Below, in pieces: positions 1 to 64,000 of a DNA stretch of 64,000 nt. The notes under the pieces were generated by a model, which saw only the letters and a program-made list of their open reading frames with translations, was not told the origin of the DNA and did no database searches. Where the stretch lies: the NCBI GenBank assembly GCA_903813345.2, contig CAIIXF020000011.1, forward strand, positions 26,652,166 through 26,716,165, given 5' to 3'. Made by a program: the position numbers and the translations under genes. This DNA comes from Owenia fusiformis (taxonomy: Eukaryota; Annelida; Polychaeta; Sabellida; Oweniidae). Every line of letters begins with the position of its first letter. Within the stretch, counting starts at the first letter, position 1.

Positions 1-1210
1 CTCGGATATATATGTTGTTCTTACTTTATCTTCGCCGAAGATCAATGTTTATTTATATATAACAATCGAATAATCGACATAATTCAAACTCATCACTACG
101 ACACCCGGGCTCCATTTAATTCAACACGCACTTAAGACGGGCCCCTTGGACCAAGCCTAGCTAAAATATATCACTGGAGTTTTTCGTAATACATGTAGGT
201 AGTTTCTGATCGAATTTTTGTCAAATCAAAAAATAAATTATTCGGCAATAGGTTATTAAGATGAATATTGGCGAGAGGTGTACACTGACAAAGAATGGTT
301 GAAATAACTCCATAAACGTCAAAGATCTAGGAAAAAACCGATGAAAATCTCCCCTAAAAAGGACCCCTTCGAAAATGGCATTCTCCATTTAAGGGCAAAA
401 AGGCGGAGTTATAAGTGGACTGACACTTTTCTTAAATGGAGAAGTCTCGATGGATCTCGCTTAAACTCCGCCCCTTCTCCGTGAAAAATCACGTGAATTC
501 CGGCTTTTGATGGGGCATATCCGGGCATCTCGGCTTCGAACCCAATCAGAAGTTTCAATTTTGACTGGCGCCGCATACATTATCTCAAGTCTCACCCAAT
601 ATTTTTATGTATACGTTAAAAATTGCACAATATTGAAATCGCATGTTTTTCAAGAACATTGTCACTTTTGAATAATGACCACAGTACTAGGTAATAGGTA
701 CGATTGTGTTTAGTTCCATTAATTTCTAATTTATAAGTATTTCTAAAGCTATAAAAAAAATAAACATAAAAACAAAGATTCTATGATGAAAAATATTGAA
801 TATAAGTGACTTAATTTAAAGTACACCTGCCTATTAATCTCATGATCTTGTGCCAATTATCATGTCAATGTTAAGACAACAGGCAGGTGGTACTACTAGG
901 AGTACTGCAATATTGCCTCCTCATCATATTGAAGTCAATACATAGTCTACCTTGCATCAAACCCATAAAAAACTAAACAGCTTATAGTGTCACCCTGCTT
1001 GTAGATCTATTTAAAATACAATGTTTGTTCATTTATTCAAATTATTCATAAAAATGGTGCAAATGCAAGATCTAATTTCATTGTTGGCAATTCAGAGGCC
1101 TAGACCAAAAACGTTGATAATTGCATCAAAGGGGAGCATATCAGTCGGTGATATATACCGCCTATTGTGATGACATACAGCTGACTTGCACATCGCTGGA
1201 CTGCCATTTC
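1..1210. other. Non-coding stretch, nothing recognised
   Basis: AT-rich sequence with no reading frame, RNA gene or obvious repeat array that I can support. It ends at the left edge of the transposon copy that starts at 1211. Confidence 0.5.
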
Positions 1211-1701
1211 CAGGCCTGTCAACTGTCCCGCAATTTACTTATTTGTCACGCTTTTGCTGAAGAATTTGAATTCACGCCAGTTATTTTTGCGTGACAGAAA
1301 ATGTCACGCAAATACGCATTTTACCTGGTAATTGTCAAGCAAAAATATTTCTGTAGAAAAATTTATAAAAAAGATCGTCTACACAGCAAAAATATGAACG
1401 CCGGAAAAAATGTACGCATTTCGTTCGGACTTTTCACGCAAATTACGTATATGTCACGCATTCCGTTCGAAAATTTTCGTCCCTACCCCCCCCACCGTTG
1501 ACGGATGTTTTAAACGCGAGTGTAGCGAGCGCGAAAAATTTGAGGTGTTCAAAATTTGGCAAGATGTAATAAAATTTAAACCAAGGTATTCAAAATTTGG
1601 ATCAAGGTGTCCAGATTTGGACCAAGGTCTCCACATTTTGAGGGGAGGTGTTCAACATTTCCAAGTCACTCATGTTAGGTGTTCCCAAGTTGACAGGCCT
1701 G
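1211..1701. mobile_element. Non-autonomous DNA transposon, 6-bp target duplication family, copy 1
   Basis: The element begins CAGGCCTGTCAAC and ends with the inverse, GTTGACAGGCCTG, giving a 13-bp perfect terminal inverted repeat. The flanks carry a perfect 6-bp duplication, CATTTC at 1205-1210 and 1702-1707. The 491-bp body contains repeated short phrases such as TTCAAAATTTGG and a C-rich run. A second copy lies in opposite orientation at 61428-61934. Overlapping short frames (for example 1301-1501) are not conserved as proteins between the copies, so I read the element as non-coding. I cannot assign the superfamily securely. Confidence 0.85.
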
Positions 1702-2700
1702 CATTTCATTCTCCGAGTGATCTTTTCCAGATATAACCAACTAGCCTGAAACTTTGGCTAACCTTAGATTTAAGGGAACCTTGGGCATAGCGGCCCTAAA
1801 AATTTAATTTTGTTCTGTATTGGGTAATTTCTTATTTGTCAATCATCACGCACTTTGATGTTCCACTTTATTAATGGGTTGTGGTTTACATTTTTCGAGT
1901 GTTTTATACTTGCCTAGGACTATCTTCTTTGATTTTTCAATGGTGTGTTAGAGAGGGTGGGGCAAAATGGCCCACCCTCTGTTACATGGATTTTAAAAGC
2001 AAAATTAATCAATTACAAAACTCGTCCACACACATCTTATCTCAGACGTTCAAACCTTTGACAGATAAAGTATTCTTAATCGCTACCATAATTATAGTCA
2101 TTCGATATATGTCAGAGTGAAATAAGGTACAAACCTAATGTTAAAATCATTATATTTGAAAATCAGTTGTTCTTGTATATACGATTTTTGTATGTTTTAT
2201 ACTTTGTGGGCCGTTTTGCCCAAAAGACATGTGAATTTTCAAATAGACCACATTTTAATTTGCCTGATATTTGTAGCTCTAAATTTTTACAAATAAAGAA
2301 TATATGCATAATCTATGTAAAATGTTAAATCAAAACGATATTCTATTCTTGCCGGATTTCTTAGAGATTCTCGTGGGAAGGCTAATTTGCAAATACGAGA
2401 GTGAAAAGTAGAACTATCTCTTACAAAACGAAACCCTGCTAGGTTAAAAATGGGCGGTCGAGAAGATGGCGGATATTTCAAAATTCGATTGTATGTGACT
2501 TTTGAAGAACCATCTTTTTATAATTCAAAAGATATTTCGATGGGCCACTTTGCCCCACAGGGCCGCTTGCCCCATGTTCCCTTACTGAGTATATCAAAAT
2601 ACTGAAAAGTTGTCTTACTGACTTTGAAAATCTTCATGGAACTGTGTATGAATTGTTTGTCTGACTCTGAACTGAAATGAGACCCTAACTGTTGCAAGAC
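1702..2700. other. Non-coding stretch with inverted G/C-rich phrases
   Basis: No supported gene. It holds the phrase GGGGCAAAATGGCCCACC near 1960 and related inverse phrases near 2207-2225 and 2540-2575 (GGGCCACTTTGCCCCAC). These look like the arms of an old, degraded inverted-repeat element, but I could not define the ends. Confidence 0.35.
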
Positions 2701-3330
2701 TAACGCCTGGCGTAACCGTCACCATGTTATTCAGTGTTTTTAAGTAGCGCAAGGATCCTGCCATGACCGTGGTAATGTTATTGTGAAAGCCTGGTATAAC
2801 CGCGACAATGCTGTATTATATTGCAATGGCATGACCGTGACAATGCAATATACTGTAGTACTGCAAGGCCTGGCATGACCGTGACAATGTTATATAGTTC
2901 TGCAAGGCCTGGCATGACAAGTTCAGGTATGAGGGTGGTAATGTAGAAATTTACGATTTGGACTGCTATAACCATGACAATGTGTATTGCAAAGCCTGGC
3001 ATGACCGTGGCAATGTAATATAGTACTACAAGGCCTGGCATGGCTGTGACAATGTAATATAGTATCACAAGGCTTGGTATGACCGCCGTGGCAATGTGAT
3101 ATAGTATTCCAAGTTCAGGTATGAGAGTGGTAATGTAGAAATTTAAATTGCTATAAGTGACCGTGACAATATGTATTTGAAAACCTGGCATGACCGTGAC
3201 AATGTATTATGATTGCAAAGCCTGGTATGACCGTGACAATGTAATATAGTATTGCAAGGCCAGGTACGAGGGTGGCGATGCAGAAATTTAGGCTTAGTCC
3301 TACTATGACCGTTATAATGTATTGCAATGA
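2700..3330. repeat. Minisatellite, roughly 40-45 bp unit
   Basis: Tandem, diverged copies of a unit with the core GCCTGGCATGACCGTGACAA followed by TGTAATATAGTATTGCAAG. Unit length varies, and some units carry an insertion around TTCAGGTATGAGGGTGGTAA. The minus-strand frame at 2778-3191 is just the repeat read through and shows a matching periodic peptide, so it is not a gene. Confidence 0.85.
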
Positions 3331-5815
3331 CTAGTAAATATGTATGTAATTTTAAATGATCGTCATATTAAACAGTTTAATACTATGATCATGGTGTTTA
3401 GGCTTAACTACCTTAATCATGTCAAAATCAAAATTACTACCATTATTAGGAATTTTCTTGGGGCCGTTATTGAGTTTAACCTCTTTGCTATTCTTTCCTT
3501 TGATGCAAGTTCTGGATCCATCGAAACCATTTTGCCGCGATAACGTGCAATTGATACTTGACAATAATATAAAAACACATAACATCAAGCGATTTAACAC
3601 AATATTATTGCGTTAAATGTTCATTTATACTCGTAAAATGAGGCTACACTTACCGATCTCTAAAATGACATTTCCGCATGTCCGTCATTGTGTCTGTTCG
3701 TCCGACTGTCCCGGATCGTAAAATTAAACTACTAGCGAAACGAAATTGTTGTCAAATAGATTGATAATTATTATCGCGATTACTCGCATTAAAAGATTTT
3801 TGAGGATAACAGGTATCTTTGATTGATTTATATAGCGCGTGTATACACGCAAAATAGTTATTAATTGCAAACCTATTGTTTGTAAATGCAGTGCCGCGAT
3901 GACGGTTAATTTCTGATACGATTTGCAATTTCGATGTCACCGAAACTGACCGACATTTTCGTTATATTCCAAACCTGTCTCCAATATTTCCGTAATTATG
4001 CATCAATAGGGTCTAAAGGGGATACGGGATGGTGTGTATGTATTCATAAGGTATGTATGCATGCTTGAATCACATTCTTTGTGTAATATGACCATGGTTT
4101 CAGGGCTTAATTAGTTCCGCTTGTCGAAACCTGCTGAACGATTAAATTAACGCATCAAGGGCAAAATGATCATGGAGGTTAGACCTAGCCGGGGCCATGT
4201 CAGATAAGAAACGAGGCCCAGGCTAGGTCTAATGTTGTTGGACTATGACAGGCCTTGCAATTCAAGTTCAATTTTACATGTCTTTAGTATTGTGCACATG
4301 CTCTATGTGGACAAAATTCAGCTTATAGTGTTACACCATTTAGTGTCTTCTACCTTTTAGGAGCCATGTAAGGGTCCCATTCATTAGATAACTCTTTTAT
4401 TTCTAACTAAACTTCTTGCCTTTTATCATGCTTAACAGAGTGTAGCATTGTGACGTTCATACCTTTTTTTGCCTTGTCCTGTGGTATATTTTGAGCCCGG
4501 AGTCTCTGATCTAAGATGTACATCATCTCCCCTCCCAAATTGATAAACAGCAACGAGATCGTCTTCGTAGACATCGCTGGATCAACTAGAAATCAGCAAA
4601 ATATTTTAATTTCGGCTTCCCTAGATATTCAATATGGAGTTCGCGAGACTTAACGAGATCTCGTAGCCGGAAATGGAGGAAAGTTTGAAAAGTGATTTTC
4701 ACTTTCGGGTAATCAATCACACCCAGAGTTCGGCATAAGGGGAAAATATCAGGTGGTACCACTAGTTAGCAAAAAGTCGGTGGTCCATAGACTAAGTGTA
4801 GGGAGTCAAGTGGACACCTGTAGAGACCCATCCTGAATATATACTATAGTGCCATCTTTTAATCAGGTTGCGACTCTTTAACACATTCCGGCGTTAAAAC
4901 TCGTCTGGCCTTATCCCGTACCAGGACGGATAAGTCTGGCCCAGTTATCTACTCCCCGATTCTGAAATGTCGTCCAGATCTACGATGTCAGGCATAGGCC
5001 AAGGGAAAAGTAATAGTAAGCTGTATTTTAGAAGAGACAGGTGCACAAGTCTGACTTAGACAACTTGTTAAGATGGAGATTTCAACAATATCTATCTTAG
5101 TGTATTATTTTCAAAAAGCAATGGGCAGTTGATATAAAATTGATAGTTTGTAGCTCTTACCTAAGATTGAAACCCAGTCAGATGGTATCCCAAGTAAAAA
5201 GAAATGGCAATTCTCATGTAATAATTGGTTAACTTTGGTCTAATAATTATGCATTTTGATAAAAGTTAACCTATTTGTTAAATGAGCATTAAATCAATGA
5301 AAGTTGAATGCCAATAAATAGCTATTTATTACACCTATTTAGGATTATTCTAACAACTATGTTATAATGCTCTTTGAATAATTGCACCCTGGACGAAGTG
5401 ATAAGGTCAAAACAAGTGGCTCTGATTTAGGAAAAAACGATCTTCCTAAAAATTAATAATTTTTGTACCCCAATTTTTGTAAGGTTAAATTCTTGTGGAC
5501 AAAGAGGAGAATCATATACAATTTTGTATTATGTTCAAGTGGTACATCTTAAACTACTCAGTTCGTGTGTTTTAAATTGAATGGAACGCGCATTAGTGGC
5601 TGGAGTGTAAATTAAAGTTGAGAATTATATCTCCCGCTAAAAATTACGATTTTATATTGTCAAAATATCTTTCATTGATGATCAATGATGCATATAAACG
5701 TTCATGCACACCGAGATTGTATGTTTCTTTTCATATGTGCATTTACAGCATCGACAGTTATTTCAATTTGATGTGATGCCTATTCACTGGGGATGAACTG
5801 GAAACGAGGGAGGTT
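3331..5815. other. Non-coding stretch; one small hairpin
   Basis: I see no gene. Short opposing frames at 3340-3616 have no recognisable domain. At about 4178-4235 there is an imperfect hairpin with arms TTAGACCTAGCC and GGCTAGGTCTAA, probably a transposon remnant. Confidence 0.4.
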
Positions 5816-5830
5816 TAGCCTCGTATCAAA

Positions 5831-5859
5831 ATGGCGGCGCGTGAAAAAAATTTCATTCG
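5831..5859 (+). other. Weak candidate first coding exon
   Basis: An ATG after CGTATCAAA opens the frame MAAREKNFIR and runs directly into a consensus-like donor, CG|GTAAGATT. The ATGGCGGCG context is typical of YY1-type start-site motifs. No following exon is recognisable, and the 500-base gap lies about 1.1 kb downstream. It could be chance. Confidence 0.15.
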
Positions 5860-7000
5860 GTAAGATTTTTGTTTTTTACAATTTTCGTGCTTTTATCCTT
5901 CAAATTAAAACTTAATATTTGGCAAGTAAATAGTTTATAAGTTCCGGTTTTATAATATGATTGCAAATTAGAAATCAATACAGACATTGCTGAGATATTC
6001 ACATTTCAATTCTCTCACTTAGGAAACGAGGCACCTGTCTACATTTTGTAACAATGAAACGAGGCAATGTTTGACTTGCAACGAGGCAACTATTCTTTCT
6101 GTGATAGTGTCTACATTTAATGATCTTATTTCCACCGTTCTGGTCACATACGACCGATTACGTCACGGTTTTACACGATATACATGATTATGTAAGAGTT
6201 AAAAAGAATAACCATATTGTTCATAAAGCGCTACATTGGTCATTTATCTTTCAGAGCAAGACAACATGGATGAATATAATAATATAGGCGAGTCATTTAA
6301 TTATTACCATGGTCATTCGTTTTTTATCGTATCTGGAATTATATTCTATCAAATATAGCCATCTCGAGCAACAACAATGCCCCATTTGCGTACGATTAGT
6401 TAAAAGAGAAGTGTACGTAAACGTGTAAAATTGCAATCTTCGGAGAACTAGTTCTTGTCTTCAACGTCTTTATTTGCATGAATGATTACAAAGGTATCAG
6501 TTAAACTGTTTTAATTGGGTCTTTGTATAAGTCTATCCAGAACGGAACTATAGTTCCCAGGGGTCATTTCACGTTTACGTTCGCCATTTCTAAAATACGT
6601 GTAGCTTAAGCTCCCTATTAAAATAGCACTTCTTTGAACGAGATTTTTCTTATTTGAGAGAACATTTTGACGATATATGCGCTACCATTGATAGCTCGGA
6701 TAGCTGGCTCGTTTATTGGAATTGACACTCAAAGCAATGCTATTTAACGTTTTCGAAATATTTAAAAAATAAAACAGTATAACTCCTTGCATGAATTTTA
6801 AGCTGCAGCAAAGAATGAATCGAGTGAAGTGCATTGACATTTTCTGTACTTAAAGATGAACCTTAAAAACATGTAGCTTAACTAAATTGGTACAGTTAGA
6901 CTTTTCTTTGCTGCAACTTTACAACTGCTCATTTACAAAATCAGAATTTGAGATGTTTACACCTGAAAATGAAAATGCCATTACTATAAAGAATATATCT

Positions 7001-7500
7001 NNNNNNNNNNNNNNNNNNNNNNNNNNNNNNNNNNNNNNNNNNNNNNNNNNNNNNNNNNNNNNNNNNNNNNNNNNNNNNNNNNNNNNNNNNNNNNNNNNNN
7101 NNNNNNNNNNNNNNNNNNNNNNNNNNNNNNNNNNNNNNNNNNNNNNNNNNNNNNNNNNNNNNNNNNNNNNNNNNNNNNNNNNNNNNNNNNNNNNNNNNNN
7201 NNNNNNNNNNNNNNNNNNNNNNNNNNNNNNNNNNNNNNNNNNNNNNNNNNNNNNNNNNNNNNNNNNNNNNNNNNNNNNNNNNNNNNNNNNNNNNNNNNNN
7301 NNNNNNNNNNNNNNNNNNNNNNNNNNNNNNNNNNNNNNNNNNNNNNNNNNNNNNNNNNNNNNNNNNNNNNNNNNNNNNNNNNNNNNNNNNNNNNNNNNNN
7401 NNNNNNNNNNNNNNNNNNNNNNNNNNNNNNNNNNNNNNNNNNNNNNNNNNNNNNNNNNNNNNNNNNNNNNNNNNNNNNNNNNNNNNNNNNNNNNNNNNNN
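7001..7500. other. Assembly gap (500 N)
   Basis: Exactly 500 unknown bases, probably a scaffold join of conventional size. Reading frames running through it are meaningless. Confidence 0.99.
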
Positions 7501-7527
7501 AAGTGAACAAAATGGTCGTCGTTTGAA

Positions 7528-7673
7528 TTAAAATTTTGTATCACAACATCTCCAAATATGGGACAGAATATCGATGTTGCACTCTGGGACCCAATCCTCC
7601 TTGATTTCACAATACATTTTACAAAACTGGAGACAAGACTCTGCTTGTGTTAATAAATTTTCAATACAGTAAT
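7528..7673 (-). CDS. Candidate terminal exon of an unidentified cysteine-rich protein
   Basis: On the minus strand an acceptor TTTATCAG at 7674-7681 is followed by a phase-1 frame of 47 residues ending in TAA at 7528-7530. The peptide has seven cysteines (YCIENLL, SCLQFCKMYC, PECNID, RCCDTKF) and reads like the end of a real protein rather than AT-rich noise. I do not recognise the family and could not find the upstream exon in 7674-8843. If real, the rest of the gene would lie to the right on the minus strand; it may equally be a pseudo-exon. Confidence 0.3.
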
Positions 7674-8843
7674 CTGATAAAGATGGCATTCTTTATTAAG
7701 GAAAACTAAAATCATTGAAACAAACTCAATATGATAAAAAGAAAATGTTGGCTGCATTAGGAAAACATGCACAATAAAGTTTTTAAACACAATTTGTGTG
7801 GTATTGTGTGGTATGATATGCTTTGCCTGTCGTTCACATTACATTGTTTTTATATTCATAATACTAATCTAGTATTAGCACATCATCTGTTGGGGAAAAT
7901 AGGATTTCTGTTAGAACAAATTGGAATTGACTATTTCTTATGTTTCAAAGAAGCAGGGTACCTGAATGGACTGAAGCGCACACCCTTATACTCCAGAAGA
8001 GCTAGCTGGGAGAAAGGAGCCCAAACTTTTAAATATAGTAGGATATGGTTCTTATCTTTCTGTAATCTAAAACATGGTGTACTGTTCAGAATATTCAGAT
8101 GGTTGCATATTATGCAATAATATCTTAATTGGCCGGGTCAATATTTCTTTGTCCATCAAAAACTTAATAAATTTAGTTAGGTCTTAACCCCCCATATTCC
8201 CTATCTAATGAAAGTTAAAATGTTGATTCTCTTACATAGCTGTTGCATATTTATTGATCATATCTTTGCAGAAGATGAATCTTTGGGAAACTAAAAATCT
8301 ATGTCCATCACCTAATTAAATGGGCTCTACCCTAATGTAATTAATTATGTTTTTTGACATTTCCCCTAAACCAACTGATATTGGTTTCTTCATGAACTTA
8401 AATATAAGTGGGTTTGGGTTTATCGATTGTCAAATGAATTATCTTAACTTAGGTATATTATTCAGGTTTCAGTAAAGTGGGACTAACAGGTATGCATACT
8501 CCCCATTGTTCATTCATTTGTCTGGATTCTGGTGTACGCTTCAATCAATTTGGGTACCCTGAGAGTAATCAATGAAAATGCAACTGTTGTAAAAGTTATG
8601 CAATGTACTTCTCCAAGAATGGGTTAATCTGAACATTGTTCAAAGTCCCAATATACCGGTATAAGCAATTAAAAAACATATTTGCAATTCTAGAAAGTAT
8701 TTGCTATTATGGACAGTTTGACCAAGATATGTTAAGAGTTGTTCAACTATTCAATCTTGTGGATAGAATAAATTAACTGTTTAATAACTACCATCAAAAT
8801 GATTCTTAATACAATGTGGTTTGATACATAATTCATGGATTCA
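7674..8843. other. Intergenic / probable 3' untranslated sequence
   Basis: No supported gene. The 117-residue plus frame at 7767-8120 has no domain. The part next to 8843 is probably the 3' untranslated region of the kringle-FN2-TSP1 membrane protein gene. A minus-strand ATTAAA-type poly(A) signal at about 8778-8783 is possible but unproven. Confidence 0.4.
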
Positions 8844-9364
8844 TTAAGATTTTGGTTCTTGGTTATGCTCTGGTTTGTAAATGTCTGAATAACTTGGAGG
8901 TTGATGTAAAGATGTCGCTAGTAAATGAGTATTTGGTGAGATTGCATTATAGTTAGGTCCTGCACCATGTAAAAGGGCATCAGGGTGTATAAAAGGAGGT
9001 ACCCTTACATCAACTCCTGGAGCAGTCTCTATAGTTATAGAGCTAGGAATGTGTGTATTATCTGCAGCTAGATCCAGTTTGCTGAGATCACCAGCCTCAT
9101 TTTCAGATTTGTGGCCATTTTGTGGGTCACTATGGTGATAAGGAGGAGGTCCCTCTTGATTTATAGGAGGAGCACTTGGAAGGAGTGGAAGATTGACAGG
9201 TTCAGGTCCTTGTCTTTGCCCCTCTTGTCTTTGTGTGTTATTAGATGTTGTAGTTTGTCCTTGTTTAAAGAGCCAGGCCCTTCGTGCTCTGTATATACAG
9301 ATACCTATTGCTATCAACATTCCTATCCCAACAACACATCCAACACATACGAAGATGATCAGGG
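8844..9364 (-). CDS. Exon 6: transmembrane helix and PPxY cytoplasmic tail
   Basis: The acceptor is TTATTTTCAG at 9365-9374. The exon opens with the hydrophobic run ALIIFVCVGCVVGIGMLIAI, then IYRARRAW. The tail of about 145 residues is rich in Pro, Asn and His and carries GPPPYHH and QPPSYSDIY. The second motif also places a tyrosine in an SDIY context that could be phosphorylated. The frame open further upstream, to 9428, is intron; it gives an artificial N-terminus starting MLNELFQ. Confidence 0.88.
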
Positions 9365-12300
9365 CTGAAAATAAACAAAATATGAAGAAAGAGTGAAATT
9401 TTAGTTTTTGAAATAACTCATTTAACATTGATTTTATGTTATTGTTACAGTCTCCAACTCTTTTGTGGCTGGTGTTTGCCGGTTGGTGTTTTACATTTGA
9501 TGGTTGGTGTTTGGCATCTGTAACAGCATTCGGTGGTAAGTGTCTGTTACAAATGTCAGGTTAATGTTTTGTTTTACAGATATGATTTAAAGACATTAAA
9601 AAACATACACAACATTAATAAAGTGCAAAAAACAGACTATGAAATAATATCTCAATATTAAGAACTTCAAGTGAGAAGCTTTCAGTATCATGTACTCCTG
9701 ACTAAGCTAATTGCTTTTTAATTGCTTTTTAAATTAACCCAATCTAAATATGATCAATTAAAAATCTCATATCTGAGTAAACTAAACATTAGTAGTTTAA
9801 TGACAGCAACTTGCCAAGGTTCAAAGAAAGTTTTGACTGTCGATTTGAAATTAAAGAGTTGTTAGATAAATATTGATAATTCAATCTAAATTAAATTACA
9901 AATGTTTAAGAAAGGTATTTATTAATTTACATATAATGAGGTCAGACTATCAAGTTGTCTTACCTTAAATTGCTAATTGAATTTTGAATTAATTATGATT
10001 ATTTAGCTAAGTAATCTAAGACATTTAAAATGTAATTATGTGTCGTTACATGTTAAGCTAGATAACACTGCATTCAGCATCATTATACAGTAAAGCGTAA
10101 CACCTCTAGAAGAGAAACACCTCTGTTAGTGGAACACTTTTCAGAATCCCATGACAAACTTATTACTTAATGTTAAATGAACCTCTATAAGTGAAACATC
10201 TCCCAAGTAGAACACTTTTTCAGTGGTACCAAAGGTGTTCAACTAAAGCAGGTTTTATTTTACCTTCTTTTGAACATTCAACCCATTTGCAGTTAATCTC
10301 CTCAAATGTTTTTCCTACACATGCCCTTCCACCTAGAACGGGAGACGGGTCGTTACATCGGCGGTTACGTGTCTTTCTACACATCATTTCTGACTTCAGT
10401 CTACTACATTCTTCTGTCCACTCTGACCATGAACTCCATGCTCCATGAACTGAAAAGGTCGATATTCTTTAAAGCAACATGACTACATGTATTTGGCAAA
10501 ATAGCTGATAAAATACCGATACAATTGTCCCATTTTGTCGCAATACCAGTACATGTATAATTTTATTGCCCCATTATGTCACACTTACCAATACAATTAC
10601 CTCATTTAGTCACAATTACTAATATAAACACCCCATTTTATCACACTTTTCAATATAATTAACCCCTCTTGTCACACTTTTCAATACAATTAACACCTCT
10701 TGTCACACTTTCCAATAACAATTAATCCATCTTGGCACACTTTTCGATACTATTAATGCCTCTTGTCACACTTTTCAATGCAATTAATCCCCCTTGTCAC
10801 ACTTTCCAATACAATTAACCCCTCTTGTCACACTTTTCAATGCAATTTATCCATCTTGTCACACTTTCTAATACAATTAACACCTCTTGTCACACTTTCA
10901 TAATGCAATTAATCCTTCTTGTCACACTTACCAATGCAATTAACACCTCTTGTCAAACTTCCAATATAATTAATCCCTCTTGTCACACTTACCAATACAA
11001 TTACCCCATTTTGTTACATCAGAGTCAAAATCGTAAATAGTTGAGCACCATGGATGGCCACCATTGTTCCTTGTAATACAGTAATGATAGATATCACCCT
11101 TGAACTTGAATGGGAATGTACATGTGGAACCCTCTGCCACTGGACCTCCCTGTGTGTTGATTTTAGCTGAAAAAAGTTAAATGTTGATTTGAATATTGAT
11201 TGTTTGTTTGCGTACTATCCTGTTGTTTGTTTGATGATACCATATTTTGCGTTAAAACACAATTTTAGATTTAGGTAAATTGGCCGTTAATTTTAGGCTT
11301 TTTACAAAAATATTAAGTTATTCAATGTCTTGATATAGAAAAAAACATTAACTTTAGGCTTCTATACATCTACATTGGAAATTATCAAATAGCCAAGTGT
11401 AAGTTATATTCAAAATGACACACAATGATACAGAAACCTATCGTGCCTGAAAACACTATTGTGTCTGTTTTCAGCCTATATTGTTCTATATTTTTATACA
11501 AGTACTTCATTTGCACTTGATTCTCCTTCATAACTTAGAGCCAAAGATTACTAATTATTTTTTTAATTGATTTCTGATCAGACTAATATCCTACTTAACA
11601 TTTAGTTTTTCTAGTGCACATTTCCTTTGTATTGATCTGTAGCTCTTTCATAAGAAACAAGTGAAGTACTAAGTACTGCAAAACTGAATGAATATTTTAC
11701 CAGGTAACTGTTAATAAGTGCTATTTTTTGGTACCCCTTACATTCGTTTGACTTTTTTCTTATCAAAGCTTGTTGTTGACAGAAGAGAAATATTTATACA
11801 TGGTAGATTACTTATACATGTTCAGAATCCTCTGACAGCATTGTTAATCCACCATTGAGCAATATTAGAATTATAGTTCTGTTTGCTAATTGGTTGAGAA
11901 ATGTGGGGCAGGCTGCGGAGCTGTAAAATTGTCTAAATTGTTCAGAAGTTAGATTGCAACTAAATTCTGCATACTCTTTGCGGTCTTTGGGATGTCCACT
12001 TCTTAGATAGAATGCAGTTATTATTTTGCAGAAAGTTAAAAAAATTTCCCTTTCATCCAATGATAATTAATTTCATGCTTTTGAATATTTCATCCTTTAT
12101 TTAAATACTTATTTGCTGAGTTTTCCCACCTTCTCCCCCTAGCGAAACTCACCGCATCTTTCGAGACCACATTCTTCCCACTCTGGGTCAGCACCTCTTC
12201 TATTTATGTAACACCAAGGCCCTGGGTACCACCTCTCGTCAGGATTGCGGCAAAAGTTCTGGGCAGCTGTGATGGTTTTGTCAGGATAGTCTTTATCACC

Positions 12301-15300
12301 TAGAGTCATAATTGTAGGCTTAATATTTACACCAATCTCCTGGGTTGATTCCCGGGGTTGATTTCAAGGAAATTAATGTCTCTTAGAATGTGTACTAACT
12401 AAAATACATGGACAAGAATCTATTACAATAATGTTTGATACAACACAAAAATGTTGTGTTCTAACTAAAAATGTGGCTTTCTGTAATATGAACTTTGTCT
12501 ACTGAGTTCTTGGAACTCGAGTCCAGGTTCGTGTGTAAGTGCGTATGTGTTGGCATTGCCTGTAGCCAGCTTTTACCAGGAGGGGGAGCTTTTTTCCAGG
12601 GGGGAGCTTTTTCATAATTTTGGCTAAAAATCGTGCAAAAACTTCTCAGAATGGTGAAAAACTGCAAGAATTTCTGGCCAGGGGGGGGGGGAGCTTCCGC
12701 TCCCCCAGCTCCCCCTCTGGCTACGGGCCTGGTATTGTGTTTTATAACTAAACATTAAATTTCTAGTAATCAAATGAATCTATTAGGATGAAAAGATTAT
12801 CCAACATGTTTCTTATATGATATGATTTTTATCCACATCACCCCTCCCATTTTATCACAAACAGTTTCTCAATTTGATGAGTTGGTTGATATAGAATTGC
12901 ATGATTTGTTAGTAGTTTGTGTCTTATTTTGTGCTTTGCACAATCTGATTGCTCCTTGTGATTCATGATTCTACACAGAGGTTTAACTGTTAGAAATTGT
13001 ATACTGACCGTTTTATAGAAAAGAAAATATTGCATGCGAAACTTACAAAGGCATTGATTATATGTCATCGGTGGATCAAAATGTAATTCATAACCCACCA
13101 TTAATAATCTCAAATGCATTATCCAAGTTAAGAATATCTATTATTCCATTCCTGTCATCTATGCTTTATTTAACTAATATTAGATTTAATGATGAACATT
13201 TATGATATCTCTTTGGATAATATAGATTGACTACCAACTGCATTGCTGGGAATTATATTGTTTTATTCACTTATTTTGTTTGCTTATCAATAACAAATAT
13301 CTTTGGATTTTTCATACAGTTAAAGCACCAGACACATATAGCTTGAAAACACAAATGTGCACAAGTGGCATATTGCTTGAAAATACAAATGTGCACAAGT
13401 GGCATATTGCTTGAAAACACAAATGTGCTCAAGTGGCATATTGCTTGAAAACACAAATGTGCACAAGTGGCATATTGCTTGAAAACTCAAATGTGCACAA
13501 GTGGCATATAGCTTGAAAACACAAATATGTACAAGTGGCATATTGCTTGAAAACACAAATGTGCACAAGTGGCATATTGTTTGAAAACACAAATGTGCTC
13601 AAGTGGCATATTGCTTGAAAACACAAATGTGCACAAGTGGCATATTGCTTGAAAACACAAATGTGCACAAGTGGCATATTGCTTGAAAACATAAATGTGC
13701 ACAAGTGGCATATAGCTTGAAAACACAAATGTGTACAAGTGGCATATTGCTTGAAAACACAAATGTGCACAAGTGGAATATTGCTTGAAAACACAAACAA
13801 ATGCATAAGGCCTCCTGCCAATAAAATAAATTGCAAACTCATTTAACTCTACATAAAGTGAAAACCTTTAAAGTCATTAAATTGACATTTAGGCTAATTG
13901 AATGTATTTCAAAGTAAAATGAAAGTAGGTACTCGGATAATGTAAACATTGTGCTTGTTGGAGTGAAGACATTTAGACCTGGAATAATGTTGTGTTTTGT
14001 TTATATATCAGACTCATTGTTAATCCTCAATTGACTATGTTTCAAATGGAAGGTATATCACATATACTTGTTGCCATTTATCTTATGAACACAATCTATT
14101 CTCTATACCTATGACTTCTTGGGATATGATTTATCTATGAGTAGGAATCAATATATCTATACTACAGGTATAGTGAGAGATATCAGTTTCCATAAGTAGG
14201 TGAATTATTGAATGTTATTAAGTTCCTCATCAGATGTCAACTGAATTCCACTTTCATTTCTTAGTATGAGTGTAATTGTGAGATAGATTAACTCTTAATA
14301 ATACAATAGCTATTTCTCCTGCACATCTTCGCACGCTTCAATCTTTTTTTTTAAATTTTTATATTTCATTTATTTCATAATACATCATACAAACAGATAC
14401 AAGGCCTACGCCGGAGCATTATTGGCCCTGTTAAAGTAGTTACAATACAGGTTAAAATAGGTCACAATGTAAAAATGATAGATATAAAACATATTTATGA
14501 ACATGAAAATAATCGTGAAAACGTGCTCTTTGCCACCAGGAGCTGAGTGCACAAGGATGTGTGCTGCATGTACTTACTTGTGAATCTGTGTTCATTGGGA
14601 TATTGTTTAGACCAGGCCTGGCATGGTTTGCCTGATGCTGTATGGGAATGGGTGCCTACATACTCAGAACCTTGCTCTGTCACCTTGCAGTCTGCAAAGA
14701 TAATTAGGAAGTTTGAAATTGGGATCCTAAATTATTGTTTTGGTTTATAATTATTAGGATTTTATGTTACCCATTGTTCTTCCTGAGTATATTGGTCATC
14801 CCTCGTATTTAAATCAAGTAGTTAATTGATCAGTCCATGTGTGATTCCATGCAGTTGATTGGTCAGTCCTTAGATGATTTATTGTATATATAGATTATTG
14901 GTCAGTCCTCTCATGATTTCATGTTGTTATTGGTCAGTCATCTTATGATTTCATTTAGTTTATTGGCCAGTCCCCGTATAATTTCATGTAGATTATTGGT
15001 CAGTCCTTGTATGGTTTCCTGTGGATTATTGATCAGTCCTCTTATGATTTCATGTAATTTATTGGTCAATTTTCATATGATTTCATGTAGTTTATTGGTC
15101 AGTCCTTGTATGGTATTATGTGGATTATTGGTCAGTCCTTGTATGATTTCATTTAGATATTTTGGTGATTTCATGTAGTTTATTGGTCAGTCCTCTTATG
15201 ATTTCATGTAGAAATCCCCTATGTGATTAGACAACATACAAGTTGCATTCAAAAGACTTAATTGTTCAAATTATAAAAAAAAACTTTTTATTACTCATAC

Positions 15301-15545
15301 ATGTACCTAAAGGAAATTCATAAAATATTTTCCATGTGTTTTTTTAGTTGGCAAAGTTTCACCTGCTCTATTCAGTATTAAAAGGAACACCATATGAAAA
15401 CACTACATGCATCTTGGCACTATTCAGAAAAATATATTAAAATAACATGATTAATAAATGAGTTGCAATTTGTACCTTTTCCAAGTGAGCCATCCAATAG
15501 AGCAGTGAGCAGTATGGCAATTGTTGCTTCTATGGGGAACTCCAT
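8844..15545 (-). CDS. Single-pass membrane protein: kringle + FN2 + TSP1 + TM + PPxY tail
   Basis: A six-exon gene assembled from splice sites: 15545-15476, 14691-14578, 12299-12153, 11166-10993, 10449-10264 and 9364-8844. Lengths 70, 114, 147, 174, 186 and 521 total 1212 bases, giving 403 residues plus TAA, in frame throughout. Residues 1-23 form a signal peptide (MEFPIEATIAILLTALL). Then come a six-cysteine kringle (25-110), an FN2 domain (126-167), a TSP1 domain (about 173-227), a transmembrane helix (231-255), a basic stop-transfer RARRAWLFK and a proline-rich tail with PPPY (303-306) and PPSY (386-389). These modules belong to extracellular adhesion, matrix and protease-binding proteins; PPxY is the ligand of WW domains such as those in NEDD4-type ubiquitin ligases. 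I infer a cell-surface receptor or ligase adaptor. I know of no described protein with this order. Every intron is phase 1, as in exon-shuffled modules. Extra exons in the long introns cannot be excluded. Confidence 0.85.
10088..10255. mobile_element. Short pogo/Tigger-like element fragment
   Basis: It begins TACAGTAAAGCGTAACACC and repeats phrases such as GTGGAACACTTTT and AACACCTCTAGA. The right end, AAGCAGGTTTTATTTTA, is an imperfect inverse of the left. The same phrases recur inverted at about 16690-16945. It ends within about ten bases of the exon 5 donor, so it sits almost on the splice site. Confidence 0.5.
10264..10449 (-). CDS. Exon 5: thrombospondin type 1 repeat
   Basis: The acceptor is CCTTTTCAG and the donor G|GTAAAA; both junctions are phase 1 and the length is 186. 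The peptide shows the TSP1 signature: WSSWSEW, then six cysteines in the contexts EEC, MMC, RRCNDPSP, GGRAC, INC and VEC. The TRNRRC stretch supplies the basic residues that stack between the tryptophans in this fold. W173, W176 and W179 are candidate C-mannosylation sites. Confidence 0.9.
10530..11012. repeat. Minisatellite, about 31-32 bp unit, intron 4
   Basis: About fifteen diverged copies of CTTGTCACACTTTCCAATAC followed by AATTAACCCCT. It lies in the intron between the FN2 and TSP1 exons and runs up to the FN2 donor region; the exon begins at 10993. The short frame at 10825-11040 is the repeat read through. Confidence 0.9.
10993..11166 (-). CDS. Exon 4: fibronectin type II domain
   Basis: The acceptor is TTTTTTCAG and the donor ATTG|GTAAGT; the length is 174 and both ends are phase 1. 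The FN2 signature is complete: STCTFPFKFKGDIYHYC, then HPWCSTIYDFD and KWGNC, with four cysteines at residues 126, 140, 151 and 167. The family binds collagen or gelatin in several proteins; that activity here is only an inference. Confidence 0.92.
11167..12152. other. Intron 3, no feature recognised
   Basis: Sequence between the second kringle exon and the FN2 exon. The small minus frame at 11812-12060 has no recognisable domain. Confidence 0.5.
12153..12299 (-). CDS. Exon 3: kringle domain, C-terminal half
   Basis: The acceptor is ATGACTCTAG and the donor G|GTGAGT; the length is 147 and both ends are phase 1. The peptide carries the second half of a kringle: QNFCRNPDERW, GPWCYIN, then WEECGLERC. 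Together with exon 2 this supplies all six kringle cysteines. The joining codon is AGT (Ser62). Confidence 0.93.
12556..12730. mobile_element. MITE with GCCCGTAGCCAG-type ends, copy 1
   Basis: The ends GCCTGTAGCCAG and CTGGCTACGGGC form an inverted repeat. The interior is G/C-rich (GGGGGAGCTTTTTCCAGG). It lies in intron 2 of the kringle gene. A second copy is at 57931-58153. Confidence 0.75.
13330..13797. repeat. Minisatellite, 34 bp unit, intron 2
   Basis: About fourteen copies of AAGTGGCATATTGCTTGAAA followed by ACACAAATGTGCAC, with few substitutions, so recently homogenised. Because 34 is not a multiple of three, all three minus-strand frames stay open and produce a 34-residue periodic peptide. 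These frames are artefacts. It is not CRISPR: there are no unique spacers and the host is an animal. Confidence 0.95.
14343..14500 (-). mobile_element. Possible 3' tail of a truncated retroposon
   Basis: Read on the minus strand, the segment ends in an A-rich tail (a T-run with TTTATTT at 14345-14375 on the plus strand) preceded by GGGCCAATAATGCTCCGGCG. This resembles the untranslated end of a 5'-truncated LINE or SINE. No target duplication was identified. Confidence 0.3.
14578..14691 (-). CDS. Exon 2: kringle domain, N-terminal half
   Basis: The acceptor is TCTTTGCAG and the donor ACAA|GTAAGT; the length is 114 and both ends are phase 1. The peptide starts DCKVTEQGSEYVGTHSHT and includes the conserved kringle core GKPCQAWS and the YPNEH loop. 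Confidence 0.93.
14826..15210. repeat. Minisatellite, about 33 bp unit, intron 1
   Basis: Roughly eleven copies of TTATTGGTCAGTCCTTGTAT followed by GATTTCATGTAGA. At 33 bases the unit keeps frame, which explains the 85-residue plus frame at 14921-15178 with an 11-residue period. I do not regard that frame as a gene. Confidence 0.92.
15476..15545 (-). CDS. Exon 1: start codon and signal peptide
   Basis: ATG at 15545-15543 follows AAAGAG. The encoded MEFPIEATIAILLTALLDGS is a short N-terminal hydrophobic stretch of signal-peptide type. The donor AAAG|GTACAA leaves phase 1, and the codon joins as GAC to give the Asp before the first kringle cysteine. Confidence 0.8.
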
Positions 15546-18500
15546 CTCTTTAATTCTCTCCTGCTTTCATCTGAGGAAAAGATCCTGAAGATAGCTTCTG
15601 AATTCTTTTATATTCTTTGTGGAATTTAAGAGCCCAAGCTATGAATGTTTATTGATGCAATACTATTTTGTCACATTGATTCCAAGTTAGTTTTATATGT
15701 TTTCAAGAGAATATTCCTTATGCAGCTTCTGTTAGGTCTCCCATTCAGACGAATGTCCTCCCTTCAATCGAACAGATATAAAGTGTCCAAATTAAAGTAC
15801 CATTTTATCTTATATGATTGGTATTTAAAAAGTGAATCTTAACCAATGGTCCCAAGTCAGTGTTTAGTGTACAGAGCATGCGACATGCATGTATTCCAAT
15901 GTCAATGTGTCCTGTTGCAATCTCTCGTCACAAATTAGCGTACCTTTAATTGATCATTTCTCCTTGAGTAATCAAGGTAATGATCACTCTGCATACAGCT
16001 TGCATTGCTCATGTAAATCTATTTCACTACTGCTACATTAATATTGTTATTACCCTCTATAATTTGCTGTAGAATGCAGCCTCGTTTGCTGAATTGTAAT
16101 TCTATTCCGTCATATTATTCGTCCCAACTTCTGGTCTCACATTATGCACCATGCACTGTGGTAATTCTTACCTGAAAATACAAATGTTTATTTAATCCAA
16201 AAGTTGTTTTTAAATGTTTGTTTCTTTTCCTTTATCACTACTATATCTTCAAATATGCTTGACGATGTTACAATTTTATCATAAAGAAAGAAATTACCTA
16301 ATACTATATTGATGTATGAATCAAGTAAATCATTAATCTCCGTTGTGCAGCAGCCTATTAACAATTTAGTATATTCACAAATACAGAATGTTATTGTACA
16401 TTTATAGGTATTTGTATAGGATTCAAGCTAAAATCAATTTTCTTATATTTCTGTATGTGCTCACAATATAAATATTTGATTATGTATTCAGACTCCAATA
16501 TGTGTTAAATAAGTGTAGATATTTGTGTAGTTAATGCAAGTATTCATTGATGGATGTACTTAAGTTAAGGTGAATGTTGAAAACTGCAGATTGCATATGC
16601 ATTAAAGTCTCATCCAACCTATCTCTTAAAGGCTAATCTATTCCACCCCTCCCCTATATAATACTTTGGTGCTATGTTCATAAACACTGCATAAACACTG
16701 AATTATATGAACACTTTCACCTGAGGCTTAATCTCTCAAGAAAATCTAGGCCAAAGGAATCCAGCATGTCAACAGTCAAATTTTGGAAGTGGAAGAATTT
16801 TTTTCAGAAATTATGCCAATGTTTTTGCAAGTGGAACACCTTTGGTACCTCGAAAAAGTGTTACCTGGAAGGCGTCCCTCTAATAGAGGACAGAGGTGTT
16901 CTACTCTAGAGGTGTTCTTCAGCTTTACTGTACCTTTAAATTCCATAATGGTTGTACATTTTTGCTTCATTTCACACTGAGTAAACTAGAATAGCGTGTT
17001 ATGTTGAGATGGAGTCAAACATTTCAGGAGTTAATTGGTTTACTACAGTAGACACAAATAAAAAATATATCCCTGAATATATTTCAGGGGCAATTTAATG
17101 CACAAACCTGAACGACATTGTATATAGCCACGAGGCAAAGAAATATGCAAAACTCCATAGAAAACCTAGACAAAAGAGAGAAAACACTGCACAATACACG
17201 AGTCAATAGCGTCAATAACACTAAAAAGGCTCTCCAATAGAAAATCATGTAAATTGAATACGGAAATCCCTAAGAGCTCTTTTTTATTTTTCTATTGAGA
17301 AGATTTTTCATATTTCTTTTGCATATAGATATATAATCTGGCTCATCTGGGCAATGTTCAGAATATGTCCACCTGCCTTTGACACTTGACAGGATGCTAT
17401 TATGAAAATGAAAAGAATCAAATTTATCTGTGTATGTTCTCATTAAAAAATCAAATGTCAGTTTATTAAGAATGTCAGTTTTGAATGGAGTGAGCAATAA
17501 ACAGTTTTAAAAAATGGCATACAAGAAAACGAGGGTCATCTGTAACTTCCCCTTGATTATCTCAACAAACAGAAGTTTTAGTAGGGCTATAGCAAAGCTC
17601 TCTGTCCATCAGTTCAGGCAATAACTGTAATTTGAGTCACAGTGGTTTTTTACCATTTCATTGCATTGAAGTTGCCTACTGGTACTTTAGTGTACTAATT
17701 ATACACATATGTATTTTTATACATGTATAATTATGCAAAATATGTACCGGTTTGAGTGAGATAAATATGTACTGGGTTGGAGTGAGATATATTTTGAGAT
17801 ATATTTTAGCATGTTACAGCCTTTAAATTGCAGTAAAGCAAGATTTAGCAAGATTAAACATCTCAGTAACTTAAAGCAAATAGGTTCAGGCAAATATTAA
17901 TTATTAAAGGCAACATCATCAAATGTAGATGAGGTTCCCTGAATGTCATTTGAGCATTACATTGTCCAGCAATCCATAGACATAATATTATGTTACCAGT
18001 TGTCAATAGCAAATTATATTTTCAACAATCTTTATTTAAACAGATTCTTTGATCAATTATTAATCCATTCATGAGGTGGAATCTATTATATTACTGATAT
18101 TCTATCTTATTTCTAAGTACATCATTGATCGAATGTTGTCATTATGTTAAATATAAGTGATATTGTATACTTACTGTGATATTATAAACTTACTGTGATA
18201 TTGTATACTTACTGTGATATTGTATACTTACTTATCCCAGATCTATTAAGATTAAGAAATCCTGATATGCATTCATTGCATTGGTTAATTATGATTCATA
18301 TAAATAGATCAAATAAGGAAAAAAAATGCATTAAGTTTCCAAAGTATGGTATACTACATGTAGCTATTATTGAAAAGTATTAACCAGCAAATAAGAAAAT
18401 TATCAAATTGATAAAAATGTTATCACATTATTTCCTTGTTTGTCAGTGTGTTTGTACTTTGTACCAAAATAGTTTTATTGTCAAACTTCATGAACTATCT

Positions 18501-20170
18501 TGAAAATAAAAATTTGATTTACCTCATGTTTGCTGCAAAATAATCCTCATTGAAATAACAATTTCCAACCAACAATCTTCAAGAGTATAATTTTGTTTAG
18601 CTTAGGAGAAAAAAACAACTCCGTCATTTATCTAATCTAAAGCTATTCCCCATCAACACAGGATCAGCGAACATTGAGAGACTTCCGATTTACTCCCATT
18701 GCTGACCTGGAGTATTGATCTTCCCTTTGACAGACGATTTCATAAACAATGCATAATATTGTAATTTTCTCAATAAAATTGAATGAAGTATGTTACATTT
18801 GGTCATTTTTATAAGATTTGGATATTGTGCTTCATGTCTTTTGAATTCCCTTATTGGTATATCCTCTATTTTTCATAGAAATCCTTGTTACAAACCATGA
18901 CTTGGAAAGGGTCAGGTAATAATCTGACAACATGATATCTGCTTATAGAACATGCAATGGGAAGATATTGTGCTACAATCAATAGTGAAGAGAATAACTT
19001 CAACAGGCTGTTAAACCATTACCACCAATTTATCCTAGAAAATGTATTTAGGTACATGGTTTTTTTTCAGTTGTCAGTGGCGCCAAACCCTCAAGACCAA
19101 TTGCTTACTTTTGAGATGTCATACAGATTTCCCAATTCTTGGTATAAGAGTTGGAGAGATACAGTGTATGATTTAGCTGGTTTCAAATTGGTTTCAAGTA
19201 TGACAAAATATGATTTTCACCAAATAATTTTCATATGTGAGAGCAAGATCTGTAATTCCTTGAAACATGACTTCCTACCACTACCATTATCTCAACATAG
19301 GAATTAAATAATCTTTCAAGTGCAGAAATCTAATCATTATTAAGCAATATGACTCACCTGTTACAGTATATGAAACTAACTAGACCTAGGTGATGTCGGA
19401 CATGTGTGTAACATTAAATTACAAATTACTGTTCATCAGGGTTTAAAACCCACTAGGTTGCCAAACTTTATGCCAACAAATGATTATGGACATGATTGGT
19501 CATCACAAACTCATAGCCAAAACAGGTGATTAAATAATTTCAACTTGTAACTCGTTACACAGGTGGCTTATCATTGATCATGCTCCCCTTCCCATTATTT
19601 TAATTTTCAATTACACCACCTACAGTGTATATCCCGGAAGGGGGTTAGTTAAGTTGAATTAGTAATAATGTCATCTGTGATGTTGTGTAGCAATATTATT
19701 TCCTTACCTGCTTCTTCAGCATCCGTTGTCATGGAGATACATGTATGGTTATTCTATGCTCACCTGGATCTATGTAGATACAGACAATATTACAAGCTAG
19801 ATTCAGAACTATCTATCAGTTACATCCCCATTGATGGAATATCATATCATGATCACATTCAAAATTAGAAATGGCTGTGGAGTGAAATTAGTGATGGATA
19901 AGTTGAATAGGTCAATAATAATTATAGTGATTCAAATTTCCTAAAACTACCGTAATATGTGATAGTTCATCCATAATTTAGAGAGAAAAGGGTGAAATAA
20001 GCATGGGAGGAATTAGGTTTTACTCATTGGTTATTGATTTCCAACTCAGAATTACTTATTGTATCTTCTGCATCTTCACAATCCATATTTAAATCGTTTA
20101 ATAATTTCCTATCATATTGTTATGATGATTATATCATCTTTAGTTATAGGGTTTCTTTCATTTTGTTGGT
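15546..20170. other. Long gene-free stretch
   Basis: No supported coding sequence. At 16690-16945 is an inverted relative of the 10088-10255 repeat, with GTGGAACACCTTTGGTACC and ending AGCTTTACTGTA. At 18154-18234 are about four copies of a 19-bp repeat, GTGATATTGTATACTTACT. The 116-residue frame at 18957-19307 has no recognisable domain. The 5' end and promoter of the kringle gene should lie just right of 15545, but I see no defined promoter element. Confidence 0.45.
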
Positions 20171-20176
20171 ATACAT

Positions 20177-20507
20177 CAGGGGCGGATCCAGGAACCAACA
20201 AGGGGGGGGCCCAAATTTCAGGTCAGAGAAGAAACGTCGGCGCTTGCGCGGAAAAAAATTTTGGGCCCCTAAAATCCAAAAGTGGGCCCAAATTTTGAAA
20301 TTTTGAGGCCCATTTTCTTCAAAATTTGGCCTGAAATTAACAAATAAGGCCTTAAAAGGCCCAGTAATGACCAAAGAGGCCCACTTTTTGGGGCCTGAAG
20401 GCCTTGTTTGGCCCAAAAAATTTTTTGGGCCCAATTTCTTTTTTCTGGGCCCACCCAAGGGGGGGGGGGGGCCCGGGCCCCTGGGCCCCCCCCCTAATCC
20501 GCCAGTG
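20177..20507. mobile_element. Non-autonomous DNA transposon with CAGGGGCGGAT-type ends
   Basis: The left end is CAGGGGCGGATCCAGG; the right end, read inverted, is CACTGGCGGATTAGG. Flanks share the 5-bp duplication TACAT at 20172-20176 and 20508-20512. The interior is full of GGGCCC-type phrases and a run of 12 or more G. The overlapping frames at 20034-20512 are read-through of the element. Related partial copies lie at about 58793-59056 and 60285-60515. Confidence 0.8.
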
Positions 20508-20816
20508 TACATTGACTATTTTTATTTCTGTTCAGGGGTATAGATGGGTTCTGATGCAATACTTATGCATTTTTTATAAATGTGAGAAGCCAAATACAGA
20601 GAAACGTTTAAAAGCTACTCTCTCATTAAAATATACCGAGTCCATTGAATATATCAGTTTATTGGTTTGTTTAATGGTTTGTCCATAGACATGCCCATGA
20701 TTTGTTGAGAACACACACAGGATAACATAAAATGCAAATATCTAATTTAATTATGGTGGAATGTTCTTGAATTTTCCTGAGCATAATGTAGACGAGCAAA
20801 CAATGGTAAACTTATA

Positions 20817-21988
20817 CAGTAAAACCTGTATATCTGAACACCTGGCTAATCCGAACACCTTCCAATTTGAACATTTTTTTTCGGTCCCATTTTTTCCTCC
20901 CATTGACTCCCATGTTAAAAAAACCTTGAAATCTGAACACCTCCTAATCTGAACAGTGAACAATCAGATTTGAAAAACTGACCTGTCTAATCTGAACATT
21001 TTATCAGAAATCAAATGTCTGGACATTTCAATAATAGCCACATATTGAGTCAATGTTATAGTTCTTATTATCTTTACATATGCAATGTAATCAAAGAACC
21101 AATATTGTCCTAATTAACTTATTTAAGTCTCAATGACATCCCTAATTGTGGAAAACAACAGGAAAGGTGTGAATACGGGAGTTAATTGGTTTATCTTATT
21201 AGAAAAGAACTGAATGTTTTATGTCTGGATTAAGAGAAAGGTGTGAATCAAGAAGATATTGATTTATAATTATTGGAAATTACCTGGATGTTTTTGATTT
21301 GGATTAAGAGAAAGGTGTGAATCAAGAAGATAATTGGTTTATCCTTATTTTAAATTAACTGGATGTTTTTGATTTGGATTATGAACAAGTCTTAACTGTT
21401 TTATATCCCATGGGTCTGTTATAATAGCTGGGATTCAATCAGTAAATGTTTTATAATCACAAAGACAACACAGACACATTTGCAGACAAGATTATATCAT
21501 GAGAAAGAGAAAAAATTCAACTTCGTAATATCCTATCACTAAAATGCCTTCTAAAAAGGCACATCTGACATACTGAATGCCCTTGATATTTTGAAAAAAA
21601 AATCTTTTTAATTGAAGAGGGTATCTACTCAAATATTGCTAATGCTAAAAGTGCCAAGAAACAAACAACAATCAACGAATTTTTCAAGCTAAAGTAAAGC
21701 ATAAGATTTCGTACAAGACTATCATATACTTATTCAGTGTATTACAAAGTTTTTGCCAAAATTAAAGAGTTATTTTTCCAAAAATAATGAAATTGTTCAA
21801 AATGTAAATAAAACATAGCATATACATGTAGGCTATAGGCCTATTGTAGTATTAAGTGTTCAATATAGTGGACTGAACAATGAAACCCCCCCCCCCCGAC
21901 CAACAATATCCTCGAAATTTGAACACCTGCCAATTTGAACGCTTTTGGCTGGTCCCATGGGTGTTCGGATTAGACAGGTTTTACTGTA
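20817..21988. mobile_element. pogo/Tigger-like element, non-autonomous
   Basis: The left end is TACAGTAAAACCTGTATATC and the right end GATTAGACAGGTTTTACTGTA, forming inverted repeats, with TA at both borders as expected for the Tc1/mariner superfamily. Phrases such as TAATCTGAACACC recur near both ends. No transposase frame is present in the 1.17 kb. It might be two adjacent short copies rather than one. Confidence 0.55.
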
Positions 21989-21999
21989 TACTTAAGAAT

Positions 22000-24850
22000 T
22001 ACATTTGTTTACAACAAGAAAATTCAATCACAAAACTATTTTCTTCTTTTTACAATCTTTATTTTATTTCACAGAATGTTTCTGATCATTATAATAAAGA
22101 GAAAAATTCAAAATTAAAGGTTTGCATTTTTGAATCATCCTGAGGTATAGTATAGTTGAAAGCCCCATTAATAATTAAGTCCATTTTCACATCTCTACAC
22201 TTCTTCAGATATGATGTTTATTGTTTACTCACTAGAATCATCAATATTGACAATAAGTTTACTGTCCTTTGATTTCACACGTAAATTTGTTCACGTTCAT
22301 GTTCACAACTATTATGCTTCACTTTTCAGGTTTGGGTTCTAAAGCAGAATAGAACAAGGTGATTGGCCAAGTACAATCTGAACAACCATGGATAATGGTT
22401 GGAGCAATTAAAACAACATGGATAACAAAAGCAAAGATGAAATAGAAACGATGATAACGCAAACAACTGGATAAAAGGAGCAAAGATGAAATAAAGAGAC
22501 TATGCTGAAGTGACAATGGATAACAGTGCAATTAAAACATTTTTGAATAATTATGGATCAGCCATGGACAGTGATGTATAACAACTTGCAATCGAAGCAA
22601 GAGAACAATCTTGTAAGATGTTTATGAGACATCATGGTGACAACGCATTTGAAACATGATGGCCATGGACAACACAGAATTCATATGTAACAGAACATCA
22701 GATGAGCCAGGCTATTTTCGATCATAAAAATGATAACTTTCAATATGTTATCTATTGGTTACAGACTTCCAGACTATTATTCATGGAGAAAATCTATTAA
22801 TGATGGTAATATGATAGTGTTTAATGATTTAGGTGGTGTCTAATGTTTAAAGGTACACATTGTCTCCAATAATCTCATTTTTGGACATTACATGTATGGA
22901 TCCGATGAAGATTTTATTTATTTTCAACTTGATGTACATATTGCATATATAGTATTTTTATTTACCTCTTACTTGATGAGTTACGTTATATATACAGTAT
23001 GTTTCACATCCTTGTAAGTGTTCATTTCAAATGTTCCAAAACAAGTACATGCATTATAATTGTATTATTACTTGCACATGTTGCAGTTTTTATTATGAAA
23101 AGGGTCATTAGACCTTATCCCATGGTTGATCTCAAATTGGTAGCTTATGATCCTAAAAATGTATCAATCACTGCTATTTCCGACTGCTTAAAGGGATTAT
23201 GGATATACAATGTAGTTCTTATCAATCATTTAATGACAGTTAGAAAAATGTTATTGTTAACTACATAATAATTTGTAATAACAAAAACTTCTTGCAATAT
23301 ATATTTTAATGATCTTATTCTATTTAGGTTAATCTGTATATTTCATAACTAAATGAATAATTTTATTTCATTAAAGATTACATCCTTGAAAGAGTAGTTT
23401 ATCTCTATAATCTATATAATTTACTAAAATAATACATATTGTTGACTGTAATTATACTCATACCATGATGATTATTCTTCATTATAATATATACTTACTT
23501 GTCCCATGATCTTTCTGGTGTCCTATATCTTTGGTCTTCCAATATTTAGTGTATTCATAAACTCCACTATGTGTGTCTTTTGAGCTCTTATTAGTGTAGG
23601 GAAGTCATAAAGTGTCCAAAGATGATCACAATATGTGAGGTATTTATACTCTACCAGTTGCCTTTTGTATTTGTTCCTCAGTCATTAGGCTTGACTAATA
23701 CCGTGACCATGTATATTGTATGTGGGTGTATGTGTCCACAATGTTTGACTTTAGTTATGACCTTAACTGGCCCTAACTGTCCAAATATATCCTGTCTTCA
23801 TTGAAATGTTTTCCATGTGTGTTCAATGTTCATATTTGTTACTCATAACTAACTGTTTTCATGAAGTTACATGCATAAATCACAAAGGGCAAACTAAAGA
23901 AATAAATTAATTTTTCACAATTATGACTCATATCTTGAGTTCATGAATGTATTTTATTATTAGATTTTAATTTAATCACTTGTAACTTCCTCTTGACATT
24001 GAGTAAAAAATTTCCCTGTTTTCCAAGTGAGTCATGATTTTAACATGTCTCTTCATATTATACACAGGTCATCAACTGAACATTAAAACATCCTAACCTA
24101 CATATCCCAGGTTGATTTATATGTATATGTCACATGTTATTCTATTTTAACATTATTGTGAAGTGTATTTATACAATAAAGAGTAAAATACATAAATAAA
24201 TCGCTTGGATGAACAAGTTAACTGTTAACAATTTGTTTACTAGTTGTCAAATATATTTTGTTGAACAGCATAAGAAAACTTATACTGCTTGAAGAATTGA
24301 AGTTACCTACATGTAGAAATGAACCCTTTAGCTTGACTCATGTATTTTATCCTGTTTTCATTAATAAATTGAGAGGATGCAGCCGACAATCAAATATTTA
24401 AAGTAAAATGGTGTCATGTTCCAATGAACATGTACTGAAATCAGTAATCATGTTTACACTGCCATCTTTTATTGGGAGCTAAATATGGTTTATTTTAAGC
24501 AGACACATATAAAATGTCTTAGCCCATACCCATCCTTCTTAAAATCTTCAAATAACTTCATTTATGCTTAAATTCAGAAAGAAGTGAAATATCCTTGGAC
24601 CAAGGCAGCCCAGACCATCCACTTGAAGGAATGGGCGATGTCTGGTGCCCTGCATTTGATGAATACAACAATTCTCCAACAGTTTGGAGAATAGAGTGTA
24701 AAAACTGAAAGCAGTCTTCTAAATATATATTAACAAAGTCAATGTTTCTACCACAATCCTTTGGTATTTGAAATAGAATTGTGATATCTGATCAAATATG
24801 GAATGGTTGAAGATACAAGATGCAGAATTGTCAAACTTTATTAGAATGTT
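22000..24850. other. Gene-free stretch
   Basis: AT-rich, with only short frames (for example 22999-23268 and 23622-23804) that show no domain and no splice context I trust. Confidence 0.45.
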
Positions 24851-24856
24851 TGTATT

Positions 24857-25824
24857 AGTCTGAGCAATAAATAGATAGAGTATTTGATTCTCCATCACCA
24901 CTTCCAAATCAAGGTGGCTTGAAAGCCCATCGTTTCCAATATTGTCTAGATATACATATCACCCCAAAATATATTTTACATTTTGTATACTCTCATCCAC
25001 AGATGCATGGTCTCTTGAAAGTTCTCTAAAGGATTGGTATCGATATGGTGAACTTTTTGAACATACGTTTAGTCATCAAAAAAATATGAAAATTTTACAC
25101 ATTGTCAATCTAATGGTCATCTTTTGAATGGTAACAATATAATTTGAAAAAAAAATGTAAACACACTTTTCTCTATATTGTTTTAGAAAACACATCAGAC
25201 ACTACTTTTGTTCTTGGTATCATATGTTCGGAATGAAGTGAAACATCTATCCGAACCTCATTGGAACAAAATGACAAACTCAACGTCTTTAGGTCTCTCA
25301 ATATTATGATTATACAAAGGAAAGTTTGGATTTTAAAAAAGTATCTTGTCAATGAAACAAGTATTTAGTATTATGATTATACAAAGGAAAGTTTGGATTT
25401 TAAAAAAGTATCTTGTCAATGAAATAAAAGGTTTATCTTAATTTTTATCTAATTTTGGGGTTTTTGTTTTAACTTTTTGAAAACTTTCTGTTAAATCAAC
25501 CAAAAACTTTGTATAACTATAATATTGAGAGGTCTAAGAAAATGCTGTATCTGCTATTTTGTTCCAACAAGGTTCGGAGATATTTTGTTTCATTCTCAAG
25601 AATTGGTAGAAAGGAATAAAAAACAATTGCACTAAAAAACAAAAAATGTTAACAAAAAAGTCATGTAAAATATATATAAATAATGTTCGCATTAAATTGT
25701 TGTCAATCAGTCAACATTACATAGAGGATCGTGCTAAATTCAGTTCACCATATCGATACCTGTCCTTTAACATGGGAATCCTCACTTTAGCAAATACACA
25801 ACTCATTTCTTTATTGCTCAGACT
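24857..25824. mobile_element. Imperfect 1 kb palindromic element
   Basis: Arms of about 470 bp face each other. AGTCTGAGCAATAAA at 24857 pairs with TTTATTGCTCAGACT ending at 25824. GGTATCGATATGGTGAAC near 25038 pairs with GTTCACCATATCGATACC near 25742. CGAACCTCATTGGAACAAAA near 25254 pairs with TTTTGTTCCAACAAGGTTCG near 25558. Between them a block of about 58 bp is directly duplicated (about 25305-25360 and 25367-25424). A half-copy lies at about 59065-59600. It is non-coding and foldback-like. Confidence 0.7.
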
Positions 25825-25829
25825 GTACA

Positions 25830-27500
25830 TGTATGTATGTGTAGGGAGCGTCCAGTATCTCAAATGAAATTGATCAATAACATTGAAAATCGAAGCATTA
25901 TCAATGGAGGCAGAAGTATTGTATAGAAAATGAGCATGGCATGGGATGTCGTGATCGTGAGCAAAAACTATTCAACCAGTTCATTTCTCTAGTTCTGTCA
26001 ATGCTAGCATGTACTATTTCATTGAAATAATGAGGAATTATATTATTAAACACGACGTTATAGTTCGATTTAAGGCTTAAAAGGATTAATTTTATTTCGG
26101 CCATTGAATCACAAGAATGGGATGTTTTTATAACATCTAGTTACTGCAAACAGTTGCCATTGGATTATTTATTCAAATGTATGATAATAGAAAGTGTTAT
26201 GCCAAATATTTAGGACTCAAGTTAGATTATATTGAATTCCTATTTAAATCACCTTAAAGAGTACTTCCTAAAGTGAAAGTAATTCCCGGGAAGTAATTGG
26301 GTCATCCATTTGAGACTCTCGATGTAGCTAGGTTAATTATTGTATTTCGTCATAAGTCAGATTGCTTTAGGTGGATCAGGGGTTACTCAGATCATCTACA
26401 GATCAACTTATCACATACAGCATTCGTAAAATGTCCGGTTCGGTATTTGCACCTTGTAATACTCTCGGCTTGCTCTTCGTCTTTTTCACCATTAGGAGCG
26501 AAACTTTGCATAACAATTTTAGTAGGAGCTGGGAATGTTAAAATGGAACACATATTGACACGATGTAGATGGTGTCATTGAATACAATAATAAGTAATCA
26601 ATTTTTTATCAAGTAAAATAGAATAATAATAGTCATTCTGTTATCTGGAAACAGTTTTCAATTATTCTGAAATAAACCGGAAAATATGTTGTACTTTTAG
26701 AAGACACTTGTAGCCATGACATGGAATGATGCGCAAAACATATCGAAACGTCATTTCAACTAGTTCCTTCTTCTCCATTCAACTTGACCAATACTCAAGT
26801 ACAGTTAAGGAGATGTTAAACCTTAAAATAACAATGTAGAATATTATCTTCTCAATAACTTATACCTCTCAAACTAATACTGCTATATCGTGACAGCGAT
26901 AACTTGTATCAAATCTTTGACTTGGATGAACATAAATTGTTTGCGCACATTATGAAGTCTTGAGATAAACGGATAATTTCAAACAAATAAACAAGCATAC
27001 ACTCAGTATGATAACGGTCAATATAAAAGCTGGACATAATAGCAATTCTGATTCATGATGGACATACAGTGGTAAGTAAAAATGTATTGCCAAACTGTGA
27101 TTTGGGATGGCCACACTACGATGGCACCTGAATAATCTATTGACTCTGTCGATTAATGACAAGCATATTGGTTGAAATAAGTGACTAAATGGAAGTGGTT
27201 ATATTAGCCCTTGAGGTGACATAGTCATTGTAACGCTCGGAAGGTTCGGAAACGATGTATATAAGCTATTAAGTAAATTACTTTGATCGATGGTAGACTG
27301 TATCGATTGATCAAATGCAAACAGATTTAGTCAAAGGAACAATTATATTCCATTAAACTGGAAGTATCAATTCTGTATTGTAAATATATGATTTGGATTC
27401 ATTGTAAGTGGTCGGCGATTGTTACAGTAACCTACACTCAGTAACCAGCTGCTTTTTTGAATCAACGGGCAATTATTATTTTGGATAAAATGATCTATTT
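25830..27500. other. Gene-free stretch before the 509-residue frame
   Basis: No recognised gene. The last part may be promoter or 5' untranslated sequence of the gene starting at 27559. A polypyrimidine/CAG acceptor (TTTATTTCAG) near 27505-27514 would fit a 5' untranslated intron, but this is unproven. Confidence 0.4.
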
Positions 27501-27558
27501 TAAATTTATTTCAGTTTCAGACTGAGAACTATGAGAAAAACGTGAGCAAAACACTGTG

Positions 27559-29088
27559 ATGTCGAAAATTAATACCAATAGTAATACCAAACGTTTGACA
27601 AAGTCTGCATATGGGGAATCAGAACGGAGGACACAACCTAGAGAAGGTGCCTACCATGTCAACATGTCTACCCGGAAGTTCCCACCTCCTATTGTTTGTT
27701 ACAGTGAGCGAGAACGTGATGCGCAGACATTGAACAAATTCGAACATTCGCGACTTATTCGTCAACTGGAGCATATCGATAATGAAAAGGCAATGGCGCA
27801 TAGAAATATTAAGAGAGAGGCTTCAAAAATGAGAGAACGTTGCTCAAAATTTGTGGACCTACAAAGCATAATTGCTGATAAAACTCAAGTTGTTAGAGGT
27901 GATGAGCGTCCGAAATCCGTTCTGGGACCCAGCGGCAGTGGGTGCCGACCAGGGACAGCTCCTCGGGTAACCAGTCCTAGGGTGGTGGATCTGGTTTTCT
28001 GGGGTGAGAAAGAAATCAAAAATAAAGTTATCAGAGTGAACTCTCAGATCCTAGAGACGGGGTCCATACGGAGGTCAGACCTTGCAGAGATCCGAAGAAA
28101 TCTTTCAAATAGAGCAACCGTCTCCATGCCAACCATAAAATCCGCACCCGCCAACAGAACTAAGGGAAGAACAATGAAACAGTGCCATTGTAAAGGAATT
28201 TGTACTTGTCTTCCAAACGGATCGAATCATAGTAACGCAGATTCCTACCGACCTGCAACAGCTTTGCCTCATACGGTTGCCGGTAACTATAGAAGCATAT
28301 ACCATAGCAACAGCACACGATCGTCCGTGAGCAACGACCAACACCATGGCGATCACAATATAACAAGGGATATTACAGTTGATACAGGAACATTAACAAT
28401 GAAGGGCATATCATGTAAACGTAATACTGTCGAAACAAGTTTAGAGGGTACTCCCCACACACCTTGTGATTCTCCAAAAAGTATAACTGATCAACTCTCT
28501 GGCAAAAGCCTTGAATTGAATTGCTTTATTAAAACTCCAAATAACATGCTGAACGACCGACAAGAAACAGATGTAAGTATGGAAACGCCTGTAATACTAA
28601 TTAACGGGGAGTCTGACGATAAGCACGAACATAGCACAGTTCCAACCGATAACATGAATGATGACGACAAAAGTGGAAATGAAAACGTATCACATGCCAA
28701 TAACATAAAAAGTAATACTAAGATAGCTGAATCAAAAACTATTTGCAATCAATATACAAGTGAAATGGAGCCTAGGTCTTGGATAGGACGAGGCTTTGGG
28801 GTTCCTCATAGACCACGCTCACACAAAACAAAATCACGGTTCTTTGTGCGAGATAAGGCAGAATACGAATTAAAACAAGAACTGAAAAAGCAAAAATCAA
28901 AAAGAGATACAGATACACAAGTAACTTTTTATTTGGAGGACGCATTGAGTTTAGAAAAACTTAGATCGAATCTCTTTGGTAGGAAGGTTCAAAAATATGT
29001 GCTTGATACAGCTCAGTATATCAAGAATATTTCCGTCAATAAGTGGAATATTAAAGACATTGAAACTAAATTAAAGCTGAATACTTAA
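27559..29088 (+). CDS. Uncharacterised 509-residue protein, single exon
   Basis: An uninterrupted frame from ATG at 27559 to TAA at 29086-29088; the preceding in-frame GTG at 27556 is not a eukaryotic start. The length and codon composition, less AT-rich than the flanks, argue for a real gene. The N-terminal 120 residues are charged and probably helical (RLIRQLEHIDNEKAMAHR). There is a proline/arginine block (RPGTAPRVTSPRVVDLVFWG), a cysteine cluster CHCKGICTC near residues 208-216, a long low-complexity Asn/Ser/Asp-rich middle, and a basic C-terminal helix (AEYELKQELKKQKSKR). There is no signal peptide or membrane segment. I do not recognise the family; it is probably intracellular and largely disordered. 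Lack of introns could reflect an exon-poor gene or an old retrocopy. Confidence 0.75.
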   Translation: MSKINTNSNTKRLTKSAYGESERRTQPREGAYHVNMSTRKFPPPIVCYSERERDAQTLNKFEHSRLIRQLEHIDNEKAMAHRNIKREASKMRERCSKFVDLQSIIADKTQVVRGDERPKSVLGPSGSGCRPGTAPRVTSPRVVDLVFWGEKEIKNKVIRVNSQILETGSIRRSDLAEIRRNLSNRATVSMPTIKSAPANRTKGRTMKQCHCKGICTCLPNGSNHSNADSYRPATALPHTVAGNYRSIYHSNSTRSSVSNDQHHGDHNITRDITVDTGTLTMKGISCKRNTVETSLEGTPHTPCDSPKSITDQLSGKSLELNCFIKTPNNMLNDRQETDVSMETPVILINGESDDKHEHSTVPTDNMNDDDKSGNENVSHANNIKSNTKIAESKTICNQYTSEMEPRSWIGRGFGVPHRPRSHKTKSRFFVRDKAEYELKQELKKQKSKRDTDTQVTFYLEDALSLEKLRSNLFGRKVQKYVLDTAQYIKNISVNKWNIKDIETKLKLNT

Positions 29089-29268
29089 TGTCTAATGAGT
29101 GTCAGAGCTTTTCAATATTTTGGTTTTATTTCTTTAAAAAGAGCTTCATCTAGCAATGTTTGGATAGGCACTCGGGATAGATGCCCAACTATCCTATGAT
29201 GCAAATCTTATATTGCTATGACGAGTTTGTTGCTAATGCTGACGAAGAAGCTAAGAAAATGTATCAGC

Positions 29269-29274
29269 AATAAA
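29269..29274 (+). terminator. Poly(A) signal AATAAA
   Basis: The canonical hexamer lies 180 bases after the stop codon of the 509-residue frame. It is the first AATAAA downstream and supports transcription of that frame. Confidence 0.6.
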
Positions 29275-29411
29275 TTATTTTGTATACAATATACTAAAGT
29301 ATTTATTGTTAGGCCTATAAAAATAGTTACAAAATTAAATGCATGCTATTGATCTATCTTGCAAATATTACAAAGTGCTCCATCCCGAATCCATGATAAA
29401 AATATAAGCTT

Positions 29412-30368
29412 ATCGGGTGACCCAAAAAATGCAACCCTCCATTTCTTGAATATTTTTCTTAAATGGAGGTTAATTGCTCTGAGATTTGGCACACAAGGAC
29501 TTCATTCAATATGGGATCCTCTGGCATAGTTTTAATAATCATAGTCTTATATTGGTAGAGTTATGGTTGTTTCAAAATATGCTCCAGATATCGTCAATTT
29601 CGCTGAAAACAAACTTACAATGTTCAAGGAAAACTGTTCATAACACGGATGCATTTTCCCCATGGTTATGGCTCAAATCTTTGCAGCAATTGCTTGTTGG
29701 AGTTCTGCAATTGCGGTAGGGTTATTTTCATACACATTATCCTTTAAATAACCCCATATATAGAAGTCAGGGGCATTGAGATCAAGACGTTGGGATGACC
29801 ATGGGTTCTCCATCCTAGGAGAGATAATCTTCTCATAGAAATGACTAGTGAGCAAGGCTATGCTATCATAAGACGTGTGAGGAGTAGCTCCATCCTTCTA
29901 GAACCACTGTTCTTGTCTATTGAAGCCTGTATGTCATTCTAGAACTGCCTAGAACTTCCTGGGAACGTCAATATTGCGCTGTGTGTTAACAGTAACAGTG
30001 TTGCCATTATCAACCTCAAACCAAAAGGGGCTGATGAGTTCATGTTTGGAAATTGGCAGCCCAAGCTGTGCATTTAACAGAATGAAGGGGCCTTTGAAGC
30101 ACTTTATCTGGAATTTGTGATCCCAGAACACAATATTTCTTGAGTTAACATGTTCAGAGAGAAGGGAATGTGATTCATCCGAAAACCTAACATTGGAAAT
30201 GGACAACATTTGGAGCATATTTTGGAACGACCATAACTCTATCAATACAAGACTATGATTATTGACATTTGCCAGAGGATCCCACATTGAATGAAGTCCT
30301 TGTGTGCCAAATTTCAGAACAATTAACCTCCTTTCAAGAAAAATATTGAAGAAATGGAGGTGTACAAT
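29412..30368 (-). pseudogene. Degenerate Tc1/mariner-type transposon with transposase fragments
   Basis: Terminal arms of about 200 bp are inverted copies: CCTCCATTTCTTGAATATTT near 29440 pairs with its inverse near 30350, and both continue through GGCACACAAGGACTTCATTC. Minus-strand fragments are recognisable as a DDE-superfamily transposase: VRFSDESHSLL, then a core with VDNGNTVTVNTQRNIDV (30287-29949), then DLNAPDFYIWGYLKDNVY (29855-29673). The fragments are in different frames separated by stops, and the N-terminal DNA-binding part is missing, so it is inactive. The left arm is unusual because it duplicates part of the coding region in inverse orientation. Confidence 0.75.
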
Positions 30369-31470
30369 ATAGAGGATATCCCATGACTTTTGGGGATACC
30401 ATTTTTATCAATGAGTGGATATCGCCCATCTCCACGAGGGAACGCAGCGAATGAGTGCATATCACCCATCTCCACGAGTGAGCGCAGCGAATGAGTGCAT
30501 ATCGCCCATCTCCACGAGTGAGCGAAGCGAATGAGTGTAGATCGGCGATATCCAAGAGTGGATGAAAATGATAGTCCGAGAAAATCATTGAATGTCATGT
30601 TTGTCCTATGGTGCGTATTTTTATAGACTTAAAAAATAATTTAATCTTAAAGTTGCTGTTTTCTAATTCTTTTCTGATTTTTTCATTTTATTTTTCTCTG
30701 TGAACTTATTTTTACAAAATGATTGCATGAAAAAATTTAACTCATTTTTACGGATTACATAATCTTGGAACTGTAAATTGTTGCAAATCAAACAGACAAG
30801 TGGTTATTTTGCGCCAAATTCAAAACTAATGGAAAAATCGTATCCAACTAAGACTTTTTTAAGACGTCATATGGGTCGGATATAATTTTTAGGGCGTCAT
30901 ATGAGTAGGATACGATTTTAGTGGCGCATACCAAAATTATCTTGTGTCGTTTTCCCAATATATATTTAGTATTTATGGGATAAATAGAGGATATCTTATG
31001 ATTTTTGAAGGATACCATTATTATCCATGAGTGAATATCGCCCATCCCCACGAGTGAGAGCAGCTAATTAGTGGAGATCGGCGATATCCAAGAGTAGATA
31101 AAAATGATAGCCCGAGAAAATCATAGGATATCATATTTATCCTATGATCGCTACTTTTGATTGGACTTAAAATAATTAGACCTAAAAGTTGTTGTTTTCC
31201 TATTCCTTTCTAATTTTTTCCTTTTTTTTATTTTCTGTGAACTTATTTTACAAAATGATTGCATGAAAAATTCAACTCGTTTTTAATGAACACATAATCT
31301 TGGAACTATATTGTTGCAGATCAAACAGACAAACGTGGTTATTTGGCGCCAAATTCAAAACTAATGAAAAAATCGTATCCGACGGATGCTATTTTCAAGA
31401 CATCATATGAGTCGGATACGATTTTAGTGGCGCATACCAAAATTATTTCGTGTCGTTATCCCCATTATTT
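30360..31470. repeat. Diverged tandem duplication with 52-bp sub-repeats
   Basis: Two units of about 500-600 bp: GAGGATATCCCATGACTTTT at about 30372 recurs as GAGGATATCTTATGATTTTT at about 30987, and GATACGATTTTAGTGGCGCA recurs at about 30910 and 31416. The first unit also holds about three copies of a block of roughly 52 bp, ATCGCCCATCTCCACGAGTG. The minus-strand frames here are repeat read-through. Confidence 0.75.
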
Positions 31471-31713
31471 AGTAGGAAAAATATTTTTACAGTGTGTCTG
31501 TGTGATGAGGTGGAATGAAATTTCGATATCCGGATGGAAAAGAATAAGGGGCGCCGTGCAGTTCCCTTGTTCATTGTTAATCGAGTCTCAAGCAGTAAAA
31601 TCATGTTACTGGGTATATGCTTTTGGTCACTGCCTTGATAAGGAAGAGGGATGTCATGGTTTCTCACACCAGTGTCTCTGTTGTCACTCATACCAAGCGT
31701 TTATTATGACAAT

Positions 31714-31736
31714 ATTTATTTATTTATTTATTTATT
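31714..31736. repeat. TTTA microsatellite; possible minus-strand poly(A) signals
   Basis: A short TTTA run. On the minus strand it reads as overlapping AATAAA hexamers about 360 bases after the kinase stop codon, a plausible polyadenylation site for that gene. Confidence 0.45.
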
Positions 31737-32097
31737 ACAGTGTCACCCGTAATTATACGGCCAGCCTCCAAAGGCTTATGAGACACAATTACAATCATAC
31801 TATAAGCAGATAAGTCAGAATTAACACTTACTTTAATCTATCTTTAGCCTCCAAAGACAAAAGCAAAAAATTTGAAACATATTTACAGAGTGATTTAGAA
31901 TTCAATAAGTACATTGTTTTCTTTTCATTATCACAAGACTCAAATAGATCATATATACCTTTTACTTTACAAAACATTTCCTCTCAGACAATATTGTGAT
32001 TGATATCATAAGTCTATGTTGGGATATGTCTATATTGTGATACTTAACACTCAATTGCGGAGGCTCATAGAATTCGAAAGCGAAGAAAAAGCTAGCC

Positions 32098-32146
32098 TCA
32101 TCTGGCGACATCTCGACTGTAAACTGTTATAAGCTGGGGCAGCAGC
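32098..32146 (-). CDS. CERK: Kinase terminal exon (49 bases)
   Basis: The acceptor is ATTTTGTAG at 32147-32155. The exon completes the split Arg codon and encodes LLPQLITVYSRDVAR then TGA. The duplicate gene has a terminal exon of exactly 49 bases at 47333-47285 encoding LLHKLLPIYSRSLLK then TAA, with a matching acceptor. This agreement, plus similarity to the end of vertebrate ceramide kinases, identifies the exon although it lies 5.9 kb from exon 10. Confidence 0.8.
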
Positions 32147-35100
32147 CTACAAAATCAGACATCAACAGTTTAGAACATTTATCTCAAGGATACATCAAGA
32201 GATTTACATTAGGCATTCGTGGAGCCAATCCCCACTACTTGGTCCTTTGATCTTCCACATGTTAATTGTAAAATGGTAAAAAAATAATTTGAAAAAAAAC
32301 AATATCGCCAAAAAATCAAATGGCGCCATTGAAATATGATCGTTTTTATCTTTTAATGGTCAGTACATTCAATTTGTGAAAAAGGAAACCATATACTCGG
32401 GGTGGAAAATTTTCTAAGGAAAAAATGACTTTATGAGCTGGATGGAATTTCTGTGTATTTTTTATTCTATTAGGGTGTCTTGCATAAAGTATTTCGCCTG
32501 CGAAGCATATAACTCTTGCGAACATATCTAAATACTGGTCCGAAGAAGACATACCTTGAATTTTTTAGAAAAAAATTGGCTAAAAATGGAAACTACAAGA
32601 AATCAAAATGTTCAACTCAAACAAAGTTGTAGCTATTCTATATCAATATTTTGTGTTATGTAAGGTTTCTCGGATGTTTCAAGACCTTCATTAGTATACT
32701 TGTGTCTAGAAATGTGACATTTATGGACAAAATTTGGCATTTTTAATCATTTTCGCTTTCAGCATTAACATATAGTTCCTTATATCTCGAGTTTAATGCT
32801 GACTGGTTGGTGCATTTCTGATTAAATCTGTGCTTGTACATGTGTTCTTCCATTTAAGGTATAGAAAATGTATAGTGGACAACCAATGTTCGTATGAGAG
32901 CTTTCAGATCTCCCCTACCCCATTTATTATGGAAAATTACCGAAAAATATGAAAAAATAAAATAACTTGAAATTATAAACTTTAACAAAGTTGTAGCTAT
33001 TCTATGTCAATATTATGTGTTATTTAATGTTTTTAAGATTTTTCAGAACTTTTATTGGTATTCAAGTGGCTAGAAATGAGACATTCAAGGACAAAACTTG
33101 GCATTTTTTTTATCATTTTCGCTTTCAGCAGTAATATATAGTTCCTCATATCTTGACTTTTATGCTGTCTGATTGTTGCATTTTCAATCAAATCTGTTCT
33201 TGTGCATGTCTTCTTCCATTTAAGGTATAGAAAATGTATAGTAGACAAACAATGTTCATATTAGAGCTTTCAGATCTCCCCTACCCCATCAATTATGGAA
33301 AATAAACGAGAAATAGAAAAAATAAAATAACTTAAAATTATAGACTTTCATAAAGTTGTAGCTATTCTATATCAATATTATGTGTTATTTAATGTTTTTA
33401 AGATATTCAGAACTTTTATTGGTATTCAAGTGGCTAGAAATGAGACATTTAAGGACAAAACTTAGCATTTTTTAATCAATGCTGCTTTCAGCAGTAACAT
33501 ATAGATCCTCATATCTTGAGTTTTATGCTGACTGATTGATGCATTTTTGATTATATCTGTTCTTGAACATGTCTTATTCCATTTAAGCTACTGAAAATGT
33601 ATAGTGGACAAACAATGTTCATATTAGAGCTTTCAAATCTCCCCTACCCCATTTATTAGGGAAGATGACTGGAAAATATAAAAAATAACTTCAACCTACC
33701 AGTATAAACTTTAACAAAGATGTAGCTATATATTCTTTGTGTGTTATTGATTGCTATAATTAATGTTTCAGGACCTTCATTAGTATACTAGTACTATTTG
33801 CATTCGTTTGACTTCACTTCTTAAAAGAGAGCTTCGTCTGCACTCTTTCAAACTAAAATAAACCTGTGAACTCACCGCGCCAATCAGTGTTCGTCGGCCA
33901 AATTTGACCGACGTTCTATATATGGTCATTCTTTCTGACCTCATCGTTGAGCCCGGAATTGACCAATGACATGCACATATTTAATTAGAACGCATTTGGC
34001 GTATGTTTCTTTAAGCTCGCTGATTGGTGGAAGAAAGGTCAGCGCGTAAGTCAAAAGTGATTTATTACCCAAACTGTCAACGGTACCCGTCGTGGGGGCG
34101 GGGCTACTAAACTGTAATATGGTATCTACTAGGCAGACTGTAGTTTAACTAGACTCTGCACGCAGGGTAGTATACTAGTGTCGAGAAATTACACATTTAA
34201 GAACAAAATTTGGCATTTTTCATCAATTTTTCATCATTTCCACTTTTAGCAATAATATATAGTTCCTTATATCTTGAGTTTTATGCTGATTGGTTGATGG
34301 AATCTTGATCAAATCTGTTCTTTTGCCTGCCTACTTTGATTTAAGGTATTTAAAAATGTATATTGGAAAGCCTGTCATTATATTAGAGCTTACATATCTC
34401 CCCTACCCCATTTATTTTGAAAAAATAACAAGAAATATAAAAACCAAACAATTTCAAAGTTGTCGATATTCTAGATCAATACTATGTATTATTTGATATT
34501 TTTCAGATGTGTCAGGCACTTCATGAGTATACAAGTCTAAAAATTAGACATTTAAAGTAGAGCTGTATCAATGGGGCGGGTATTCTCTATCTTTGTCCAT
34601 TGGGCTTTCTGGTAATAATACGTTGCAAACTGCTCATGAATCTATGCAATGTATAGTACAATACTTGGAATATATTTAAAAGTAATGGGGTATAGTACTG
34701 TGATAATTATAACCAGTGATCAAGCCATATTGGTTGAATTCCCTCATTATCAATTGCAATGTTGTCAAAGGCTTGGTGATTTCCATATTACTCCTAAGGG
34801 TGGGAAGTTCATGATGGATATTGGGCTTGGGGATATTTTGGTAAATGCAAACATTGTGAAATGAAGAACAGCCAACACGATGATTTTGGAAAGAATTACA
34901 AAATGGTAAGCTGTCTTTGGTTTGTGAAGCAATGTTACTGTATCTCTAAAATGGGATGAATTTCACTTATGGCTGAGCTGCTATTGAACTTTGCAAAACT
35001 GGTAGTTGCAACTTATAGACGATCTATCAAATACTGATCATGAAGAAGTTGACACTCTCCTTATGGTCCATGTCTATTACAGTGCTGCAGACAAGACAAA

Positions 35101-38100
35101 GGAGTTCAATGTTGAGAGAATTTGTATTCAGTCTGATGATACAGAATGTTGCTTGCAAAGAAGGATGAGAGTTAAAAAGAGCTTTTAAAGTTTCTTATGT
35201 CCTTCAAGGTAGCATTCTAAATTACTATATGAATCTCAAAGTGCAATACCTATTTGAAGATATATCAAAAATGGGTGTCTTGTACCAGTACTCACAAACA
35301 AACCTTCGTAGCAACACAAGAAACATATGTCCTTGGCAATTCGCAAATGTAAAATGACAAAAGGCAGCGAATTGCAAATACAAAGTTTCTAGTCAAGGGT
35401 GTGTTGCTACTTGTCCATGTGGCAATAAACAACATAGTGCACATCGTTGGACAATATTTTAGGATGAGTTTCTCAGAACTATAAAAATTATTTAGAGATC
35501 TTACATATCTGAATATATAGCTTGTGGTGTCATGAGCATCTTAGACCTTGACTTAAAATGACTTAAATGCAGCTCTAACATAGAACCAGGGAGATTTGAA
35601 AAATCAGGCTGTTGGTGGATTAAGTTCGAGAGTTGTGAACAATCATGTTTATATATAGACGTATCCTTTGATTCATATGAGAGTAAACTGTGAAATTACA
35701 AAATTATTTCGCACTATTTATTTTTGAGTAATCTTTTAAAAATATGGTAGTGTAGTAATTTTATCTCTAATATGTATATTTGTGTTTAAAACACATTTTT
35801 CATGTTTTGAAGATAACAAGACACATAATTGAATATATATGATCTAAAATATGTCAACTAATCACAATTCAACTAAAAATATAAACAACTAGTGCTGAAA
35901 GTGAAAAAAATAGGTCATTTTGCCCATTTATGTGTCATTTTTTGATTTTAGTGTGCCAATAAATGTGCTAAACTTTTGAAAAGTTTAAGAATATTAACTA
36001 GCAATAACAACATTTATGTTGGTTCTCTTATTAAATGTTGGAGGGCAGATCTTAGACCTCTAATAAAAACATTCGCTGTCTTACATACATTTTCTTTAAC
36101 TTAAATCAAAGAAGACAGATTCAATAAAAAACATATATGAATCTAATCATCAAAGAATTATAATTGTGGAAAATTATATGCTACTGCTAAATGCAGAATG
36201 CTAAAAATGCCAAATTTTAGACACATGTAATCAAATGAAGGTTACATTAAATAATACATAGTATTGATAGAGAATAGCTACAATTTTGTTAAAAGTTTAT
36301 GATTTGAAATTACTTTTTCATTTACATTATAAATAGGGCAGGGGAGACATGAAAGCTCTAATATCAACATTGGTTGTCCAATATACATTTTTTATATACT
36401 AAATTGAAGAAGACATGTACAAGAACAGATCTGACCAAGAATGCACCAACCAGTCAGCATAAAACTCAAGATATAGGGACCTATACGTTGTTGCTGAAAG
36501 CGAAAATGAAAAGTTTTGTCCTTAAATATCTCATTTCTAGGCATTAGAATATTAATGAGGGTCCTGAAACATCAGAAAAAGATGAAATGATGCATAGTAT
36601 TGACATAGAATAGGTACAACTTTGTAAAAGTTCATAATTTGAAGTTGTTTTACTTTTTATTAATATTTTCCGGTCATTTTTCCTAATAAATGGGGTACGG
36701 GAGATCTGAAAGCTCTAATATGAACATTGGTCATCCACTATACATTTTTTATATCTTAAATGAAAGAAGACATCTACAGGAACAAATTTGACTCAGAATG
36801 CACCAACCAGTCAGCATTAAACTCAAGATATAAGGACCTATATGTTATTGCTGAAAGCGAAAATGGTAAAAAAAGCCATGTTTTGTCCTTAATGTCTCAT
36901 TTCTGGGCACTAGTTTACCAATAAAGGTTCTGAAATATCTTAAAAACATTAAATAATACATAATATTGATATAGAATAGCTACAACTTTATTAAAGTTTA
37001 TAGTTTCAAGTCATTTTATATTTTCATATTTTTCTTATAATTTTTCATTATAAATGGGGTAGGGGAGATCTGAAAGCTCGAATATGACCATCGGTGGCCC
37101 ACTATACATTTTCTATACCTTAAATGGAAGAAGACATGTACAAAAACAGATTTAATTAAAATTGCAACAACCAGTAAACATAAAACTCAATATATGAGGA
37201 ACTATATATTACTGCTGAAAGCTAAAATGATTTTAAAAAATGCCAAGTTTTGTCCTTAAATGTCTCATTTCTAGGCACAAGTATACCAATAAAGGTTCTG
37301 AAATATCTGAAAAACATAAATTAATACATAATATTGATATAGAATAGCTACAACATTGTTAAAGTTTATAAATTCAAGTTATTTTACATTTTCATATGTT
37401 TCAGTAATTTTTCATAATAAATGGGGTAGGGGAGATCTGAAAGCTCTAATATGACCATTGGTGGTCCAATATACATTTTTTGTATCTTAAATGGAAGAAG
37501 ACATGTACAAGAACAGATTTGATCAAAATTGCAACAACCAGTAAACATTAAACTCAAGATATAAGGAACTATATGTTACTGCTGAAAGCGAAAATGATCA
37601 AAAATGCCAAATTTTGTCCTTAATTATCTTATTTCTAGACACTAGTACACTAATGAAGGTCCTTAAACATCTGAAAAACATTAAATAATACATAGTGTTA
37701 ATATTAAATAGCTAGAGTTTTGTTTGAGTTGAACATTTTGAATTTTTGTAGTTTCCATTTTTAGCCAATTTTTTTCTAAAAAATTCAAGGTATGTCTTCT
37801 TCAGACCAATATTTGGATATGTTCGCAAGAGTTATATGCTTCGCAGGCGAAATCCCTTATGCAAAAAACCCTAATAGAGTGAAAAATACAGAGAAACTCC
37901 ATCCAGCTCACAAAGTCATTTTTGCACAATTCTCACACCTTCCACCCCGAGTAATATACACGCCATAGTTCTGTAGATAAATGCCATTCGGTCACATGAA
38001 GAATTCCAGCGACACCCAAATGAAACCTCAACTCCTTTATACTAAAGTAAAAGGGGGCAATTGGAGTCGCGCAAATATTAAATATGTACCTTATTTCGAA

Positions 38101-41100
38101 CTCTGCATTGTCTAACAAGATGGGCTCTCCATCAAAGTTTAACATCCGTGCTAACTCATCTTCTGGATTCACAGCTTTGATTTTCACTTGTGCAAAACGT
38201 GCACTGTACATTCCTTCAGGGAGGGCCTGGAAATTAAGCACTCTCTGATAATTATAAGGCGAAGTGAGGTCACGTCTATAACCAATCAAATCAAACTAAT
38301 TGCACCAACGAGAACATTGAAATGTACCCCGAGCGCAAAGATGTGAACGAAGCTGTCTTTTAAGAAGCTTAGGTAGCATTCGTGAATTCTACTGACGTCT
38401 GGCGGTTTAAACTAATATTTGAACCATTTGACTGTTGATTGGTGTTGATATTCCATTTAGAAATATTAGGTTGGGCATTGGGATCATCTCATCCCGCCTG
38501 CCCGTTCTCTGGTTCTAGCTATTAAAGTTGTTGAAAATAATAAATGTGCTGACAGAAACTTACCAAATCGTCGCCATTTATTAGATGTCTCCTCATGTTG
38601 TGAACGTATTTAATTAAATCCATTCTGCTTGCTCCATAAGGCATGAACTGGAGAGACCCTGTAGGGTACCTGAGGAATGATATCGTATTTCCATCGTCAT
38701 CTACTTGTCGGACGGGCATGTTAGCCAATGACGTGAACGACCCATTAACAGTGGTCCAATCTGAAATCATCATTGTATTTTATAGTCTTGCTTCAAGACC
38801 CCGGAACCTCCTCCCTCTATCTACTTTACAACAGGTTGTCCTGTGAAGCCCCGGGTGTGAGGCAAGGCTATGTTTTTTACTCTTGTATTCTATATATTCC
38901 CCTGTGAAATATTTGCTTCATTGGAAGATCATTTTACAAACTTATAAGGTTAGGTTGCATATTAAAAGTCATATCATTCAGGGAAGTTATTTGACCACAA
39001 AGATTATCAGTTAAAAAGGTTCTAATAAGCTGAGATGCAAAGGTTGTGTCCACTTCGACCGTTACAATAACTTCATCCCATGGGCCACAAAACAAAAATA
39101 AAGAAACATGTAATGCCTGAGCAACCTGAATTACAAGCCTACCTGAAGGTTGAAGATCTTCACCATTTTTGTCAGTGTATGTGACGCCAACATCCACACG
39201 GCATGAGGAACTGTTCTTCAAGGTAGATAACGCTAAATAAATAAATTATTGCAACATATAACCTAGAAGAATTTCATCTTTGGATAGCAACATGGGATCC
39301 CCGAACTGGAAGCCGTGAGCCTGTGACCCTTATCTGGAACTCTTGGAGATCATCCAGTAACCTATAGTTAAACTCAGAGGTTGCAAAATGTAGCCCTTTC
39401 GCTGTCACCGTGGATTAGCATGCAATCCCATAAAATTGAAACTTGAACCCCAGAACATGAGTTCCTGAATCGAACAGTTCCCTCAAATGATCATAAAAAA
39501 GGCAATAAACAAGCGCGACAAGTTATATAAAAAATGTAAAACTTCAAATGATAAAAAACATATAGATGAACTTTTGGAGCAAAAAGGTGTAGTTCGAAAT
39601 TTGATAGAAAATGCAAAAATGACATATGAAAATGATATATGCAATAGTCTCCAAGTACAGGAAAAAAATGATAGATTTTATTGGCTTACGATAAAACAAC
39701 TTTTAGGCAAACGATTTGTATCTGAGATACCTGCCCTATTTTCTAACAACTTGATGAATGCTGCCAAGACAGATGAGCAAAAGGCAAATTGTCTTCAATC
39801 AATTTTTTTAGAAAAATTTCACCATGACTTTAATTTTAATCTCAATGACTTACCTGTATTTCCAGCTAGATCAAATATCCAAATAAATACATTATTCACT
39901 GACAGAGTGGAGGTTTGCAAATTTTTGAGACAACTTGATATCTCAAAAGCTGAGGGCCCAGATGGCATTACAAACAAAATGTTGAATCTTGTGGCTGACT
40001 CAGTTGATGCCCCAATGTCTAAATTATTTAACCGTATTTTTGACGAAAACAAATTTCCGAAACCCTGGAAAGATGGGATTATTATTCCAATATTCAAAAA
40101 CAAAGGCGCTAAGACTGATTCATCAAACTATAGACCAATTACCCTGTTAAATACAATGGGTAAACTTTGTGAACGAATAATACATCAGAAAATGCTTAAA
40201 CACTTAACAGAAAACCATTTGCTTTTCAAAAACCAATCTGGATTTCTGCCTGGACATAGTGTAGAATACCAACTTCTTAGCATTACTAATTATATAATGA
40301 CATCTTTTGAAGATAATAAAGATGTAAGATCGCTTTTTTTGGATATCGAATCAGCGTTTGACAAAATTCCACATGAACTATTACTTCACAAAATAAAATC
40401 ATATGGTTTTGGTGAAAATATTATAAGTCTTTTCTCTTCATACTTAAAGGATCGTAGAGTACGAACAAAAGTTAACTCAACTTTTTCTTGCTGGTCTGAA
40501 ATGGGATATATAAACTCTGGAGTTCCTCAGGGATCCATTCTTGGACCAATCTTCTTCTTAATGTACATAAATGACCTTCCGGATATTCTTGACTCAACAT
40601 GTTTCATTTATGCAGATGACACTTCAATTTATGCCCAAGTGTCCTACAATGAAAACACTGAACTCTCTCACAATAAGCTCCAATCAGATCTAAATAGAAT
40701 ACAATTATGGTCAGATAAATGGAAAATGAAATTTAAACCTAGCAAAACAAGGGAGGTAATCTTTAAAAAGCCAAGAGCAAAGTTACGAAACTATCAACCT
40801 CTTCTCCTAAATAATAACAAAATTCAGAGAGTCAATAGCCACAAACATTTGGGAGTCATACTCGATGAGCATCTTAACTTTGAGGAACATATAAATGGAA
40901 TTGTTTTAAAAACTAGTAAAATGCTCAACCCTCTTATTTTCCTTAAGTCAAAAATTTCATCTAAACACTTGGAGACAATGTATACATCATTTATTCTTCC
41001 TCATCTTGAGCAAGGTTCACTCTTTATTGATTCCTCTTCAAGGGTTCATATTGAAAAGCTTAATAGAATCCATTATCGAGCTGCACTTTTAGTTTCGGGG

Positions 41101-44100
41101 GCTATTAGTGGATCTAATTTTGAGAAGGTCTTACAAACCTTAGGATGGAAATCGCTACTTGAACGTAGACAGGAAAAGAAAGCAATCTTAATGTTCAAAG
41201 TTCATAGAGAAATGGTCCCCACCTATGTACAGAATATCTACACACCTTTTTTGAACCCAGCTTATAGAACGGGTTTAAGAACTCAGCGTCAATACATTAT
41301 TCCTGCCTCTTCATCAGTAAAATTCAAAAATTCACCTGCAATATCCCCTATTAAAACATGGATATCCATTCCAGAAAAAATCAAAAAGAAAGAAACTAAG
41401 TCGCAGTTCAAAAGATCATATAATCAATCCTTCGAAAATTCAAAATTAATCTCTGTTTTGACAACTCATCTGAATATTAAGAGATCTTTGGAAATAAAAC
41501 TTAATCGAATGAGATGTGATCTTTCTTTGCGCTCCGATTTCTTTCGGCACAATTTTGAAAACTTTAGAGATCCAAGTTGCCCATGCGGATTTCGAAACCA
41601 AACAAAGGTACACTATTTACTTGATTGCCCTCAAACACATGATGCCCGACAAACTTTTTTCCAAAGTCTCTCTCAACATGCTGACCCTGATCTCAAACTT
41701 TTCTCCAGAAAATGTAAATATGACAAGGTAGATATGATTCTCTTTGGTGATAAAAATCTTTCTCCAAAGCTTAATTCCACACTCATAGAATTATCTTCTG
41801 AATTTATTAACAAAATCTTGTGACAACAGCTACCTTGCCAAATTTTCAAACTATCATCTGTCATCTCATTTCATCTTCATCATATCTAAACACTACATTA
41901 TGTTATTGTAATTATTATTACTATTGTACATGCAAAATATTCCACTGTATAATTTGTATCTCCACGAGCCAATAATGTGTAAACTTAGGCTTGTTTTTCC
42001 ATGTTACTTGTATGAAAGATTGTACATTACCTATACTTATGGAAATAAAATAACCTTAAAAAAAAAAAAAAAAAAAAAATGATCATCTCTTTCCTCTCGT
42101 CCCCTAGTCAACTCGTCCCCTAGTTTACTCGTCCCCAATTCAACTGGTCCCAAAGTATATTTTGGTATCATGCATGGCTGCATTTAAGAAAACAAATTGA
42201 GTCTGTACAACATTAAATTAATGTTATGCCCATTCCCAGACCAATACTTCTAAAGCAAAACATAAAAGTGGGGAATAGTTGACTTGGCGACCGGTTTTCT
42301 TGTGAACGAGTTGTCTAGGAGATCAGTTGATCAGATTTAAGATAATATACAAGGGTGAAATTAACACGAATTCATCAAGCATGAAACTATCTTTAACCTA
42401 CTTGTTATTAGATATCGTAATTTCTTTAAATGTCTCCTCTTTTCAGCTAGGTGCATAACCTGACCAAAGTAACCCAATGCAAAGAACATAGTCCCATAGA
42501 AGATGGTGTTTCCACCACTTTTCAACTCTAATGCATTTATCTTGAATGTAGATCCTAAAATAAATGTGTATACAATCAAGGTCTCTTGAAAGTTTATGAC
42601 ATAGCATAATGTTTATAAGTCAGAATTTAAAACATTCGGCAACATAAAAAAAATAAAGATAAAAACATAAAGCATCACAATTCTGATGCATTTCTCTTGC
42701 ACATAGATCTACATGTAAGGGTGAATGACCGTGTGTGTCTTAAATCATAATATGTCTTGGTACTTAAGGAAAAATAGGCATGACGACATTTACCTTGGGC
42801 AAAAACGATTATAAAATGTGACTTTTTATCAAAATAAGCACGTTCCCTTTTTGCATTTTTTATAAAAATGGCTGAACGCTAGGTTTACAAACCCCTTATT
42901 ATTGTGAGCACAGCTCCAGTGATGTCATAACTTCCTGTAAAATCGAACGCCATCCCATTGCCTGATCCTGTAAAATAAGAGAGAATGTAGTTCACTGGAA
43001 TTTTTCGCTAATAGGCTAATGGGCGTTCATGAGATAAGGGTTTCTTTCTTTTTAAAGGCCCATGGGCCGATGGGCGTCTTTTCAAAGTATAAGCAGTCTC
43101 ATCAAATAATAATTTTTGCTCATTTAATTAGGCCAGATGCCCATTTTAGTGGTCAAAGAAATGACAATGTCATTTGAAAAAATAATTGGATTGCAAATAT
43201 TGCATGCATATTCTAACCTGCTGGAACGACTCCCACCGGGGGAACTTCAGCGCCATCTATATGGCTTCTCTCTATAAGTCCATTGCAGACCTGTGTAAAT
43301 GTCCCGTCGCCTCCAACTGTTATTATGCTACAATTTGCGTAGATCATTTGAACAAGAAGGATATTAAATAATATCTTGTCTATTTGACAATCACATATTG
43401 CTGAACTTTTGTTATGGGCTATTTTGTTGTTGTCTCTCATTGGATAAAATAAACATAAATCACCAGTGATCAGGGGCACAGAAATTAAAGGAACAAGTGT
43501 GAAATATATGTACTTTAGGATATGTTAATGGACAGTACTATTTCTATGATTCTTGATGATACTGACCCGTCAATACCTTTAAGATCTGTTTCCCTTGCAA
43601 GTTCTATCGCGTGTTTCGGCCTCTCGGACACTGGAACATAACATTTATAATTCACACTATCATGCATGTGTATTCACGAAAGGTACAAAATCATATCACA
43701 ATGCAATATTACATGGACTAGTTGATAAAATGAACAGTTTTGCTTTCCACGGCGAAAACAGTAAGTTGTAAATGAGTTGGAACAGTCTCCCACATGATTT
43801 ACAATGAGCTATCATTAAAAAGAGGTAATACAAACAGAAAATTGCTGCTTACATTTAATTTGCACCTCAATGCCTGCCAGGGCAAACAATGGCGCCGCTT
43901 TAGTTTTGTAGATCTTCTCTCCAGTCTGGCCTCCTGCTATCGGATTAATTATTGCCAACAATCTTCTTGGCCGGACACCCTCTAGGAGATAATAATGGAA
44001 ACAGTAGATACAGTTTACCAAACGCTCTGTTAAGGTCAAGTGGGTTTTACTCATTCTGATTTATCAATCTCTCTCTCTCTCTTGTTCATCTAAAGCTAGT

Positions 44101-45351
44101 ATTATCTATTCCAAGTTAGAGACTGTGGTGCCAAAAAAGAATTTACTTGAAATTCCCATATATTACCTACAGTATACAAAACTTATAACATCAAAAGTCA
44201 TTTAAATGTGTAGATTGATGGGCCCAGAACGATGCCAAATTCAAAGTTCACTTTATAAAGAGATGAATACCTGTGATGGATACGATACCACCATTTATTT
44301 TCTTCTCCAGAATTTCCAACTGTGCATTATCGTTTAGGGACAGCTTCACTTTTTTCAGTGTGAGTTTCTTGTCTTTGCTTGTGCCTTGTATCACATGAAG
44401 TGTCACCTCAGATCGACCAGTTACTTTAGCACAAAGTACGTCACTCAGGATGATGCTGGAAATAGTATAAACATGTAAAGGACAATAACTGTTATGTATG
44501 ATTCATTCAATGTGATTTGGACATCAAAGCTTGAGTTTTGAAAATATCCGTTACCCGGGGTCCATTAATTACCTATCAATGCTCAGTTATTTTCAGCCCC
44601 ATTACACTTTTGGGGGAGGGGGCACTTTGAACATGGCTGAATTCAAACATCAGCCTACTTTCTAGATGTGCCATATATTACATCATGAGATATAAGGAGA
44701 TATAAGGTTCATGTATTTTTGATCTCCCTCTGTCACGGTTAAACTTCACAATCACATTAATAGAGGACAGCACATGTTAATGTTTAGCATAGTTTCGTTG
44801 ATAACATACGAAATAAAAAAACAGATACCAAATAAATAAAAGATGGCAGTTTGATAGCTTTGTGTACTGTACTCCTAACAAAATGCATAAATATTATAGC
44901 AAGGTCAATGGTTCATGGTGGCAATACTATAATGGAACAGGATAAAGTCTGACGATTGACAATACAACCCCAGACATTCAATTTTTAAGTGATATTGCAA
45001 GTGAAGATGCAAGATTTAATCCCCCTGAATATCCCTTTACCACAGTGCATTTGCAAGTGTCGTAGAAGCCGTGTATAAGATGAGATGGATCCACGATAAT
45101 ACAACAAGCAAGTCCAAGTAACCTTGTGGTTATATTACATCAGGTAGGCTATTATCGACGTAATATACTCACTGATCAGATTTTGCTACCTTTGTAGGCT
45201 TCTTAACATCAGCACACTCCACAATATCGATTTTCTCTCTTCCAACTGAAACTGTACTCTGTCTGCCTGCGAACTTGCAAGTAAATACTTGATCCTCTTT
45301 CTCTGGTGATATCTCTGAATCTTTGACCGGTTCTTCTGCTGAAGTAGCCAT
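32098..45351 (-). CDS. CERK: Ceramide-kinase-like lipid kinase, 11 exons
   Basis: Exons on the minus strand: 45351-45173, 44455-44271, 43981-43853, 43630-43567, 43327-43218, 42967-42893, 42554-42402, 39232-39143, 38760-38564, 38226-38090 and 32146-32098. They join in frame to 455 residues plus TGA. The diacylglycerol-kinase-type catalytic domain starts near residue 125. RRLLAIINPIAGG (127-139) is the glycine-rich nucleotide loop, TVGGDGTF holds the catalytic GGDG (191-194), and VVPAGSGNG is at 219-227. The C-terminal lobe has GYFGQVMHLAEKRRHLKKLRY and the conserved FDGE (425-428). Enzymes of this family phosphorylate ceramide or sphingosine at membranes, making signalling lipids. The C-terminal half (EKRRHLKKLRY, and EFEIR followed by LLPQLITVYSR) resembles ceramide kinase most; PAGSGN is closer to sphingosine kinases. 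The protein is shorter than human CERK, whose PH region is not clearly visible here. Two large transposons sit in introns 7 and 10. Confidence 0.85.
33793..34167. mobile_element. 375-bp insertion with 12-bp target duplication
   Basis: It interrupts a left-arm unit of the foldback element. TAGTATACTAGT occurs perfectly at 33781-33792 and 34168-34179, and the uninterrupted unit elsewhere reads straight through a single, nearly identical copy. The insert has three CCAAT-type motifs (CCAATCAG, ACCAATGA and inverse ATTGG) and a GC box, GGGGGCGGGGC. It has no inverted ends and no A-tail, so its class is unclear. Confidence 0.7.
34649..35210 (+). pseudogene. Decayed transposon-borne gene in the foldback centre
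   Basis: Two plus-strand frames preserve pieces of a protein family I associate with repetitive invertebrate and fish sequences: RLGDFHITPKGGKFM and GDILVNANIVK (34649-34864), then NTDHEEVDTLLMVHVYY and IQSDDTE (35006-35188). The HEEADTLL...HA and later (S/A)DDTDV motifs are the recognisable part; the function of that family is unsettled to my knowledge. Stops and frame changes separate the pieces, so it is not functional. Confidence 0.5.
38090..39232 (-). CDS. CERK: Kinase exons 8-10 (C-terminal lobe)
   Basis: Exon 8 (39232-39143) encodes the SCRVDVGVTYTDKNGEDLQPS strand region. Exon 9 (38760-38564) encodes DWTTVNGSFTSLANM to HLINGDDL. Exon 10 (38226-38090) encodes MYSARFAQVKIKAV to EPILLDNAEFEI. 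If the exon 10 donor AG|GTACAT is not used, translation continues 51 residues and stops at 37933, inside the foldback end. The spliced form is favoured by the matching terminal exons in both copies. Confidence 0.85.
39485..42086 (+). mobile_element. 5'-truncated non-LTR retrotransposon (LINE)
   Basis: Flanked by the 10-bp duplication AAATGATCAT at 39485-39494 and 42077-42086; the element proper is 39495 to the poly(A) run ending near 42079, preceded by AATAAAATAACC. It lies in intron 7 of the kinase gene, antisense to it. Loss of the endonuclease region shows 5' truncation. An intact frame and clean duplication indicate a recent insertion. Confidence 0.93.
39487..41823 (+). CDS. Reverse transcriptase of the LINE (ORF2 C-terminal part)
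   Basis: A 778-residue open frame. Reverse transcriptase motifs are in order: SSNYRPITLL (212-221), LFLDIESAFDKIP (283-295, motif A), INSGVPQGSILGP (342-354) and the catalytic YADDTS (375-380, motif C). A C-terminal cysteine/histidine motif, CPCGFRNQTKVHYLLDC, lies near residues 699-715. The apurinic-type endonuclease expected at the N-terminus is absent. The first ATG is in the host target duplication, so the frame's start is accidental. The motifs suit the Jockey/CR1 side of the LINEs; I cannot fix the clade. Confidence 0.93.
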   Translation: MIIKKAINKRDKLYKKCKTSNDKKHIDELLEQKGVVRNLIENAKMTYENDICNSLQVQEKNDRFYWLTIKQLLGKRFVSEIPALFSNNLMNAAKTDEQKANCLQSIFLEKFHHDFNFNLNDLPVFPARSNIQINTLFTDRVEVCKFLRQLDISKAEGPDGITNKMLNLVADSVDAPMSKLFNRIFDENKFPKPWKDGIIIPIFKNKGAKTDSSNYRPITLLNTMGKLCERIIHQKMLKHLTENHLLFKNQSGFLPGHSVEYQLLSITNYIMTSFEDNKDVRSLFLDIESAFDKIPHELLLHKIKSYGFGENIISLFSSYLKDRRVRTKVNSTFSCWSEMGYINSGVPQGSILGPIFFLMYINDLPDILDSTCFIYADDTSIYAQVSYNENTELSHNKLQSDLNRIQLWSDKWKMKFKPSKTREVIFKKPRAKLRNYQPLLLNNNKIQRVNSHKHLGVILDEHLNFEEHINGIVLKTSKMLNPLIFLKSKISSKHLETMYTSFILPHLEQGSLFIDSSSRVHIEKLNRIHYRAALLVSGAISGSNFEKVLQTLGWKSLLERRQEKKAILMFKVHREMVPTYVQNIYTPFLNPAYRTGLRTQRQYIIPASSSVKFKNSPAISPIKTWISIPEKIKKKETKSQFKRSYNQSFENSKLISVLTTHLNIKRSLEIKLNRMRCDLSLRSDFFRHNFENFRDPSCPCGFRNQTKVHYLLDCPQTHDARQTFFQSLSQHADPDLKLFSRKCKYDKVDMILFGDKNLSPKLNSTLIELSSEFINKIL
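42402..42554 (-). CDS. CERK: Kinase exon 7
   Basis: A 153-base phase 1-1 exon, acceptor TTTTAG, donor ACAA|GTAGGT. It encodes STFKINALELKSGG to LKKLRYLIT. The duplicate exon at 49821-49669 has the same length and about 70 percent peptide identity by eye. Confidence 0.88.
42893..43981 (-). CDS. CERK: Kinase exons 3-6 (catalytic core)
   Basis: Exon 3 (43981-43853) has the INP-x-x-GG loop. Exon 4 (43630-43567) encodes LSERPKHAIELARETDLKGIDG, with a donor AT the intron side of GTCAGT. Exon 5 (43327-43218) encodes the GGDG segment and NGLIERSHIDG. Exon 6 (42967-42893) encodes GSGNGMAFDFTGSYDITGAV. The exon 6 donor G|GTTTGT is weak, but it gives the only in-frame join to exon 7. Confidence 0.88.
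44271..45351 (-). CDS. CERK: Kinase exons 1-2 (N-terminal region)
   Basis: ATG at 45351-45349 has AACC immediately upstream. Exon 1 (to 45173) encodes an acidic start, MATSAEEPVKDSEISPEKED, then FTCKFAGRQSTVSVGREKI; its donor is CA|GTGAGT. Exon 2 (44455-44271) encodes IILSDVLCAKVTGRSEVTLH and a Lys-rich strand pattern KDKKLTLKKVKLSL. This matches the N-terminal beta-rich region before the catalytic domain in sphingosine and ceramide kinases. A further 5' untranslated exon is possible. Confidence 0.8.
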
Positions 45352-47284
45352 GGTTCAACGTCTCGCGCTCAGATTAGGAATGGGGGCCTCTTTTCTTCTC
45401 ATTCACTATATTGTCTAAAATAGTATGTCTGTTTTGCTACATATGTATTTACTTCACGTCTTTCAAGCAAAATGTACCCGGAAATGTAAAAGAGGCACAT
45501 ATATCTGTGTTATTATGTGCTACTGCTAGTGACATCTATTGAGTGAAGCTAACTTAATCTGATCGAACTTCAAGAGGGGACATGTCCTTTCTCTAGGTTC
45601 ATTGAGATAGATCCATCTGTAAATTCTGATGTATTTACTCATCAATCTCTAATCTGAATCTGTGATAAATCTGATTGTTGAAGTTTGTCAATTTCATCTG
45701 AGACATTGGATGATATGATGTACCTCTAATGACATACTTTTCTTTAAGAATATTTTAAGTGATAGTTTTCTCCAATAATAGCTTTGATATACAGTTATGT
45801 CATTTAAATCAATTTCCACCATGACATTTTTAAAAACTTGGGCCAAATCTCCATTTGTTGTGCAATGCTAAAACTCATACCTTGGCTTATTCCCGCTATG
45901 ACAACCGACACTTTCATGTTTAATCACAATATGTACATTGACAGGGCCATCCAATAGTATGTCATTCGAGTTTCAGACAGATTCAACCAACACTTTTTGA
46001 TAAATCATGAATCATGATAAATCATGAAAGGTGACTATTGCAATTTTCTAGCATTGAAGTGAACGGAGGTTTGGCCCAAGAAAATCAAAGGCAAACAAGG
46101 GTGACATCTATTATGTCAGCGTTATTCAGCTTTTTAGAAACTATATTTCAAAACCATGCAGTCTTTCACCACTGTGAGCACTTTTCTTATGATTGTGGGC
46201 CAAAATGATCAAACGTCGTGAATCCCTTGGAATCCGAAAGTGACTCCCTGACCTATAACCTGATAACTGGTTAATGAAAACACAAAATAAAATTCTCCGC
46301 TAAATATAGACATCGTGCATCCAAATATTTATTTGTACATCAAATATTGCTGTGAGTTCGAATGATTGAAGATGTATGGTTTTATCCAATGGCCTGTGGC
46401 CACACATAGAGTTTGTTTTCCTTTTCCCTTTCGCCCTTTCTTCATATTTGGTGGAAAGATGTATATTGGTGTGAATTTTACGCAAAAAATATTTTGATGG
46501 CCGCCGCCGCTTTAAAACTGGCGGGAATTTTTCTCAAAAATCTTATGTTTTTCAATTCAATTCAAGTAATAAATATTATTATTTTAAATTTTGGGAGAAT
46601 ATTCACAACATCTATCATTTCACATATATTCCGTGTTTTAACCCCCCTGACTCCCAGGGCCCGTGAATGAGGGAAAACAATGTTGGGAAAACAGAAATTT
46701 TGAGATGTTTTTGAAATGGAGCTTCATTCTCGGCAATTTAGAGTAGATTGCAAATATTGTATGGTTTTTCTGATTCGGGCCTCGTAAAATTCAAAATGGC
46801 CGCCTAATGTGGGATTTCGCTATAATTTTCTGCTCTCTTAGAAGTATGGCTATATTATACTCAAATTGAAGGACTTTTAGAGTAGATCACAATTATGGTA
46901 TTGTTTTTATAATTTGTGTGTCTGAAAATTCAAAATGGCTGCCTTGAGCAGGAATTCTCCATTACTTGAGATATCTTTAAGAATGGTTCCATAATATTAC
47001 AATGATTATTAATGGTTATCAATACCACATTCCAAATGTCTAATTCCAAATGGTATTAGATTAGATTGCACATGCAAATTATGTCACCATATTAAATATG
47101 TTGCGTTCGCCTTTAGAAGTGATATGCAATTCAAGATTTCATCCTTGGCCAAATGGTATCCAATTCTTGAGCTTAGAAAGGCCTGATCCCAGTCCGGTTA
47201 CACCCGGGTGTTACAACTATGTACATAAACTAGGTGTTTCTTGACCAAGTAGGTGAGAATTGTGCTTCAAGTGCACTTCTCTGG
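45352..47284. other. Spacer between the kinase gene and its duplicate
   Basis: It should hold the promoter of the full kinase gene (near 45352 onwards) and the 3' end of the duplicate. The ATGGCCGCC-type motif occurs near 46498, 46796 and 46932 in an old diverged repeat. No gene was seen. Confidence 0.4.
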
Positions 47285-49821
47285 TTATTTGAGTAAACTG
47301 CGACTGTAAATTGGTAATAGTTTGTGCAGCAGCCTATAAATGATAAAAAACTAGGGATGATCATATCAACAATTTTAAAAAATCACGGACACAATTTTTT
47401 TACTCATTTTGTAACCTAGAAAAGAGAATAGACCATATTTTAATTTCTTATCCAATATATTTTGATCACTATAATTTCATAAAATGAGACAGTTCTTTGA
47501 TGTTTCTTTACCTTATTTCGAACTCTGGATTGTCTAACAAGATGGGCTCTCCATCAACATTTAACAACCGTGCTAACTCATTTTCTGGATCCACAGCTTT
47601 TATCTTTACTTGGCGAAAAGGTGCACTGTACATTGGTTCACGAAGGACCTAAATTGTAAGACTATCATTATTAACTTCACTTGGAATTTTTGAGCTGATG
47701 ATGACAGTGAAATTTAGGTCAATTATGTTTGTGAAGCGAATATTTATGAGGTTTGTCAGTTTGTCATCCTATTAATTAAAGCCAATGTGTCGCTTTGGTG
47801 ATTTTGGTTAAAAAACAGTGCACAGTTTCTACACTGTCTAATTCATCGAAACTGTATACATGTATATTCATGATTAAATTAATCCAGGAACAGTATTTCC
47901 GAATGTATTTTAAATGTTACATTTTTATTGTTTTTACCTCGGGAAACCAAGGGTGAATGGTTGGCATTATTGTTTTCTGACATCTCATTCAGAACCCAAA
48001 ATTTGCAAAATTCAGAAAGGATTCTTTTTGAATAATCTCACAAAATGTCTCAAAACAAGATGGTTGTTGTCATAACAACATGCAAATTTGATGTATAATT
48101 GATGGAATAATCTGTTATATGAAGGAATCCAGTTTATGTCATGCTAATGTCTTACCCAATCTTCGCCAGACATAAGATGTTTCCTCATGTCATTAAAGTA
48201 TCGAATCATATCCATTCTTGTCGCATCAGGCATGAATGTGAGATCCATCGAAGGATTTCTTACTGATGATGTCACATAGCCCTCATCATCTACATGTTGA
48301 GCAGGCAAGCAAGAGACAGATGTGAACGACCCACGAACATTGGTCCAATCTGAAATCATATAACTGTTATCAACACACAAGGGAGATCCAATGGCTCATG
48401 GAGAATACTTTCTCAAACTGGCGGATTCAAACATCTGAGACTTTTGAGCGAGTATTCATCTTAAAATACACAAAAGATTACACCCCAAACAGAATAGATA
48501 TTTGAATGGATAAAATGATTAAAGTGTCTCACATATTCGATCAAAATTTGCCATGCAAACATGTTAGTCTACTTTACTGGCCCCCCTTGCTGTAACAAGG
48601 AACCCAAAACGCCTTAAAACGTAAAAATAACCAATTAGTCACTTCACTATGAAAGTTAGGGGTGTTAGCAAATGAAGCAGAATACGCTGTGTGCATCGAC
48701 TAACACAATATCAGTGGTCATTTACTGTGTCAACTTAGTAAACCTTGCATATCTTGCTCACTCAAGTATTGACTAATTTTTTTATGATCTAAATGTTTGT
48801 GGTTTATAAAAAATGTGATATATTTTAGTTAGAAATACATTAATTAATATATTCATTCAAACAGCACTAGAATGCGGGAAGAAAGAGCAATGGTGACAAA
48901 ATGCAGACAGAATTTTCTGTAAGGGTTTCAAACACTTCTGAACACAATCATACATGTACTTCATGTGTACTGTTATTTTTAGTGCTGTATTTATAGATAT
49001 AATTTCACGTATCAAAATCATAATTTCCAGCAATGACTTCAAATTCGGAACCACACCCATATCACATTTTCTTCAATAACTCCAAACATGTGTAAACATT
49101 GACCATGTGTATACAAATTCAGATTTCACGAGCTCTTTCCCATTCGAGTACCTCATAACCCCTGCATGGATTTGAGTTGGATTCGCCTTTTATACGTGAG
49201 CCGGTACACATCGCAAACGCTGATTGGATAAAGATTGCGAGAATCTTTAAATACGTGCATTTAGCTAACATATATCCGAATGTCCAAAATAAGACGTATT
49301 GCGTCCGGACTGGGGAAAATCCAAAACCTATAATGAGGATCATATCATCAGGATGCTATAGGTCTTCCTTGTGAAATTATTAATAAAACTGAAACTGAAA
49401 CATACCCGAAGGTTGCAAATCCTCCCCATCCTTGTTAGTGTATTTGACGTCAAGCTCTACACGGCATGACGGGAGGTTCTTTATGCCAGTTAACACTAAA
49501 ATTATTACAAAACAAGTATCAAATATCTGAATTTGAAAATTTCATTCCGGAATAAGGATGAAACTCTATTTATTAAAGACACAAAATGTTTTAGATTTTA
49601 TGACATATGCACCTCGTAAAACTCGATAATCTCGATAAACTCGATAATCAGAAGTGACTTAAACATACTTGTTACTGGATAACGTAACTTCTTTAAATGT
49701 CTCTTCTTTTCTGCTTTGTGAATAACCTGCCCAAAGAACCCCAGGCCAAACAACATGGTCCCATAGTAGATAACATCTCCAGCACTTTTTACCTCGAGTG
49801 CGTTTATTTTGTAGGTAGATC
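47285..49821 (-). CDS. Second, C-terminal-only copy of the lipid kinase (exons 7-11)
   Basis: Exons 49821-49669, 49495-49406, 48349-48156, 47648-47512 and 47333-47285. Lengths are 153, 90, 194, 137 and 49, against 153, 90, 197, 137 and 49 in the full gene; the single difference is one codon. All splice sites and phases are kept and there is no stop before TAA. Peptides include GLGFFGQVIHKAEKKRHLKKLRY, DWTNVRGSFTSVSCLP and VDGEPILLDNPEFEI. Intact frames despite about 25-30 percent peptide divergence suggest selection. I found no exons 1-6 (no GGDG or PAGSGN) between 49822 and 64000. Either they lie beyond the window or the copy is a partial duplicate lacking catalysis. Confidence 0.8.
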
Positions 49822-51066
49822 CTAAAGATATATGCAAATGTATACGAAAATCGACAAATTAACATCAAAACATTAACTGAAAGATACCTGTCTTTTAGGT
49901 AGATGGTGGCCTGGTACTATTGTTTTCCTACGTATCATTGAAACCGGTGTAAAATAAATTATGGTCCCCCAGGGATTATAGTTCCCTTTTTAAAGGCCCT
50001 TACTGAGATCTGATTATTAGTCCCGAGCCCGACAAATGTTTTTCACAGAGCGGGATATAATAAATCACAGTTACACTGTCACGTAATTTTATAGGGCTCG
50101 CGGGATAGTCACAATTGCAAACACCTTTATCCCGTATGAGAACTTTGTAGCACTGAGCCTCGGGACAGTCAGTTTCTCAAACTCACTGTCCCGTAATTTT
50201 TTTTTTGCAAACGACGGGATATAATTAATTGAGACCTGACATATCCCGGCGCTGGGTAAAAAAATTTGCTGCGGGATAAAGTGATTTCAGAACTTGACTA
50301 ATGCTGATCAAAGTATATGCTATCAAGCCATCACACATCTCTATGTAATTACCATACTATATTACCCTTGCAAAAAATTCCATTTTTCATGACCTCTTTG
50401 TAGATCAAAGTATATGCTATGAAGCCATCACACATCTATGTAATTACAATACTACATGTATATTACCCTTGCAAAAATTTTCATGACCTTTTTGTACTGT
50501 ATTATATCAACATCTGTCTTTTATTTTAAAAATGTTGCTAAAGTTTATTGGGAGGGGTGGCACCTACACACTTGATTCAAAGTGCTATCTGTTATGTGGG
50601 GGGGGGGGGGCATCTTCACACTTCACTCACACCATGGTCTAGAAGAATCACAACTGTCACAATTCCTCATTCCATCCATCTGGTATCATTAAAATAGCCT
50701 TGAATATAATATGCAGTATGTACATAAATCCTTGTGTGACATCCTGTATGATTTATTATGCCTATTGCTGCATATGTCTTTCTATTTTTTAATCAGCGAA
50801 TATATATGTATATAAATCCTGGTGAAGTAATGTGGTCATTCCTTAAGCCGTCTCATATCATTTATCATCCTAATTGTTCATATTCAACAGCTCCTTGCAG
50901 TGAATTAAAGAAAAGTTGTTTTTCACGATAAATACTGGTGAAGTATTGTGGCAATTTCCTCTTGCTATCTGGTTTTCTTTGTCATCCTAATTGTTTGCTG
51001 TACATTTCTGAGGACCTGAATAAATCAATAATAAAAACATTTATTAGCAAGACACACAGTGATAAA
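49822..51066. other. Non-coding stretch upstream of the kinase duplicate
   Basis: No kinase exon is recognisable. It contains a diverged direct repeat (AAAGTATATGCTATGAAGCC near 50310 and 50407) and repeated phrases CGGGATA and CCCGTAAT at 50040-50280, plus a run of G near 50600. Confidence 0.45.
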
Positions 51067-52511
51067 TATCGCACTTTGAAGAGCAAACTGGCCACCATGC
51101 AATTTATCCAGCATGGCCAAAACCTAATCAGACCTTGGCACTAGTCTGCTCTTGCATCTGTAAACATTTCAAGTTGACAAGGTTAGCGGTTTTCCTGCAA
51201 TTTTGATGACAAGAATTTATTTGTAGTGTGGAACTTTGGGAAAATTTAGATAACATCGTTTGTGACCTAATTTGATGACCTTCGACCTTGAAAATTTAAC
51301 TTTTTCAGACCTCAGTAGGTGTTTTGTAATTAAGCTGACCTAAATTTAAATCCAAAATATCAATTTAGAAAATCAACTTTTTTGACCTTTTCAAGGTCAC
51401 TGAAGGTGAATGAAAGGTCAAATCTGAAATCTAAGGTCAGATTTGAACTTCTGAGAACTTGTAGATGTTTTAAAAAAAAAATTTGGTAAATTTGGAGCAA
51501 GTTGAAAAATTCAAAATGGCCGCCAAATTGAAAAATTCAAAATGGCCACCATGTAATTCAGCCAGCATACCCAAAACCTAATCAGATCTTGGCAATAGTC
51601 TGCTCTTGCATCTGTAAAAATTTCAAGTTGAACGGATAAGTGGTTTTCCTGGAAATTTGATGACAAGATTTGTTGAAAAATTCAAAATGGCCACCACGTA
51701 GTTTACCCAGCATGCCCTAAACCTAATCAGATCTTGGCACTAGTCTGCTATTGCATGTGTAAAAATTTCAAGTTGAACAGGTTAGCGGTTTTCTTGGAAT
51801 TTTGATGACAAGAATTGATTTGTAGTCTCAAACTTTGAGAAACTTGGATAACATCATTTGTGACCTAGTTTAATGACCTTGACCTTCGACCTTGAAAATT
51901 TAACTTTTTCAGACCTCAGTAGGTGTTTTGTAATTAAGCTGACCTAAATTTAAATCCAAAATATCAATTTAGAAAATCAACTTTTTTGACCTTTTCAAGG
52001 TCACTGAAGGTGAATGAAAGGTCAAATCTGAAATCTAAGGTCAGATTTGAACTTCTGAGAACTTGTAGATGTTTTTAAAAAAAAAATTTGGTCAATTTGG
52101 AGCAAGTTGAAAAATTCAAAACGGCCGCCAAATTGAAAAATTCAAAATGGCCACCATGTAATTCAGCCAGCATACCCAAAACCTAATCAGATCTTGGCAA
52201 TAGTCTGCTCTTGCATCTGTAAAAATTTCAAGTTGAACGGATAAGTGGTTTTCCTGCAATTTTGATGACAAGATTTGTTGAAAAATTCAAAATGGCCGCC
52301 ACGTAGTTTACCCAGCATGCCCTTAACCTAATCAGATCTTGGTACTAGTCTGCTCTTGCATCTGTAAAAATTTCAAGTTGAACAGGTAAGCAGTTATCCT
52401 GGAAATTTGATGACAAGATTTGGTTTATGTCCCGCCCGCCCGCACGCCCGCACACCCGCCCGCCCAACAGCACAAGACGACGGCAATATAGCACTTTTTC
52501 AAAGTGCAATA
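51067..52511. mobile_element. Non-autonomous element with an internal 600-bp tandem duplication
   Basis: The ends TATCGCACTTTGAA and TTCAAAGTGCAATA form an inverted repeat. Units at about 51147-51746 and 51747-52346 are near-identical, starting GTCTGCTCTTGCATCTGTAA and containing TTTGACCTTTTCAAGGTCAC. The right end has a CCCGCC-rich block at 52431-52465 and a terminal hairpin, GCACTTTTTCAAAGTGC. No coding frame. Confidence 0.75.
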
Positions 52512-54070
52512 CAAATGCATTAATGTTAACACGGTATGTTACATGATACGACATTGAGTGACAGTGACAGAGTATGTTACAAGTTATGACAGTAGTAACA
52601 ATATATGCTACAATGGATGACAGTGATTAACAGGGTATGTTACAAGATATGACAATGAGTGACATGGTATGTTACAAGATATAACAGTGAGTGACACGGT
52701 ATGTTACAACATATAACAGTGTGTGACAGGATATGACAGTAAGTAACATGGTATGCTACCACGTATGACAGTGACTGACAGGGTATGTTACAACATATGA
52801 CATTGAGTGACACGGTATGTTAGTAGATATAACAGTGAGTGACAGGGTATGTTACAAGCTATGACAGTAAGTGACATGGTATGCTACAACGTATGACAGT
52901 GACTGACAGGGTATGTTACAACATATGACAGTGACTGACAGGATATGTTACAACATATAACATTGAGTGACATGGTATGTTACAAGATATAACAGCGAGT
53001 GACAGGGTATTTTACAAGTTTTGACTAAGTGACATGGTATGCTACAACGTATGACAGTGACTGAGAGGGTATGTTACAACATATGACATTGAGTGACACG
53101 GTATGTTAGTAGACATAACAGTGAGTGACAGGGTATGTTACAAGCTATGACAGTAAGTGACATGGTATGCTACAACGTATGACAGTGACTGACAGGGTAT
53201 ATTACAACACATGACATTGAGTGACACGGTATGTTACAACATATAACATTGAGTGACAGGGTATGTTACAAGCTATGACAGTAAGTGACATGGTATGCTA
53301 CAACGTATGACAGTGACTGACAGGGTATGTTATGACATATGACATTGAGTGACATGGTATGTTACCACATATAAGAGTGAGTGACAGGGTATGTTACAAG
53401 CTATGACAGTAAGTGTCATGGTATGCTACAACATATGACAGTGACTGACAGGATATGTTATAACATATGACATTGAGTGACACGGTATGTTACAACATAT
53501 AACAGTGAGTTACAAGGTATGTTACAAGCTATGACAGTAAGTGACATGGTATGCTACAACGTATGACAGTGACTGACAGGGTATCATATGTTATGACTTA
53601 GACATTGAGCGACACGGTATGTTACAACATATAACAGTGAGTGACATGGTATGTTACAAGATATGAAAGTGAGTGATGCGGTGATGATACAAAATATGGC
53701 AATGAGTGACAAGGTGTTAAAAGATCTGACAGTTAGTGATATGGTATATTATGAGGTATGACAGTACAACATTGTATGTAACATATGAAAGTGAGTCACA
53801 TGAAATGTTACAAGTTACAACATTGAGTAATATGGTATGATACCACATCTGACAGTGAGTGACATATGTTACGAGAGCAGACAGTAAGTGACATTATATG
53901 TAACTAGATCAGACAGTAAGTGACATTATATGTTACTAGATATGACAGTAAGTGACATTATATGTTACTAGATCAGACAGTAAGTGACATTATATGTAAC
54001 TAGATCTGACAGTAAGTGACATTATATGTTACTAGATATGACAGTAAGTGACATGGTATGTTCCATGATA
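52512..54070. repeat. 32-bp satellite, block 1
   Basis: About 48 diverged copies of GTGACATGGTATGTTACAAG followed by ATATGACAGTGA, with a visible higher-order alternation (ACATGGTATGCTACAACGTA versus CAGGGTATGTTACAAGCTAT). Blocks 2 (54960-55350) and 3 (56672-57580) are the same satellite. Confidence 0.93.
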
Positions 54071-54564
54071 TGACTTGTTAACTTAGGCATTTTTGAAGAT
54101 TCTTGGCTCCAGAACTTAGAAGTAGTATTAGCTACTTAAATATGGTACCATACCATATCTATTTTTACTTGCTTTCATGTATGTATTTGAAGAAAATTCC
54201 TTTCATTGTAGCAGCACATCTATAAATGATGTTAATTTTAATTAATGGTTAAGAGATACAATATTTTGACTTGTTTTTGTTTTCAATTGAATATCAGCAA
54301 GATGGACATTTTTTCAACCATGATTACAATCTGGGTTTTCAAACCAAAGCAATGCATTATAATTCTTTGAAAAATTGGAAATAGAGAGTCTGACTTTAAG
54401 TGACATTTTTAAAAGTAAAAGATACACTAAGATGTTTGGTCAGTATTTAATTGACATAATGCAGATCAGGAAAGACTTTATTTTTAAACAATAACTAGTT
54501 ATTTTAAAATGTTCAAATGTGTCTCATAAGCCCAGATAGGGCTGGTTGTATGATATGATACAAA

Positions 54565-54955
54565 TGGTGTCCATTTTTCAAAATGGCCGCCTTCTACCAA
54601 AAGTGCCATTAGACAGTGTGCCATGCTTATAGTATCCACATACCAAATATGAACAAAATCGCTCCACTACTTTTCGAGTTATAGTAAAATATGTTAAAAT
54701 GACGGCCATTTTTTAAAATGGCCGCCTTCTATCAAAAGAGTCATTAGACAGTGTGCCATGCCTATAGTATTCATATTCCAAATATGAACAAAATTGCTCC
54801 ACTACTTTTCAAGTTATAGTAAAATACGTTAAAATGGCGGCCATTTTTCAAAATGGCCACCTTCTACCAAAAGTATCATTAGACAGTGTGCCATGCTTAA
54901 AGTATTCATATACCAAATATGAAGAAAATAGCTCCACTACTTTATGGCCACTTTT
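54565..54955. repeat. Three tandem units of about 136 bp with ATGGCCGCC motifs
   Basis: Each unit reads TTTTCAAAATGGCCGCCTTC, then ACCAAAAG, CATTAGACAGTGTGCCATGC and CTCCACTACTTTTC. The second junction forms AAAATGGCGGCCATTTT, a perfect palindrome. The repeat lies in a spacer that splits the satellite. Confidence 0.8.
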
Positions 54956-54959
54956 CAAA

Positions 54960-55350
54960 AATGAAAGTCAGTGACATGGTATGATACATGATATTACATT
55001 GAGTGCCATTGTATGTTACAAATATGATTGTAAGTGACATGGTATGTTTCAAGATATGACAATGAGTGACATGGTGTTACAAGATATGACAGTGAGTAAC
55101 ACAGTATGCTACATGATTTGACAGTGAGTTACGTAGTATGATCAAGATATGGCAATGAGTGACATGGTGTTATAAGATCTGACAGTGAGTGACATGGCAT
55201 ATTACAAGGTATGACAGTAAGTGACATGGTATGTTTCAAGATATGACAGTGAGTGACATGGTATGATACATAATATGACAGTGTGTGATGTTGTATGTTA
55301 CAAAACATGACAGTGAGTGGCATGGTATGTAACAACAAGGCATTAACATG
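54960..55350. repeat. 32-bp satellite, block 2
   Basis: About twelve copies, with the same unit as block 1. The minus frame at 55129-55365 is repeat read-through. Confidence 0.9.
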
Positions 55351-55355
55351 ACAAA

Positions 55356-56668
55356 ATGTCACCACCTAAAACAATTTGGTCAATTTAAAGCAAGTTGGAA
55401 AATACCTTTTGACCTTGAGAAGGTCATTGAAGGTCAAAGGTCAAATCTAAAGTCAGATTTGAACTTCCAAGAACTTGTAAAGTCAAATTTGAACTTTTGA
55501 AAAGATGTAGATGATTTTGAAAAAAAAATTTGGTCAATTTGAAGCAAGTTGAAAACAGACCTTTTTGACCTTTTTTGACCTTGAGAAGGTCATTAAAGGT
55601 CAAATGTCAAATCTAAAATCATATTTGAATTTCTGAGAACATGTAGATGATTTTGAAAAAAAAATTTAGTCAATTTGAAGCAAGATGAAAAAATACCTTT
55701 TTGACCCTTTTTGACATTGAGAAGGTCATTGAAGGTCAAATGTCAAATCTAAAGTCAGATTTGAATTTCTGAGAACATGTAGATGATTTTGAAAAAAAAA
55801 TTTAGTCAATTTGAAGCAAGTTGAAAAAAGACCTTTTTGACCTTTTTTGACTTTGAGAAGGTCATTGAAGGTCAAATGTCAAATCTAAAGTCAGATTTGA
55901 ATTTCTGAGAACATGTAGATGATTTTGAAAAAAAATTTAGTCAATTTGAAGCAAGTTGAAAAAAGACCTTTTTGACCTTTTTTGACTTTGAGAAGGTCAT
56001 TGAAGGTCAAATGTCAAATCTTAAGTCAAATCTAAAGTCAGATTTGAATTTCTGAGAACACGTAGATGATTTTGAAAAAATTTTTTAGTCAATTTGAAGC
56101 AAGTTGAAAACAGACCTTTTTGACCTTTTTTGACCTTGAGAAGGTCAAATGTCAAATCTTAAGTCAGATTTGAATTTCTGAGAACACGTAGATGATTTTG
56201 AAAAAAAAAATTTAGTCAATTTGAAGCAAGTTGAAAACAGACCTTTTTGACCTTTTTTGACCTTGAGAAGGTCATTGAAGGTCAAATGTCAAATCTAAAG
56301 TCAGATTTGAAGGTCAAATGTCAAATCTAAAGTCAAATGTAAAGTCAGATTTGAATTTCTGAGAACATGTAGATGATTTTGGAAAAAATTTAGTCAATGT
56401 GAAGCAAGTTGAAAAGACCTTTTTGACCTTGAGAAGGTCATTGAAGGTCAAATGTCAAATCTAAAGTCAGATTTGAACTTCTGAGAACATTTAGATGATT
56501 TAGAAAAAAACTGAAGTCAGTCTAAACAGTATTTGTTAAGTTATAGGAAGTTGTAAGAAATTGTTACAGACGCCGGACGCCAACCTCCAACCACCAACCG
56601 CCAACCACCAACCGCCGTCGCAAAAAACGGAGGCCATAACAATATGTCACCACTATTGGTGGTGACAT
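55356..56668. mobile_element. DNA transposon with ATGTCACCACC ends and AGGTCA-rich tandem core
   Basis: The ends ATGTCACCACC and GGTGGTGACAT are inverted and interrupt the satellite between blocks 2 and 3. The core is about eight units of roughly 135-145 bp with TTGACCTTGAGAAGGTCATT, GAAGGTCAAATGTCAAATCT and GAATTTCTGAGAACATGTAG. A terminal hairpin, TCACCACTATTGGTGGTGA, sits at the right end after a CAACCACCAACCGCC block. No coding frame. Confidence 0.8.
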
Positions 56669-56671
56669 AAT

Positions 56672-57580
56672 AATAAATGACAGTGAGTGACATGGTATGT
56701 CACATAATATGACAGTCTGTGACATGGTATGATACATGATATGACAGTGAGTGATGTGGTATGTTACAAGATATGACAGTGAGTGACACAGTATGTTACA
56801 AGATATGAAAGTCTGTTACATGGTATGATACAAGATTTGACAGTGAGTGACATGGTTTGTTACAAGATATGACAGTCAGTGGAATGGAATGATATAAGAT
56901 ATGACATTGAGTGACACAGTATGTTACAAGATATGACATTGAGTGACATATGTTACAAGATCAGACAGTAAGTGACATTGTATGTTACAAGATATGACAG
57001 TCTGTGACATGGTATGATACATGATATGACAGTGAGTGACATGGTACGATACAAGATATGACAGTGAGTGGCATGGTATGTCACATGATATGACAGTTTG
57101 TGACATTGAATGATACATGATATGACATTGTATGTTACAAGATATGTCAGTGAGAAACATGGTATGTTACAAGATATGACAGTGAGTGACATGGTACGAT
57201 ACAAAATATGACATTGAGTGACATGGAATGTAACAAGATATGACAGTGAGTGACATGGTATGATACAAAATATGACATTGAGTGACATGGAATGTAACAA
57301 GATATGACAGTGAGTGACATGGTATGATACAAAATATAACATTAAGTGACATGGTATGTTACAAGATATGACAGTGAGTGGCATGGATTGTTACAAGGTA
57401 TGACAGTAAGTGACACAGTATTTTACAAGATATGACAATGAGTTACACGGTGAGTTACGATATATGACAGTGAGTGACACGGTATGTTACAAGATATGAC
57501 AGGGGGTGACATGGTTTGACACATGATATGACAGTCAGTGATATGGTATGATACAAGATATGACATTGAGTGACAAATAC
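56672..57580. repeat. 32-bp satellite, block 3
   Basis: About 28 copies of the block 1 unit. The minus frames between 56924 and 57680 (peptides such as SYHVTHCHIL) are read-through of the array. Confidence 0.93.
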
Positions 57581-57930
57581 AGTAATCAGTCCTAAACTGA
57601 TTAGCTGAATTGACTGATTTGGCTTGAAATCTGTAGCCTAGACAAGATTTATCGGGATGACTGCCCAACGGCCTATGCATTGACCAGCAAACTGATTACT
57701 ATTTAGCACCCAAGTGTCTGATAATAAGTCATCAAAATTTAGGGCCCTTACCTCTGTCTGTTGTTTGAAAAATAAATCAGTCTGACTCTCTGTGATAAAG
57801 TCGTGTGTTGAAAAACTGGATTATACATTCTTACTGCACCATCCCACTTTTTCCATCCTTGCTCATCCTGAAGCAGATAATACAAAATGCATCAGCATAT
57901 GTCTAATAATAATTAATAAACAAGCAGAGC

Positions 57931-58153
57931 AGGCCCGTAGCCAGGGGGTGGGAGCAGGGGGTGGGAGTGGAGGGAGGGGCAGCTCCACTCCAGGCAGAAA
58001 TTCTTTTAAAATCATGTAGTTTTTTCTTGTTCACTATTCTGAGCACTTTTCGCAAGATTTTTTGCCAAAACTGTCAAAAAGCTCCCCCCTGCCTAGGAAA
58101 AAAGTCCCCTTTGGTAAAACCACTCCCCCTAGGTAAATCCTGGCTACGGGCCT
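57931..58153. mobile_element. MITE with AGGCCCGTAGCCAGG ends, copy 2
   Basis: AGGCCCGTAGCCAGG at the left is matched by CCTGGCTACGGGCCT at the right: a 15-bp inverted repeat that allows one mismatch. The interior shares phrases with the copy at 12556-12730. Short frames here are shadows. Confidence 0.8.
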
Positions 58154-58792
58154 GCAGGGTATACATTGATCATTAATGAGCAATCATATGCATGCATAAT
58201 TGGTAATTGTCTCAGTCACATGATATAAAGTTTATACTATTATCAAGTTACAACCCTTACAATTTATACAAGTCAAACATATACAAACATGAAATCAAGC
58301 CAATGTTATATACATGAGAACTTGCTTCTTGTTTCACACCGAGACATCTGGTCTCAGTTTCCAGGAACGTAGTCATGACTTCATGATAAAACATTCGATG
58401 ATTATCGTCTGGTCCGGAAAATATTTGTGAAAATGCATTTCATATGATGTATTTTTATCGTTTGTGCAAATACATGTGAAGAAGAATGTCAAATAAAGCT
58501 GAAATGATGTGTTTAAAATGGGACCCTGTATTAATTTATTACCCAGATGTATAAAAAATCTGTACCCGGAAGTTGAGCTTGATGTAGAATATTGCTGTCA
58601 CTCTGAACTATCGCGTCTATTGGACCATAGGCGTTGCCAGGGGAGTATAATCAAACCCATAACCAATAAAAATAGAATCATGAGATAAAAGAAGAAAATA
58701 ACTTTAAAATGCTTTTTATGATTTTCTAGCTTAAGTTGCATCAATTTTGAAAAGTTCTTAGACACAAATTGGCTTGCTTTATGCCACGATCG

Positions 58793-59056
58793 CACCCCCC
58801 CCCTGTCTGAAAACTGGCTAAACCCCTGATTGGACCTACTACACTGGCCCGGGCCCCCCCCCCCTCTTGGGTGGGCCCAGAAAAAAAAAATTGTGCCCAA
58901 AAAAAATTTTGAGCCAAAAAAGGCCTTAAGGCCCCTAAAAGTAGGCCTTTTTGGTCATAAATTGGCCTTCTAAGGCCTTATTTTTTAATTTTAGGCCAAA
59001 TTTTGAAGAAAATGGGCCTCTAAATTCCAAAATTTGGGCCCACTTTTGGGTTTTTT
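58793..59056. mobile_element. Partial copy of the GGGCC-rich transposon
   Basis: Inverse of the 20177-20507 element: ACTGGCCCGGGCC, then GGGTGGGCCCAG, GGCCTTAAGGCCCC and AAATTTGGGCCCAC. The far end is not clean. Confidence 0.65.
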
Positions 59057-59064
59057 AATTTCCT

Positions 59065-59600
59065 GTTTGGTGTAAAGGATAGGTATCGATAAGGTGAACT
59101 GAATTCAACAATGTTTTTCTCTTCAACTAATTATTGAAAACATTATGTAGAAAACACAGTCCTTTATGTAATGTTGACTGATTGACAACAATTTAATGCA
59201 AAAATTACTTAAATATATTTCATATAACTGTTTTTGTTAACAATTGTTTTTTAGTGCAATTGTTTTTTGTTCCTTTCTACCAATTCTTGAGAATGAAATA
59301 AAATGTCTTTCCGAACCTTGTTGGAACAAAATAGCACATACAACATTTTCTTAAACCTCTCAATATTATAGTTATACAAAGGAGATTTTGGTTGATTTAA
59401 CAAAGAGTATTCAAAAAATTAAAACAACCCCCCCCCCCCCCCCAAAAAAAAATAGATTAAAATTAAGATAAACCTTTTATTTCATTAACAAGATACTTTT
59501 TAAAAATCAACCAATCTTTCCTTTGTACAATTACACCATTGACCTAAACACCTAACACGTTTATGTGGTTTTGTTTCAATGAGGTTTGGATAGATGTTTC
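59065..59600. mobile_element. Half-copy of the palindromic element at 24857-25824
   Basis: It shares GGTATCGATA..GGTGAACTGAATT, ACTGATTGACAACAATTTAA, TACCAATTCTTGAGAATGAA and CCGAACCTTGTTGGAACAAA with the right arm of that element, inverted. A C15-type run near 59425 interrupts it. Confidence 0.7.
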
Positions 59601-59786
59601 ATTTCATTTATGATGTAACATGAAATGTGGAACACAAACAAGCACAAACTCATATTTTACAGTATATTTGTTTTGTAATTTCAAGAGCTACAAAAAAGGG
59701 GGGGGGGAAAGCCCCAGAGCTTCAGCGATGACTGACATATGATGTTTCTTGACAATCCCCTTGCCTTGGCAGAAAATTGATTATTT

Positions 59787-60229
59787 CGGCTTTGTATAAA
59801 AAATCTCCTACCTCATACCCACCTACGTGGGACATAACAGTCATTGAGGGGTTCAATTTCAAAGATTTTTAAATCTCAAAATAACTTTAATTATTAACAT
59901 TTCTACAATTCTGGCTTATTTTATAACTAGACGGATGACAGATCCATAAATAAAGGCATATAGGTGCATTGTAATGTGACATGACCCGAGGGCGTTCCAG
60001 GGGAATAACTAACTAACGACCGTGGGTATAAGCCAGATAAAGAAATTGAAAGAAAGTGTGCTAAAATCGAACCCAGCTGGGCTGTTGTAGCAACTTGCTA
60101 TCAAGGGTCGTTACAAATGCATCTATAATTCATCAAACTAAGATCTTTAAAATTGAACCCTTCAAAGACTGTATCATGTCCAACATACGTGGGTAGGTGG
60201 GTATGACGTAGGTTTTTTTATACAAAGCC
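59787..60229. mobile_element. MITE with 8-bp target duplication
   Basis: GATTATTT occurs at 59779-59786 and 60230-60237. The ends CGGCTTTGTATAAAAAATC and its inverse begin arms of about 90 bp (CTCATACCCACCTACGTGGG near 59813, inverse near 60190; TTGAGGGGTTCAATTT, inverse AAATTGAACCCTTCAA). An 8-bp duplication fits the hAT superfamily. No coding frame. Confidence 0.8.
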
Positions 60230-60284
60230 GATTATTTCAAAATCATGCAGTTTTTCCAACTGCCAGATCGAGGAGCTAACAACA

Positions 60285-60515
60285 TGAACAAGGGGGGCCC
60301 AGAGTCACATTCTACAGAAAAATTTGAAGCCCATTTATAGATAATATTGCCTAAACAGTTGTAAAAGGCCAAGAAGTCCAAGTTTCGCCAAACAAAAGCC
60401 CAGTCTTGGAGGCCCAGCAAAAAATTTTGGCCAAATATGTTTTGGGGCCCTTGAAAACTTTTCTGGGCCCACTCAAAGGGGGTATCTACTAGCCCCCTGG
60501 ACCCGCACTTTCACA
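60285..60515. mobile_element. Second partial copy of the GGGCC-rich transposon
   Basis: Phrases AAGGGGGGCCCAGA, GGCCCAGCAAAAAATTTTGG and TTTCTGGGCCCACTC match the interior of the 20177-20507 element. The ends are eroded. Short frames such as 60232-60420 are shadows. Confidence 0.55.
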
Positions 60516-60519
60516 GTTC

Positions 60520-61300
60520 TAAAATGTGAACTTACCAAAACTTGGCTAAGAATTGGATCTTTAACCCCCCCACAGAATAGGCCTATAGATCTACAGGCAA
60601 GTTAGATCTAGCCTACCTGCTGCGAAATTCAAAGTGCAATGCAAGTGCCTGCCTGGGCTGCCACTGAAGAACTTGAATATTTCTCTGACTCCCAAAACTA
60701 AAGTCTGTATCACAAGATAGTCTAGACCGTAGGCTACTTAGTCGTCTAGACATTGCCGTCTGCCTAACATTCCTATCTTTGAATCAATCTCTAGATCATA
60801 TTCGCAGACATTCTGGCGGGACGTGAGAGATCTCGGCATGTCAAACTTGAATTGTTATATTCAGAACGAATTAACATTTTAGGCTCGCTTTTTAACAGAT
60901 CAACTAAAAAATCTTACAATAAATTATTTTTTGATAATTATATAAAATCATAACTAATACTCAGAGACTCTATTAGGAGGTTTATTCACCATTTAATTTT
61001 TCTCTCTCTTGTTTTCGAAAGATTATGTTACACATATAGTTTGACGTCTAGACTACCCCATAGCTACAAAAATTCAACGTTTCTGAAAAGTACTTCTTCA
61101 ACATTTTACAATTTAAAACTGTAAACTATCCACTCAGTGGGAAGCACTACCTTAGACATGATAGGAGCTGCAGTATTAGTCGTACGACGACGACTAAACT
61201 TCCAAGGTAGGCTAGTCAATTTCTTTGCTGTTTTTCATTTTTTGCCAATTTTGAACTTCAATTTGGGGACTTTTCTTGAACTTGTGGATGTCTCAAATAG
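60520..61300. other. Non-coding stretch
   Basis: No gene recognised. It contains scattered TCTAGAC and GATCTA phrases. It is the left flank of the nested transposon cluster. Confidence 0.45.
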
Positions 61301-61406
61301 ATCTACAGGCCTGTCAACCTGGGAGCACCTAAATAAGTAACTTACAAATGTTGAACATCTTCCTTCAAATTGTGAACACCTGGTCCAAATCTAAACACCT
61401 TGGTCC

Positions 61407-62403
61407 TAGTGTTGTCGCGATTAATCCCAGGCCTGTCAACTTGGGAACACCTAACATGAGTGACTTGGAAATGTTGAACACCTCCCCTCAAAATGTGGAC
61501 ACCTTGGTCCAAATCTGAACACCTTGATCCAAATTTTGGACACCTTGGTTTAAATTTTATTACATCTTGCCAAATTTTGAACACCTCAAATTGTTCGCGC
61601 TCGCTACGCTCGCGTTTCATATATCCATCAACGGGGGGGGGGGGGGGGGGAGGGGGGGTAGGTACGAATTATTTCGAACGGAATGCGTGACATATACGTA
61701 ATTCGCGTGAAAAGTCCGAACGAAATGCGTACGTTTTTTTTCGACGTTCGTATTTTTGCTGTGTAGACGAACTTTTTTAGAAATTTTTCTACAGAAATAT
61801 TTTTGCTTGACAATAACCAGGTAAAATGCGTATTTGCGTGACATTTTCTGTCACGCAAAAATAACTTGCGTGACTTCAAATTCTTCAGCAAATGCGTGAC
61901 AAATACGCAAATTGCGGGACAGTTGACAGGCCTGTAATCCATACAGCGCGATATACATGTACATCACCAAAGCTGATTCTGGCGATGCATCGATGTCTGA
62001 AACAAAACATCGATGTTTTTGAAAAAAATTTATTTGCTAAAAATCACCCTTTCTTATCTTATTTTGACGCAAATCGCTTACCTTTCTGATGTCTTATTTC
62101 ATTTTCCAATGTTTTCTGATATTCTTTCGCTTTAACACTGTTTTAGCTAGTCGCAATGAACCATTAATCTAAAAAAAATTTACTTTACTTTCATTTCACC
62201 GTTACTAGAAGTTCCCGGATGTACCAGCGACAGCATATTCTTATTAATTTGTTCTGTTTGGTATTTTAGTGCATTAGCATTCAGGATTTCAGTGCACTTT
62301 TCTCGGACTTTTTCTCGATGTACATCGTGATGTGCATCGATGTTTACTAACTGAAAATTGCCGATGCATCGATGTACGATAAACGCACATCGTGACAACA
62401 CTA
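61407..62403. mobile_element. hAT-type non-autonomous element nested in the outer copy
   Basis: The ends TAGTGTTGTCGCGAT and ATCGTGACAACACTA form 15-bp inverted repeats with one mismatch. The flanks carry the perfect 8-bp duplication CTTGGTCC at 61399-61406 and 62404-62411. It contains repeated CATCGATG-type phrases and hosts a further insertion at 61428-61934. Confidence 0.9.
61428..61934. mobile_element. 6-bp target duplication family, copy 2 (innermost)
   Basis: CAGGCCTGTCAAC and its exact inverse bound a 507-bp copy, with the perfect 6-bp duplication TAATCC at 61422-61427 and 61935-61940. It is oriented opposite to the copy at 1211-1701. It sits 21 bases inside the end of the hAT-type element, so it is the youngest of the three. 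Confidence 0.92.
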
Positions 62404-62957
62404 CTTGGTCCAAATTTCGACGGGGGAGACAAAAAATTTAAAACAAATGCATGACATGCAATTTGCATAAAAAATCTGAATGAAATGTGCACGATTTTTT
62501 CGGCACTCCTCTTTTGATGTTTTGCCTTTCATTTCAAGTTGGATGTTCTTCTATTGAACCATTGATCACGTTTGCTCCTGTAATTATTCACTTCTTCACC
62601 TCTTTAAATTGTGATTCAAATTGGTTGATCAAATTTTCGGACTTTGACCTCAAATTCGAATATAAATATTTTTTTAGAAAAATACTGACTCATTATTATA
62701 TTTTTAAAGGTGTTTCAAATAAAGTGAAATGAACCCAAAATCAGCTAAAATTATGCGATGTCGTAAAATGGCGTGACTGGAATATGATGCAATCAGCTGT
62801 GTCATGTCATGACACATCTGTCATGTCAAAAAAAACGGCTTGACTTCAGTAAATGCATGACAAATACGCATATAGTATTAAATAGTAAGATCAACGCGAT
62901 GCAAGCATTTATTACCTATTCAAAGGCACGACTGATCTGATTATTCACGATGAAACA

Positions 62958-63350
62958 GAAATACTGAATTCAACTGCTTCCTTTATTTTTACCAAATATT
63001 CAGCTGCCTCTATACCGATTAATGGTGGTTTTAATGGAAAGTAACGAATAAATAAGATGAAATATGAAAAATGTGTACACCTGGAAATCAGCCATTTGTT
63101 CACCTTCATTGGGAAATCTCCGGGTACTTTAAGGAATAAAGAATCATGTATCATTCTATATTGTAAATATAAAAGCATGAGTGTATGTACTAACCCGTAC
63201 ACATAATGCACAAAGGCGAAGCCTGATTGCATTATCAGAATGGGTTAGTACATACACTCATGCTTTTATATTTACAATATAAGCATGGCCACTGATGATA
63301 GGAACATTTGGAGAAATATTAGCCTAAAGTAAGCAGCTGAATTCAGTATT
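62958..63350. mobile_element. MITE with nested perfect hairpin
   Basis: The ends ATACTGAATTCAACTGCTT (near 62960) and AAGCAGCTGAATTCAGTAT (near 63331-63349) are inverse. Inside, 63159-63198 and 63243-63282 are 40-bp perfect inverted repeats (AAGCATGAGTGTATGTACTA core). The loop has further arms ATAATGCA/TGCATTAT and AGGC/GCCT. The minus frame at 62945-63232 runs through one arm and shows no domain. Confidence 0.75.
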
Positions 63351-64000
63351 TTAATTTAAGCTGTTACGATTACCAAGTGATGTATATTATGCAAATAAAG
63401 GCTTTCTAAAAATCAGACACAGACTTTGAAATGGGTAATGCAAGCATACAAACATGTACTCACATACCTTATGAATAAAAACACATCATCCCATATACCC
63501 CTGAGTGTGATTCATTTGAAGATGGCTTTGGAAAAGTCGGTTCCTGGGGTCTGTTCAGACTGCGGTAACATTGAAATTGTAAATCGTGTCAAAACCACCG
63601 TTGACACACTGAACAAAATGCCAATGCACATGTTTTTCCCTGTTTAATATTCCTGGGAATATTTCACAAACTTTTTGTCTATTCTGCAATAAAAACTCTA
63701 GGCTGAGACCAGCTCTAGGTACAAAAGAAAAGAAATATGTTGTTTATTTGATTCTAGTTAACATCCTAGGCCCCTGTGAATTTTTAGATCACATGGCATT
63801 TCAAAAAAATTCCCAATTTGAAAGGCTTATTGCTTTTTACAAACACCTGGCATTCGAAGAACATTTGGTTTAAAAAATTTGTTTCAAAAGTCATATTTCA
63901 GTGTTTCAAAAGTCAAATTCGATGGTTTATAATTCAAATCTTATTACGTCTGTCCGTCCGTCTGGGCAATAACTCAAATACCGTTGGCCCGATTTTGTTC
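63351..64000. other. Right edge, no gene recognised
   Basis: The 73-residue plus frame at 63426-63647 includes GVCSDCGN, but I cannot tie it to a family or to splice sites. The last 60 bases (CGTCTGTCCGTCCGTCTGGG, then CGTTGGCCCGATTTTG) look like the end of a dispersed repeat continuing outside the window. Confidence 0.35.

Follow-up and report, generated by a model that had tools for sequence, protein, structure and literature searches.

Does the minus strand of this locus encode a single membrane protein that joins a kringle, an FN2 module and a TSP1 module to a cytoplasmic tail with PPxY motifs, and what might such a protein do? Conceptual splicing within the window (the whole analysed stretch of 64,000 nucleotides) joined six minus-strand exons, running from position 15545 down to 8844, into a coding sequence of 1212 nucleotides, which comprises 403 codons and a stop. 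As the initial annotation had claimed, the exons join without a frame break, and all five introns are GT-AG introns of phase 1. The exons, with the evidence for each, are arranged as follows.

15476-15545, minus strand: exon 1, start codon and a segment resembling a signal peptide (residues 1-23); the least secure exon
14578-14691, minus strand: exon 2, N-terminal half of the kringle (residues 24-61); splice junctions and the Pfam Kringle match at residues 28-110
12153-12299, minus strand: exon 3, C-terminal half of the kringle (residues 62-110); splice junctions and the Pfam Kringle match
10993-11166, minus strand: exon 4, FN2 module (residues 111-168); splice junctions, Pfam fn2 and a match to MMP2
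10264-10449, minus strand: exon 5, TSP1 module (residues 169-230), its second cysteine displaced and WxxWxxW present; matches to solved structures, no Pfam match
8844-9364, minus strand: exon 6, transmembrane segment, cytoplasmic tail and stop codon (residues 231-403); splice junctions, hydropathy and motifs

The case for a real, intact-looking six-exon gene for a membrane protein, as predicted from the sequence, is convincing. Exon 6 stays open for 173 codons; with the stop frequency of the window, the chance of this in any one frame from any one start is about 1.5e-5. The coding sequence has a GC content of 0.437, compared to 0.32 for the introns, and an AATAAA signal lies at 8255, 3' of the stop codon. 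A pseudogene was rejected because the reading frame is unbroken and GT-AG borders all five introns. The 403-residue product would use its predicted signal peptide and be expressed at the cell surface.

The gene model might still be wrong in part, with another or an additional first exon, skipped exons, or an exon 6 that belongs to another transcript, which we consider distinctly unlikely. The donor of exon 1 (AAAG/GTACAA) is weak, with a score of 4.72 that falls between the 90th and 95th percentiles of 3425 GT sites on the minus strand; against this, the donors of exons 2 to 5 have scores of 7.85-9.77, and the phases all agree. A scan for ATG-to-phase-1-GT candidates within 14692-26000 obtained 44 possible first exons, 11 of them with a hydrophobicity of at least 2.2. 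Donor scores above 4 were found in two of these, the chosen exon and a rival at 23931 with a better donor (5.52). Two further copies of the exon 4 donor, at 10931 and 10588 inside intron 4, also speak for a partly different model. On the other side, seven chosen minus-strand open reading frames (five in introns 2 and 3, two located 5' of the gene) matched no Pfam family at E values up to 0.1, in a scan confined to these seven of the listed minus-strand frames of at least 45 codons, a list that also includes frames in the minisatellites. A search of the window for second copies of the modules gave only two chance-level matches (E values of 4.8 and 5.4). Scans of the window with Rfam, at the gathering threshold, and ARAGORN yielded no matches.

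The ectodomain contains 16 cysteines in sets of six, four and six for the kringle, FN2 and TSP1 modules, respectively, in agreement with the full sets initially annotated. The kringle matches Pfam Kringle (PF00051) over residues 28-110 with an E value of 3.3e-18 and 66.2 bits, compared to a curated cut-off of 34.3, and has its cysteines at positions 25, 47, 78, 91, 105 and 110. The FN2 module, with cysteines at positions 126, 140, 151 and 167, matches Pfam fn2 (PF00040) with an E value of 3.9e-11 and 43.2 bits, compared to a cut-off of 22.2. Among solved chains, its best scores are to the FN2 repeats of MMP2 and MMP9, with an E value of 1.5e-23 over the three FN2 repeats of the MMP2 chain and 1.4e-7 for the best single repeat.

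The exon 5 module gave no match to Pfam TSP_1, either within the whole protein (E up to 1) or as the exon alone (E up to 10), in a search whose filters remove most matches above an E value of 0.1. A phmmer search of solved structures revealed best scores to thrombospondin-1 and UNC5B repeats; two repeats of the thrombospondin-1 chain together gave 2.6e-12, the better of them 1.6e-5 by itself, and complement C7 matched at 2.8e-8 over one stretch. The module possesses a WxxWxxW motif (WSSWSEW), and its cysteine spacing is 8,7,11,9,4 compared to 3,10,11,9,4, which reflects a displaced second cysteine. It shares with UNC5B repeat 2 23 identities over 49 compared residues and the spacing of 7,11,9 after the second cysteine; however, the first two cysteines are separated by eight residues instead of the three of UNC5 TSP1, and the protein has no Ig or death domain. 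An AlphaFold single-sequence model of the exon alone was poor (mean pLDDT 54.6, pTM 0.35) and consists mostly of one helix and coil, not of TSP1-like strands. From the matches to solved repeats, the WxxWxxW motif and the six cysteines, we assign exon 5 as a predicted TSP1 repeat.

The sixth exon contributes one strongly hydrophobic segment, which is followed by RARR and has three cysteines within it (positions 237, 240 and 253), and a cytoplasmic tail of 149 residues. The segment and the motifs of the tail are listed below.

9291-9364, minus strand: transmembrane segment (about residues 231-255); hydropathy peak of 3.01
9168-9179, minus strand: PSAP, a TSG101-type late motif (residues 293-296); motif match
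9138-9149, minus strand: PPPY (residues 303-306); motif match
8889-8900, minus strand: PPSY (residues 386-389), within PPSYSDIY and overlapping a YxxPhi motif; motif match

The order kringle-FN2-TSP1-transmembrane-PPxY is thus as claimed, by Pfam for the kringle and FN2, solved-structure matches for TSP1, hydropathy, and the tail motifs. The two PPxY motifs had been described as tandem; both are present, but they lie 79 residues apart. The PSAP motif had been missed in the initial annotation. LPxY is absent from the tail. The tail matches no Pfam family at the curated cut-off and no solved structure up to an E value of 1, and its motifs are therefore short matches only; the weak Pfam matches B277, TMEM174 and Zap1_zf1 were dismissed as far below the cut-off. 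In 100,000 shuffles of the tail, at least one PPxY occurred in 9% and P[ST]AP in 3%, so neither is rare at this composition, and at least two PPxY occurred in 0.3%. Two PPxY together with P[ST]AP, motifs chosen after looking, occurred in 0.011% of the shuffles, which counts for the explanation favored below.

To explain this architecture, we favor, at about an even chance, an exon-shuffled type I single-pass protein whose ectodomain captures a ligand or partner and whose tail recruits NEDD4-family ligases for ubiquitin-linked sorting. Exon shuffling would have joined class 1-1 modules to a membrane-spanning segment and a tail carrying PY motifs; one report lists the kringle, TSP1 and FN2 among such modules (PMC3927616). 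Outside the cell, the three modules would bind a ligand, a matrix component or a partner receptor. On the cytoplasmic side, the pair of PPxY motifs would bind the WW domains of NEDD4-family ubiquitin ligases, and this recruitment would lead to ubiquitination and endosomal sorting of the protein together with its bound cargo, with PSAP perhaps aiding the hand-over to ESCRT-I.

Recruitment of a ubiquitin ligase by the tail is reasonable by analogy with PRRG/Commissureless proteins (PMC5578492) and ENTREP (PMC8811627). The former have a single transmembrane segment and L/PPxY motifs and bind NEDD4. The present protein resembles PRRG1-4 and Commissureless in its single transmembrane segment and tail PY motifs, its PPSYSDIY is similar to the extended GLPSYDEAL found in Comm1, and the three cysteines inside the membrane segment recur in Comm2 and CYYR1 (PMC5578492). 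Unlike these proteins, it has no Gla domain in Pfam and no LPxY in the tail, and its ectodomain consists of three disulphide modules. Comm can regulate Robo at the midline without its interaction with NEDD4 (PMC5578492), which counts against the explanation we favor. ENTREP (FAM189A2) is likewise a type I single-pass protein, whose tail carries one PPSY and one PPPY, both required for ITCH binding (PMC8811627). They differ in the ectodomain, which in ENTREP is a 55-residue CD20-homologous region, and in the distance between the motifs, 42 residues in ENTREP compared to 79 here.

Alternatively, the protein might be an ordinary endocytic or adhesion receptor, in which the PY motifs and YSDI do no more than govern turnover of the receptor itself, while its ectodomain performs the function by binding a ligand or matrix. 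We regard this reading as possible but rather unlikely. The FN2 repeats of MMP2 and MMP9 bind collagen. In keeping with the closeness of the FN2 module to these repeats, and of the TSP1 module to thrombospondin-1 and UNC5B, FN2 might bind collagen-like material, and TSP1 glycosaminoglycans or guidance proteins; the YxxPhi overlapping PPSY also fits such a receptor. Moreover, knockdown of Tmed-krg1, a predicted membrane-bound kringle protein of the flatworm T. mediterranea, is reported to leave the animal non-adhesive (PMC9229212). Both are invertebrate membrane kringle proteins by prediction; however, Tmed-krg1 has six kringles and about 1360 residues, and is not known to have FN2 or TSP1.

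The kringle itself stands against this reading. We compared it at seven positions, which we take to form the lysine site of plasminogen K4 (the aspartate pair, the cationic residues and the aromatic cradle). Three of the seven are kept (D54, W60 and W70), and the pattern falls short of lysine binding. The remaining four are changed: F62 conservatively to Y, D56 to R, R69 to E, and K35 to F, of which the D56 and R69 substitutions are less certain because both adjoin alignment gaps. The lysine-site charges thus appear largely lost, with the second aspartate and the two cationic residues among the changed positions, which makes the lysine binding proposed for Tmed-krg1 unlikely here. For the same reason, the suggestion that the protein couples matrix or protease binding to ligase recruitment is weakened on the side of kringle-mediated protease binding, whereas its ligase side remains reasonable by the analogies above.

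Known proteins share parts of this architecture. PIK3IP1, KREMEN and ROR are kringle proteins with a transmembrane segment, and like the present protein they have one extracellular kringle and one membrane segment; to our knowledge they are without FN2 and TSP1. PIK3IP1 has a p85-binding tail. KREMEN carries WSC and CUB domains, whereas ROR has Frizzled, Ig and kinase domains; identity with either was rejected, as the Pfam search found none of these domains and placed only the kringle and fn2 above the cut-off. Factor XII and HGF activator, which are proteases with FN2 plus kringle, likewise combine these two modules in one protein; in contrast, the protein here has a membrane segment and no trypsin domain in the Pfam search, and this identity was also rejected.

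All parts are of a known kind; their combination seems unusual, and it alone may be new. Module shuffling is frequent among invertebrate membrane proteins, and we consider it an evenly balanced matter whether metazoan databases already contain the family under automatically assigned names and related animals share its domain order. Against this, searches of openly licensed papers, as far as they reached, yielded no description of the kringle-FN2-TSP1-TM-PPxY order, which lends weak support to the initial annotation's view that no described protein has it. A viral-contig scan with the FN2 exon (5 pattern matches) and a genome-contig scan with the whole protein (8) revealed no relatives, and say little about animals because both collections are viral or microbial. 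If the order is truly unrecorded, the gene would show clearly how shuffling of phase-1 modules can yield a receptor already equipped with a tail for ubiquitin-linked sorting, and it would be a candidate for an invertebrate equivalent of the PRRG/Commissureless-type trafficking adaptors. If it merely belongs to an unnamed family of related animals, it would be an ordinary receptor gene deserving a name.

The tail allows two further readings. It is very unlikely, in our estimate, that the gene represents a hitherto undescribed class of animal receptors whose kringle-FN2-TSP1 ectodomain is permanently coupled to recruitment of both NEDD4-family ligases (PPxY) and ESCRT-I (PSAP), so that ligand capture drives removal into endosomes or shed vesicles. 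Slighter still is the chance that PSAP (via TSG101) and PPxY (via the NEDD4 family) drive shedding of the receptor in plasma-membrane vesicles, as in ARRDC1. PSAP and two PPxY do occur within one 149-residue tail, and in ARRDC1, PSAP engages TSG101, and vesicle secretion is strongly inhibited when PPXY is mutated (PMC4128227); however, ARRDC1 reaches the membrane via its arrestin domain (PMC4128227) and is not a receptor, and the shuffle frequency of P[ST]AP alone weighs against this reading.

The gene for the kringle-FN2-TSP1-membrane-PPxY protein consists of six exons:

15476-15545, minus strand, exon 1, signal-peptide-like
14578-14691, minus strand, exon 2, kringle (with exon 3)
12153-12299, minus strand, exon 3, kringle
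10993-11166, minus strand, exon 4, FN2
10264-10449, minus strand, exon 5, TSP1
8844-9364, minus strand, exon 6, membrane segment and tail

Joined from 15545 to 8844, they give 1212 nt (403 residues plus the stop codon) with no frame break, exactly reproducing the coordinates, protein length and continuous frame of the initial annotation. All introns are GT-AG and of phase 1, which fits the excerpted account in PMC3927616, where the kringle, FN2 and TSP1 belong to the class 1-1 modules spread by exon shuffling. The GC content is 0.437 in the coding sequence compared to 0.32 in the introns, and an AATAAA lies ~590 bases 3' of the stop.

Scored with a matrix taken from general knowledge, four of the donors are strong (7.85-9.77) and that of exon 1 is weak (4.72). 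The region 14692-26000 holds 44 first-exon candidates running from an ATG to a phase-1 GT, 11 of which carry a hydrophobic stretch of at least 2.2; only the chosen exon 1 and a candidate at 23931 also have a donor score above 4. The latter has the better donor (5.52 versus 4.72), whereas the chosen exon is more hydrophobic (2.56 versus 2.32). Given its weak donor and a rival that passes both limits, the chosen exon 1 is the likely rather than the certain first exon.

Minisatellites occupy intron 1 (14786-15212; 33-base unit, 11.1 copies), intron 2 (13335-13797; 34-base unit, 13.6 copies) and intron 4 (10577-11003; 31-base unit, 13.7 copies). The last runs into the end of exon 4 and seems to have expanded from the boundary between that exon and intron 4. 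It repeats the exon 4 splice donor, giving three GTAAGT copies: the one chosen for the model, at 10992, and two extra perfect ones, at 10931 and 10588; use of the latter two would extend the exon by 61 or 404 bases, respectively, and shift the frame.

The Pfam scan of the 403-residue protein revealed a Kringle domain (residues 28-110, E 3.3e-18) and an fn2 domain (residues 126-167, E 3.9e-11), both above the curated cut-offs; no other family passed. Sixteen cysteines lie in the ectodomain, in the sets of 6, 4 and 6 originally counted, and no N-glycosylation sequon was found in it by sequence scan. Phmmer searches against solved structures matched the kringle to 121 sequences, the best 60 of which include plasminogen and HGF kringles, and FN2 to the repeats of MMP2 and MMP9 (for the MMP2 chain, E 1.5e-23 for its three repeats together and 1.4e-7 for the best one alone). 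Aligned with plasminogen kringle 4, at the positions that form the lysine site there, the kringle retains one aspartate and two tryptophans; the phenylalanine is replaced by tyrosine, the second aspartate by arginine, the arginine by glutamate and the lysine by phenylalanine, two of the compared positions adjoining alignment gaps. Judged by these residues, this kringle probably does not bind lysine, which makes plasminogen-like binding, one part of the proposed matrix or protease binding, less plausible.

The TSP1 module has no Pfam match, even when scanned alone. In solved structures, phmmer matched it to repeats of thrombospondin-1 (E 2.6e-12 over two, better one 1.6e-5) and UNC5B (E 6.6e-11 for two together, 2.1e-5 for the better), as well as, in a single stretch, to complement C7 (E 2.8e-8). 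Its cysteine spacing is 8,7,11,9,4, compared to 3,10,11,9,4 in thrombospondin-1 repeat 2; from the second cysteine on, UNC5B repeat 2 shows the same 7,11,9 spacing. The displaced second cysteine likely explains the missing Pfam recognition. WxxWxxW is present, and the CxxxCG-type stretch, which carries O-fucose in ordinary TSP1 repeats, is absent. A single-sequence structure model of exon 5, of low confidence (mean pLDDT 54.6) and mainly one helix, did not support a TSP1 fold and was left out of the evidence.

A single hydrophobic segment, with peak hydropathy of 3.01 at residues 232-250 and cysteines at 237, 240 and 253, precedes a proline-rich tail of 149 residues that starts with a basic stretch. 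For the tail, no Pfam family passed its cut-off and the PDB gave no match up to E 1. It contains three short motifs:

Residue 293, tail, PSAP
Residue 303, tail, PPPY
Residue 386, tail, PPSY

The PPxY pair was already recognized in the initial annotation, which overlooked PSAP. Among 100,000 tail shuffles, scored for motifs picked after the sequence had been seen, 0.31% had at least two PPxY, 2.96% had P[ST]AP and 0.011% had both.

Single-pass proteins with PY tails act as trafficking adaptors; according to excerpts of PMC5578492, Comm and PRRG4 bind NEDD4 via PY motifs, though the NEDD4 interaction is dispensable for Comm's control of Robo at the midline. PPSYSDIY, the second PPxY here, resembles the extended Commissureless motif GLPSYDEAL given in that paper. 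Excerpts likewise describe ENTREP as a type I protein whose PPSY and PPPY both serve ITCH binding and which aids CXCR4-ITCH association (PMC8811627), and ARRDC1 as using a PSAP together with a PPXY for vesicle budding (PMC4128227). By analogy of this anatomy, we infer that the ectodomain would hold a ligand or partner outside and the tail would recruit NEDD4-family ligases inside.

No co-mention of kringle, PPxY and transmembrane was found in the openly licensed literature, where kringle, FN2 and TSP1 occur together only in two general domain-evolution papers (PMC3927612, PMC3927616); PMC12549020 is indexed with two occurrences of kringle, but a search of its main text turned up none. No protein of this order appeared in excerpts of PMC9229212 or among the papers listed by wider searches, two of which are weak because they listed 25 of 172 and 15 of 5,063 papers. 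Judged from this literature, the domain order may be a novel combination of known parts.

Elsewhere in the window, a run of 500 N (7001-7500), ~1.3 kb 3' of the gene, is probably an assembly gap. Two exon-like ORFs at 43216-44060 (minus strand) match the catalytic domain of diacylglycerol kinases, one above cut-off (E 7.3e-7) and one below it (E 0.0029), and are reminiscent of ceramide kinase. Around them, by eye, ORF piece 38525-38779 resembles 48147-48395 and 42364-42612 resembles 49601-49858, pointing to a tandem copy; in 49601-49858, no family passed the Pfam cut-off. A 784-residue ORF (39469-41823, plus strand) encodes a reverse transcriptase domain (E 1.6e-31), marking a LINE-like element that sits between the kinase-like pieces of the opposite strand. 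The 517-residue ORF at 27535-29088 (plus strand) has no Pfam family at cut-off, the best being Syndetin_C (E 0.011, below cut-off). Long arrays of 32-base repeats (up to ~48 copies), broken by 135-136-base tandem repeats, span 52563-57575 and are immediately preceded by 145-base repeats.
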